Part shown: piece after piece, positions 1-64,000 of the stretch | How the letters are laid out: each line of letters opens with the position of its first letter | Numbering within the stretch: the stretch's first letter is position 1 | Assembly (NCBI GenBank): GCA_019775845.1 | Contig: JADQAV010000060.1 | Span: 132,135 to 196,134, forward strand | Direction: 5' to 3' | Length of the DNA: 64,000 nucleotides | Source: Myrmaecium sp. VS I D KN 1 | Lineage: Eukaryota; Ascomycota; Dothideomycetes; Valsariales; Valsariaceae | Notes under the pieces: generated by a model | What the model saw: only the letters and a program-made list of their open reading frames with translations | The model's database searches: none | What the model was told of the DNA's origin: nothing | Made by a program: the position numbers and the translations under genes

Positions 1-378
1 GGTTCCAAGGCCACGTTTGATGGATAGACCACCGGCCTTGGCCTCCCATCGCCTTCTGCCAATGTCACCCACTGACTCGCCAACCCTCCTCCAAGCCCCA
101 GTCTACCCCAACCTACCCCTCCAAGGCTGTCCTGTCCGTCCGTCCGTCCGACAGCGCGTACCGGCGTCATATATAAGAGACCAGATGCGGCGTGATGGAG
201 GTGTTTCCACTCTTTCTTCTACCCCAGACTGCACATCCCCCGCTTGTTTTCGACGGGAATTGTTCCGAAAGACTCCCCCACGCCTGCGTTTGGTGATTCT
301 GTGATCTGCGAGGGGACCAGTCAATGCTGTCAGGCCCTCCTAACAACCTGCCGATCGTAACCGCGTCCCACCTTCAGC
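1..378. other. Upstream region of the MFS transporter gene
   Basis: This is the left edge of the window and contains no gene I can support. It holds a short GTCC tetranucleotide repeat near 133-148 and a TATA-like stretch near 169-176. It presumably carries the promoter and 5' leader of the transporter that starts at 379. Confidence 0.5.
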
Positions 379-2514
379 ATGGAGAAAGAGAAGCGAGACG
401 AGTCTCCCGAGAACAAGGTTATCTACACCGAGACCGCGGCTCAGTCCAAGTCCGCAACCTCAGCCAATGGGTCCTCCTATCAGACCACCTCGGCCGCGGA
501 GCGTGAACGCCATGAGCTGAACGCACGGCTGGCCAACCCACTGGCTCCCTTCGACTACCAGCAGCTCCGCCAGATGGGCGCCGAGTACGCCTACGAGCAC
601 GGGATTGTCGAACCGGAGGACGTCCGCGCCTTCGAACTGGGCGCCATGCTGGCCAAGGACCCCCAGCACTACGCCGTCCTGCGGGATCACGGCGCCACCG
701 AGGACGAGCTCGGCGTGCTGGAACGCGAGTACAAGAAGCGATGGTCTCAACCAAAGCTCATGTACCTGGTCATCGTCCTCTGCTCGACCTGCGCGGCTGT
801 CCAAGGGATGGGTAAGTCTTGGCTCCATCGTCCGATGTTGGGCGTTTCGTCGAAGCTGTACTCGCCCGCTAACGTCCCATCCCAGATGAAACCGTCGTGA
901 ACGGTGCCCAGCTCTTCTATACGCTGCAGTTCGGCATCGGCGGGGACGACTCCCGCTCCACCTGGCTGACCGGCCTCGTCAACTCGGCCCCCTACCTGTG
1001 CTGCGCCTTCATCGGCTGCTGGCTCACCGCGCCCTTCAACCACTTCTTCGGCCGCCGCGGTACCATCTTTATCACCTGCCTCTTCTCCGCCCTCGCCTGC
1101 TTCTGGCAGGGCTTCGTCAACACCTGGTGGCACATGTTCATCGCCCGCTTCGCCCTTGGATTCGGCATCGGCCCTAAGTCCGCCACCGTGCCCATCTATG
1201 CGGCAGAGTGCACCCCGCCTGCCATCCGGGGCGCTCTGGTGATGCAGTGGCAGATGTGGACCGCTTTTGGTAAGTTGTCGTTCGCGTTGCAGCCGAAGAC
1301 GTTTTCGAGAAAACGTATGATCTGACCATCTCCAAAGGCATCATGCTCGGTTACGTCGCCGACCTCGCCTTCTACGAGGTCCCAGACAAGCCGAACATCA
1401 CCGGGCTCAACTGGCGTCTGATGATGGGCTCCGCCATGCTCCCGGCCGTCCTCGTCTGCTTCTTCGTCTTCCTGTGCCCGGAGTCGCCGCGGTGGTACAT
1501 GTCCAAGGGCCGGCACGCCGCCGCCTTCCAGGCCATGTGCCGGCTCCGTCACAACAAGGTCCAGGCCGCGCGCGACCAGTTCTACATGGCCAAGCTGCTC
1601 GAGGCCGAGGAGCTGATGAAGCGCACCGGCTCCCGGTTGATCCAGCTCGTCACCGTGCCGCGCAACCGCCGGGCCATGCTCGCCTCGGAGATTGTCATGT
1701 TCATGCAGCAAGTAAGTCACCGCGCCACGACGGCCTTTTCCCACCGAAGATCATCGCGAGAGCGCTAACCTGATAACCCTCGCAGTTCTGCGGCGTCAAC
1801 GTGATCGCCTACTACAGCAGCTCCGTCTTCGTCGAATCCGGCTTCTCAGAGAAATCCGCGCTGGCCGCCTCGCTCGGCTTCGGCGTGCTCAACTTCCTCT
1901 TCGCCCTGCCGGCCGTGTACACGATCGACACGTTCGGGCGGCGGAACCTGCTGCTGACGACCTTCCCGCTCATGGCCCTCTTCCTCCTCCTCACCGGCTT
2001 CTCCTTCTACATCCCCCGCGCCACCCACGGGGACGCCCGCGTCGGCTGCATCGCCCTGGGCATCTACCTCTTCACCACCGCCTACTCGCCCGGCGAGGGG
2101 CCGGTGCCCTTCACCTACTCCGCCGAGGCCTACCCGCTCTACGTCCGCGCCTACGGCATGTCCCTCGCCACCGCCACCACCTGGTTCTTCAACTTCGTCC
2201 TCTCCGTCACCTGGCCCTCCCTCCTCGCCGCCTTCCAGCCCCAGGGCGCCTTCGGCTGGTATGCCGGCTGGAACATCATCGGCTTCGTCCTCGTCCTCTT
2301 GTTCCTGCCGGAGACTAAGGGTCGCACCCTTGAGGAACTCGATCAGGTCTTCTCCATCCCGACCCGTGAGCATGCGGCGTATGGGCTCCGTCAGCTCCGC
2401 TACTTCGTCCAGCGCTACCTGCTGCGTCGCACGCACCTTCGGCCTGAGCGCTTTTATGAGGATCGCGGTTTGCGGACTGGCCGGCGGGAGGAGGTCGCGG
2501 TTGATACCGCCTGA
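379..2514 (+). CDS. MFS sugar/inositol-type transporter
   Basis: Predicted plasma-membrane sugar or polyol proton symporter of the major facilitator superfamily. Exons are 379-811, 886-1269, 1338-1711 and 1786-2514, giving 639 residues. All three introns have GT-AG ends and keep phase. About 120 hydrophilic residues precede the membrane domain, including a stretch like NPLAPFDYQQLRQMG that is typical of fungal inositol-transporter-like permeases. Sugar-porter signatures are GRRGT after TM2, PESPRWY before the central loop, FCGVNVIAYYSSS in TM7, FGRRN and PETKGRTLEELD at the C-terminal end of the membrane domain. The closest family I can name is the Itr1-like group, but substrate cannot be read from sequence; quinate, hexoses or inositol are all possible. 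It is convergent with the tryptophan synthase gene downstream. Confidence 0.9.
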
Positions 2515-3126
2515 GATGGGGGGGTGGGTCGTGGGTGGTTTCATTTTTCATTTTTCATTTTTTTCTTTTTTCCTTTCATTTCATTTTCCATCGTTAAAAT
2601 TCCCCCCGTCACTTCGCAAGGAACGTTGTCGAGAGCCGGAGATGGAGAGAGAGAGAGAGAGAATATGAGGACGGATAGATAGACAGGAAGAGGGAGACAG
2701 GGTTTTGTACATCCTGCCGAATGCCGATATAGCCTTTCTTCCTTCCTTATAGTGTGACGTGACGGTGATATATACGGTATCGTGCACAGTGGGACGACGC
2801 GGAGCGGAGTGTCGCGAAAGAAAGACAGAGAGAAGACGACGTGATCAAAACATCTCCGAAAGTAGCGATGAGCATGGAAAAAAAAGACGGCATAGACTAG
2901 AAGAGAGAAAGTGATGATCATGATCATGAAATTGCAAGAAAAGATCGCAAATCTTTTTTTGACATCGTTCTGGCTCCACCCTCCCTTTTCCCCCAACTCC
3001 CCTTTACCCCTCTCATGCCGCTTTTTCTACACAACAAAACAAACATATACAGCCGTACACATGCTCTACCAATGCAGATTTTCTCGAAGATGTACCACAG
3101 ACGGTGAATCCCTACCAAGCGAGCAT
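2515..3126. other. Convergent intergenic region
   Basis: This is 3' flanking DNA shared by the transporter and tryptophan synthase genes. It is T-rich just after the first stop, then has a (GA)9 tract at about 2645-2662. I see no gene here; short open frames are low-complexity noise. Confidence 0.5.
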
Positions 3127-5531
3127 CTAAAACCGCAGGTCCCAGCCGATGATCGGGCCGAGCTTCGGCAGCTCCTCCGCAACACTCTGGACGTCCTTGT
3201 CGCCGCGGCCAGAGAGGCAGATGACGATGTCCTTGTCCTTGTCCATCGTCTTGGCCAGCTCGATGGCGCCGAAGACGGCGTGGGCCGACTCGAGCGCGGG
3301 GATGATGCCCTCGAGCTGGCTGAGCAGGCGGAAGCCGACGAAGGCCTCCGCGTCCGTCGCGGCCACGTACTTGGCCCGCGCGCTGTCCTTCCACGACGCC
3401 AGCTCCGGCCCGACGCCCGGGTAGTCCAGCCCGGCGGAGACGGAGTGCGTCTCGCTGATCTGGCCGTGCTCGTCCTGGATCACGTACGTGCGCACGCCGT
3501 GGAGGACGCCCTTGGTCCCGCCCGAGAGCGTGGCCGCGTGCCGGCTCGTGTTGACGCCGTCGCCGCCGGCCTCGACGCCGAGCAGCTTGACCGACGGGTC
3601 GTTGGCGAAGGGGTAGAACATGCCGACGGCGTTGGAGCCGCCGCCAACGCAGGCCACGACGGCGTCGGGAAGCTTGCCACGCTTGGCCAACATCTGCTCC
3701 TTCGTCTCGTTGCCGATGACGGACTGGAAGGTACGGACGATGGTGGGGAAGGGGTGGGGACCGATGGCGGAACCAATGATGTAGTGAGTGGTGGACAGCT
3801 TGACCACCCAGGCACGGAGGGCCTCGTTGACCGCATCACGAAGGGTCTGCGACCCTGCCTCAACAGCAACGACCTGTGCGCCGAGCAGCTTGATACGGAA
3901 GACGTTGAGTGCCTGGCGGCGAACATCTTCAGCACCCATGAAGATAGTACACTTCATACCGAACTTCGCGCAGACGGTGGCAGTGGCCACTCCGTGCTGA
4001 CCTGCGCCGGTCTCCGCAATGATCTCAGTCTTGCCTAGACGACGGGCGAGAAGGATCTGTCCAAGAGCGTTGTTGATCTTATGGCTTCCGGTGTGGTTGA
4101 GATCCTCACGCTTCAACCAGATGTTTGCACCACCAGCGTGCTCAGTAAGACGCTCCGCAAGGTGAAGCTGACCTGGCCTTCCCATGTAGGGATAGTAGGA
4201 CCGGTATTCTTCCCAGAACTTGGGATCGTTCCTTGCTTCATTGAAGCCCGCCTCAAGTTCCGCAAGGCAGTCCATAAGCGACTCCGGCACGTACTGGCCA
4301 CCGAATTCGCCAAAGCGTGAAGGGATAGCGGAGAGATCGGCACCATCAGCATTGAGAGCATCGATTTGGTCGGCCAAGCCGGGGCCATCCTGCTGGTCGG
4401 CATCGGTGATGACACGGTCGGGCTGGACACCGCTGGGCTCCTTAGCCTCGGCGACGGCCTCAACGATACCAACTTCGCGAGTGAGAGGCTGGTTGAGATC
4501 ACGACCGGTGATGCTGGCGCAATACTCCTGAACCGCCTTAGCACCAGTGCCCGGAGTGGCTTCGCCCAAGATGTTGATAATCTGACTGCCGATCACGACT
4601 CCCTCAGAGATCTTCCCTACGCTCAGGAAGTGGTCCCTGGTGCTGACACCAAAACCAACTGCCGCGGGCACATTTCCTGAATACTTGTGTACACGTTCAA
4701 GGAGTTGAGGTAAGGCCGCATTGAGAGTTCCGGTGGCGCCCGTGACTCCCATTCTGGAGACGACGTAGATAAAGGAATCCGCGATCTTGCAGAGCACGCG
4801 CATTCTTGCGTCGGAGGTAGCGGGGGCGATGAGAGGGACGTAGGAAAGACTAAAACGGTTGTCAGTAACTGAAAGGCTAGTCATCATGTAAGAGAGTAAC
4901 CTACCCATAGCTGGCACAGAAGTTACGGAAGCGGACAGCCTCCTCAGGAGGAAGGTCGACGATGATGAAGCCATTCACGCCAGCCTCACGGCAGTCCTTC
5001 AACATGCGCTCCTCGCCGTAGCTAAGAACGGGGTTGTAGTATCCCATCAAGAGCACAGGAGTCTTCAAACCCCGTGCGCGGGCATCACGGACCATCTGCA
5101 AGCAGTCCACAGTGGTGACGCCATGCTTAAGGGCTTGCTATAGGTTCCGGGTTAGCGGCATGACATATGGGTATTGATCGAGCATCCGTTGCGCATGTCA
5201 CATGGAACGTACAGTGTTGGCCCTCTGAATGGTCGGACCGTCCGCGATGGGGTCGGTGAAAGGCATGCCGAGTTCAATGATATCTGACTAACATTAGCAA
5301 CCAAGTGTGAGAATCGTAAAGGAGCGCGAATACTGACCAGCGCCACCAGCTTCCATGCCGAGCATGATGTCGGGAGTCTCCTGAGGCGTAGGGTATCCCG
5401 CAGTCACATAAGTGACGAGGGCAGACTAGAATATCACATTAGGACGAGAGATTGAGAGAGCGTTCGTCTGCGACTGTATGTACCCTCTGCTCCTTCTTGC
5501 ACTGCGCGAACGTGCGCTTGATGGCGTCCAT
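3127..5531 (-). CDS. trpB: Tryptophan synthase, bifunctional alpha-beta
   Basis: Catalyses the last two steps of tryptophan synthesis: indole-3-glycerol phosphate cleavage (alpha) and PLP-dependent condensation of indole with serine (beta). Exons in transcript order are 5531-5484, 5425-5338, 5283-5213, 5137-4905 and 4849-3127, giving 720 residues, close to yeast Trp5. The alpha part occupies roughly residues 1-260, with [14 protein letters not shown] near the start, [15 protein letters not shown] carrying catalytic acidic residues, [13 protein letters not shown] and [11 protein letters not shown]. The beta part follows a linker at about residue 290 with [10 protein letters not shown], the PLP lysine in [12 protein letters not shown] (about K404), ETGAGQHG, the phosphate-binding GGGSNA and [15 protein letters not shown]. 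All expected catalytic motifs are present. Aspergillus would call this trpB, yeast TRP5 and Neurospora trp-3. Two Gcn4/CpcA-type sites lie upstream, suggesting amino-acid starvation control. Confidence 0.97.
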
Positions 5532-5674
5532 GGCGGGGTGTTGAAGGGGTTGAGAAGCCAAGGGGCCAATTGATCCAGTAGGAAAAGAAAGATGTATGGT
5601 ATGGACGGAGAATCAGGCGGAGCTGCTCCCTAGATATGTAAGGATGTAAGGTCGTATGTGCTGTTCGAGTCCTC

Positions 5675-5681
5675 TGAGTCA
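5675..5681. promoter_or_regulatory. Gcn4/CpcA-type site TGAGTCA
   Basis: A perfect palindromic TGAGTCA heptamer sits about 144 bp upstream of the tryptophan synthase ATG. The same sequence is the established binding site of yeast Gcn4 and the fungal CpcA/CPC1 regulators of amino-acid biosynthesis. The site is seen directly; its use here is inferred from position and pathway. Confidence 0.6.
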
Positions 5682-5746
5682 AGGCGGGAAGGATGGGGAA
5701 GAGGGGAGTGTGAGTCCTTGCCCGCCACTCACAAATTTAGCCCCAA

Positions 5747-5752
5747 TGACTC
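5747..5752 (+). promoter_or_regulatory. Second Gcn4/CpcA-like half site TGACTC
   Basis: TGACTC lies about 216 bp upstream of the tryptophan synthase ATG and about 70 bp from the palindromic site. It is a core Gcn4 element without the full palindrome, so it is weaker evidence on its own. Confidence 0.45.
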
Positions 5753-6028
5753 GGTCCGGTACCCCGGCCGCTCTTCCTCCTGCCAAGCCGCCCCGCCATT
5801 GATGCGGGCTCGGCCTTCTTTCAAGCCCGACAAATGCATCACCGATCGTCTGCGTATTGTTGTAATTGCGCTGTTACTGGTACGTCACGGGAATGAATTG
5901 GAAGATGTGATAAGAAAATGAGCGAGTTGACGAAAATGGGTATCTTGATTTATATAACTTGGAAACGCCCAAGCCTCGCCCTTGCACATCTAGCAACCCG
6001 CAGCACCATGTGTAGATCATGACAGCCA

Positions 6029-6952
6029 TCATCGAGCCAAAACTTCCAGCCGTTCGAATGCTCCGTCTTGCACTTTGCCTTTCCCTTTGCCGTCCATCGT
6101 TGGGTTCACATCCATTTCCTCATCCTCTGAATCACTGAGCTCCTCTTCATCCCAGCCAAAGAACGTTCGCGCAGGCGCTGCACCGTTATTTGAACCTTCT
6201 CTCGTTCCTTGACTGGGCTTTCCTTCGTCCATCTCGCTTTCGCTGCCTTCGCTGGAGCCTGACCCGCTAGCAGATGCATCCGATTCCCTGCCCAGAACTG
6301 CATTGATATCCCCCGCTTTCATGGCCGCCAAAATTGCTTCACGTGTCTTGTTCTCCGCCTCCTCTTTCGACTCAACCCACTTTCCGTCAAGTCTTGCTTT
6401 CCCACCTCCATTCCTTAGCTCCTCCTGCTTCCTCTCTGACGCTTCCACAATCGCCTCCCATCGCTTGCGTCTCTCTTCCTTTTCCTTCTTATCCATTTCA
6501 GGCTTTATGGCCAAATACTCGGCCAAAGCCTTAGCTTCGGCTACCGTGCGAAGACGCCGGCCGTCGAGGTTCCGGTTGCTACCGTTGCTAGCTGCAGCGG
6601 ATTTGCCCTTACGCGACGACATGCGACCACCTGCAGCGCGAAGCTGCGATCCAAAACCACCTTTGCCACCGCAGAGCGGGGCGGACAACCGGAGAGAGAG
6701 GAAAGCATCATCTGGTGAGCTGAGTAAACTTTCGAGAGAATCGTCCGATTTGGGAGAGAGGAGCTTGTTGCTATTTGTCGTAATGAGAAGACGACTGTCG
6801 ATCTGAGGTATGCGCTCGGAAATACGGAAGGCAAAGTCCGCGATCGTTGTGCGTGACGAGAGCGGAAGGGATAAAGTAGGAGGCAGTCCCAGGCCTGGGA
6901 AGGAGGTGAGGAGTACGTTAATGGTCCGAGGCTCATCTGAGTAGGTCGCCAT
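6029..6952 (-). CDS. sde2: SDE2-like protein with processed ubiquitin-like domain
   Basis: Single-exon gene for 307 residues. The N-terminal ~96 residues look like the SDE2 ubiquitin fold and end in GGKGGFGS (GG at 95-96 followed by KGG). Known SDE2 proteins are cut after the GG by ubiquitin proteases, releasing a C-terminal part that starts with Lys, joins the spliceosome and supports splicing of selected introns, telomeric silencing and genome stability. Residues about 110-200 are basic and helical, with RTVAEAKALAEYLA and KKEKEERRKRWEAI. The tail is acidic and Ser-rich. Identity rests on the exact GG-KGG junction and the following basic helix. The start is the first ATG in frame. It is divergent from RPS10. 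Confidence 0.85.
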   Translation of the reverse strand: MATYSDEPRTINVLLTSFPGLGLPPTLSLPLSSRTTIADFAFRISERIPQIDSRLLITTNSNKLLSPKSDDSLESLLSSPDDAFLSLRLSAPLCGGKGGFGSQLRAAGGRMSSRKGKSAAASNGSNRNLDGRRLRTVAEAKALAEYLAIKPEMDKKEKEERRKRWEAIVEASERKQEELRNGGGKARLDGKWVESKEEAENKTREAILAAMKAGDINAVLGRESDASASGSGSSEGSESEMDEGKPSQGTREGSNNGAAPARTFFGWDEEELSDSEDEEMDVNPTMDGKGKGKVQDGAFERLEVLAR

Positions 6953-7265
6953 GGTTGTAACCTCGATCTGATGTTGAATTGGTTTTTGATGGGGATGAAG
7001 GTGATGTGTTTAGATGTGCGGATCGCTTTGCAGGTTGTAGAAGAGGTGATGGGTTGGAGGCCAGAGAGGCTCCTAAGATCCTTGGCGTTCCTCCACCGCA
7101 ACCAAGACTTCGCTTACCGGACCGATAAGATTAGATCATCTCGCACTTACCGACCAACACTAACATCTGCTCGTTCAAATTATTCCAACTGCATCCGCCG
7201 ACCGACGAGCAGCAACCAACGACCACCCGATCCCCAGTCAATCACCAACCCGGAGGACCGCCATC
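6953..7265. other. Divergent promoter of sde2-like and RPS10
   Basis: A 313-bp spacer between two divergently transcribed genes must hold both promoters. The RPS10 side is A/C-rich with pyrimidine patches before the ATG, as in many highly expressed fungal genes. I recognise no specific operator. Confidence 0.45.
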
Positions 7266-8019
7266 ATGTACGTTATTTCGAGCAGATGAATCTGTGCGCT
7301 GCTTTCCGCCTGCATCACGCAGTCGCTCACATTTTCCAGGCTCATCCCCAAGGCCGACCGCAAGAAGATCCACGAGTACCTCTTCCGCGGTATGCAAACG
7401 TCAACAATTCGGGCACAGCATTTCCCCAACTGACATCCATCATAGAGGGTGTTCTCGTCGCGAAGAAGGACTTCAACCTTCCCAAGCATGGTGAAATTGA
7501 CACCAAGAACCTCTACGTATGTCACCATAATCGATGCTAAAGCATCCGCCGACGCGCCCTTACGCACGAAAATCCGACACGTACTTACAATCATATCCAA
7601 CAGGTCATCAAGGCCTGCCAGTCCCTGACCTCCCGCGGCTACCTGAAGACCCAGTTCTCCTGGCAATGGTACTACTACACCCTCACCCCTGAGGGTCTCG
7701 ACTACCTCCGCGAGTGGCTCCACCTCCCCGCCGAGATTGTGCCCCAGACGCACATCAAGCAGCAGCGCACCCACGCTCCTCCCCGCGGCATGTTGGGCGG
7801 TGATGAGAGGCGCGGCGGTCCTCGTGGCGGCCCCCGTGGTGACCGTGGCGACCGTGGTGACTACCGCCGCAGGGATGCTGGTGAGGGCAAGGAGGGTGGC
7901 GCTCCTGGCGAGTTCAACCCTAGCTTCCGTGGTGGTTTCGGTACGTTACTCTCTTTTTTGCGTTCTTGATCCAGACGCTAACTTCTAATTCAGGTCGTGG
8001 CCGTGCTCCTGCCTCGTAA
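7266..8019 (+). CDS. rps10: 40S ribosomal protein S10 (eS10)
   Basis: Component of the small ribosomal subunit head near the mRNA entry region. Exons are 7266-7267, 7340-7389, 7446-7516, 7604-7940 and 7994-8019, giving 161 residues. The first exon contributes only the A and T of the initiator; the G comes from exon 2, so the start codon is split by a 72-nt intron (gtacgt donor, ccag acceptor). This is forced by the protein, which must begin [16 protein letters not shown]. The winged-helix body includes [32 protein letters not shown] and EIVPQTH, followed by the usual Gly/Arg-rich tail ([12 protein letters not shown] and [11 protein letters not shown]). Four introns in a short gene fit a strongly expressed ribosomal protein gene. 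Confidence 0.95.
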
Positions 8020-8610
8020 GTGTGTGGTTAACCATGCACGAGCGTTCCGCAACTTTCTCTTTAGCCCCAAATGTAAATTCCCACACTTTACACCTCCAAA
8101 ATATCAAAAGGATCGGGTTGGGTCAGGTCGTAGCGTGCTTGATCGAGTGACAGAAATTGCCGGGGTCGCATAGGTCGAAGGAGGCAGATGACACTGCAAA
8201 TCTCATGAATGCATTCCATAATGATCTATTGGGAGCATCATGCCGTTATACGTCTGTGACGGTATATTGAACTACAAGAACACAGATGTCTTTCTCCATG
8301 CATTCATCTCCTTTGTCGCAGCTTTCAGTGATCGTCAAGTTGCCCGTCATAGTCGCCGTTTGAGTTATCCGTCGGTCACGATCCATCTTCATTTCCTTTA
8401 CCTTCTGGGCCATTGCGACTTCGATATCGCCGATGACACCGTGCAGTGGTGTCTCTGCCTGGTGCGGCGGAAGTGAAAGAAATACATCAGACACAACACC
8501 GACTCCCCGGGTTGGGCTACCGGACAGTTTATCCCCCACGTGAGTTACATCCTATCCTATCTAAGTATCCATCCACCGTTGCCGCCAGAACTAGAACGCT
8601 TCCACATCTA
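8020..8610. other. Convergent intergenic region
   Basis: This holds the 3' flanks of RPS10 and of the minus-strand hydrolase. Short open frames on both strands show no recognisable family and are probably chance. Confidence 0.45.
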
Positions 8611-10568
8611 TCACTTCCGTGCTGCCCTCATCCGGTCGAACCGCAACACCGCACCGAGCAGCACGTCCGCGCCCCTCGCGCAGTCCTCGTCGCTCGTCCA
8701 CTCGCGCGGGTTATGGCTAACACCATCCCGGCTCGGAACGAAGATCATCGCCGTCGGACAGCGGCGGGCCGCGTACACGCTATCATGGCCCGCTCCGCTC
8801 GTTATCTCCCGGAGCAGCCGGCTCGGCTCCGGCGCAGTGGGGTCGTCGGCCAGGGCAGCGAGCGCGGCGGCACGCACGCAGGCGATGCAGTCCTCGTGGA
8901 ACACGGTGGCGGGGCTGACGGAGTCGGTGCGCCAGGCGAGGCGGAAGGGTCCGCCGGGCGTGCCGCCAGCGTGGAGGGAGCCGACGTCGGTGCCGGCGGC
9001 GATGGCGGCGAAGTCCCGTCGCAGGTCGGCCTCGAGGGCGTCGAGGGTGGCGTCCGAGGGGGCGCGGATGTCGAGGCTGAAGCGCACGAGGCCGGGGACG
9101 GTGTTCGTGCTGCCGGGTTCCAAGGTCAGGATTCCGGTGGATGCGAGGGCGGCGTGGGCGGTGGCGAGGCGGTTGGAGTGCAGGATGAGCTTGGAGGCGA
9201 GGAGCAATGCGTCTGAGCGGGAGGATAGGGGTGTCGTGCCTGTGTGGGCGTCTTCAACAGGTATGTTAGCGCTGTCCCTCGAGTCTACAAAGGTCATCGC
9301 CCTCTGGAGGACGCTTGAGCAGGGCTACCTCTTCCTTGGACGTCGATGGTGAACCACCGATAGGCCTGCACGCCCGTGACGATCCCAATCCTCTGCTTTT
9401 CGGCTTCCAAGATAGGCCCTTGTTCGATATGCAGCTCGAAATGCGCGGCCATGGGCATTGAGCGGTAGCTCGCAGGCGTCGAACCGAGATAGCCGATCCG
9501 CTGGAGCTCATCTTTCATGGTTGCAGAGCCGCCACCGACCTCTTGAAGGTTGTGCGCGTGCTCCAGCGGGATCTCCTCCGCCCACACGCCGGACGCGACC
9601 ATGCTGATCGGGAAGCGAGCGCCTTCTTCGCTGCCAGAGGAGGAAGTGTATGTCAGCCCAAAGGAGCAAGAAGAGGAGGATCCAGCCGAGGACTTTTTTG
9701 CTCACTTAGTCCAATTCACCACCCCGACTGGGAACTCCGTCTCAACCCAGTTCTCGTTCAGCGTCCGCAGCATCTCCAATCCGGCCATGACTCCCAGGAT
9801 TCCATCGTATCGCCCCCCGCTGGGCTGGGTATCCAGATGCGACCCGGCAAATGTCGGCGGGCCCTTCCGCCTGCCGGGCCGCACGGCGAACGTGTTGCCC
9901 ATGGCGTCCACGGTTACAGTGCAGCCGAGTGCTTCCGCGTTGGACACGAACCAGTCGCGTGCCTCCTTGTCTGCGTCTGAGAGCGCGAGACGCGACATGC
10001 CCGTCTCTGTGGGGGCGCTGCCATGGTGGGAGGGAAGCATATGTCAGCAGCGGATCCATTGGAGCACATAGTTTGCGTCTTGACTGGGGTGTCAAGCCTG
10101 TGATGTTCAAGCCTTCGTTTTCATGAAGAGAGTCATACGGGTATAGTAGGAGAAAAAGCACTTTCAAATCTCTTACCTCCCCCATCGCGCGCCGGTCCCA
10201 AAATTACATGTATAGTGAAGGTTCTCCATCAGCCGGCTCCCGTTCACGCGTAAACTTCCCATATCCTCCTGGCGCATATCGGCAGTGTGGAGGTTGCGCT
10301 TCGCTGAGTTACTGAAGCATGCCTGGTCGAGTCGACCCCTGCGGTCTCTTGGAAGGCATAATGGATTACTACGAGTAGGACTGCTGCGCGCAGCGCCAAT
10401 GCCTATGCTATACCTGCGTGTTGCGGAACGAATGACGGGTATCAGAGGAGGCGCTGAGGCGGCTCGTAAGAGTCGCTGGATGGTGAGAGTGGTTACGAGC
10501 ATCATTGGCCTCGTGTCAAAGGGAACGAACAGAGATGGGAAGGTATTCAGTGGCGGATTTACGGCCAT
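8611..10568 (-). CDS. M20 N-carbamoyl-L-amino-acid hydrolase / beta-ureidopropionase-like
   Basis: Metal-dependent amidohydrolase expected to remove a carbamoyl group from N-carbamoyl amino acids or beta-ureidopropionate. Exons in transcript order are 10568-10177, 10017-9706, 9630-9329 and 9251-8611, giving 548 residues. Family motifs appear in order: LRVNGSRLMENL, GSHLDTQPSGGRYDG (metal His and Asp), the NEEGARFP catalytic Glu created across the second intron, HIEQGPILE, DAHTGTTPLSSRSDAL in the dimerisation domain and SGAGHDSVY near the end. The N-terminus has about 130 residues before the enzyme core. The part after the MM pair (about 10505) is Arg/Ser/Ala-rich with few acids, like a mitochondrial presequence, so translation may start there rather than at 10568. 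An allantoate or ureidoglycolate amidohydrolase role is the main alternative within M20. Confidence 0.88.
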
Positions 10569-11411
10569 ATATACAATGCCGGAGGTGGTTTACACGGCGG
10601 AGCGTGCTCATTACCCCACCTCCCACTTGCGATGAACGACATCCTGCGGGGTAGTCGATAAGGATATAGGATGTGATAGGGTTGCGGCATGCCGTACCTA
10701 CTGTATTAGTATGTACTACTTATAATCCTCCATACCACCTATATCAGCGTTCTCGCAGCGTTCATACGGCCTTCGTCTCAACTTCATCCAACTCCTGCGG
10801 TTTCTATTGTCCAGATTCAGACGCCTTTAAGGATGTCTGTTAGCCAGGAACTCAGTCCCCACTGGCCTGGAGGCCTAGCGTTTCTGCTGATACCTATCCT
10901 CGAAGTCTATACACCCGTTACCTCTCGACGACAGTTTGTTCAAGGTCTTTGCTTTGCGGTCACAATATGTCTGAGGCGCAGTCACAGTCATGCACGACCA
11001 GTTCTTAAGCCCCTGGCATCATCGCGCCAATGGTCATACTCAAGATCATGCAGTCGCCACCTAATGCTCTGGGGAGACTCCGAATAAGAGAGCTTTCATG
11101 CCGGAGGTGGGGTAGATGGAAGCCGCTGCACGATCGCTCATGGTGCTCCACCTTACGGAGTAGATCCGCGCGCCAGGGGGCTGTGTGTATGCCTCAGGCC
11201 TTCCAGATCCTGGACCCTGATGTGCCTGAGAACCCCCGCCGTTTCATGATTGGAACAACGAGAAGCTTCTACGACAAACATTATTATTAGGCAAGAACCT
11301 CTCCACGTCCACATCTTTTCCACATTTTCTGTACCTCCCAGATACCTCGTTTACTCCCCATACATTCGCCCCTTACTACTCCCTCTCCCGCCTGCTCTTC
11401 TATAAACCACA
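10569..11411. other. Divergent promoter region, hydrolase and cyclophilin
   Basis: About 840 bp between two divergent starts. It ends in a pyrimidine-rich leader just before the cyclophilin ATG. Open frames at 10833-11087 and 11030-11290 show no family features and I do not call them genes. Confidence 0.45.
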
Positions 11412-12751
11412 ATGGCTCCCAACGGTACGCTAGATCTCCCGCCGAAATCCCCGCTGGGGAGCATAGCTAACAACAGCTTCAGGACGCCCCCGCGTGTTCT
11501 TTGACATCCAGATCGACGGCCAGCCAGTCGGCAGAGTCGCATTTGAGCTGGTAAGCCTTCTCTGCATGAATCTAGTCCCTCAAATATTGAGCTGACTCGG
11601 TCCAGTATAATGATAGTAAGCGCAACCGCAATATGCAGCATACTCTCTTCTGCGACTAACGGACCATTCAGTCGTCCCCAAGACCGCGGAGAACTTCCGC
11701 GCGCTCTGCACGGGTGAAAAGGGCGTTGGCAAGGCTGGAAAGCCTCTTCACTACAAGGGCTCCATCTTCCACCGCGTCATCAAGAGCTTCATGATCCAGG
11801 GTGGTGATTTCACAGCGGGCAATGGCACCGGCGGCGAGTCGATATACGGAGAGAAGTTTGAGGATGAGAACTTCGAGCTCAAGCACGAGAAGCCCTTCTT
11901 GCTGAGCATGGCCAATGCTGGCCCCGGCACCAACGGCAGCCAGTTCTTTGTCACCACGGTCCCCACCCCTCATTTGGACGGCAAGCATGTGGTGTTTGGA
12001 GAAGTGATCAATGGGAAGAGCATCGTCAGACAGATTGAGAACATCAAGACCAACAGCAGCGATAAGCCAGAGAAGGATGTCGTTATTGCCGGTATGTTGC
12101 AGGAACGGTAATCGGATCTTTTCCGTCAACTAACCGCGATTCACAGACTGCGGTGAGCTCACTGGTGAGGCCTACGAGAAGGCTACCGAGAAAGTACCTG
12201 ATGCCACCGGCGACCCATACGAGGACTACCCGGAGGATCAGAGCACCGAGTTTTCCGGCCCAGAGATCGTCGAAATCGCCTCCAAGCTGAAGGACATGGG
12301 CAATGCGGCTTTCAAGTCTGGCGACATCCGCCTCGGCCTTTCCAAGTACCAAAAGGGCCTCCGTTACCTGCACGAGTACCCGGAGCCGCTGGAGAACGAC
12401 CCTAAGGGCCTCGGCGATAAGCTCAACTCCCTCAAGTTTTCCCTCCACTCCAACTCCGCCCTCCTGCAGCTCAAGCTGAAGCAATTCGACGATGCGGCGA
12501 GCTCGGCGACAAAAGCGCTCGAGGTCCCGAGCGCTACGGACGCGGATAAGGGCAAGGCGCTGTACCGTCGCGCGTTGGCGTACGCCGGCAAGAAGGACGA
12601 CGACGCGGCGATTGCGGATCTGGAGGAGGCATTGAAGAAGGTGCCCGGTGACCCGGCCATCACGAAGGAGCTGGCTGCGGTGAGGAAGCGGGTGAAGGAG
12701 CTCCTGGAGAAGCAGAAGAAGATCTACAGCAAGGCTTTCCAGTTCGACTAG
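11412..12751 (+). CDS. cpr6: Cyclophilin Cyp40/Cpr6 type (peptidyl-prolyl isomerase D)
   Basis: Hsp90 co-chaperone with a cyclophilin isomerase domain and C-terminal TPR repeats. Exons are 11412-11424, 11483-11550, 11606-11615, 11672-12091 and 12147-12751, giving 371 residues, the same length as yeast Cpr6. The third exon is only 10 nt and is required to supply YND in [17 protein letters not shown]. Isomerase motifs are [28 protein letters not shown] and [13 protein letters not shown]. In this last motif His stands where CypA has the cyclosporin-contacting Trp, as in other Cyp40 proteins. TPR helices start near residue 220 ([37 protein letters not shown]). No signal peptide is present, so the protein should be cytosolic. 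Confidence 0.95.
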
Positions 12752-13195
12752 GCGCTTTTGCAACCCCTCAAAGCCGGCGTTCGAATATCGGGACCAAAAA
12801 CGCAAAATTGGACGGCATGGAGTTTCAGGGTGATGGGGGTGTCCCTGTTCTGCTGACTTCATGATAGATAACATAGATCACGATGCGATGAAGGGTTAGA
12901 CGACATATCATACATGCATTAATTTGTAATTCATTTTCTATCACTGCGTTAGTCATTCTTTACTTCAGCACCAGTCATTCTTCACATTGTTACACTTCAT
13001 TTGAGTCATCACCAGAGTTCTCCGCTTTGGCAGTTCACATATTTTATTGGCTCAATTAGCATTCTATTTCAAGGTTACACAAGATGTCATTTCCGATTGT
13101 GCGCCTGATTGATCAAGTTCTCCAGTGGCCCAAAGTCTCTCTTTGCGCTCTTATTTTCTTGCTTCTACCTCACCAGGCGGGCAGTCCATCACCCC
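12752..13195. other. Convergent intergenic region
   Basis: A moderately AT-rich spacer between the cyclophilin stop and the first secreted-protein gene. It contains repeated CATTCTT/CAC-type words near 12950-12990. No gene is seen. Confidence 0.45.
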
Positions 13196-14144
13196 TCAGA
13201 GTTTCCAGAGACTGCCGTCGTAGATAGACAGTACCCTATCGGCGCCGTCCTTCGGGATTTGGTAACAGCCGCCGGGGAGCGGCATGTCGTGGGGCTCGCA
13301 GCCGCAATTGGCGCAGGGATATCCGAACCAAGGCTCCTTATCGGTGCCCTTGGTCAGGTAAACGGAATGGGCGTCTTTGTCAAAAGTGATGCACCCGAGG
13401 CTGCGACCGTGGTGGTTGTGGATCTTCTTTTTACTGTGGTGAGGAGATGGCATTATTATCAGGGAGAGGAGCAAGATGCAGGAGTAGGGACCAAGCGAGT
13501 CGCTCGTACCACTGAAGATCAGAATACTCGTTTGCCTTTGGGTCGGTGGAGTCTTCGGGGTTCGAAGAAGCGTCATCGACTTCCGCGACCTTGCCTTGGA
13601 CGTCGACGTCGATGTCGCGACCTCCCACGGTGCTCGAGACTGGAACGACGGCACATGCGCTCAGCGGAATCTGCTTGACGGACAGCATCCAGTCATCGTT
13701 GGTGACGGACTTGGCGACGGTGCAGCCGTCGTCAAGCTGGACGAACTCGCAGTTGCAGTCGGTGCAGTTGTAGCCCACCCAGACCATGGTAGGGTCGCCG
13801 TTCTTGACGTCAATGCTCCAGGTGTAGCCGTGCAGGTTGATGCAGGCATCCGGGCTGAGGTGCGTGTACGTGACGTTTTTATCATCAGCACCACTAATGC
13901 GAGAAACAGAGCTGTTAGTCGGGATTCCTTTGTCCTTACAAGGGAGGTGCTGAGTGGTCGGGGGAACTTGCCATAGGTTAGTGTTGAAGAACTCCCTCAC
14001 GTAGGGCAAGGAGCTGAGCGGAGTGCCATCGGATGATACGGCTTCAACATCAGTATCCACCTGCTCACGGTCTTTTGGAGTAGCCAGAGCGGTAGTAGAG
14101 CCAACCACCGACAGTGCGAGTAGAAGGAGTTTAGCAGCGACCAT
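13196..14144 (-). CDS. Secreted two-module six-cysteine protein (array copy A)
   Basis: Unrecognised family. Exons in transcript order are 14144-13972, 13893-13510 and 13433-13196, giving 264 residues. The N-terminus MVAAKLLLLALSVVGSTTALA is a clear signal peptide, so the protein should enter the secretory pathway. It has two copies of the array module. Module 1 spaces its cysteines 16-25-2-1-8, with core VGYNCTDCNC. Module 2 spaces them 13-25-2-1-10, with core FGYPCANCGC. The linker contains DPKANEYSD just before the second intron. Both introns split the first Cys codon of a module as TG^T. The first intron uses a GC donor (gcaagt) and attag acceptor; it is 78 nt and open in frame, so retention would add 26 residues and replace that Cys. 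NSS, NVT and NCT sequons could be glycosylated; NSS lies inside the first intron. Function unknown; an effector-like role is inference. Confidence 0.75.
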
Positions 14145-14998
14145 AGTGACTTCTCAAGACGGCGATATGGTGCTAAACCAGAATGAAGCAGTGTAGAAGG
14201 CTGGGGAATTCTGCGCGAATGCTGGGCTGGACGAAGTCGGGACGTCAAGCAGGTACAGGTGCATTCTTTTATAGGAAGTCTCGGTGCCAATATGTTCCAG
14301 GCGGTGTAGAGGAAGCGAGGGACGTGGTTTCGGGTTGCTTCCAGAATCAGATGTAAGCCGACTTCCTCCATCACTGTACTCCTCACTAAGATTATATTGG
14401 CTCTGCAGGAAGTGAATTTGGACCAGGAGATGAAGTGCGATACAAGCTCTTCTTCATATTTTTTGGAATATACCTACTTTGATGCTGTGGTACTCGCATC
14501 GATCTCTGCTAATCTACAGTAACCGTCATCTTTGTGCTTGATCTCGGTCGTCTAAGTCTCTACTAACGTTATCCTGACAGGGTATTCGAGGCTTGAAAGC
14601 CCATAAAACGTTAATCATACCGTTTATAGGAGCCTCGTGCTATCTAAGCCCTTAAAGGACGAGTATGTGTGGCAGCGTGTACACTTTCATATGCATAAAG
14701 AGGAAGAGCTGCCGACGGCGGTTTATGTAGCACGAGGTGCTGATCGAGAGGGACAGTATAACTAGCAACTCAGGGACTGCTATGCCATGTTGTTGGAGGC
14801 ATATTCCTTTCCACGCCACAACTGAAGGAAAAATGGCAGATAGCTCGGGCAAGGTGGTAACGGAAGTAGAACGAGTAATATTATTATTATTCACGCTTTG
14901 AGATGCTAATTCACAACATGGTCCGAACCTGGTAGATTAATTTCGTCCTCCGGCCCGGGATCGCATGAGAAAACTTTTCCTGAACATCTTCCTTTCCT
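14145..14998. other. Spacer between secreted-protein genes A and B
   Basis: About 850 bp of AT-richer DNA upstream of copy A. A weak open frame lies at 14652-14894 on the minus strand, but it lacks the six-cysteine module and any recognisable feature. I find nothing else here. Confidence 0.4.
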
Positions 14999-15581
14999 TC
15001 ATATTGCCTTCGAGAGCTGCTTTGTCCTTGTCCCATCCCATTCCAACCCGTCCAAGAGCACGCCCAGGACTCGATACTGCCCATCCTTCACGATCTGGGC
15101 GCACTCGTACGGTAACGGGTTCGGGTTACGCCGGCATTTGCAATCACTGCAAGGATAGCCCCACCAGTAGCCGTGCTTGTTGTCCGAACTGGCAAAGTAA
15201 ACCGAGAGGGTGTCGTCGTGCAAGGCCACACAGAAGTCGCCCAGGGTGCGGGCGTGGTGGTTGTAGGTCTTGTTGACGCTTCTCTTTTCTGTCAGCCAGC
15301 CTCAAGCGTCTCGATCGGATGTGAGGTGGAATGGAGACTGCTGGTGGAGAGAAAAAGACGTACCAGTGCAGATCCGAATATTCATTGGCTTTGGGATCGG
15401 TTTCTTCGGATGATTCAAGCCGCTCGTCCGCAGGTCCAGTTGAGCTTGCCACTGTAAGGCCCTCGGGAGATGTACTTCTAATGGCTCTTGCAGCGAGGCC
15501 AGCACCGACTAGGCCCCAAGGTGCGGCAATAACTCCGATCACTGGGATTACAAGTACAAAGAAGCCTCGGAAGAAACGCAT
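14999..15581 (-). CDS. Secreted six-cysteine protein (array copy B)
   Basis: Exons in transcript order are 15581-15364 and 15278-14999, giving 165 residues. MRFFRGFFVLVIPVIGVIAA is a signal peptide, followed by a ~50-residue Ser/Thr/Glu-rich pro-region that ends DPKANEYSDLH. The module follows with cysteine spacing 15-26-2-1-10 and core WWGYPCSDCKC. The donor is gtacgt after TG. The acceptor I chose is gagaag, just past a stronger-looking cag, because it alone restores frame and rebuilds the first Cys codon (TG^C) followed by VNKTYNHHARTL, matching copy C. An NKT sequon lies next to the first Cys. The C-terminus continues about 35 residues past the last Cys. No known domain is recognised. Confidence 0.72.
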
Positions 15582-16079
15582 GTTGACGCCGAGTATTGCG
15601 TGTACGAGCTGCGTGTGAATTAACGCTCCGAGCGGCAGTGCTCAGGGGGCTTCAGAATGTGGCAGACTTCATATCCTCACGCGGTAGAGAGCCCCCTAAT
15701 ATTAAATAATGAACTTGTCGACAATCTATCGATAATAAGGCTTTGTGATCAAAGTCTGAACTGTAGTGAATCCTAAGGTCGGCTAACTTGTGCAATTCCT
15801 GTGGCCAATATGACCTTTTGCATAAAGGCATACAGAAGCACAGAGGACGGTCTATAAGTCGCACTTTTGAAAATGGTTCGGATAGCAAATGTGCATTGCC
15901 ACGGTGCTGGGTACCCGTCCAGGGATGGTGACTGAAGTAATATCTGAACCAGGTCTGTTTGCGTACACCTCCGAGCCTGAACACACTTCGTTATAGCCAA
16001 GTGATACCACGCTGTCTCCAGTTGTCTCCACCAGTCACACGTTATTCGTACACACACTTGCAATGATGGTGGGCGGGTA
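15582..16079. other. Spacer between secreted-protein genes B and C
   Basis: About 500 bp with no module remnant or other gene that I can support. It should contain the promoter of copy B. Confidence 0.4.
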
Positions 16080-16520
16080 TTAGACCTCCGCAGCTGATAT
16101 CAATCCAACTTTTCCCTGCTCGGGTAGTCGGTAGCACCCGGACGGCAAAGGTACGACATGAGGATCGCAACCGCAGTCCTCGCACGGATACCCCACCCAG
16201 TGTCCAAAAATTCTGTTGCCGTTTGTGAAGTAGACAGACTGGGTATCAGAGCGGAAGTTGATGCAACCACCGGCGAAGAGGCTGTGGTGGTTCTTGGTCT
16301 TATTTTTGCTGTTGACAGCGGTTAGTTCAGGCTGCAACCTAGCGCAACCCTTTCCCTCGATTTGGCTGAAGCAAGGAGCGACATACCACACTGTATCGGA
16401 GTACTCATTCGCCTTTGGCAAAGCTACAGCATTGCGCTGTACGGCCTTCCGTTGGCTTTGAGGAGCCGCGAGCGCTCCCATGAGAAAGGTTGCCACTATG
16501 AGGATAACTTGGACATGCAT
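16080..16520 (-). CDS. Secreted six-cysteine protein (array copy C)
   Basis: Exons in transcript order are 16520-16387 and 16308-16080, giving 120 residues, the shortest and simplest family member. I start at the ATG at 16520 because MHVQVILIVATFLMGALA is then an immediate signal peptide; an in-frame ATG at 16604 would bury it. A short pro-region ends ALPKANEYSDTV, then the intron splits the first Cys codon as TG^C. Cysteine spacing is 14-26-2-1-10, with NKT, NHH and the core HWVGYPCEDCGC. The intron is 78 nt and stays open in frame, so an unspliced message would also give a full-length product with Trp-Tyr in place of the first Cys. Confidence 0.75.
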   Translation of the reverse strand: MHVQVILIVATFLMGALAAPQSQRKAVQRNAVALPKANEYSDTVWYVAPCFSQIEGKGCARLQPELTAVNSKNKTKNHHSLFAGGCINFRSDTQSVYFTNGNRIFGHWVGYPCEDCGCDPHVVPLPSGCYRLPEQGKVGLISAAEV

Positions 16521-17079
16521 GATCTTTTCGAAAACCTGGTTTTTAGGGAAGCAAACAGGTCGGTACAGACGATCCATTTCTATGGGTTTGCGAGACAGGA
16601 GCAAGCTGCGACACAGACGTGGTTATGAAGGCAGGTCATGTTGAAGCTGGCCGGCTAAGAACCGAACATATGACTTGAGGAGGAGCTTGTGACCCAACAT
16701 TGCCAGCTATATTTTAATGACAAAGATTAGGATTTGCGCCCCCTAGCTCCATGCTTTGCCTTAAGGTCGTGGTGATCATGGAAATTAGCCGTCAAGTGAT
16801 AATATGAAACGGATCTCTGTAAGCACATGAACAGATGCCCCAAGTATAAATGCGTAAGGGTGATTGTTAAGGTGTTTTGCTGATGGAAAATTGACTCAGT
16901 ATGTCAGTATATGGGAGGCCCGGTGATGCTCATGAAATATGATCTCGAGTAAGTTATCTTACTTACTTCTATGGGCCAGTTGTCTCGGTTAATCTATTTT
17001 TGCTGGGAGACGTAGGTGTTTTCCTCGGCCGCTGCATGCTTAAAGCGTTCCTTTCATTATTTTTGCGGGGTTTGTCCAT
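16521..17079. other. Spacer between copy C and the relic copy
   Basis: About 560 bp of promoter and spacer DNA. No open frame with family character is seen. Confidence 0.4.
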
Positions 17080-17545
17080 TACTGGTACCAGCCTTTGATC
17101 TGCTTCGTGAAGAGCACGATTCGCTCTCCCTCCTCGGGAAGAACATAACGGTTGCTGGGTCAATATTCAAGGTTGGCTGTGTTGCGAACGCAGCCATAGA
17201 ACGGATAACCGTGTCATTTTCCATCCGTGCTGTCACCACACGTAATGTAGTCTGATTGGGTGTCGTACTTCAAGTTGAGGCAAGCACCATTCAGGAAGCC
17301 TCGGGGTATTTAGACCTTACCGATGTTCACTAGTGGCCTGGTGAGTTTATATACGTAAACCCGAAGTGATAGATAGCTTACCGTTCCCTGTCTCTATGTT
17401 CGCTCGCCTTAGCTGCAGTCGAAGTGACAGATGCCATGATATCTGGAGTGGTGAAGCTGGTGGCATCCTGAGATGTGCGGCTGTTACAGAACCCCGGCAA
17501 TGATACAGATCTTGATGAGAACCTGTCGGTAAGAGGTTATGAGAG
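17080..17545 (-). pseudogene. Decayed copy of the six-cysteine secreted family (copy D)
   Basis: Between copies C and E, minus-strand fragments resemble the family but do not form an open gene. An upstream piece near 17390-17430 ends in AKASEHRD just before a gtaagc donor, matching the KANEYSD-intron junction of A, B and C. Downstream pieces near 17090-17290 resemble the module: GACLNLKYDTQSDY corresponds to GCINFRSDTQSVY of copy C, then a GYP core and a YVLPEEGE tail. Several core cysteines are gone and a few breaks interrupt the frame, so the copy looks dead. It supports local duplication followed by loss. Confidence 0.6.
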
Positions 17546-18821
17546 AAGGACGTAGATATGTCCGTTGGACGTTGTCACTGCTAGTCATGAACTCATGGTA
17601 GGCAAAGGTCCACTGAGAAGAAGGTCAGGCGGCTGAACTACCAAAGAGTTCCTTTTATCGGCTGGGAGAGTGCGCGACGTCGGGGACGTGGTTTCCGAAA
17701 AGGGATAGAGCTAGCCGCGCTGCAAGAGGAAGTTGCCGACTTGCTGAAAGGAGCCTCTTCCGAGCCTGTGTATGGATGGTCTTTTCCTGCCAGTGTCGGT
17801 GCCGTCGATGCCAACGTACCTGATTGACATTCATAGTTTTGTTGAAAGACACCCCAGCGGGAACGGGACCCGAGGAAGGTATATAGGCAGCTGGAGCAGG
17901 ATATATATACCTGAATGAGCGCCAAAATCAAAGAACTAAAGAAAGCAACCATCATAATGGTTGTATTCCGCTACACTGACCGCTGAAAGTAGGTGATTGA
18001 TAAATCAGATTAGAAGCAAGCTTGCCTACCCGTGGGAGACAAATTTTCCTCGAACATCAAACGGCGAGCAAAGCGGGGGGAGCGTACGGTATATATAATC
18101 ATCTTTTCCTCTGACGCCACAATATTTCGTACTAACCGGTGGAGTTTCTGATTATAGACAGGAGTGTCGATTCTGGTATCGCTTGTAGCACGGGGAAATC
18201 AAACGAAGGGCTTGGTGTTTAGACTGGTACGACCATACAAGGGAAAACGTAAGGTGACATTGCACGTGTTATTGAACGACCAGATCAATCCGCAGGCTCA
18301 AGCAAGAAAGAGGCTGTCTTCTCGCGGAGTTATATACGGCAGGGTCAACTGTGAAGGCGGTGTTGCCTGTAGGCAACAGGCTTGAATGGGTAGGTTGAAC
18401 TTTGGAAATTCTGCTACAACGAGTGGAACGAAGATGCAAGTTGAAGAAGTCAATTTAAGGAAGTGGCTTTGTTTGCCAGAATGAGTCTTTTGATTCAGTG
18501 ACTGTAGGAAGGAAGGTAAAACTTAGCAAAGGCTCTTGCAGCTACTAGACTGTGGCAGTGTAAAGGCTCTCGAAAGAGAAAAATCAAGGGCTAGAGAAGC
18601 TTCTGTCGAAGGCTCCAAATGGAAGTGCAAAGCGTGGAGTATAGGTGAGCGTTTTGCCCAGCTCATCCGACCAGTCCCAACCATGACCCCGTACTCTGGA
18701 GTCTAATGAGCGGCATATCGATGCAGTAACAAGCCGTAAGGAGAGATATGGGAATGTCGGTCTGCCGGATGGCAGCACCACTTCAGATTCCTTGCCCGTT
18801 TCGTTTCTTTCCGCCACCGAT
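17546..18821. other. Spacer between relic D and copy E
   Basis: About 1.3 kb. A minus-strand open frame at 17638-17955 begins with a hydrophobic stretch, MMVAFFSSLILALIQVY, that resembles a signal peptide, but it lacks the module and then becomes low complexity. It may be a fragment of another lost copy or chance. Nothing else is supported. Confidence 0.35.
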
Positions 18822-19411
18822 TTAGGTGCCTTCATGCTTGAGACTCCAGATCCGGCCCAGGAAATAGTCGAACGTGCCTCCCTCCATCACCACACAGACT
18901 TCATCCGTGTCCGGCAGAAACTGGGCCTTGCAGTCGCAGTTGGAACAGGGATACACCTCCCACCTGTTGTTGCGCTCAGGAGCACCGCGACGAGTGTGCA
19001 AGGACTTGATGTGGTGGTCGGTGAACATGTTGATGCACCATTTGCCTGGAGGGACGAGATAGGTGGTAATGTTTGGAAGATAGTACTTGGTCGGTTCGGA
19101 GCTAATGACATAGATGTTTAGCCGGTTGATGAGCTAGATATAGAAATTTGGAAACGGGCGTGGGACGTAATGGGGAATAACACGTACCATCTATCGTCAT
19201 CGTAGACCTTGAGAGCCGGAACCTTCTTGTCGGTATCGCCTTCATCGGTGGTGCTCAGGCGTGCGCCGTCAGTGAAGTTCACCGTAGGCGACCAATTGGT
19301 CAAGTCGCAGTAGATCAGGCGTTTCTCAGGCGGGTGTCCCATAGCCGTAAGGGCTAGGCCGAGTAGACCTCCAGCTATCAAGACCATCCAGAGAGAGGGT
19401 GGAGACTTCAT
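18822..19411 (-). CDS. Secreted six-cysteine protein, divergent (array copy E)
   Basis: Exons in transcript order are 19411-19188 and 19101-18822, giving 167 residues. The N-terminus MKSPPSLWMVLIAGGLLGLAL is a signal peptide. The pro-region differs from A-C and lacks KANEYSD; it has an extra Cys (LIYCDLTNW) and an NFT sequon. The intron again splits the first module Cys codon (TG^C, gtacgt donor, attag acceptor). Cysteine spacing is 21-29-2-1-11, with core WEVYPCSNCDC, so it is the most divergent intact member. An NIT sequon lies between the first two cysteines. It is a family member by intron position and six-Cys spacing rather than by overall similarity. Confidence 0.72.
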
Positions 19412-20298
19412 GGCTGTTGCCGTTCCTTGACGTTGCGCAGATGAGCTTGGTGTGAAGGAAATAGAAGATGACAGGTAGTGGGGATGTTGAAAGAGTCGAA
19501 GAAGAGTTGAAGGAGGAAGTTTTTATAAGCGGCAGAAAAGCGCGGTTTGTGGGAAAATATGAAATGTCGGTCAGTCTGCGCATGTTTTTCCCATTTGGAT
19601 GCATGTGATCCTGAATAGCAAGGAACTGAATGAACCATTCCATCACTACAGCTGAACCACACCGCCAAAAGAAATGGAAGCTGCAAGGACCGGGAATTGA
19701 CTACTTTCTAAGCTTCCAGATGGACTACAGGCACAATGCGCACCCAGGTAGGTACAGTGGGAGATGGAAGAGCAGCATTGTATCTTGCGCTCGGTGTTTG
19801 CTGCGGTCAATATGGAGAGTGCTCATACCCTAGCCGCTATCCAATAAACATGGAACGTTGAATCACATGTCGATACCGCACAACTTCAGGTCGATCCGAC
19901 AAGTAGAAACAAAGCATGTAGTAAAGAAAGTAGACTGTAGTTGTTGAAGAACAAGCTATCGGGGAATATGAAAGAAAAGAGAGAATCGCACAAAGAAACC
20001 AAAGAACTGCCCCTCCCATGAAAAGAGCCCTGAGAACTTGGTGGAGTGTGTGGGAAAGAGTAGCCCATCCTAACGCCCGCTTGAAGAGTCAGACCGCGCA
20101 CCTAGGCTTTTGGGACTCCCAAGGTAAAGATAGAAGGATCACGAACGCCCAGTCGACGATTCGTAGATGCTGCCACAATAAGGCTTTCCCACAACGTAAC
20201 GGAAACCGCACGCAAGCAAGACCGACACCGAAGCCTGGAATCCATCCACGCCAGCGCCATGGAACAGGGCATCGTTTCGCCGGTGTTCGCCTCCACCC
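19412..20298. other. Right flank of the secreted-protein array
   Basis: About 890 bp between copy E and the EAF gene, holding the copy E promoter and the EAF 3' flank. No gene or module remnant is seen. Confidence 0.4.
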
Positions 20299-21776
20299 TC
20301 ACTCTTCCTCACTCACTTCACTCTCACTATCTTCTTCAACTGAAGGCACCGCAGGCGCTGGTGTTTGCGTCGCATCAGGCACCTCATCCCAGGCTTTCTC
20401 CATCAATTCTGCGAACTCGTCGTCCATATCTTCGTCTTGTTCCTGCGAAGCGACATTTTCCTCGACCACCTCATCTGCGTTCTCTTCGTCGGCAGCCTTC
20501 TGCTTACTCTCAAAGGGCTCCAATTCCCTATCGCCAGCAAGGGCTTCGCTCTCCCCCTCTTCACTGAGGTCTTCCTCATAACCTCCATCCTCTTCCTCGT
20601 CTTCGTCCTCCCCACCACGGCTCAACTCGCCAAAATCAATAACTTCCAAGTCCTTGTCTTTCCTGCCTGCAAGGCTACCCGGAGCCCCTGCGAAACCGCC
20701 CAAGTGGGCTGGAGTATGCAGTCTGCTCCCAGGTGACACACTATTCGCTGCGGATCGCAGGGATATAGGCGCATCGTGTGAGGGATGTGGCTGAGGCGTG
20801 AGGCCGCTAGTACTGGCTGGAGGAGACAGCGATGGGGATTCCGCTGGTGGCGCAGGACGAGTAGAGGCCCGGCGATCCAGATGAATCTTGGGAGGCGCGG
20901 GGACGGCAGCCGGTTCTCGTTTCTGCATGGCAGGACGGGGCGCAGACTTCTTTGTAGGCTTAGCCGCATTTTGACCAGTCCTTTCTTTGTTTGGGGCCGG
21001 TTCCGGAGCAGGGTTCGTGGGGGGCGGAGATGATGGGGTCGCGGATAGGAAATGTCGGAAATCGAATGGATTGGACGGGTCGGGGCTATCGTCGTTCAAG
21101 CGATCGGTAGCCGTACCTGGTGACACAGTCTTTGGGGAAGGGAGTTGAGGGTATTCCGAAGCCAAGACACTCGCGGATGGTTCCCACGGGGTGCTGGTCA
21201 GGTTGAATGCATATTCTGTGTCGAGGGGCTCGAGGGTGCAGCTCTGAGTCGAGGGGTCGAAGACAAGAACGTAAGAGTGTGTCTGCGAAGCAGCCTTGCC
21301 TACATACTCGTAGCGCTGTATATCCGAACCCACAGCTCCTTCGTCGAGAATGGTGAGAATGTGCGTTCCGTCGTCATTGGGTGCGACCGTGGTCTTGCGA
21401 GTCGTGTCGAGGTCTTGATCGGGCTTGTGGTTGACTGCGATAGCTGTTAGACAAAGAAAATGTAACGAGAGTTTGACGTAAAGCAATGGCGACTGGAGTA
21501 GGACATACACTTGACACTCGAGGTACCGCCGCTGCTTTGACCGGATCGTTGCAGACGGTCGCTCAGCTCGATGTTCCAAACGCTCTTCTTGCGAGGGTCG
21601 ACCTCCCCGCCGACGGCGCAAGCAGATGACATGGTGCGCTTCCTCGGTCCCAGTAGGCTGGCAAAGCCAGCTGCGGCAAGTTCTTGTTTCCTGCGACGGT
21701 TGAAAGCTCCCGACTGGAGCTGCTGTCTGTTGGTGTCGGAGCTGACGTTGGCCGAAGAGGGGGCGTGGGGAGCCAT
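20299..21776 (-). CDS. eaf1: EAF-family RNA polymerase II elongation factor
   Basis: Probable ELL-associated-factor homologue that stimulates Pol II elongation in the nucleus. Exons in transcript order are 21776-21509 and 21443-20299, giving 470 residues. The N-terminal ~190 residues contain the EAF-like region: a VWNIELSDRLQRSG start, then across the intron VKSIAVNHKPDQ, a Thr-rich strand and RYEYVGKAASQTHSYVLVFDPSTQSCTLEPLDTEYAFNL (shown in parts), the most family-like segment. The rest is low-complexity Pro/Ser/Ala with a very acidic C-terminus (DEDEEEDGG, EDSESEVSEEE), as in other fungal and animal EAFs where the tail acts in activation. Identification relies on the N-terminal domain pattern and the acidic tail. 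Confidence 0.75.
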
Positions 21777-22407
21777 TGCGCCGGTTTGGATTACAGGGAT
21801 CTTGCGGCCCGATCCGTTCGTTGGTGGCTGCTAAAGATAGTAGCTGGCTGGACGATCGTTCATGTATCTTCACGGCGCACAGCACCGCACGAAGAAGTAA
21901 TAGAGAGCAGGTGGTATAGAAAAAGGATGTATGAAGTTGACAGGGTAGAATTAGGAGTTGAAGTTGCGCGCGACTTGTTGCTGTGAAATAGGTATGTCAG
22001 GCAAAGTGACAAAGCAAGCAGTGGTCAATATGTAGGTAGTATTCGAACCGTAGCACACCAAGACCAAGCAAACGGAGAAGGGATGCTCGTGGTTATAGCT
22101 AACAGAGAGGCCACAGTTGTGAAAGTTTATATCGTTGTGATTCATCGTGTTTGAGTTCCAGACTGCCCTCCAGTCTCACGTACGACTGCATGCGTTAAGT
22201 AACTATACCAAATGGCTCGTTGCGCTATGTAGTTAATCTTTGTATTCACAGTTATAAATCAACCGACCACGGTAGATCTTTCATTGCTCTGACCAACTAG
22301 AATACCAGGATTGCTTTTTCCTGAATATGAGAGCTCCTAGGGACAACAAGGTATCAAGGCCGTAACGAAGTCAATATCCACGCATAAAGGTGAACGTTAG
22401 CGATGCA
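21777..22407. other. EAF promoter region
   Basis: 630 bp between the EAF start and the COG8 stop. It is AT-richer than its surroundings around 22000-22300. No gene is seen. Confidence 0.4.
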
Positions 22408-24027
22408 TCACGACGCCAACGGAGAAGTCACCCTTTCGGCCGGTGAGCTTGTCCTTCCTATCCCTACGGGCGACCCGCCTCGACTTCCAGCCGAATCTCT
22501 TCGTCCCCCAGCCCCAACACCGCTCGCCAATAATTCCAGTCGACTCGCCTGCACCCGGTGCTTCTTCATCACCTCCACCCATTCCGTATCTTCCCTATCT
22601 CCTTCGAGGGGATCTCGCTCTTTCTGATTCTCCTCCAACTCCTCTTCTAGCAAAGCAAGCATCATCCCAAAGTCGCCTCCCAAGCGACCTAAACTCCCAG
22701 CGCAGTATAACACCTGTGTGAGCAGCGAGTCCCTGCTTGCCCGATCCTTGACATTTGGAAGATACTTTCTCAGTGTATCGAAGAGCAAGTCCACCAGGTG
22801 CGCCGGAAATGTCGCTAGTGCCGACGGCAGCGGCAGCAACATGTTTTCTTCCCGTCCTCGATCCCCCATCTTTCCAGTGGTTGTCGCAGCCTTGAGCGTA
22901 GGACTCTCATCGCCTTCTTTCACGCCGGGGGGAACTAACGCCTGCGGAAATATGCTGCGGTACATACTCACCAATGCAAAGCTCTGTTCCCTGAAAATTT
23001 CGATGTATCGTTTGAGATATCGCTCCGTTTGTTGTCCCGTGGCCCAGTCCCTTCCCCCTCCCGCCTTCCCATCGCGTCCCTTCTCCTGCTCCGCCAGCTC
23101 CCTCAACGGCTCCAGCGCCTCAAGCATTCCGACCAAGCAGCCTAATCGGCACACAAGGAACAACGCACCCAGCGCACCTTCACTTTCCCCTTTACCCGCA
23201 CTTATCCCTTTCTTCCAACCCGTTGGCCCTATTTTCTGTCCGAAATCCTCCCCTTCCAACTCCGGCGCTACCCTCCTCAACCACCCGACAACTCTCATCC
23301 CGACTGCCAGTTTCAACCCTTGCGCTTGCAACGCATTGATCAGATTGCTCGTAAGGACTCTCATTTCCGCCTCCGCTTGCGCAGCGAGGCTCTTTGTGAG
23401 CTGTAGGTCCGGATATAAAGTATGCAACCTCTTTATATGAGCGTAGAGGTCGAGCGCAGATGCATAGTTTGCTGTTGCTGCGCCGGAAGTGGCGATCATG
23501 GTGGCGCCGGGGGTGGTCGGCATCGCGGTGCTGGAGGAGGATATGGCGGAGCTGAGAAGCGTGGGCAGATCAAGGATGTCGGAGATTCGGTCGGCATTAC
23601 GAGAGAGGAGGAGAGCGGCGCGGCGGCGTTGGAGTAACGGTTTGGGCGCGTCTGATTCATTGCTGCTTTTGCTATACTTTGTCGCGAATGCAGTGGCGGC
23701 GCTGTCGAGAGAAGGAAGGTGGGAGCGGAGTTCTGAGGCGGAGATGGCGAGCTCGGGGAGAGTGGTGCGGAGGTGGGAGAGGGAGGTGGACGAAGCGATC
23801 AAGGACTTGTGGCTGCGCTTGGAGAGGGCTTGGAGCTGTCGGAGGATGGAGGCGGATTGCTGCGACAGCGCTTGCGGTTCGTTGGTGGTCAGAGCAGCGA
23901 GGGAGAGAGTGGTGAGGTGGGTGAGGTATGATGATGTTACGGGGTCGGTCGGGGATGGGCGCGCGTCGGCGGGGATGTCATTGGCGTCAAAGTACGGGGT
24001 TAGAAGATCGTGGAGTGGATCCGCCAT
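22408..24027 (-). CDS. cog8: Conserved oligomeric Golgi complex subunit 8
   Basis: Dor1-family subunit of the COG tethering complex, which acts in retrograde transport within the Golgi. Single exon, 539 residues. I start at 24027 (MADPLHDLLTPYF) because the longer frame from 24231 adds 68 residues with no family character. Family features are SYLTHLTTLSLAALTT, ILRQLQALSKRSHKSLI, LPELAISASELRSHLP and the block RRRAALLLSRNADRISDILDLPTLL, followed by helical segments such as LYAHIKRLHTLYPD and RLGCLVGMLEALEPL. The C-terminal third is Gly/Ser-rich. Divergent from the UBE2O-like gene. Confidence 0.85.
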   Translation of the reverse strand: MADPLHDLLTPYFDANDIPADARPSPTDPVTSSYLTHLTTLSLAALTTNEPQALSQQSASILRQLQALSKRSHKSLIASSTSLSHLRTTLPELAISASELRSHLPSLDSAATAFATKYSKSSNESDAPKPLLQRRRAALLLSRNADRISDILDLPTLLSSAISSSSTAMPTTPGATMIATSGAATANYASALDLYAHIKRLHTLYPDLQLTKSLAAQAEAEMRVLTSNLINALQAQGLKLAVGMRVVGWLRRVAPELEGEDFGQKIGPTGWKKGISAGKGESEGALGALFLVCRLGCLVGMLEALEPLRELAEQEKGRDGKAGGGRDWATGQQTERYLKRYIEIFREQSFALVSMYRSIFPQALVPPGVKEGDESPTLKAATTTGKMGDRGREENMLLPLPSALATFPAHLVDLLFDTLRKYLPNVKDRASRDSLLTQVLYCAGSLGRLGGDFGMMLALLEEELEENQKERDPLEGDREDTEWVEVMKKHRVQASRLELLASGVGAGGRRDSAGSRGGSPVGIGRTSSPAERVTSPLAS

Positions 24028-24529
24028 CTTCGCATTGGTGAGAGGAACGATCGATGGTGTTGGTGAGGAGCTGGTGCGGACGATGGGCAGATGCAAGGTG
24101 GTCCCGTTCACATGGGACGGGAATGGATGGACGGAGCGACGATCTGCCCGCAGCACCTCCGAAGGTTCCAAGGTTCCTGTCAGGCAGGCGAATACGGAGG
24201 CACCTGCCGCCCAGAAATATCCAACGTTCAACTTCCAGTTTTGTTTTCACCAGAAGAAGCCAGCTTGTTTATATCTAGTATATAACAACGTCTTCGGCCC
24301 TGACATTCAGTGTTCCGCTCTTTAGGCAGGCCGCTCGCCAAGAAGAATCTATTTATACAACTACAGTCGCTGTTCAACGAACGATCGAGTAGGGCTCGGT
24401 ATTTTTCCTTCAACCGAATGTCTTCCTCCCGCTGCCGCCTTGCCCCTCTTATAACAATTTGCAACCACAACCTCCTCGCGCTCCTTCAAGTCCCCATCAC
24501 GGCGGAAGTCTTTTGTCCCCGCTTCCATC
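24028..24529. other. Divergent promoter, cog8 and UBE2O-like
   Basis: A 500-bp spacer between two divergent starts. No specific site is recognised and no gene is supported. Confidence 0.45.
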
Positions 24530-27491
24530 ATGGCTTCAGCGGATGACGCTTCCCTCACTTTCTGCGTGGAAGATACCTGCGCCCTTCGCGATGAACCTAG
24601 CATGATCGGCGTGGTAGATCGAACGGCATTAGACGTTGACAGTCACACCCACAATCCGCAGCGCGATTATCCCGACGAGCTACAACGGCACGACGAGATC
24701 CCAGAGGCCGATTTTCAGGCATTCCTTCGTACCGGCGTCCCTCCTCGTGGTACAGTGTTGGTGTCATGGCAAACGGAGCTGAAGACGGAGTTGATACCGG
24801 AGCACAAGCTGGAGCTGCTGGACAGAGCATTCTACGTGGGTGATGTGGTCAAGAAAAATGCGCGGGATACTATGAGCGGTACGGTGGTGGCCTTGGAAAG
24901 TACTTGCACTCTGTGCCCGGTGCTAGAGTTGACGGACAACCTCGAGAGGATCGAGCCGGATGAGCTGAGAAAACTATACGTACGGGATGTGCCGACCAGC
25001 GAATTGAAAGCCGCCAATGAGATCATGGAGGGAGCGCTGGTAATCTATGAGAACTGGGTAGGAAGGGTCGAGTACGTGTACGATGAGATCACGCTCCAGC
25101 TGGAGAATGATAGCGTTGTGGTGGTCGAGGACGCGAATGATCTGGAGCCCATAAACCCGGCAAATGAGAATCTGAGTGTAGGCGACATGGTCACGACTAA
25201 GAAGGGGAACCTCAGAAGAGGCAGATGGAAATTCGGAGCATTCAATCCCAATATTCCACCCAAAGGAACCGTTGTCGAAACTCGCCCGACCAGCATTACC
25301 GTACATTGGCTATATCGCAACATCGGCGCGGGCAGTGTTCCTAACATGCCAGGCGCATTCCCTGTATCAGAACCTCCGGAGGAGCTTGACGTGGATATCA
25401 TCTACAGTGGAAATTTATATGTGTACGAGCGACAAACGCCGCCTTACCTGGTCGGTGACCGGGTCAGATTTAAGGACTCCGTCGAGGCTGCGCACAAATA
25501 CCCTAAGTTCAAGCGAATCCCGCGCGAAGAAACTCTGGGCTATGACATGAACGTCTTCTGTGTCATGCAAACACGGAGCATTGCCACCGTTCAGTGGCAG
25601 GACTTGTCCGTCTCGGAGCACCCTAGTACTTCGCTTATCCCAGATCCTAACATTGACGACGAAGACGAAGTCTGGCCCGGCGAGATCGTCTTTACAAAGA
25701 AGCAGAGAGAAGGCTCGCAAGATGCTTCCAAGGAGGACGGAAGCTGGACTTTCACCCCAGCTCAGGTCGGCGTCGTCCAGACTGTGCGCTCGGCGGATCG
25801 GATTGCTACTGTGAAGTGGTTTCAGAACCCCTCGGTGCAGCTTGTGGGCCACGACCTCCTGCCAGGATCTTACACGGGTTCATTGATGGATGAGGCTGAG
25901 GACGTGAGCCTTTATGACATCAGGGCTTCTGTGGGCTTGGACCGGCATATGGGCGATTTTGTCATTATCCATCAGAATGTCGAGCGCGAAGGGGATGGCC
26001 GATCACTGCTCGACAATCAAGCCGGGATCAGCGGCATCAACTGGTTCGGAGAGGTCACTCGCGTGGGTTTAGACGGCTTGGTCGAGGTCACGCTTGGGGC
26101 GGCCCTACCGCCCACTTCCATCCGAGTACCGCCTGAGAGTCTAACCTTGGTCTACAATCATGGGATGGAGGACGACTATGATGCGGTCGGACATGATCAT
26201 GACCACTACACCGACACATCGATGGATGACGATTCCGATATGTCCGACTCGAGCAGCAACGTCATGTGGACGATCGAGTACATGGGCAATGGCGGCATTC
26301 CGTTTGATGGAAGTGGGCTGGATGAGGAGGAATGGTCGACCGAAGATGAAGGCATGGATGATGCAGAAGAAGGACCCGGATCGGATCTGGAAGCCGATGG
26401 CCCTCCGGCCGACACACCTTTCGACGACAACAACAACATGGATGCTGACGGTGCCGGAATTGGGCAAGGTCCTACAGACTCACAGAACCCATCAGAAATC
26501 AGACCGACATCCGCCGAATCCGGGACCCCGGAAGCTCTCTCTCCTTTTGCCGTACTCGAGACTTCGCCTCCCTCGGACCACCACTACATTGCCTGCAAAC
26601 GCAACGACTCGCCGAATCTGCTCAGACGCCTCGCCAAAGAACACCGCATCCTCTCCTCCTCCCTGCCCGAAGGCATCTACGTCCGCACGTGGGAGTCGCG
26701 CATGGATCTCCTGCGCGTTCTCATCCTCGGACCCTTGGACACCCCGTACGAGTACGCACCCTTCATGATCGACCTCTACCTCGGCGAGTCGTTCCCGGCC
26801 TCGCCGCCGGAAGCGTTCTTCCACTCGTGGACGCACGGCCAAGGGCCCGTGAACCCGAACCTGTACGAGGACGGCAAGATCTGCCTCTCCCTGCTCGGGA
26901 CCTGGCACAGCGACGCGAGCCACGAGGATTGGAGCGAGCGACGCAGCACGGTGCTGCAGGTGCTGGTGAGCTTGCAGAGCTTGGTGTTGGTGCGCGAGCC
27001 GTATTACAGTAAGTCCACCGATTCCATCCAGCAACCTCACCATCCCTCTCTCCTTGATTGTGTAAAAACCAGTAACTAACCCCATCCCCTTCCCCCCTTT
27101 TCCAGACGAAGCCGGCTTCGACGTCCGCCAGAACGCGCCCGAGGCCGCCATCCCGAGCGCGCTGTACACGGAGCGCGCGCATTTCCGCGCCCGCGGCTTC
27201 ATCGTCTGGGCGCTCACCCGTCGGCCGGAGCCGTTCGGGCCGTTGCTCGAGCACCTGTACCTCTCCGAGGCGGAAGGAGCGCCGCGACTGCTGGAGAAGG
27301 CGATCCGCAACGCGCGGGAGATTGTGGAGCGGAGTGAGAGGGAGGATGGAGCGGGGGCGGAAGGTGGCGGTGAGGGCGGGCTGATACGGGATGGATTGAG
27401 GCGGGTGAGTTTGGGGGCTGTGGTTGCGTTGAAGCGGGTTTTGGGGCAGATGGAGGAGCTGATGGAGAAGCGGGGGGAGGGGAAACAATAG
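24530..27491 (+). CDS. UBE2O-like large ubiquitin-conjugating enzyme
   Basis: Predicted E2, possibly an E2/E3 hybrid as in animal UBE2O. Exons are 24530-27008 and 27106-27491, giving 954 residues. The N-terminal ~600 residues are a chain of beta-rich, SH3-like repeats (for example FYVGDVVKKNARDTMSGTVV, GDMVTTKKG, YLVGDRVRFKD, GDFVIIHQNVE), matching the multi-segment N-terminus of UBE2O. An acidic linker follows (about 545-650). The UBC domain begins near residue 683 with YIACKRND, then LRVLILGPLDTPYEYAPFMIDLYL, FPASPPEAFFHSW and the active-site Cys (about C785) in NLYEDGKICLSLLGTWH. The extended gap between the P-P-E motif and NLYEDGKICLS is typical of UBE2O/BIRC6 types. A C-terminal helical region completes the protein. 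Confidence 0.88.
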
Positions 27492-27928
27492 CGTGCGGGG
27501 TTATGCTATGAATATATGTTATGCAGCAAGCTTCCCTAGATGTCTGTGATGGTCAGGCTGCTGTGTTTTTTGTTGGGATGGGCCTCTCTTTCTTCTGGGA
27601 TTATATCCTCCATTTCTGTTTCTTTTCCTGGTTGACTCTTGTGTCGCTTCTTGGTCCCTTCGGAGTATATCCCTTCCCTTATATTCGAATAGACATAGAT
27701 TTTGAGAACAGTTGGGGATATTATCCTGTTGCCCCTAGGTATCCTCTCCAGTATCCACTACCGACCCTCTTTCCGTGTTAGGAACAGGGTACTGTTCATC
27801 GCTCCGAAAAGGAACAAAACCTCTATTTTCCCCTTCTAGATCCAAGGGTATCGTATCGCATCGCATCATAAGCCCAGAGAAAAGCATCGCAGACAACACC
27901 AGCCACGCAATTCCCTCCGTACGCACGC

Positions 27929-27964
<36 letters not shown>

Positions 27965-28032
27965 CCTCACCACCACCACAACCCGGAGAAAAAAACACCT
28001 CCCTCCCACCCACCCCCAAGCGATCCCCCAAC
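27492..28032. other. Convergent intergenic region
   Basis: Holds the 3' flanks of the E2 gene and the phosphatase gene, and a CAT microsatellite listed separately. Open frames over the repeat are low-complexity artefacts. Confidence 0.45.
27929..27961. repeat. (CAT)11 microsatellite
   Basis: Eleven perfect CAT units lie just past the phosphatase stop codon, followed by degenerate TCC units. It is noncoding as annotated and likely length-variable between strains. Confidence 0.9.
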
Positions 28033-28715
28033 CTAAACCATCTCCCTCTCCACCCTCTCCCTCTCCTCCCCCCCTTCCTCCAGCCACCTCAAGAACCCCC
28101 TCGAAAAGCGGACCATCTGCTCAAACGCAACCTCAAACCCATCCGCCGCACCATAATACGGATCGCCAACCTCCTCCCGCAGATCCCTCCCGCCAAACCT
28201 GCCCCACAACCCCACCTTCGCCACGCCCTTCTCATCTCCGCCTCGCTGCGCCACCACCTGCCGCCGCATGCGTCGGATCGCCGCCAGATTCTCCGCGTCC
28301 ATCGCGAGGACGTAGTCGAACTGGCGCAGGTGCGCGGGCACGAGCTGCTGCGCCTGGTGGGTGTAGGTCGTGATGCCGTGGGCGTGGAGGGTGCGGGTGG
28401 TGCGGGGATCGGGGGCGTCGCCGACGTGGTAGGCGCCCGTGCCGGCGGAGGCGATGGTGGAGATGAGCGGGTGCGGGGAGCTGGGGGAGTGGGCCCACGG
28501 ACTGGGCTGCGTGAGGGCGGCGAAGACGGCTTCGGCCATGGGGCTGCGGCCTGGGATGGGGGGGTGTGGGTTAGTTGGGGGTTTTAGGGGGGGGGTTGAG
28601 GGGGAGGAGGGGGGATGGACGTACAGATGTTGCCTAGGCAGACGAACATGATGGATATAGGCTTCGGGTTGGAGGATTCGCCAGCGGCGGCGGTGGTGGT
28701 GGTGGGGGAGCCCAT
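28033..28715 (-). CDS. Low-molecular-weight protein tyrosine phosphatase
   Basis: Cytosolic class II Cys-based phosphatase, the Ltp1/Stp1 family. Exons in transcript order are 28715-28625 and 28550-28033, giving 202 residues, about 40 longer than the usual ~160. The P-loop FVCLGNICRSPMAEA (catalytic C26, R32) is rebuilt across the intron, which splits a Cys codon T^GC. Further motifs are AGTGAYHVGDAPDPRT, FDYVLAMDAENLAAIRRM and the general-acid Asp in GDPYYGAADGFE. The extra length comes from a Thr/Ala-rich N-terminal extension, a Pro/Ser loop (QPSPWAHSPSSPHPL) after the P-loop helix and a Gly/Glu C-terminus. GC is high throughout. Confidence 0.92.
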
Positions 28716-29984
28716 GGTTGCTGCTGGAGGGCGTGAGGTTATCGTGAGGTTGTGTTGAGGGTATAGATGGTGGAGAGAGTGAGCGACAACATCGAACAGT
28801 GGCATCTTTTTCTCCTAATCGATAAGATCTCTCAGGGACCACCGACGCCGGCACCGGCAAGATGTCCGTGTACCGTCGATGCGCAATCGGCCCGCCATCT
28901 ATGCCTTATTGCCTTACTGCCTCAACTCCTAGGCCAAACGTCCTTCGCATTGATATTTATGGATGCGCTGGCCTCGCATTTCATCCGCCCGCATTCCTTC
29001 CATTCCTTCGACCGCGGCTCGGTCACTGCGCGCGCATAACGAACAGGATCGCCGAAGGAGGAGCGCTACTAGATTATGCCTTTGACTACTTCGGCATATC
29101 TCCCGAAGGAAGGATTGAAGAAAGGATTGAGCACAGCGGGCTTGGTATGATGCTGATTTGCCGTTACTGTAGGTACGCTGGAGTGCTGCTATGAAGATTT
29201 ATGTCAAAGTCCGTTGATCGGTTGCCACTCCGCAAATAGTACGGATATACGGTAGAGGGATAGACTAAGTCTACGAGATTACTACTAGTACTTTATATCC
29301 AGATCCCCATACAGTATCTTCGTACCTGAAGGGCCGAGATAGGGAAGGGGAACGAGGGGAAGAAAACAGGGTCTGCCTGCGCCCAGCGAGTGGAGAGGCT
29401 GTGACGTTGGGACTTGGGAGGCTGCGTGGCTGTGAGGGGGACGACGGGCCTGCGCCCAATGGCGAGTTTCAGGTTTGTGGCTGCGTAGGCGCTAAGGCAG
29501 GTGGGGGCCTAAGGTAGGTGGTGCTTGCCTAGGAGACCAGGCAAAAAACAAGAGTCCCGCGAAAGAGAGTGTGATAGTAAATAGTCCCGAGAGGCTGAAG
29601 GGACGGGAGTGAGTGAACGAATAGCGCCAGCTGAACGAGCAGTCCGATCCATCGCTCCTCTTGCTCTCTTCTTCTTCCTCCATCTCTCCCAACTTCTTCT
29701 CTTCCTCGTCCTCATATTGTCCAGGCCCGCCCTCCCCACGACAAACAGACGTTGCCCGTAGTACCTTGCTTGGCTGGCTCGCTTGCGTCGCCGTCGTCGT
29801 CGCCTTCATTCCCCGTCAACAATCGGCAGTCCGCCGCCCGCGGATCGCCGTCCTGGCAACAAAACCTGAAACCTCCCAGGTTCCCCCCTCGCCGCTCTCC
29901 CACCCAGAAGTCTTCGGGAAACTCAGCTGCTCTACCCTCCCGGACGCTTTGAGTTCCCAGAACAGCCGACCGAAATAAGGCAGC
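28716..29984. other. Long divergent promoter and chitin synthase leader
   Basis: About 1.27 kb. The right third (about 29640-29980) is strongly C/T-rich, as expected for the 5' leader of an abundant fungal mRNA. The left part is the phosphatase promoter. No gene is supported. Confidence 0.45.
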
Positions 29985-32900
29985 ATGGCCTACAACCGTC
30001 TAGGTATGCGGCGAGCCCCTTCTGTTCACCACCTGTCCGTTCCCCCGAGCGCTGCGCAAACCACTGCGCGTCCCCAGCACCGCCGCATACCCTCCGCAAA
30101 CTGCTGTCGCGCGTGTCACAGACCAACGTGCCTGCGACCCTAGGGCGATTCTTGTCGGTTTGGGAGCCGTGGCCTGCTCCACTCGGGGAATTGCGCCCGC
30201 GCTGCCTCGAGAGCAATAAAGAAAACGCTTTCGCGCGCCAGCACGCTGTTTCCTGCACGCGCTGACTCCAGAACCCGACAGGCGCCCCAGGCGGGCCGTA
30301 CGACGAAGACGACTACCATCCAGCCATGGACTCACGAAGACCGGTCGCGGGCGGGACATCTTCGCCCGCTCACCCCTTACAGGGCTATCAGCTCGAGGAT
30401 AGACCCTATCGAACCCCGACGGCTCCCTTAGAGATACCGATGGGACCTGGCCCCGGGCCCAGTACCCCAAGCGATCAACTACCCCCTCAGCCGACTGTAA
30501 GGGAGAAAGAACGGGAGGTATTGCGCATGGAAAGGGCGTGTTGCTGACCATAAGAGCAGTACTCGGTCGAGAATCTTCCCTATGGCCACGATGCCTACGG
30601 ACAGCCCCATTCATACTCCCCGCATCCTCAGCCTTACATAAATCCCACCGCGAGCCATGACTACGTTGTTTCCCCGGAAGACCACCATGACGCATACTAT
30701 ACGCAGCCTTACGAGCCCTCGCCGCATGATGATCCCTTGAGGCCGTACGGTTCTGGCCCGACCCACTACTGGCAAGATGAAGCGGACGACCGGCCGATGC
30801 TGCAGCCGGATAATGCGTACGGGCCAGACCCGCATCAAATGAGTCCGCACGACATGGCGGGAAGTCCGCATGATCTCGGATATGAGGACGATCCGATGAT
30901 GCAGCCCAACCCGAACGCGGCGCCCATCAAGAGGTGGAAGACGGTCAAGGAGGTCCAGTTGTTCAAGGGCAATTTGGTCCTGGATTGTCCCGTTCCCCCG
31001 CGACTCTTGAACCAGGTCCCGCACGCGCAGCCGCCGGAGCGTGACGAGTTTACCCACATGCGATACTCCGCCGCGACCTGCGATCCGGCGGACTTCTACG
31101 AGGAGCGCTTCACCCTGCGTCAGAAGCTCTTCGCGAAGCCGAGGCACACGGAGTTGTTCATCGTGATCACGATGTATAACGAGGAGGACGAGCTCTTTGC
31201 GCGAACCATGATCGGTGTCATCAAGAACATCGAATACATGAACTCGCGCACCAGCAGCAAGACGTGGGGCAAGGATGCCTGGAAAAAGATCGTTGTTTGC
31301 GTGGTGAGCGATGGTCGTGCGAAGATCAATCCCCGGACGAGAGCCGTGCTCGCTGCAATGGGTGTCTATCAGGACGGGATCGCGAAGCAACAAGTCAACG
31401 GCAAGGATGTCACCGCGCATATTTACGAGTACACCTCTCAGATGAGCTTGGAGATCAAGAAGGGCGTGGTCCAGGTGAAGAAGGGAAACACCCCGATCCA
31501 AATGCTCTTCTGCTTGAAGGAGAAGAACCAGAAGAAGATCAACTCCCACCGCTGGTTCTTCCAGGCGTTCGGCAGTGTGTTAGACCCCAATATTTGCGTA
31601 CTTATTGACGCCGGTACCAAGCCGGGCAAGGACTCCATTTACCAGCTCTGGAAGGCATTCGACCTGGAGCCGATGTGCGCTGGCGCTTGCGGTGAGATCA
31701 AAGCCATGTTGGTGCACGGGAAGAAGCTTCTCAACCCCTTGGTCGCGACTCAGAATTTCGAGTACAAGATGAGTAACATCTTGGATAAGCCGCTTGAATC
31801 CGCTTTCGGCTTTATCTCCGTATTGCCCGGTGCCTTCTCCGCTTACCGTTACGTCGCTCTGCAGAACGATAAGACCGGAAATGGACCGTTGGAGAAGTAC
31901 TTTGCCGGCGAGAAGATGCACGGAGCGAACGCTGGCATCTTCACCGCCAACATGTATTTGGCCGAGGACCGAATTCTCTGCTTCGAGCTGGTGTCGAAAC
32001 GCAACTGCCATTGGATCCTGCAGTACGTGAAGTCCGCCACGGGTGAGACCGACGTGCCCACCGAGATGGCCGACTTCATCCTGCAGCGCCGCCGGTGGCT
32101 CAACGGCAGCTTCTTCGCCGCGGTCTACGCCCTCGCACACGCCTACCAGATCTTCCGCAGCGACCACTCCTTCATGCGCAAGCTCATGTTCCAGATCGAG
32201 TTCCTCTACCAGACCATCAACATGATCTTCGCCTGGTTCGCCATCGGCAACTTCTTCCTCGTCTTCCACATCCTCACCAATTCCCTCGGCAGCGACGACC
32301 TCCTCGGCACCGCCGGCGAGATCCTCGCCGTCATCTTCGAATGGACCTACCTCGCCACCCTCGTGACGTGCTTCGTGCTTGCGCTGGGGAACCGACCGCA
32401 AGGCTCGAACAAGCTGTACATGGGCATGGTCTACTTCTGGGTGATCATCATGGCCTACCTGCTCTTCGCCTCGGTGTTCATCACCGTCGTCTCCATCAAG
32501 ACCGAAGTGGCGGAGAACGACTTCCAGATCTCGGACCTGTTCACGAACAACCTGTTCTTCACGCTGATCGTGTCCATGTGCAGCACCTACCTCCTCTACC
32601 TCGTCTCCTCGATCCTCTTCCTCGACCCGTGGCACATGGTGACCTCCTTCATCCAGTACCTCCTCCTCACGCCCACCTACATCAACATCCTGAACGTGTA
32701 CGCCTTCTGCAACACGCACGACATCACCTGGGGCACCAAGGGCGACGACAAGCCCGACCAGCTGCCCTCCGTCACCACCAAGCCCGACGGCAAGGCCGAC
32801 ATCACCGCCCCGACCGACGACGCCGACCTCAACACCCAGTACGAGGCCGAGCTCCGCACCTTCGCCTCCAAGTACGAGGTCCCCAAGAAGGCCCCCTCCG

Positions 32901-33266
32901 CCCAGGACAAGCAGGAGGATTACTACAAGGGCTTCCGCAGCATCGTCGTCCTCGTCTGGATGTTTTGCAACCTCGCCCTGTGCGCCGTCGTGCTGCAGAC
33001 TGGCGGCCTGGAGGTCACCGTCGCGTCTGGTGAGGATGCGGATGATGCGGAGGATCGCAAGGCGCGCATCTACCTCACCGTCGTCCTGTGGAGCGTGGCG
33101 GGCTTGAGCGCGTTTCGGTTCATTGGCGCGGTGTGGTTTTTGGTTGTGCGGATGGTGAGTTTCTTCTTTCTTTTTGTTTTATTTTTTTCTTCCCCCCCTT
33201 TTCCAGTCTTCACTTAACTCGTATCGCTAACCTTTCTCCCTTTCTCTCTAGTTCCGCGGCGTGTAA
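29985..33266 (+). CDS. chsB: Chitin synthase, class III
   Basis: Integral plasma-membrane glycosyltransferase (GT2) that polymerises UDP-GlcNAc into chitin at hyphal tips. Exons are 29985-30003, 30291-30496, 30560-33154 and 33252-33266, giving 944 residues. The first exon codes only MAYNRLG (split Gly) before a 287-nt intron; the last exon codes FRGV and stop. About 250 N-terminal residues are Pro/Tyr/Asp-rich and disordered. The domain follows with [72 protein letters not shown] and [10 protein letters not shown] (about residue 584), then a cluster of C-terminal membrane helices. The [12 protein letters not shown] stretch and the C-terminal layout match the ChsB/ChsG (Neurospora chs-1) class III group. 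Confidence 0.95.
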
Positions 33267-34837
33267 GAGCAGTAATAGAACGAACGAAAGAAAGATTAAA
33301 TGACACGCGTTTTTCGACGGTTCGCAGCACGCTTCGTCTGTGTTGGGACTACCATGCCATGTTTTTCTTTTCTTCCTCTCTTGTTTCCCTTCTTATTTTG
33401 GATTCGATTTCTTTTCTTTCGTTCTCATGCCCATCCATGCAACAACGAACCCGCTTTGTTTTTTCCTCATCGACCATGCTACATGTATCGTTTGCCATGC
33501 TACTCGCTTTCCTGGATCATGCCATACCATGCTATACCATCACGTTTCTTTTTCTTCTTCTTTTCTCATCGTTTCCCTCACCCATTCTGCAAGGGATATG
33601 ATGGTTCGATCTCACCCATCTCTTTTCGTCCTCTTGGCTGTTTTCTTCTGGCGTTCTTCCACTTTTTCCTCGATTGCGTTCATGTCATGGCAGCTTGTCG
33701 AGATTGGCGGTGGTGAAGTGAGAACGGGCACACAGCTACCGACGAATGTCTCGAACCAAGACCGATGTGATGGGGCGCTGTAACTTTGATTAGGGGACAG
33801 ATACGGACGGACGGTTGGTCCGAGATAACGGAGTTGGCCTCGTGAATTGGGATAACCTCGCGATGACAATATAGAGACCATGCGCGTTGCACTGATATCA
33901 AGCGTCTTGCATGAGAAGAATTACAGACCCCTTCCTCTACCTTTCTCTCTGTCTATTCCATCCCATCTTCGGCCTCGCTGCCACGTCACTTCCCGTTTCT
34001 TCTCGTACATCTGAATTCCTCGTCCTTTCGGTTGTAGTTTTATTTGCCATTTTTCTCTCTGATATAATTCTCTCGCCTCTTTTCGTCCGTCTCTTCTATC
34101 CTCTCAAGCACCCAGGGTGTAGGTTCCTCGTTCGTGTTCTTTTTCTTGGGGAAGGAGATATATCCTGGAATGCTGGGGGAGAGAGAAGGAGAGTAAGAAA
34201 AAAAAGAGAGAGAGAGACAGAGGGAAAGGAGAAGCGTCTTAGTTAACGGGAGAAGGGGAGACATGAAAGGAAGATGATGTGGGGTGCTCACGGTCGTCGC
34301 TTGTGGTGATCTTATCTATGGTTTCCTTTGGCAAAGTCCATACGAGGTACTAGGTCAATGTACGCATTCTACCGTCAATGGACGTCGTTCCTCGAAGCCC
34401 ACCCTGTACCACCTACAATGTCAGGCGTAGTCTCGGATATAATACAACTACTACAAAGCTACACAGCCACCACAAAGCTAAGTTTTTTCTTCCAGCGAAA
34501 CTATATTGAAGTCTATGTTCAACTAGCTTACAATTTCTGGAATGAAGAAAAGGACGTTAGTGCCGTTGAGGCACAAGATTTGCGGAGTCTGCTTCCGAAA
34601 AAGGAAAAATCGTCGACATCTCCATGAACTCCAAGCACACCATGACCATCTGTGTCTAGCTTTACCTTGTAGTCTTTGAAGGCGAAAGAAACCAACAACG
34701 ACTCAAGGCCAGACAACCGTATCTTGCGGAAACCACAAGAACTGACTCACCGTACTTTCCTTTTGCAATTGCCAGATCCCTCAAGAACAGAGGCTGCTTC
34801 CACAGGCTAGCAACAACAAAAGCTTGGAAAGTACCAA
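33267..34837. other. Long convergent intergenic region
   Basis: About 1.57 kb between the chitin synthase stop and the CCHC gene stop. The first 500 bp are T/C-rich and probably 3' UTR, with repeated CCATGCTA-like words near 33470-33540. A purine tract lies near 34180-34240. Open frames here are low complexity and I call none. Confidence 0.45.
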
Positions 34838-36791
34838 TTACCAACCCTCAGGCGATTCAGCTCGGCCGCTACCGTTGTCGTTCCAACCGCCAACGGCAGC
34901 AGTGTCTTCAAGTCCGGCGGTGTTCCAGTCGCCCGCTGCGGCCGTCTCAGCGCCCGCGTCCACAGTCGCCCAACCACCAGCAACAGCATCGCCACCCGAG
35001 GACTCGTGGTTGCCAAAGCTGCCTCCGCCCATGCCGGTGGCGTCACCAGCGTCAGCGTTTGCCTGAGGGCATCTCTTGTACGTATGGCCGGTCTGGTTGC
35101 AGACGTTGCAAGTGACCTTAGACCAGTCCTTGGGTTCGGGACAGTCCCTCGCAAAATGGCCGACTTGGTCGCAGTTTCGGCACGTGTTGGTCGCAGGATT
35201 CCGAGGCTGGTCGCATTCTTTAGCCATATGGCCCTCAGCTCCGCAGTTGCGGCAAGACCGTGGTGGAGGCGCTTCTGGACAGTCCTTGGAAAAGTGTCCC
35301 ATTTGTCCGCAACGACGGCATTCCACGTTAGCCGCAGATCGAGGGTTCGGACACTCGTCCTTCTTATGTCCTACTTCGCCGCAGTTGCGACAGGCGAAGC
35401 GATCAACTCGTGGCTGCGTACAGTCCCGAGCGTAATGGCCTGCTTCGCTGCAAATGGCACATTTTCTGACTTCCTTTTCGCCGGCGGCAGATGGGAATCC
35501 ATTCACGTCATCCGCCTCCCATCCTTCGCCTTCGACAGCTGGGGCAGCCTCGGGCTCGTTACGGCAACCCCTGACCGTATGGCCAAGCTCGCCGCAACGC
35601 CTGCACTTAGGGATTTGCCGGTCCATAACAACTCCGGCATCTTTCAACCGCTCCATGTTCTCTTCTGCACTTGCAGGGTAAGACTCTGCTTCGATCTTAC
35701 GACGAGGCTTAATTCCGCCCAGGCGGAACTGAAGAGAGTACTTCCTGTCTTTCTGGCCGCGAAGATCAACGATCGTCATGGTGTCAACAATAGGCTTCTC
35801 AAGAGCGACGAGGTTGATGTTTCTATTCTCCTTGCGAAGCATGCCTTGTAGGTCATCGAGTTCGACTTCCACTTTCAAAGCATATGCATAAAGAGCCTTC
35901 ATTGAGTGTTAGTCCTGCTTAGATAGCTTGGGATAGCACAACTTACATCGCGGAAGGCATCGATATCCTTCTCACCGTCAGCCTTCATCATCTCTTCCCA
36001 GGCTTTCTCAGGCGGCCAGTCGGGAACATTGGGAAACCTCAACACACGCTTGTTCGTGCACTCAGAGGTCCTGTGGCCCTCTTGGAGACAATTCTTGCAT
36101 TTAACGGGCTCTCGCTGGGGGCACTCAGCAGCACGGTGGCCCTTCTCATTGCAGATGCGACATTCCCCGTCGAACGGACGTTCCACACGTTCATTCGGGC
36201 AGTCAGCCTTGTTGTGACTAGTCTAAGGTTAGTTGCTATTATGAAAGGCATGTCTCTTGCAGACTATGCTGACTTACCCAATTTGTCCGCAGTTGTAGCA
36301 TTCACCGGTCATTTTCTTCGGCTCGGTGCAGTCACGGGCGAAATGGCCTTCTTGTCCACAGCTGATCAATGGTTAGTGAGAGGGAAGACGCATCATCGAT
36401 TAGGTGTACTCACTTCCTGCAAGCTCCATCGCCTGCGCCACCCTCTCCACCGTAACCCGCATAGGATTCACCTCCATTGAAGCCAGCGTCGCCACCATTG
36501 CCCCAGGCAGAGGCGTCCTCATTCGCATGAGCATTGCCCGAGGTGAAGTCATCTTCAGTGGCGCCGACGTTGCCAGACGCGAAAGGATCGTCGGCTTGCT
36601 CAACGGGCTTCCAGCTGGTTTCGGCATGGACACTGCCATCCACGGAGGAGACACCGCCATCACTGTCACTGTCACTGCTGCCTGTACATTAAAAGGTATG
36701 TCAGTATTTTTCCGACCAGCTACGGAGAGGAATATCGAATGACTTCAGGCTCGGTAATCGAGGAGTGAGATGACTTACCTTGCCAGCTCAT
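34838..36791 (-). CDS. Zinc-knuckle protein with eleven CCHC motifs
   Basis: Probable single-stranded nucleic-acid binding protein of the CNBP/Byr3/Gis2 type, expanded. Exons in transcript order are 36791-36779, 36681-36414, 36361-36278, 36217-35947 and 35896-34838, giving 564 residues. The N-terminal ~90 residues are acidic and Gly/Ser/Asn-rich. Eleven C-x2-C-x4-H-x4-C knuckles follow in two groups: four near the N-terminus (CRNCGQEGHFARDC, CYNCGQIGHNKADC, CRICNEKGHRAAEC, CKNCLQEGHRTSEC) and seven after a ~150-residue non-knuckle insert containing VPDWPPEKAWEEMMKAD and RKYSLQFRLGGIKPRRK. The tail is Gly/Trp/Ala-rich. The first exon codes only MSWQ plus one base. The knuckles are CNBP-like rather than retroviral Gag because there is no adjacent capsid or pol. 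Confidence 0.9.
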
Positions 36792-38311
36792 GTTGTTCCC
36801 GGGCGAGACTTGAAAGCCTATAGAACGTTGATACGAAGGTTTGCCTTTTCTCTTCAGCCCGTCCGTCAGTTTTGCTATTCTTTCAGACGTTGCAGCAAAG
36901 TGAGGCAGAGGATGAAGTTGAGATGCAGAGGAAAGGATGGTGTATCGGCACAGGCCTCGGTGAAGGAAGGTTGACTTACGATTGCTCGGGAATTGTTGTT
37001 GGACAACAAACCAAAGAAACGGCGCTTTTGGTTGGAGAAAGTGAAGGTGTGAGTTGGTCACGCAGAGGTGGACCGGGCTTTAAATACTGCTCCCGTTTAC
37101 AAAGGCGGTAGGTAAGGCAATGTGCTTTGGTAGGAAAAACAACACCCACGATCCCGAGAATCACCCACAGCTTAGACCAGTGAATTCAACCTCCTCACAC
37201 CGCTCGTCGATGGATCTGGGGATGGAGAAATGGTAGGGGATATACTGTGGGTCAAATCCCTTCACAAGTCTGGACAGTCAGCTAGGTTTCCTAAGGACTA
37301 GAGAGGATGTTTGCTGTAGCTTGCTCTTGAAGAGGACTTGGTACCTACCTTACAGTTGATCGGCTGCAGCCAGGAGGGGTAATGAAGCAGACCTGTTGAG
37401 AGGGGTATGTCGACTACGTGCCTACTATAATGGGTGCCTGTGTGTGTGGAAAGCAAGATGCGAATGTGCCAATTGCCCGAACCTGGATTAACCTACCAGG
37501 TACTGTGCCTAAGATACCTTACCTTATGAGCGGTACCTTACCAAGGCATACCTAATAGTACTACCCTAGGTGGTGATATGTACAGTAGGTACCCTAGGTA
37601 ACGTATGCAAGACGATGAATACCTACAGTATGTAGTAGGTAGTAGGCACATACCCAAAGGATGTACTTGGAAATCTACCATAACCCACAAACACGAGACT
37701 ACCCATACAGTACCCATCTCACCAACCAGGCATACACCCAGTCACGTTCTTCTCGGCGGGAGAAGCAACCAAGTTTGCCCTCCCATCAGCCCCGGGCGGG
37801 AACACAGCGACGGCTGTAACATGGGTAGCATGCATGGATAGCCTCGTATGACACCGGGTGCACCTACAGTACAGCGCGGAACGCTAAGTACTACTAGATA
37901 CTACTGGGCACGACATGGACCGTGTGTGAAAGGAAACAAGGAGGGTCAATTGGTACATAGTTTTGCACGTTGGAGGATAATGTACAGTAGCTACCTACAT
38001 GTACCAGGCCGCCGTCTACAACGTCTCAGTCTGCCAGAACAACTCTCAATATATAGCAAGCGAGATTGCACACCCGGCTTCTGAGCCAGACTACCCATCG
38101 AAATGTGCTGAATCCGTGATTCTTTATGCTTTATTAAGGCCACGCTCGTTGCAACCAGTTCAAAGCATGCTCGAATGAGGAAGATGTGGAAAGATGAACA
38201 GGTATCACAAATTATATCTAAGTCCAGATAGACAAACCAAAATCGCGGCCCTCTAGAGTCGGGTATACATCAGAACCATATGTACAAGCATACACCCACA
38301 AGGAAAACAGC
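36792..38311. other. Intergenic region with TACCTA/TAGGTA word cluster
   Basis: About 1.5 kb covering the CCHC gene promoter and the 3' flank of the next permease. The stretch 37340-37680 is packed with ACCTAC, TACCTTACC, CCTAGGTA and TAGGTAC words on both strands. No gene is supported. Confidence 0.45.
37490..37640. repeat. Cluster of TACCTAGGTA-type words
   Basis: Within about 150 bp there are many copies of tetra- to hexamers built on ACCTA/TAGGT and ACCTTA, such as CTACCAGGTAC, ATACCTTACCTTATG, GGTACCTTACC, CCCTAGGTGG and AGTAGGTACCCTAGGTAACG. It is a degenerate, nearly palindromic word cluster rather than a clean tandem repeat. Similar words recur singly at 37340-37420 and near 29500. 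Confidence 0.5.
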
Positions 38312-40238
38312 CTAAATACTCTCACTCTTCTCCGTCCCCACCGCCCTCTTCTCATCCACCTCATCCAACCCATCACTAGGACGCTCTCGAATCACGCTCC
38401 TCCGCCTCCCATCATGACCAGCATGAGCCGCAGCCTCCTCAGTATCCAAGTAATTCACCAACAGCTCTCCGTTCTTGCCGTAGCGACGGGGCTCATTGCG
38501 AGCGACCGCAACGCAGTCAAAGATGCTCGTTGTCTTGTGGAAGATGGCGTCCATCTCCTCCAGGGACCGCCCGGCTGTCTCGGGGAAGAAGATGTAGATT
38601 ACCGGTACGATGAAGGCGTTGATGACGGCGAAGATGATGTACGTTTTGTATCCGATCGTGTCGAACGCGACGGGGGTGATCATGACGACCTGCTTTCGTT
38701 AGTTTGTATTTGTAGAATAGTTACGGCGAGTCTTACCATGAAATTGAAGATCCAGTTGCTGCTGGTAGACAAAGCATTTGAAGGAGCTCGTATGCGTAAA
38801 GGTGTCACCTCGGGAGGGTACAACCATGTCATCCCAAGCCAACCAATGGCAAAGAAGGTATTAAATATGAAGAGGAAGATTGCAGCGCAGATGCCGGCTT
38901 GTGAATTCCCTGAGCCGAAGCTTGTGGAGATTGCAAGCACTGCCATGGACAGCGACATCCCAACTGCCCCGAAAAGCATAAGAGGGCGACGGCCAAATTT
39001 CTCAATTGTGAAGACTGCAAACCAAGATGCAATGAAGTACTCCGTTCCGTTCGCAGCAGCGAGGATACGAGATGTCTGGCCATCGAGCCCGATTCTTTGC
39101 TCGTAAATGTTAGCAGCGTAGTAGGTGATCAGGTTGATTCCTGAGATCTGCTGGAACATCTGGATGATGAAGGCGAGAGCAGTGCGGTGGAAGTTGCGGT
39201 CCTTGTCCATTGTGAAGACGTCCCGGAAGCCGGCCTTGGAAGACTCCAAGACCGAGTCCTTGATCGCGGTGAACTCAGACTGAACGTATGGGTCATCACT
39301 GGATCAGGTTAGCCGCTGTATTGAGACTGAGAAATACATCTTATCCTTACATCTCGAGATCGCACAGAGCTGAGAGAACAGAAGCAGCTTCCTCATCCTT
39401 ACCCTTCAGCATGAGCCATCTAGGCGATTCCGGGAGCTCAAGGATGAAGGCCATGATAAAGAGAGCGAAGACGATCTGGAAAGCGATGGGGAAGCGCCAT
39501 GCCACAGTATTGGGGTCCAGAAAGGAGAAACCGAAATCCAGCCAGTAACTCAAGCAAATGCCACCAGTTATAAGTGCGCCTTCGATCATGACCATCATAC
39601 CGCGGCGGTGAGATTTAGTCTAGGGATGCGTCAGTTCTGGGGTCAGCACGCTCTCGTTCGACATTACTTACCGTCTCAGACTGCCACATTGGCGCCGTAG
39701 AGGTGTTCAACCCGTTTCCAATACCTGTGATGATACGGCCAGCGACAAAGACGCCCAGGCTAGAAGCACCAGCCTGCATGGACGCGCCGATCACCATGAT
39801 CCCTGATCCAGTAAAGATAGTCCAACGGCGTCCGAGGAAGTCTCCCAGCCAGATACAAATGATGGCACCGAGGAAACAACCCAGATTGTACGCAGCCACG
39901 GCAATTCCTATGTAGAATATAGTCAGAACGGGCTGTTCAATCGTACGCTGGCTCGATATACAACGAACCTTGAATGGTAGAGACATGGCTCTTCTCGTCC
40001 GCCGGCACGATGTTGGTATCGATTTCAGGGAAAGTTCTGAGGAAGGAGCTGAGGGTTAACAGGCCCCCCATGACACCTTGGTCATAGCCAAATAAGCTGA
40101 CAATCAGATTAGCTTTCCGGCGGGCGGTAATACGGCGTGCTAGATGAGCGCTTACAAGAAGTCCGTTCCAGCGATGAAGCTGATGGCAAAGTTCAGCTTG
40201 TCGCCTCGAAGGCCGAGATAACGCGGGATCCCGAACAT
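38312..40238 (-). CDS. MFS hexose-transporter-like permease
   Basis: Sugar-porter family membrane protein, expected in the plasma membrane. Exons in transcript order are 40238-40156, 40096-39969, 39907-39672, 39619-39351, 39298-38737 and 38689-38312, giving 551 residues with all phases consistent. Motifs are FLFGYDQGVMGGLLT in TM1, GDFLGRRWTIF, AGRIITGIGNGLNTSTAP, the loop PESPRWLMLKGKDEEA, QQISGINLITYYAANIYE, EKFGRRPLMLF, SNALSTSSNWIFNFMV and PETAGRSLEEMDAIFH. The C-terminal ~90 residues are cytosolic and charged. It is unlike the permease at 379-2514 in its short N-terminus and motif details. Substrate is not readable; hexoses are typical. Confidence 0.92.
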
Positions 40239-42757
40239 GGTAGGCGATCAGGAAGGTTGGTAGAAGAATTGAGAGTATATTCGTCCTGCAAGTGAGGTCG
40301 TAGGTAGTCGTGTCGCCGAAGGCAGGGGGACAGGGTACGTCGAAGGCTCCAACGAAGGGTTTCGGAGCGACCGTTGCTCTGCTGGACGTGGATCAGTCTC
40401 AAAACCCAGAGCCGAGTGAGCGGGAGCTCGGGAGGTTTATATTGACAGGATGCCGGGTTCTGCATCGCAGCACAACGGCTTCGGGAGCCGCTGTGTTGGG
40501 ATGAGCCGGGGCAAGGATGGTAAGATACTGCTAAAGGCATGGCTCCATGTGAGAGACTCCCTTGGGCAAGGCTTTCATAGCCCTTGGCGGCTGGTGGGGT
40601 GGCTAAAGGGCCCTAGTTAGCGAGCGCGGGGGTGCAATGGAGGGTTGTTGTGAGTGGGGGCTGGGATGCCATTGGCTCTGCGCTCTCCACCCCCATAATC
40701 CGGAGATGGCGCTGTGGGGATATCTCGTTGCCCTGGTGCTTTGCTTGGGTACATAAGTACTATACAATACAGATACTGGAGTGCACCTTATGACGTTGGT
40801 CTCTGGGGCTGAGGCATTGATGGGTTCAAGCCGTGCAGGTGCATTGGTGTTCAATCCTGTGGCCAACAAAGGCAAGCAGACACCCACGTTAACGCGCTCC
40901 CACATCTCTCGGCCCACTCTCCCCACGAGTTGTGACGCACTCAGACTCCGCATCTCCCACTAATCCGTCCTCCCCCAGTCCAGTCATTCACGCCTTCACC
41001 ACCTTACGTTACCTGACTAAAGTCCCGCGACCACTGCCTTCCGTCCGATGTGGGAAGCGATCAACCTCGCTCAATCTCGCTAAGCCTCGCTCGGTAAACC
41101 GAGCTTATCGGGACTACCTCGTTAGGAAACTCACGACGACGCTCTGCCCTGCTCATGCGCCATCACCTCGTTTCACTTCCCCAGTGGGGAGACACAGTCG
41201 CATCCTCGCTGTTATACCGCTAGCAAAGATGCAACCCCGCTTCCCCTCATTACGCTTGCTCCTTTCGCGGGGCCGAAGTGCTTCGTGGGGAAGAATGAGG
41301 GGAAGGGTGGCGGTTGCGGAGGCGAACTGTGTTCGCCGGGCGACAGGGGTTGTCTGGGGAAAGACTATACCGGGAGCGGAGCAGGCCAGGTGTGTGAGGC
41401 CTGGGGATGTTGCATCTCACCCCGACGCTTCTGCGGTGTCGTGAACAAGGACATCTCGGGATGCGTGATCTGCGGAGGCTCTGACATCCAACGTCGGTTG
41501 AGACGGGAATGCAGGTACAGCCAACTGGTCTTGCACAACAGTGGAACGACCCGACGAACGAGCAGATCTCCGAGCGCCGACTGCACAAAACAACGACCAC
41601 CAGCATGCGCCGTTAGGCTCCCTGGAGTCCCTTACTCTGGCACCAGTGGGAGATCAGCAGCAAAAGGAACGACAGGATACCTTTTTACCATTCTTTTGCC
41701 TTGAAAACTGCAGCCCATCATTTGCCACACTATCCGCGCTATTGCGATTTTGGCCTTGGATATTGAAATTACCGTATGGAACTCTGTTCCTAGCTGTACT
41801 GGCTAGAAGTGGGCTTTGGCATGCAGAAGCGCTCTGTGTCCCACAGATCCGAGTATGGCCCTCTGGAGGTCACAAAGGGAGAAAATGGATAAAAAAAAAC
41901 AAGGGATAAAATAACAATGTTATGGTAATTCGACATGCCTAAGGGCCGATGATTGCCTTGGGCGCAGGTGGTATATTGCGCCCTTTTTCCATCAAAACGA
42001 GGAACGTGCCTTTCGACCAGGGAATTCTGCATCTTACAGAACTCTTGTTCAACCGGAGAGCCCTCTGACCTTAGGTTTGGGGAATTCCACCCCTGTGACT
42101 TGCATCAGCCGAGGGACCTTCGTCGAGATAAGAGCCCCAGGATCATAATCGAGCATTAAATCTTCACTGCTTCGACTTGCCGGCCTGCAGTATGCCTCCA
42201 TAAATCTATAAAAGCTCGTGGAAGGATCTCTTGCTTAGTCCTCGGTGGGTATGAGGCTAGAAACCTTAAGGAAGCACTTTGCGCCGAGCTGATTTATGCT
42301 TGCTGGCATCGCGCTAACAAGACAGTGCATGTCCGGCTGGCCCTGAGCGAGAAAATGCCCTCTGAAAGATAATCTTGCAACAGTTACTTCTTGACCTGTA
42401 CGTTGTTTCATCTAAAGATAGTGGGTTCAAAATCTACTTCAACATGCTGACTCTTCCCTCCATCACTACATGCCAGGTAACATCACTGATCACCTCAGGA
42501 AGCGGGACAGATTGAGCATTTGACGTGAGTGCAACGATGGCAAACGATTGTTTGCTTTGAGATACCTACGCTTTAAAGAGGCTTCTGATCGAAGTCCACT
42601 GGAAGATGTACGAGAAGGAACGCCAAAACATTTCGAATTCGAAAACATAACGCCTGGCACCAAGCTCAGAAGTTACTTTTCCCAATCCCTACCCCTTCCA
42701 AGAGCTTTAAGACCCAATTCAGATTATACCTTCATCATTTTTTCTCCATTCGACTCT
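40239..42757. other. Long intergenic region between two permeases
   Basis: About 2.5 kb, the largest gene-poor stretch. It holds the upstream region of the hexose permease and the 3' flank of the next one. Open frames at 40932-41444 and 41285-41704 show no domain, signal or splice pattern I trust. An inverted repeat lies at 41241-41304. No tRNA is seen. Confidence 0.4.
41241..41304. repeat. Inverted repeat, 11-bp arms
   Basis: TTCCCCTCATT (41241-41251) is exactly reverse-complemented by AATGAGGGGAA (41294-41304) with a 42-nt loop. The loop itself has a small CGAAG-TG-CTTCG hairpin. It could form a nested stem-loop in RNA or mark a decayed element end; I have no further support for either. 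Confidence 0.5.
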
Positions 42758-44254
42758 TCACAGCCATCCCACCCGCCGGCCAATGAAGCTGGAAAGCGGG
42801 ACCATCGCCGTGACCCCGGTGAACACGATCAGCGACCCATAGCCCGTTCCGTACACATACTCCGCATCATCCCAGGTCTTGGTTTTCAGCAGCGCCTCGC
42901 TCAGGGGGCCGGAGACAACGTTCCCAATGCCGCGGCCGGCAGCCAGGCAGCCGAACACGATGCTCACGTCGGCCGAGTTGATCTGGCGCTTGACGTCGGC
43001 GGTGATGCCGGCCCAGGTGGTAGAAAAGCTGCCGGCGAACAAGCCGAAGACGGCGCAGAAGATCATCAGGCGCGGAAGCGTGGTGGCCAGCCCCCAGAGG
43101 ACGAAGACGCCGAACACGGTGCCGACGGTGGAGATGAGGATGCAGGTCGAGACGTGGAAGCGGTCGACCAGGTTGCCCATAAGCACGCAGCCGAGGCAGG
43201 ACATGATGTTCACGACCATCAGCGTCAGCGCGGACACGACGTTGGACGCGCCGAGGGACTTGGCGTAGGTGGGCAGGTAGATCGAGGGCAGGAAGTACCC
43301 CAGCCCCTCGATGATGTTGCCGATCTGGTAGATGGTGAAGCTGCGGGCCTTGAGGAACTCGAGGCTGAAGCGGCGGGTGGCCGTGCTCTGGGAGAGGGGC
43401 AAGCGGGGCTTGAGGAAGACGAGCAGGGGCGCGGTGAGCACGAACATGGCGACGCTCCAGATCCGGAGGGTCGTCTGGAAGCCGTACGCGTTCAGGAGCC
43501 ACTGCATCAGCAGCGGCAGGACGACGCCGGCCACGCCCGTGGCGGCCCACATGACGCCGAATGCGAGACCTCTTCGGCGGATGAACCATTCGTCCATGAA
43601 GAGGATGGTGGGGGAGTAGCACACGCTGCCGCCGATGGCATAGAAGATCCCTTGGGCGATAATGAGGTGGGTGGTGTTGGTTGCGAAGGAGCTCCCGGCG
43701 AGCGCGGCGCACATGATGACCAGGCCGAGCGAGGAAGCCGGACGCCGGAGTTTCGGATGGCTTTGGAGCACGGCGATGGTGATGGGAGCGGCGAGGTACA
43801 TGATACCCTTTTTTCCTCGGGGTCTTTGCTCAGCGCATGTCTTTTCACAAGGAAGAAAGGAAGGATGTCGAAGTGAGGACTTACCATCGCGCATGTACCG
43901 ATGATGACCACATTCCCCGAATCGGCGAAGGGCTCATGAGTACTGTAATAATCCTGGAAGACACCGAAAGCAAAGGGAAAGCCTGTTCGAAAAAGGAATT
44001 CTGGTTAACATGCCGCTCCCGTGCTATCACAGCAAGAGGCATCAAATTTATAAGTACATACCCCATACCAGCGCCTCGATCATAAAGCACGCCGCCAGAA
44101 ACAGCCATGCATCCTTCCCGCCGTCCGCCGGCGGCAGCGACTGGAACTCCGGCTGCAGCTGCGCCCGCGCGCTCAGGTCGTCGTCGCTGCCTCGCAGCTC
44201 CGGCGTGCAACCCCCCGTGCGGGTTTCCAGCGCGATCGGAGCAGAGGAAGACAT
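42758..44254 (-). CDS. MFS monocarboxylate-transporter-like permease
   Basis: Twelve-helix permease of the fungal monocarboxylate porter group. Exons in transcript order are 44254-44062, 43982-43885 and 43807-42758, giving 446 residues. A ~50-residue hydrophilic N-terminus precedes DAWLFLAACFMIEALVWGFPFAFGVFQDYY, where the WG-F-F-GVFQ-YY pattern is typical of this group. Other motifs are GIMYLAAP, QGIFYAIGGSVCYSPTILFMDEWFIRRRGLAFGVMWAATGVAG (in parts) and VDRFHVSTCILISTVGTVFG. The substrate may be a monocarboxylate, but many fungal paralogues have no known substrate. It is in the same orientation as the permease at 38312-40238. Confidence 0.9.
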
Positions 44255-45578
44255 TTTAACCTAACTCCCACCAACAGCGACGCGAAAAGGTGTGATGGTC
44301 GTGGTGATTAGTTTTATATATATATATAAAGATGATGTCCGGCGCGCAGACTCATCATGCAAAATGACGGATGACTTGTCGTCCATAGGGCGTGGGGAAA
44401 ATCCGTCCATGGTTCCCCACATGTCAGACCCACCCCCCGCGGGTAACCGAGAGGAAGAGGCTGCCGTTCAGTTGTTGACCGCATCGTTCGCACCACTCCC
44501 GGACGATATAAAATAGTGATAATGCCAGTGCGATCGATCACCTTCCCATAGTCAGGCACTGATCGACTCATCCTGTAGCAGATGCAAGAGGAGGCGGTGA
44601 TGGAGAGAAAGGGGGATATTCGTCCTCCGTGACCTCGGTGAACCGCATGCCACTCGCACTTTCAACGGTGCTGGAACAGCCTGGCCCGCAAGGATGTAGA
44701 GATAGAAACATGCTTACCGATCCTTCGAGGCACCAGAACAGAATACTCGTAACTAGCACTTTCCCTGAAAGAAGCAAAACTCACCACCCAGCAAAGAGAT
44801 AACTCCAGCTCGCCCGAACAACGCCCTGACACACACACGCGCGGAGAAACACCGACGCATCGTTGCGGTCAAAGATATCCAATGTATCGTCCCGCACGCC
44901 GCCCTTAGGAACAGATCTGAAAGCTTTTGGATGAAGGTCCTCCCGCGCAACTCCGATTCTGCATAAGCTAGCCATGGCCAAGGTAAAAAGAAGAATCGAG
45001 ATCCTTTTTCCAGAAGGGTAGAAAAAAAGTCAAGTCGCATCTCCCAAAAACTCCCATTCTCATTCTCATTCTCATTCTCGTGTGCGCTTTACGTATTCGC
45101 TACCCATTCCCCTGCCCTCCCCTCCCCCTCCCAATGATAATCATCATCATCCATCATAATGCATGGCATGAGCAAGCCGGGCATCAGAAAAGGAAAGAAA
45201 AGGAAAGGAAAAGTTTTCACATAACAACGTGAACTAGAGGTATCGGCCCCCGAGGAAAAAAGAAAAGTAGAGAGAGAAAAGAAAACTCAAAACGCCAGGC
45301 TGGCTGAACGCTATACGCTATACGCTATACGCTACACGCGATGCGCCGTCGCGGCGCTTGGGGAGAAGAAGAAGGTTCATGTAACGCAATAGCAGAGAGG
45401 TATAAAGTGTAAAAGAGAAAGAAGAAGAGAAAAGGCTCATCAAAAACAAACAGGGAGGGGGGAAAGGGGATAACGCAAAAGCCGCCGGTAATTTCATCAC
45501 CCAAGGAAGCACTTCCCGAGAAGACTCTGCTCTTCGCAATCGGCGGTATTATCTGCCGCAACAAGCACAGAACTAGAG
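44255..45578. other. Intergenic region with simple repeats
   Basis: About 1.3 kb with permease promoter DNA on the left and the 3' flank of the large gene on the right. It contains a (CATTCT)4 hexamer repeat at 45055-45078 and a heptamer repeat listed separately. No gene is supported. Confidence 0.45.
45311..45338. repeat. Heptamer minisatellite CTATACG x4
   Basis: Three perfect CTATACG units and one with a single change (CTACACG) run head to tail in noncoding DNA. Confidence 0.85.
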
Positions 45579-48500
45579 TTAAAAAGTTTCGCTCTCAAAA
45601 CTGTCATACGTTCTCAAAGATCCTAGAAAACAGGTTAGTGCCCGTTGTCGAAATGGGTCGTTGGCATGTAACATACTGTTATCGCTCGGCACAGGCTTCC
45701 TCCGTACAGTGCCGGTGTTTTCATAGCCATCGCTTCTCTGGCTAGGGCTGCGAGCAGCGCTCATAGGCCGCGGGCCCGTGAGTTTGCGCTGCGGAGGCGG
45801 GCTCTGCAGCAAGCTGCTGTGGCCGCTGGGGGCAGGAGAAGGGGTCATATGCTGTGAAGAAGGTATGTCAGTCAAACGCTGAGCGGATAGTCAAGAAGTC
45901 GATATACGTACCTTCCTTCCGGAGTCCGTCTCCAGACTATACCTGCACTCCGGAATCGGCGCAAGGGTGGTTATGATCGCCGGACTGCCCATCATAGCGC
46001 CGGGGCTGGAATACATGGATCGCAGCTGGTATGACTGTTCCGCTTGGGACAGAGGAATCTTGGGCGGCACTTCCGGTACAAGAGGACCGTCGTCTCTGAG
46101 GTTTGACCTAGCAGCGGTGACGGAAGCCTGATTGATTGCTTGTTCAGCAGCCGAGTTAGCAGAGAGGCCGCCCTCGGAGGAGACCGAGACTGGCGACGGA
46201 TCACGACCGCCGCTCAGCCTGTGCCGGTTCAAGGCCAAAGATGGGTTAGAACCCCATTGGTCGGTATCTGGAGACATAGACATCGGCTCGTAAGAGTATG
46301 CCTGCGATTCCAGGTGCGATTGGTGGCGTCCGGTAGGGCCAGGACGGGGTTGGGGGTGTTGGAGGTTCAGCGAGTTGCGATGAGCTTGGTACTTAGGGTC
46401 ATCAAACTCGGAATCAGGGATGAGTGGAGACGGGGATCGAGGCTGCTCGTTCATCTGAGCAGTGTGGGCAGCCTGCTGCGCGTCCAAAGATGTGTTCGAG
46501 CGGAAGCGGTCATCGCTGTTCAGCTCGTAGTCATAGTGGTAGGTTATGTTCACGTCGGAACCGGACCGGGAATGCGCAGAATACGGTCTGTCTTGGCGTT
46601 CGCTACTGTTCCGAGGCTCCTCGGGGTTCGTGGATGAAGTCGTCTTGGACCACCGCGAGATCTTTGGGATGCCAAAAAGAGAGGAGCTGTTCGACTTGTG
46701 CTTCCTTTTGGGGGTGTTGTCTTGGCTTTGAGAGCCCGAGTTCGGCTGCTTCGGCGGTGTATCCTGCATCGAGTTGCGTCTCATATCCTGGGTAGGCGTG
46801 AGGAGACCACCCTGCTTATCGAACTGGTCGAGCAGGTTGGCTTCGTATTCGTCCAGATCCTCATCGCCTTCCATGACAGTGCTAACTCGGTTGTTAGGAC
46901 CCCTACGATTATCAAACCCAGAATGCATAGGATTTGGCCTTGACGAACCACCTGAGAGGTAGCCGGACTGGTTTGGCGTGGACGCCGTGTTCGCTCGTCC
47001 TTCAGGTTCGTAGCCGGGGTCCGTCGGAAGTCTATCCCTCAGGTTTTCGTAAGAAGTCAGACCGCTGTGGGTCTGACCATTTTGCGGAGCTAGCATTGGC
47101 GCTCGCTGTAGTTGCGTTTCCTTCAGTCCTTCCACCTCTCCCAGAAGCTGCATGAGCATAGACTCAATGTTCCCAAGATCATTGGAGCTGCGCATGCTTA
47201 GGCCCTTGAGTGCGCGTTTAAAGACGTTCTTCCTCTTTGCCTGGATTTCTTCTACATCCTCAGTTGAGCGCCTAGGGTGCCGTGGCGGACCCAAGGGTTG
47301 GGGCCGCGGCCCTTGCAAGATCTTCTGCTCCGAGAGGCCGACACGTCTATCGGTATTATCCATGATGAGACGGTCTTGCTCAGCAATAAACTTCTTCATT
47401 TCCTCAAATGAGTTCCGCATCTCCGCAGCACTCCTCACAAGCGTGACCAAGATTTCGGTGTCTCTTGCATTACGCTGAGCATCACGGACGGTTAGATGAT
47501 CCATCAGAGCCACGATGTCCTTCGACTGGATGTAATCCATTCCTTTCCCGGTGGCGCTATCGTACATGGGCGAACCAATAGCATGAGAATCGTCACTGAA
47601 ATGACGGGTATGCTCAGGCTTGAAAGAATCGCCCATGCCCATGCCCATGCCATCGTCGGAAGGCAAATCCATGTTGAGGTACTTCAACTGCTGCGGTTCC
47701 GGAGAGTATCCACCAGGCTGATGTGCCGAAATATAGCCTTCATCCTTCCATAGCGCGGGACTGGAGCCGTTGGCATCATTCCGAGAATAGTAGTTGGCAT
47801 CGTCATCCTCCTCGTGTTCGTCTTCCACGGTAGGTTGGTAACGTTGTTGTTCTTGTCGAGCAGGGCTGAGAGTCTTGTCATGATGGATATGCGCAGGTGC
47901 AGCAGAGCCGGCGCCGAATTTGCCCTCATTCTGTTGCTGGTCTGTATGAAGGCCGCCGCTGGACATTGGAGGAGTAGGGTACCTGTCATAACCCGGCCCA
48001 GGACCGCGAATCTCGGATGGGTTCGTGGTCACGTCAGAATAGTCATCATGATCGTAGCCAATTTCTGGCATGGGATTGTCCTCGGTCGGGAAGGCAGTAG
48101 CACCCATTTGAACGGGATCGTCGTCGGACTCAGCAACGCTTTGGCGTGGAGAGTTCGCGACTTCATCGCCGTCGGTGTTTTGGCCCACCAGAGCACGAGC
48201 GTGGTCCTTCAGGGCTCCCCACCTTTGGCTGCTTGATTCTTGCTGCTCATCTTGCTCGTGCACTTGCTCATCTTCCTGCTCTGATCCCTCCCCATATATA
48301 TCTTCTGGCTGGATTTGCTTCTTCAATGGGCTTGACGCAGATGAATGACCACTGACCGCCGACGGGTCAAGCAGCGAGGCGACAGCAGACTCAACAGCAA
48401 CTGGCGGATGAACATAGTCTGGTTTGGCGCCAACACCCTTCACCTCGCGGGTTGCATTGGTTCGGTCATCATACTTGTAGTCCCCGCTGTCTTCGGTGAA

Positions 48501-50759
48501 GCCAGTGACACGCGAGCCTTCTTCGTGCTGCTCCAGCTCGCGACGGTACTGCTCGTTCTCCTCGTGCTCCCTTCTGAAGAACTCATCCATATCACGAGCC
48601 GGAGTATTCGGTGTGCTGTTATCATTGTAGCTTAGCTCCGACTGAGTCGGACTCATCACGTCCCGCTCAGAGCTAGCGCCTTCCGAGCCCCTGCGAGTCC
48701 GCGCTTTTGTTGTGCTCGATGGAGAAGACAAAGAGTCTATAGAGAGGTCAGATTCTTTTCGCAGGGCGTGGTGACCAGCAGAAGTTGCCGGACTGTGGGG
48801 GGACATCGCACGCTCACGACTCTCGAACTCCCTCTTCAGACTAGCCACGCTCTGTGCCGGACTGAATTCACGCGGAGGCGTATGCGGGGCAAAGTCGCGC
48901 TTTGAAACGGAATCTTTATCTCCGTACGACAACCCTTTGGAAAGCCCAGCTGCACTTAAGGCAGCGGCTCTCGCCTTTGCGCTTATACTGCGTTCGCTCT
49001 TGGCGCTGAGGTTCCCCTCATTCTCCTTGTCGAACACAGACCTTTGAAGAGTGATAGGGGTTCGCGGGGTCCCTGTCGGCGACTTAACCTCCCTAGGAGA
49101 ACCACGGGAGACTTCTCGTACTGGAGTCTCAGGAGCCCGAGATGACCGAGAACCTGGCCGCTCCGACTCCGCCGTGAGAATTGATTCGCGTGTGAGGTCG
49201 GAACCCTTGACAGTACTGTTCAGGGGAAGAGGTGGTATCTCGGTCTTTAAGCGTGTCTCGTCGACGCTTTCAGATTGGCGGCTTCTGCTGCTGCTATGAC
49301 GCTTCCTTCTTTCGGATCTTTCAGAGGCTTCGGATTTCTCTGACTGCGAGTCATGGTGACGGAGGGCTGCTGCGGTAAGACCAGCGCCGACTGCCCCAGC
49401 AGCCGCGGCCTCACGAAGCTTATGCTTATCCTTGCTCTTTCGACGATGCACTTTTTCTTCGTCCTTCCCATCATAACTCCGCATAGATCCCGAACCTCTG
49501 CTAGAACGGCGGCTCTTGCTCTTGACGGAGTCACCTGAGAGAACAGTTCCTGGATCGTCCCCATGTCGATTCAGGACAACCTTCGGTTTTCCGATGCCTA
49601 CATTAGGCGCGCTGGAGGATTTGGAAACCTTGCGGGTAAGGTCTTCGCGAGACTTGCCTGAGGCTAACGCTTCCTTGGTGATCTTTTCAAACATGTCCTT
49701 GTTCTTTTGAGTCTTCTGCTCCTCCTTCAATGCATCGAGCTCGGGAAGGATGAGGCGGCGGATGGCGTCTTCCACGGTTTGCAAAAGCTTCGGGTTGTTG
49801 ATCGAGACTGAAGAACCTGATTTGACGGAGTGCGTGTCGCCGAGCCTTTTAGAGAGGTTCGAGGCCGAGAGTTGACTAGACTCCGTCAAGCTAGAATATT
49901 CATCATCTTTGTGTCTGCTCCTCCGCTCTCTTGGTGAACGAGCACGTTCGACGTCTCTGCTGCGTCGCCGTTCTCGGATGTCACTGCTTCTTACTGACGC
50001 CTCACTCGTCAAATTCTGGCTCGCGAGCTTCTCCATAACTCTCTGTGCGATGCGCTCCTTGCTTAGACTTCTGCTTCGTCGCCGCGTAGGCGCTTTCAGC
50101 TTCTCTTTCGTGATGTCCGGTTCGTCCCGTTCTAAGCTGCGGCTCCGACGTCTTCCGGGGCTTTGAATAACAGGCTCGTTGTCAAGCATACTGTCCGGGG
50201 GCATGGACGAGATATCGGATGGAGGAGAGACGTATTGTCCCTGGGTGAGGTCCGGATTTGATAAGTCGCTGTAGTGCTGGAGGACCTCGATATCCAATGG
50301 TGCTCCAGTCAGATTTGAACCCTCAGAATACGAGAGGTCCGACGGTACTTCGTCCTGAGAAGGCCGGCCACCTAACGATATCCGTCTGGTATATGATGGC
50401 CTCCTATCCCTCCCAGTCTCGGTGATTTGAACGTGGTTGCTGCTGCTTTTGGATTTTCGGTGAGAAGACGGGGTCACTCTGACCCTGACGCTGGGGCGAG
50501 TATGAACGCGGTCGCCGTTCTTGCCCGCCTCGAAATATTCAATCAAGAGGGAGGTGTGGGAGTTAGCCGCCCAGCTCTTGACCCCTTCGAGGTTCTTGGT
50601 CGGTATGGTGACGGGGCTGCCGTCTTCCGGGACGGAGAAGGAGGAGCGGTCAGTCCGCCGTGAGATGTCTGTTGCGACGTCGTCGCCAATCCCGCTGCCT
50701 GTGTCAGTGCTTGGTTCTGTCGGTGGTGGAAGGGGAGGACGGCGAGCGTCTACACCCAT
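45579..50759 (-). CDS. Very large disordered protein, unknown function
   Basis: I do not recognise this protein. Exons in transcript order are 50759-45912, 45851-45677 and 45622-45579, giving 1688 residues. It is rich in Ser, Arg, Glu, Pro and Gln and mostly looks disordered. An N-terminal block NLEGVKSWAANSHTSLLIEYFEAGK (residues about 56-80, shown for position) looks like a conserved structured patch. Arg-Ser clusters such as GRRRSRSLERDEPD and TRRRSRSLSKERIAQRV follow. A short Ala/Gly patch (AAAAGAVGAGLTAAA) near residue 450 could insert in a membrane. Residues about 1090-1240 form probable coiled coils (ARDTEILVTLVRSAAEMR, EEMKKFIAEQDRLIM, IESMLMQLLGEVEGLKE). The last exon codes only LRTYDSFESETF. 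A septal-pore, cortical or scaffold role is guesswork. Confidence 0.8.
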
Positions 50760-53184
50760 CGCGAGGAATCAGAGGTTCAGCGGGGTGGTTGAATACATCT
50801 GCGGTGTGGGTCGTGGGGCGTAAGGCTGTTCGGGATAGTGATAGAGGTCAAACGGACGTGGATGATTACGTATGGCTGATTCGATGGATGGATTCCGGCT
50901 GGCCGGCGTACGAACTCCTCCTGCTCCGTGATTGCACCCTGTGCCTCGCTTTTGCGCGACCTTCGCAGGATGTGCGACAGCGAAACAGCGGGCCTGTCCA
51001 ATGGAGTTGCGACTCGCGGAGAGAGAGCGGCGGGGAGCGGAGGGCTCCGATGCCAAAGCTGAAGGCTGTGGAGATTCAAGTGATGGGAAACTCAGGGGGA
51101 ACGAGAGATGGGCGTGCCTGCGAGACTTGCAATGTCAGTTGCTGAGGACATCGGCGGCGGTGGGAGACGAGTGGATTGATTGGAACGGTGTGTGCGGCGG
51201 GAATACCTCAGCGACGGAGCCGAGAGCAGCAAAGCGTGGCACCAGGTTGCGCCCACGCTGCAGACGGACACTCACTCTGGTTGGCAGAAGAAGGCAAGCG
51301 AATGCAGGCAGCGGCACCTTTGTGGGCAAAAAGGTCAGGGAGGGGGGGAGGATGGAGGGAGAGCGGAGTAGAGCAGAACAGAGCAGCACTGGAGAACAGC
51401 AGTCAAGCTGGGCACGGCGGAGAGGCCTGAGGATCGGGATGGCGGGCAGGCGGTCAGAGGGTCGAAGGGGTCGAAGGGTTGGAAAGGTGGAGGGATCTAT
51501 GGATGGGCCGAGGGCAAACCGGCCGGGCAACGTCCGTTGTCAGGCCCACGACACCGCCGCTAACGACGTTAACTTGAGAGCCCTGCCCGTTGCCGCTGCC
51601 GTACCGTCCCCGTTCCATCCAACCCATCCATCATCCCCATCCCACGCGCCAATCCACGTCCAGCAAGCATATGCGCAGGCATTGGTCCGACCAGGACGCG
51701 AAGGGGGCAGGGAAGCCCGTCCAGCCACCGCTTTCCCTCCTCCACTCACTGCCGTGCTCGCCGACCATGCAGCGTCGCCTATGGAGTTACTCCTACGACC
51801 GTGGCTCTGCTCTGAAGACGTGATCCTATCGTTTACCGTCCCTAGGTTCTTGTACAGATCAAATTTACCCAGATTAGTGACTGCTTCCACGAGTTCCAGA
51901 CATGTGCGCGGCAACACTTCTCCTGTGGCTGGGGAACAGGAACGAAAGGTCCTTCCGTCCATCCATCCTCCATCATCGAGCGTCCATCCGATCTCTCGGT
52001 GGCCAGCCGGCAAGTCCTACCAGCCGGCACAGCCCTCTCCTCCGCAAGTCGCACCATCTTGCGGCGAGGGCAAGTTGCTGTCTCGAGGATGCGATTGATC
52101 CGATACGTAGATCTATCTACTTCAGTAGCAGTCAAAGACTCATCAACACTCAATAAGAATATCCCTCAACCATCGCGAGCGCGCAAAACAAAAACACACC
52201 TCCATCCAGCTGTTGTTCCCCGCCCCGGCGCAACTGTCACCCATCAGTGGGTAGGTTGGTCGTTAGTCGCCTCGTCCCGCAGCTAACTACCAGCGGGCAC
52301 GGAACGATCGTCGCGGAAAAAACTGTGGGGCCCGATGATGGAAAGCCCGGCAGGGCAGGGCATGTGGTGGTCGGAGCGGAGCGGTGGGCTGCCAGCACAG
52401 CAACGACGACTAGTCGCTAGGTTACCAACCTCCCCTCCCTACTCCCCAACCCCCACCACCGCTCGCAATCGACTCGTCCGTGATCACAGCGGAGGTGAAG
52501 TCCCCGACTGATGATGAATTATTGGGAGTGAGTTGAGGTGGTTCAGGGAGTCGCCCGGGGAGGGGGAGGTTCTCCCCTTCCTCCTCGGATGTCGCTCCGG
52601 ACGGCAGCATTGGCACGAACTCAAATCGCGAGACGAAAGAGGAAAACATAAAGAATGATGACACTTGGTCAACACGTTGATGACAGGACTAGATCATGTT
52701 GTTCATGGATGAGAGGGGGCGGAAGAGATATTTCCGGTAGACTAATCACGCTGACATGGCCGCGAGCCAGACCATCCGTCCGCCCTGTAACAAGCAAGGG
52801 ACATATCTGACATGTCTGTCAGGCTGGTGAACTACGGTTCGACTCGCCATCCTTCGTCACCTTCGATCATCTTCATGCAAGCCTTAGCCTCTACCCGAGT
52901 CCTCGCCTACAGCTGTCAATGTATCCCCGTTCCGGTTCCGCGGGTGAGTGGCAAAGCAGCACTGGTGCCCGCAAGGCTGACTGACTCGTCAAGCGTATGT
53001 ACGTGAGCCTCTTACAGAATGCATCGATAAAAATGACCTTTCCCAGACGTTCCGAGTAACTAGCCATCGTTGACTGCGCAAACCAAGGATGCATGATCCC
53101 TCCTTCTAGCCTTTGACAGCCTTTAAGCTTACAAGTGTATGCATGGGTCGTTCAGTCCTGATAACTTCCAATCCCTGTAGAACG
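50760..53184. other. Long upstream region of the large gene
   Basis: About 2.4 kb between the start of the large gene and the 3' end of the SAM/HMG gene. It is GC-rich with many CCATCC and TCCGTCC words. A 388-codon plus-strand open frame at 50932-52098 is compositionally skewed, has no domain or intron pattern and overlaps the likely promoter, so I do not call it a gene. Confidence 0.4.
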
Positions 53185-55853
53185 TCACGGGGCATTGCTT
53201 TCCGCGGCAACGTGGTGGTGGTGATACACCACCCTGTCGATATTATGAACAGTAACGAATGGATCCCGAAGCAGTTGAAGTATATCATGGACAACAGTAC
53301 GCAACTCTTGTCGCTCACGTGCGAGCGGCGGCGGAAGAGATCGACCCCAGGTTGTGGTTGGCTGGCCTCGTTCCGAGAGCACATATCCGATGGTGGAGGA
53401 AGGGGTAGGTGGAAGGTTCGAGGAGGTCAAGGGACTGATTGAGGATGCTGGCGTCGTAGGGGTGACAACGTCGCCTGGCATTTGCGAAGAATAGGCCGAG
53501 TCTTCGGACATGCGCCTCTGAGGAATAGGAATAGGAACAGGAGAGTTGCCTTTGCAGATGTCCACCAGCTTCGAATGGATCGGTCGTAAAATCTCGAGGT
53601 ATCTCTGCGTAATGCCGTCGCCATCGCACCATATGAGCAGTGTTAGGCAATGATTTACGGCTTCAAGATCCTCTTCGAGCTTATGGTACGACGAGTTGAG
53701 CACCTTCTGCGAAGCACTATACAATAAGATGCTGCAAGCGTTGAACGTAGGGTTGACAGCCACCCAGCATTGCCGAGGCCGGCTGCCGTCCGCTCGTAGG
53801 ATCGCGGCAATACGCGCTATCTGGTAAGCTGTCACGACACAGTAGTCCTGATAGCGGCAGACTTCTTCGTAGGAATCCCGCAGGGTCCATGTCCCGACCA
53901 GATGGTACTCGGCGACCGCTACCAGAAGCTTCCGGTGCAGCAATGTAACGGCACCGAGGAAGAGCTGACGCAGTCAGCTCGTGGCCAAGAACGCGGCATC
54001 GGCGCGACTTACCATATGGATCAACATTATCGACCGCTTGCACAGGTCCGTGTATTCATTTGACCCCTCGCCTGTGAGAGTAGATAAGTGCATCGACTGC
54101 GGGAGCTCCCGATGCCAAGCCTCAAGCCTCTCCATGTGGTGTCGGACATAATCGACAAAAACGTCTTTCCTCGAAACGAAATCCATGGCAATCCCTGCTG
54201 CTATACGACTCAGCTTTACACTGTGTACTTGGATGCTGAGTGAACAGTTAGCTGCCATGCACGACGTCCCGAGAAACAAGTACATACCAATCCTCGACAC
54301 TGCCACCTCCTCCTTCCGTGGGCCGACAAGCATACTGAAAGTGTCAGCAACTAATTGCGAAAGTGCGTGGTTTGACTTCTACATACATCAAGCTCTTCCG
54401 TAGTTGCTAGGGACGACCCATAGCCGACAGTGTACGTGAGCCAGCTACTACAATCAGCAATGCTTCTTCGTTCGTTTAGCGTTTGGAATTACTTACCACT
54501 CTATATTGAGGGCGGTTCGCAACACGTTGCCCCAATAAGCCTTTACATCATAGTATTGCGCTTCACCGACTCCCCGACGGTGTAGCTCTGCGCGCCCGAT
54601 TTGGATCGCAGCACGTACCAGATTGCGGGACCGTGAGGGTTCTTCCAGAGGGCGGTAGAATGAAAGACATACGAAGAGGCGCATGCAACGAAGGTACCGA
54701 GCTATATGGAGTTTCCGGAGGCCCCTTAAGCAGGAAAAGTACAATGACCTACTGAGCTCCCTCGAGACGGACTTGTCATAATAGCTTCCCACAGCGGCCA
54801 TGGCTAGCACATCCAATAGTGCCCACTCATCAGTTTGCTCTTGAGGCTTGTAGATGGCATCCACTAAGACTCCTATCTCTACCCAGGGGTATACGAAGAA
54901 GAAACTATCAGTCCCTTCGGAGAAACACTTAACCAAGTTCCTGACAGACTCCTCAGGCGGTGGGTTATCCGTATCGAATGTTTGATATTCAGCGGTGGGG
55001 CCGACAAGAAGCGCGGAGAGTTCGCCTATGGCTTCGTCGATCGCATACCTAGAATGCTCACTGCCGCCATCGGGGTCCTCAAATTCAGATCGGTCTGAGT
55101 AGGTCGTGGGGCTTTGATCCTGTCCGTGCTGCGGACCGGACGAGGCGGAAGAAGCCCCGGCATGGCGAATACTATTGGAACCATGTTTCGCCCGAAAGTC
55201 CTCGAGGTAAGTTTGGTGGGCGCGGTATTCCGGCGTTAATTTGTAGTACTCCATCTGATTCTCGTAAGCCTGAAGGGCCAGAGATGCAGGCTCCTCCCAC
55301 TTGACCAGTCTCTCATGCGCGTCCATCTCTTGCCAGCGCCTGCCGACAATCCTCGCGATCTCCACGAAGGACAGAGCACTAATGGCTGGGTCCGACCTGA
55401 CATACTCTGCAAAGTTGACATACGCTGTCTTCGGCCTCTTCGGGGCGTTTGGATCGGGCTTAGGGTGTCTTCGGTATCTGCGCTTGCTGGTCTTTCCCTC
55501 TCCCCTCTCCTCTTTGCGCTTCGAGGGGTTGCTAGGCGGTGGCGGTAGGGTGGCAGTAGCACCAGGGGCCGGAGGAGATGTCGTAGATGCACTCTTGAGA
55601 CCTCCTCTTGCGTTTGCTATCTCACGCTGTAGCTTCCGCCGATGGCCCAGCTTGAACCCCATTCCCTCCATGTCCTCGTCGGTTATGTCCATAAGGGTGG
55701 GCCAGTCATCGAAACCATTTTCGCGTAGGACTTGCTCGTAGAAGCCGATCCCAACTGTGAAGCAGTCTCAGTGATGTCCCTGGAAAAGGCGTCCGGTATC
55801 GATGACTTACTCTTGTCCAGGACCTCCGCGAGGTCCGGAGGAGAATCTGTCAT
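53185..55853 (-). CDS. SAM-domain / HMG-box transcription regulator
   Basis: Nuclear DNA-binding protein combining an N-terminal SAM-like domain, an HMG box and a long region resembling the fungal-specific transcription-factor domain. Exons in transcript order are 55853-55811, 55754-54497, 54444-54387, 54334-54288, 54235-54013 and 53964-53185, giving 802 residues. SAM part, residues about 1-66: LAEVLDKIGIGFYEQVLREN, then ITDEDMEGMGFKLGHRRKLQ. HMG box, about 115-185: DPNAPKRPKTAYVNFAEYVR, FVEIARIVGRRWQEM, ALQAYENQMEYYK. A basic run KRKEERGEGKTSKRRYRR before the box may be the nuclear signal. From about 250 to 650 it resembles the middle homology region of Zn2Cys6 regulators (PWVEIGVLVDAIYKPQEQTDEWALLDVLAMAAVG in parts), but no Zn2Cys6 cluster is present. 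The C-terminus is Pro/Ser-rich. Filamentous-fungal HMG proteins often act in sexual development; that role is inferred. Confidence 0.87.
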
Positions 55854-57010
55854 GGTGGATGGGATGACGTAGTGCGTGATGGGCAGGAGATAAGACCAAG
55901 GCCCGCGATCTCTTCATTATATGTCAGCTAACCGATGTCGTGTAAGCCAGGAAGGTCTGCGAGCGTTGTTGTGAACGACAGACTGGAGGTGCCTCCGGGC
56001 TCGTTTGATATGGAAAGAGCGCCTCAACGCTTCACACGCCTCTCCGGTCCCTGCAGCGATGGGTATCAAATTGTGAGATGATGCTTGCACAGAGAGCGGC
56101 GGTCGCAAGACATGTACACAGTCGTCGCGGAGGCGCCTTCCGGGAAGAGGGTACGATGATGTCGCTGCGCGCCGCTGCAAGTGAGATCCGCGCGCGCGAA
56201 AGGGAACTCGAGTAATGGCACTGGAGAGCTGGGGGCCCATGGTAAACGATAGGCCGGAATCAGGTCCGGTCCGCTAAGAACGCCCGGTCCCGCGATGGGT
56301 TTACCGGACCCCACCTCGACTTGCTCTCCGGGTCGCCGAGGGCCAAAGCACCCAGGCCTTCGGCTTGTCAGCAGAACCGCGCCCAGTACCAAACTCTGTG
56401 AGCTTCATTGCGTAGTTAGCTAGTACCCTATGGAGTAGGTCCCTCCAAGACAGCAGCTGGTGAGCCATCTACTCAGGGCCTGTTTATTTACCTGCCTTGC
56501 GTGGAACCGAATGTGGCGCCGGTAACGCGTGAAGGGCTCAACCGTACTATAAATGTTAGGGGTAACAGTAAGGGTATATTGTAGGAGTGGAATACTCCAT
56601 AGGAGTATAGGTACTTGAACATAGAAATTGATTTGTTATAATTAGGTATAGACAAACGGGCCCATAGAATCGAGAGTTTGGTATAGACGCATTGAAACGG
56701 GTTTTTATAACTCGAAATAGGACGTTTCCGCTGGATATAAGAGAGTAATAACAGCAATGGGACTTTGCTTACTATAATTTCTGTCCTACGTCACTGGTGG
56801 GGAGAGTTACTCATCACTGTCACCCTAAAGTTAGGTAACTGATTACCTACTCGCATTCTGACACGGCGCGAAGAAAAGACATCCTCGGCGAAGGTGGATT
56901 GGAAGCCTCTCCAACTCCCCGTGCTCCACTGACAGCCGAGTTCAGATCCTCGTAACTCCCGAGTAGCCTCACATCCACCACATAACTACATACCTTACGA
57001 TATCCTGCGA
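55854..57010. other. Divergent promoter with an AT-rich island
   Basis: About 1.16 kb between the SAM/HMG gene and the methyltransferase gene. The stretch 56530-56790 is clearly more AT-rich than its flanks and carries a perfect interrupted palindrome (56592-56608). I see no gene. The island might be the remnant of a mutated repeat. Confidence 0.45.
56592..56608. repeat. Palindrome ATACTCC-ata-GGAGTAT
   Basis: Two 7-bp arms are exact reverse complements with a 3-nt centre. A further GGAGT half lies just upstream, so the site contains three overlapping half sites. It is a plausible dimeric protein binding site or chance within an AT-rich patch. Confidence 0.5.
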
Positions 57011-58162
57011 ATGATGACGGGAATAAGCAGCCCAGCGCCCGACCAGCCTTCGGCCGGGCGGGAGAGACTTCGGCAGCATTTCCTGAACAGTGCTCCGGGC
57101 GACACCGGCAAATGGGACGACTTGTGGCGCGCTGGCGACTGGCTGCCATGGGACAGAGGGTGCGCAGCGCCCACGTGGGAGTGAACCACCCCCCTTGCTA
57201 ACTCCAGCTGCTGCTGCTGTTGCTGCTGCTGCTCTCCAGTGTTCCGAATCCGGCCCTGGCGGATACGCTGCGCGAGAAGCAGGACCTGCTCGGTGGTTCG
57301 CCAGCCTCGATGGACCCTGCAACGGGTGTAACGCACCGGAAGCGCGCGCTCGTCCCTGGCTGCGGCAAGGGCTACGACGTCCTCCTGCTCGCGAGCTTTG
57401 GCTACGATGCGTATGGCCTGGAAGCTTCGCGGGCTGCCACCGAAGCCGCCGAGCAGTTCGCCCAGCAGACTCGATACCCGACGCAGGATGAGCAAATAGG
57501 AAGCGGCTCGATCCACTTCGTCTACGGGTGAGCATGCACAGTCTTGAAGGGCGACACTGATCGCTACACATGCTGACATGGCAACGCTTTTCCAACAGTG
57601 ACTTCTTTGAAGGTACTGCTTTGAGCTCATAACGGACAGGAAAAGGATTGTCAGCTCACTCATCGCTAGATGACTGGAAAAGCTCTATAAAGAATGCCGA
57701 GCTTGGCTTCGAGTTGATCTATGACTACACGGTATGTACGAAGAGCAAGAAGCTCCAGATACAGCACTCTGACGAATCCAGTTCCTCTCCGCCTTGCATC
57801 CTAGTCTGCGTCCGGCGTGGAGCCTGCGTATGTCCCAGCTCCTGGCGCCGGACGGTGTGCTCGTATGCGTCGAATTTCCGACATACAAGCCTTCCTCTAC
57901 TGGGGGTATGTTTTCCGCTTTCGGTTGGAATCATCTGCTAACACCACCAGGCCCTCCATGGGGACTTCCACCTGTGGTATACGAACAGCATCTTACCCAA
58001 CCTGGGGAAGAAGTACCTTATGATGAGGAAGGGAACGTCGTTGTCACAAGTGTTCCAAAGAAGAACGCTCAGTCGCTTGTAAGAATTGGCCATTGGCAGC
58101 CCGAACGGACGCACGAGATCGGCAAGGGTACCGATTGGGTCAGTGTATGGAAGCACGCCTAA
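57011..58162 (+). CDS. TPMT-family thiol/thiocyanate methyltransferase
   Basis: S-adenosylmethionine-dependent methyltransferase of the thiopurine/thiol methyltransferase family, expected to methylate small thiols or halide-like anions. Exons are 57011-57159, 57240-57527, 57599-57612, 57670-57731, 57782-57905 and 57951-58162, giving 282 residues. Exon 3 is only 14 nt and codes most of GDFFE, which the family needs after the SAM-binding strand. Motifs are WDDLWRAGDWLPWDRG (Trp-rich cap), PNPALADTL, the SAM loop ALVPGCGKGYDVLLLASFGY with GLEAS, FELIYDYTFLSALHPSLRPAW and LLAPDGVLVCVEFPTY. The first intron ends in a CTG repeat next to its acceptor; the site used restores DRGVPNP. Two tandem ATGs at 57011 and 57014 are both possible starts. 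The stop lies 33 bp from the convergent OTU2 stop. Confidence 0.9.
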
Positions 58163-58195
58163 ACCAGGGCGTATGCAATGCAATTAGCATGAAGT

Positions 58196-59191
58196 TCATG
58201 GTGCCTTGCGCAGAGAGTTGTAGTGCTCTCCCAAACCAAACCCGTGTCGGTAGTATCCAAGCCAGATCGTTTCCACGTCATCCCCGCTGTTTGAATCCGG
58301 CTCGATCTTGTCAATCCTCCCATCAGCATGGAGGACGTTGATTTTGACCTTGTAGGCTTTTGCCAATGCCTGGAGCTCCAGGTGTCCTCCCCATTCGCCC
58401 GTATCCCTGATTTTGTGCAAGTATTGCTCCAACGGCTCCTCGAGGAATGGCTCGAAGTCATCTGGGTTGCTCTTGATGAACTCGGCAGCCATATGTCTGG
58501 TGGTCTTGTAGCCGGGTGCGTCGCCGGCGCCCTCTGATGGCACGACGTGAAGCTCAATCTTCGGTGTCAATCTTAACCCTCTCGTATCCAATTGATCCGC
58601 CACCGCGCTATACAAGCAGTGTCCATCCGCTCTGATCTCCTTCTCCTCCAACCCATACTTCTTGAATAACTCCAGCATCTTCGTTCGCTCCTGCTCCCGC
58701 TGATCCGGCAGATTCGCTGCCTCTTCCGCCGCTTGCGCGGCCAAGGCCTCCTGTTCAGCCGCACGACGTGCCAGCCGCGCTTTTTGTCGGTTGGGCTTGC
58801 GGCCTGCAGACTTCGCCGGGGCGCCACTGACTTCCGGAGCAGCATCAGAAACCGAGAGGGACGCGAGGGACTTCGTGGTTGCGTCCGCCGCGTGTTCGTC
58901 CGAGAGCGGAGCAGGCTCGAGGTCGTCCACGGATACGTCCGCGCCGTCCGCATCCGCCGTCGAGCCTTGCCCCAGCAGTTCGGCGATCTCCCGTTCCTGT
59001 CTTTCCTTGAGCTCCCGTTCCAACGCGGCGCACTCGTCGTTGACGCCTTTCCTCGTTTTCTTCGTCGCGGCCTTCTTTTTCTGCGTGATTCTGGACTGGA
59101 GGTCACGCTGCTCCTTGCGGTGCTTGGCTTGTAATTCTTCCATGATTGCTGGGATTGGCGGGATGTGAGGTTGGGAGGAAGAAGTTTCCAT
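58196..59191 (-). CDS. otu2: OTU-family deubiquitinase, Otu2/OTUD6 type
   Basis: Cysteine-protease deubiquitinase; yeast Otu2 acts on ubiquitinated ribosomal protein eS7 during translation. Single exon, 331 residues. I start at 59191 (METSSSQPHIPPIPAIMEEL); the longer frame from 59317 adds unconserved residues. The N-terminal half is a long charged coiled coil (LQAKHRKEQRDLQSRITQKK, AALERELKERQEREIAELLG) and a basic patch GRKPNRQKARLARRAA. The OTU domain begins near residue 190, with the catalytic Asp and Cys in IRADGHCLYSAVADQL, then TTRHMAAEFIKSNPDDFEPF, WGGHLELQALAKAYKVKINV and the catalytic His in GLGEHYNSL. All three catalytic positions are present. Confidence 0.94.
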   Translation of the reverse strand: METSSSQPHIPPIPAIMEELQAKHRKEQRDLQSRITQKKKAATKKTRKGVNDECAALERELKERQEREIAELLGQGSTADADGADVSVDDLEPAPLSDEHAADATTKSLASLSVSDAAPEVSGAPAKSAGRKPNRQKARLARRAAEQEALAAQAAEEAANLPDQREQERTKMLELFKKYGLEEKEIRADGHCLYSAVADQLDTRGLRLTPKIELHVVPSEGAGDAPGYKTTRHMAAEFIKSNPDDFEPFLEEPLEQYLHKIRDTGEWGGHLELQALAKAYKVKINVLHADGRIDKIEPDSNSGDDVETIWLGYYRHGFGLGEHYNSLRKAP

Positions 59192-59382
59192 GTTGGCGGG
59201 GAAGGCGGATCGATGACGGAGCGTCGGGCCTTTTTCGCGCGCGGTGCTCGTCAGGGTCTTTGCTCGGCCGGCAAGCTCAAGGCTCTTCCAGAGCCTTTCC
59301 ACAAGTGATTCTACCACTCACAACATGGCTTACGGAACTTATGCCTGCGGAAGCTTTATGCGCGTGGTCTTCCGATTGCTAA

Positions 59383-60356
59383 CTAATTTATGACATAGCC
59401 TCCATCAACGACCATAGACGAACCCTGTACAAAGCTCGCCTTTGTTGAAGACAGAAAGAGGACGCAATCCGCAACCTCTTGTGGCTGCCCCATCCTCTTC
59501 ATTGGGGCGATGTCTATGCTAGGTCTCAGCATACTCAAACGCTCCTCGTCGCAGGTCGTCATGGGCGTCTCAATGATCCCAGGACAGACGCAGTTGACAC
59601 GGATGCCAAACTCCGCATGGTCAATGGCGTCTCCTCGCGTCATAGCCATCACCGCAGCCTTACTCCCGGAATACGGGGCTGTCCCGTTTCAGCGCTCCAT
59701 GTCTATGTAACCAGAGACAACGATCGACTTACCGCCCTTGGGGCGACCAACGATCCCCAGCTGGCTTGCTATGTTGACAATGCTCCCTCGTTGCGGCGGT
59801 CGAGCGGAGTCATGGCTCGGCAAGGGCTCCTGCTTCTTCATCACCTTCAGCTCCTCGCGAGAGCAAAGCCAACACCCGCGGTAGTTGACATTGTTCACCC
59901 TATCGAACTCTTCCAGCGAGGTCTCCGTGCTGGCTTGGTTGTTTCCGATGACACCGGCACAGTTCACCTTCTCGTGCTTCAGTCTCAAGGCATGCCGGGA
60001 CGTGAGGTTAAACGACTTACGGCGTAGTCGATGCGCCCAAATCTTGCGGTAGTCTCCTCGATGAACGATGCCACAAACTGCTCGGATGAAATGTCTCCGG
60101 CTCTAGCGAAGACCTGTGTATCCGGATGCCTACTCTTGATTGCCTCTAGCGTTTGCTGCAGGCTGTCCGGGTTGATGTCAGTAACCGCGATTTTCGTACA
60201 GCCTTCATCGGCAAAGGCTAGAGCTGTAGCTGCTCCTATCCCTTTTTCTCCACGTTATTCTTCGTGCCTGCTAGCATGACCCGTTGTTGAATACATACCT
60301 GTTCCCCCGGCGCCGGTAACTAAAGCCACACCCGGAAAGAGAGTCTTCGATGACAT
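59383..60356 (-). CDS. Short-chain dehydrogenase/reductase 1
   Basis: Classical NAD(P)-dependent SDR. Exons in transcript order are 60356-60299, 60241-60021, 59967-59733 and 59678-59383, giving 269 residues. The Rossmann glycine motif VTGAGGTGIGAATALAF is rebuilt across the first intron. Next come Asp-type VTDIN, NCAGVIGN (also across an intron), SIVNIASQLG with the catalytic Ser region, and the active-site YSGSKAAVMAMTRG. The C-terminus has CPGIIETPM, the KRMGQPQEVADCVLFL block and VVDGGYVIN. The acid after the second beta strand (TDIN) suggests a preference for NAD over NADP. No targeting signal is obvious. Substrate unknown. It is divergent from a second SDR about 0.86 kb away. Confidence 0.92.
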
Positions 60357-61212
60357 GTTGGTACAGGGAAAACGCTGTAGTCTCAAGTAACGAGCCTAGA
60401 TCAATGCTGGAATTCCACTGGATCTTAGGAAGTATGCCTTTCAAGCATGACCTTATCAAAAGCATGCAATGGTATTCGCGTTTGTCGGTCTTGCTCGGTG
60501 GATACCCCGCCTCGATGTAGGTGGGGCCTTGACCTACATTGCATGTTCCAGGTGTCACTGAGCCAGAAGACTTTCGTGAATCATTTATTATCAGACATCG
60601 TCCATAGGTAAATTGTATTGAATATAGTACTAAATGGTACAAATAATTCTCAAAAGACGTATCAGGCTCAGCGGTAATCTTCTATCATCACTCAAAGCTC
60701 AATGGTTATCCCAGCTTCAAGTAGAACATAATAGCAGGTTATCATGCTGGACTAAAACGTACCGGTTCCCAGAACCTGAGGTCGACACGATTAGTATAAA
60801 AAAAGAGATAAAAAAAATAGGACAAAGGCTATTGATATGCCACACCTCGAAGTAAGCTTCACTGTTGTTCAGCGGCTGCGCATCGAAACAGCCATATTCA
60901 TGTCTACAGCATGCAACTGTCTCTGAAAGTATACAAGGCTGAGTCTCTGCTAGATCGTGAACGGAAGTCACACCGGAGGAGGCGCCCTGGCGAAACCCGT
61001 AAACTCCGTGCCGAGGTACTTTGCGGAAATCCATGAGGCGCCCGGGAGCTACCCCAGCTTTTGGGAGGACCGACTCGCCTCATCACCCCGTAAACCCAGG
61101 CCCCTCGAGCAGAGGGAATATATATTGTATATCGTCGACGAAGGGGCCCTCCTTCATACCCTTTTCTTGGATACGGAGCTGTTTCTTCTGCCTGCCTGAG
61201 AACTCGGCCACA
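60357..61212. other. Divergent promoter between two SDR genes
   Basis: About 860 bp with an AT-rich middle (60570-60880) containing A-runs. The minus-strand open frame at 60717-61034 has no family features. I call no gene; both SDR promoters should lie here. Confidence 0.45.
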
Positions 61213-62272
61213 ATGGATATCCAAACGCTCTTCGACGTCAAGGTGCGAGCAAAGCAATGACGCCCACATTTTCCCCTATAAAGCCTATCCAAGCCGCGAG
61301 TTAACCCATGACCAAACCGACGACGCGCAGGGCAAAGTCGTGCTCGTCACCGGCGGTGCCAAAGGCATCGGACGCATGATCTCCGAGGGCTTCGTGGCCA
61401 ACGGCGCGAAGGTGTACATCTCCTCCCGAGACGAGAAGGCTTGCAATCAGGCCGTGGAGGAGCTGAATGCGTTGGGCAAGGGGACGGCTCACGCGATTCC
61501 GGCGAACTTCTACAAGGTAGGACTCCTAGAAGCTGCCTGTGTTAGGGCTCTCCTCTCTCCTCTAATCTGTCCGCTGACCGAGTCGTGCACACGCAGGAAG
61601 AAGACTGCAAGAAGCTCGCCGAGGAGCTGGCGAAGAGGGAGTCCAGTACGTCTCCTTCCCTCATTCCTCCAAGCAAGAAGAAAGAACCCTACAAAGAACA
61701 CCGCAAAGTACCGCAAAACACCGCTAACCCCACCGCTTCCACCACCAGAACTGCACGTCCTCGTCAACAACTCCGGCTCCAACTGGGGCGCGCCATACGG
61801 CTCCTACCCCGACAGCGCCTGGACGCGGGTGCTCACGCTGAACCTACAGCGCGTCTTCACCATCACGCAGCTGCTCACGCCGCTGCTCGCGGCGGCCGGC
61901 TCGCCCGCCGACCCGGCCCGGATCATCCACATCGGCTCCGTCGACGGCTTGCGCGTGCCCGCGCTCGAAACGTTCGCCTACAGCGCCAGCAAGGCCGGCC
62001 TGCACCACCTCAGCCGCGTGCTCGCCTTCCACCTCGGCCGGAGGCACGTCACTTCCAATGCGCTTGCTTGCGGCCCCTTTGAAAGTAAGATGATGCGTAA
62101 GACCCTGGAGGACTATGGCGAGGCGATCACGGCGAATGTGCCGCTGGGTCGCATCGGCACGCCTCAGGACGTCGCGGGTGCTTGTCTGTTCCTCGCTAGC
62201 CGGGCGGGGGCGTACATCAATGGGGCGACGATTGCGGTGGATGGCGGGAGTTTGGTGAATGCGAAGCTGTAG
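61213..62272 (+). CDS. Short-chain dehydrogenase/reductase 2 (RhlG-like)
   Basis: NAD(P)-dependent SDR resembling fungal 3-oxoacyl-reductase/RhlG-like enzymes. Exons are 61213-61242, 61331-61516, 61597-61645 and 61749-62272, giving 262 residues. The N-terminus MDIQTLFDVKGKVVLVTGGAKGIG places the glycine motif at the usual position and is split by the first intron. Next are YISSRDEKACNQA (Arg after the second strand favours NADP), VLVNNSGSNWGAP, IIHIGSVDGLR, the active-site YSASKAGLHHLSRVLA, ACGPFESKMM and the C-terminal GRIGTPQDVAGACLFLASRAGAYINGATIAVDGG block (in parts). All catalytic residues are present. The DIQTLFDVKGK start is common in this subgroup. Substrate unknown. Confidence 0.93.
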
Positions 62273-64000
62273 CGAGGGGGGACGTAGAGTGTTGGGGAGG
62301 ATATAGGAATGGGAAGACGATCAGTGAGCGAAGATTGCCCAGCTCCCGCATGAAACGTGCGTTGCGGTGCTGTGGTGGGTGAACATCGTATGCAGTGCTT
62401 TGCGTAGATATTTACCTACTCGGAACTTGAAGAGCGTAAATACTTAACTTAGTGAGGATCGACCTCTAAAAAGGAGGGAGTTGCGAGACGGTGATGTGCA
62501 CGACCCACCACCTGTCCTCATGTCAAGCCAAGGCGCTCTTTCTTTCTTCTCTGCCCCGTACTTGAAAGAGCAAATGGATGTGTAGCTGTGGTATACTAGG
62601 TCGAGAAACACAGTACTCTTTTCGCACCGAGACCGTAAAATAAATCCCCGCGTTATGCTGTCTTCCAAATTCCTTGCGCGCTCACGTTTCAGATGTAAGG
62701 CAACTCAGGCAGGAAGCATGTGCACGCTCCCCCGTATCTGAGCGATTCAGCCCGGGCTGAATCGTGGGGTGTCCTCATGCCCTTTTTTTCCAGCAGCAGC
62801 AGCAGGAGCACCACTATAGGGGCAGTGCGAGGAGGAGGAGGTATGGGATTGTATGGGAGTGGACGGTTCATGTGTATGTGGGTGATCAGTCGAGGCTGGA
62901 AGATTAAAGGATGCGCGATGCTGCTTATCGTGTTCATCTCACTCGCGGTTCGCCTCGCGTAGGTATGGTACTGGCTGTAAACATGTAGTAGGAGGCATGC
63001 TGGGTTGAGGATAAAGACGGAGAAGAATCAGAGCTGGGCTGTGAGAGACTGCGGAGAGGATTTTCTTTCTTTCTTTCGCCTTCTCTCTTTCTATCGCCGT
63101 TGGAACACACACACGTGTTGCCGTTGCGGGTGACAGGCGAGGAAGGATATTTTTGGGATGGGAGGTGGGTGGGTCGGTGTTCCCCTCATCATCCTCATCC
63201 TCATCTTCATCATCCTTCTCCTTCCTCTGCGTGTTCTCACGCTTCGTAAAGGCAGGAGCATCTACCCGTACCTTGCCTAAAAGCCTCTGTCAGCGACTCC
63301 GTAGAAAATCTACGTTGTGTCCATACAGACCAGAATAAAGAAGAGAAAAGGCCGTGGAGCAACCATCTCGCCCGCGCGGTGGTCGGTGTTCGAGAGCCCG
63401 CCGCCGCGAGGGGATCCACCGCATCTCGTCTGTCGTCAGAGGGTGATGCGTCGGGGGGGGGGGGGGGGGGGGGGGGGGGGNNCCCCCCCCCCCCCCCCCC
63501 CCCCCCCGGGACCGTTCGTATCCACGCTGCCTGCCCCGTATTACTTATTATATACAAAAGAACACGATGACGAGTGCGTGTACGCGGTAAGGTAGGTAGG
63601 TAGGTCGGTGTTGCGCAGCCCCGTTCCGGCACGTTTGCTGCTAGAGGTGAGGGCAGGACGGGATGGTTGGAGAGAGAGGATGGCGTCAGATCGGACTTCT
63701 CTTCGTCTCATCTTATGTGGTGCTTATTAGAGGCTGTAAGCCCAGGCGTTTTTTGTACTTTACGTTGCTTATTTGACCTACTACTCCTACCTTACTCCGT
63801 ATAGTAGCGATGCACTGACCTACTGGTATAGAGCACTCCTCTCCCTACCTGAATACTTCGTCCCGAGACATCTGCTCCTCCAGTTGCGTTAGAAGATGAA
63901 GGCGGGGGAGGGGAGTGGAGGGGAGGGTGCTCGCTGGAAAAGAAAGGGTCCTGTCTGCAGTCGACGCACGGATGGGGGGCCGAAAGGGAGGGGCTGTTCA
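62273..64000. other. Right end of window, no supported gene
   Basis: About 1.7 kb after the last SDR stop. It contains CTTT/CTTC pyrimidine tracts near 63061-63100 and 63180-63240, the gap at 63453-63507 and a GGTA/TAGG tetramer run at 63590-63605. Open frames across it are low complexity or run through the homopolymers. A gene could continue from outside the window, but nothing here supports one. Confidence 0.4.
63453..63507. other. Assembly gap flanked by G28 and C25 homopolymers
   Basis: Twenty-eight G, two N, then twenty-five C. Mirror-image homopolymers of this length meeting at ambiguous bases look like a failed read-through or two-colour sequencing artefact at a join. True length and content of the site are unknown, and frames crossing it should be ignored. 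Confidence 0.85.

Follow-up and report, generated by a model that had tools for sequence, protein, structure and literature searches.

Organization of the array and its gene models

The window analyzed here is a 64-kb stretch (contig 51, positions 132135 to 196134) of a 25,660,682-base assembly in 66 contigs, and its contents, which include a chitin synthase, a fused tryptophan synthase, and spliced genes, mark it as fungal. At positions 13196 to 19411 it carries four intact genes and one relic copy, all on the minus strand and flanked by housekeeping genes. This is the arrangement described in the initial annotation, and the span given there was exact, with the start codon (ATG) of the first gene at 19411 and the stop codon of the last ending at 13196. 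To the left, a cyclophilin and a TPR exon lie on the plus strand (11791 to 12751) and are probably one CYP40-like gene. To the right are an EAF elongation factor and a Dor1 (COG8) gene (20299 to 24246, minus strand), followed by UBE2O and the chitin synthase on the plus strand. GC content was 49 to 50% in the 2-kb blocks covering 14 to 20 kb, compared with 55% for the whole window. Elsewhere on the minus strand of the window were a frame of 356 codons in which five stretches matched the CCHC zinc knuckle (34838 to 35908), a 1625-codon open frame without a Pfam match at E values up to 0.001 (45891 to 50768), and one protein combining a SAM domain that passed the curated cutoff with an HMG box that narrowly missed it (54493 to 55767).

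Four spliced gene models were assembled manually on the basis of splice signals, and their splice sites are predictions. Gene A (13196 to 14144) encodes 264 amino acids with a signal-peptide-like N terminus and two modules, A1 (13653 to 13895) and A2 (13199 to 13435). Its exons (14144 to 13972, 13893 to 13510, and 13433 to 13196) are separated by introns at 13971 to 13894 and 13509 to 13434. Genes B (14999 to 15581; 165 amino acids; intron, 15363 to 15279) and C (16080 to 16520; 120 amino acids; intron, 16386 to 16309) each encode one module. Gene E (18821 to 19411; 167 amino acids; intron, 19187 to 19102) encodes one divergent module and an extra cysteine near the N terminus, and the relic module, interrupted by in-frame stops, lies between genes C and E (17109 to 17288). 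TATAAAA sequences on the minus strand were located 129 bases upstream of the gene A ATG (14267 to 14273) and 116 bases upstream of that of gene E (19521 to 19527), but were absent within 400 bases upstream of genes B and C.

An intron within the first cysteine codon

In the predicted gene models, a phase-2 intron interrupts the codon for the first module cysteine (Cys1) after TG in all five modules. The donor position after TG is identical in each, and the acceptor side, chosen with the reading frame in view, supplies the last base of the codon (TG|T in A1 and A2; TG|C in B, C, and E). In gene B, the nearer AGs led by reading to a stop codon, and the following AG was taken. The introns are 78 and 76 (gene A), 85 (B), 78 (C), and 86 (E) nucleotides long, four being GT-AG and one GC-AG; the GC donor belongs in the model to the first intron of gene A, the second having GT. 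A search of the gene E intron for a branch-site motif of simple form found none. Three of the five introns (76, 85, and 86 nucleotides) have lengths not divisible by three and therefore require splicing. Retention of the 78-nucleotide intron of C or the first of A keeps the frame open, but Cys1 is lost. Cys1 arises only through splicing, and the unspliced frames have tryptophan at that place in 5/5 cases.

The modules form one family

The spacing C-x13-21-C-x25-29-C-x2-C-x-C-x8-11-C that had been proposed was borne out in the five intact module copies of the four genes, the individual intervals being 16/25/2/1/8 in A1, 13/25/2/1/10 in A2, 15/26/2/1/10 in B, 14/26/2/1/10 in C, and 21/29/2/1/11 in E. 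The W-x2-Y-[PN]-C core was likewise recovered, with W and Y in invariant columns of the five-module alignment (5/5), as was one serine. A sixth cysteine is present by order in every module, although MAFFT did not place it in a single aligned column. The sequence PKANEYSD immediately before Cys1 is common to A2, B, and C.

Leave-one-out profile scores were 69.0 bits for C, 66.6 for A2, 48.6 for B, 31.3 for A1, and 26.4 for E, and for each module none of 500 full shuffles and none of 500 cysteine-fixed shuffles reached the score; for the gene E module, the maximum among the cysteine-fixed shuffles was 17.2 bits. The five modules are thus related beyond their cysteines and constitute one real, coherent family. 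A chance cysteine pattern in unrelated frames would accord with the failure of single-sequence searches to detect E, with nothing in its favor for A1, A2, B, or C, but it is contradicted by the leave-one-out test and we regard it as having a negligible probability. Against it also stand the common modeled intron position and a six-frame scan of the window for C-x22-32-C-x2-C-x-C-x6-14-C, which gave five matches, each of them minus-strand and within the array, compared with three in total (mean, 0.1) across 30 Markov-1 random windows.

The 25.66-Mb assembly was searched with single module sequences and the best candidates were scored. Module C identified four other places, the relic included, B and A2 identified two others each, and A1 one other, while E returned only itself and was missed by every other module; E is therefore assigned to the family from its leave-one-out profile score, the position of its intron, and its location within the array. 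At single-sequence sensitivity, the family is confined to the array in this assembly. The five-module profile run on the window found the five modules and the relic, with the best other stretch at 3.6 bits (E value, 2.7).

The annotated relic proved to be real, matching profile positions 13 to 71 at 17288 to 17109 with 19.3 bits (E value, 3.4e-5). It shares 39% identity with C, carries two TGA codons, and by reading has three of the five cysteines C2 to C6 replaced. No RIP signature stands out. Just upstream, a minus-strand open reading frame with a signal-peptide-like start (17638 to 17955) is possibly the decayed first exon of this copy.

Divergence of the copies and searches for relatives

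Nei-Gojobori estimates on the module exons gave pN below pS in all 10 module pairs (pS, 0.54 to 0.76; pN, 0.33 to 0.55), with corrected dS ranging from 0.94 up to saturation. The array copies are old and constrained, and selection at single sites is compatible with pN < pS. The description of these proteins as fast evolving, taken as positive selection, is consequently not supported. As synonymous sites are at or near saturation, the family is old and probably shared with relatives.

Profile searches with the four proteins and five modules identified no credible Pfam family, with weak unrelated matches at E values of 0.025 and above. The lack of a match to hydrophobin, LysM, CFEM, KP4, and Hce2 patterns in the initial annotation held, as none was found by hmmscan against Pfam-A for the four proteins (E values up to 1) or in Pfam for the five modules. 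NCBIfam likewise provided no credible family (one member; E value, 0.54), nor did PDB sequences provide a credible relative (best E value, 0.65). In a 5.8-billion-protein set whose stated sources are genomes and metagenomes, none of 13 candidates was confirmed at E values up to 1, and at E values up to 10 neither was any of 7997 candidates sharing most words or of a further 562. Viral contigs contained no confirmed relative. The sets searched are without demonstrated fungal proteome content, and their empty results are thus weak evidence for novelty.

It is rather probable that the array belongs to a fungal small secreted protein family with existing orthologues and perhaps a name, a possibility compatible with the effector- or antagonist-type explanation favored below. 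Both the limited bearing of the protein-set searches on fungi and the near-saturated synonymous sites, which point to an old family probably present in relatives too, argue for such orthologues, whereas the lack of a matching Pfam-A model argues against them. The proposal of an undescribed system is not established, since fungi commonly carry small secreted cysteine-rich proteins of orphan status (PMC10462633), and nothing found ties the array genes into a multipart system.

Predicted fold

AlphaFold models based on five-row alignments were of low confidence (mean pLDDT, 44.0 for A2 and 57.0 for B), and both listed strands and no helix. From these weak models the modules probably consist mainly of beta-strands, and each probably contains three disulfides. 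Structure searches with the better model (B) returned no useful match.

The beta-gamma-crystallin signature is N/D-N/D-x-x-S/T-S, and by reading it is absent from the modules. A compact, cysteine-rich domain of this double Greek key type, which the yeast killer toxin WmKT also has, acting as an antimicrobial or killer-type binder, nevertheless needed weighing because PMC10462633 reports the fold within a group of 18 orphan-effector families that were detected in more than 80% of 20 fungal species. This published breadth is consistent with such a domain, as are the strand pattern in the low-confidence models and the strands after C2 and C6, which look alike by eye. However, a test for an internal two-fold repeat was negative (z, -0.09; 1033 of 2000 shuffles scoring at least as well), although this test measures sequence similarity and halves alike only in structure would escape it. 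Pfam Crystall (PF00030) matched none of the four proteins or five modules and gave no match in the 25.66-Mb genome at E values up to 10, a search that was positive in 2 of 14 control genomes, and no crystallin was named among the structure matches listed for the weak model. We therefore consider a beta-gamma-crystallin-like domain improbable. An undescribed fold or disulfide topology is given the same low standing: a six-cysteine beta domain with Cys1 always joined from two exons, in which the 5' exon would carry the secretion signal and linker and duplication or fusion could act on whole module exons, a possibility suggested by the two modules in gene A.

Secretion and possible role

The claim of signal peptides agrees with hydropathy and the -3/-1 rule, by which all four proteins have signal-peptide-like N termini that include a hydrophobic segment and putative cleavage sites. 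The intact proteins are probably secreted, as judged from these sequence features. No second stretch of membrane strength was detected in the four proteins (highest 19-residue hydropathy, 1.22). After the putative signal peptide there are 13 cysteines in A, 6 in B, 6 in C, and 7 in E; A has one beyond twelve and E one beyond six, so pairing need not be uniform. With a signal-peptide-like N terminus and no other membrane span, lengths of 264, 165, 120, and 167 amino acids (below 300), at least four cysteines, and only weak unrelated profile matches (best E value, 0.025), the proteins have the features of effector-type small secreted cysteine-rich proteins.

We give about an even chance to the explanation that the array is an old tandem family whose products are extracellular, locked by disulfides, and of effector or antagonist type, the effector role being proposed by analogy. 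The proteins would be made with a signal peptide and exit via the secretory pathway, with a variable linker preceding one (B, C, and E) or two (A) small modules, which would consist mostly of beta-strands locked by three disulfides. In this view the scaffold would be maintained by the W-x2-Y-[PN]-C-x2-C-x-C core together with the constant cysteines. The loops, which vary between 13 and 21 residues from C1 to C2 and between 25 and 29 from C2 to C3, could allow paralogues to bind different external targets. By analogy, candidate targets may be host surface molecules or the proteins and walls of competing microbes. A conserved scaffold with variable binding loops is the mode of known effector-type small secreted proteins.

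Alternatively, the proteins could be self-directed wall or surface components serving in adhesion, coating, or the spore matrix, and not aimed at other organisms. The signal-peptide-like N termini and the potential N-glycosylation sites in 4/4 proteins would suit such a role, as would the position of the array beside housekeeping genes. On the other hand, by reading there is no GPI-like hydrophobic C terminus, the second membrane-strength stretch is lacking as noted above, and Pfam identified no wall-binding domain in the four proteins; this role is unlikely, if slightly less so than the crystallin-like domain. The array offers a clean, checkable single-locus family, in which five modules are spread over four intact genes beside one dead copy, with a common intron position in the models and old divergence. 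A target, or orthologues in other fungi, would tell whether such small arrays serve in attack, defense, or self-coating.

Comparison with known secreted proteins

Hce2, KP4, CFEM, LysM, and hydrophobin proteins are secreted fungal proteins, as those of the array probably are, but the four array proteins matched none of these families in Pfam-A at E values up to 1. The modules resemble the beta-gamma-crystallin or WmKT-type fold in being small, beta-rich by the weak model, and probably secreted; they differ in having neither a profile match nor a sequence repeat, and in carrying six cysteines with C-x2-C-x-C. The array proteins also resemble the general class of fungal orphan candidate effectors (PMC10462633), which are likewise short, with a signal-peptide-like N terminus and several cysteines, and without a Pfam domain or sequence relatives in the searched sets. 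In contrast to these, the array is tandem, with one common spacing and a modeled Cys1-codon intron. Its distinctive points are this common intron, if the gene models are correct, and the restriction of the family, at single-sequence sensitivity, to a single old array in the genome. The array adds one unnamed family to the large known class of small secreted proteins.
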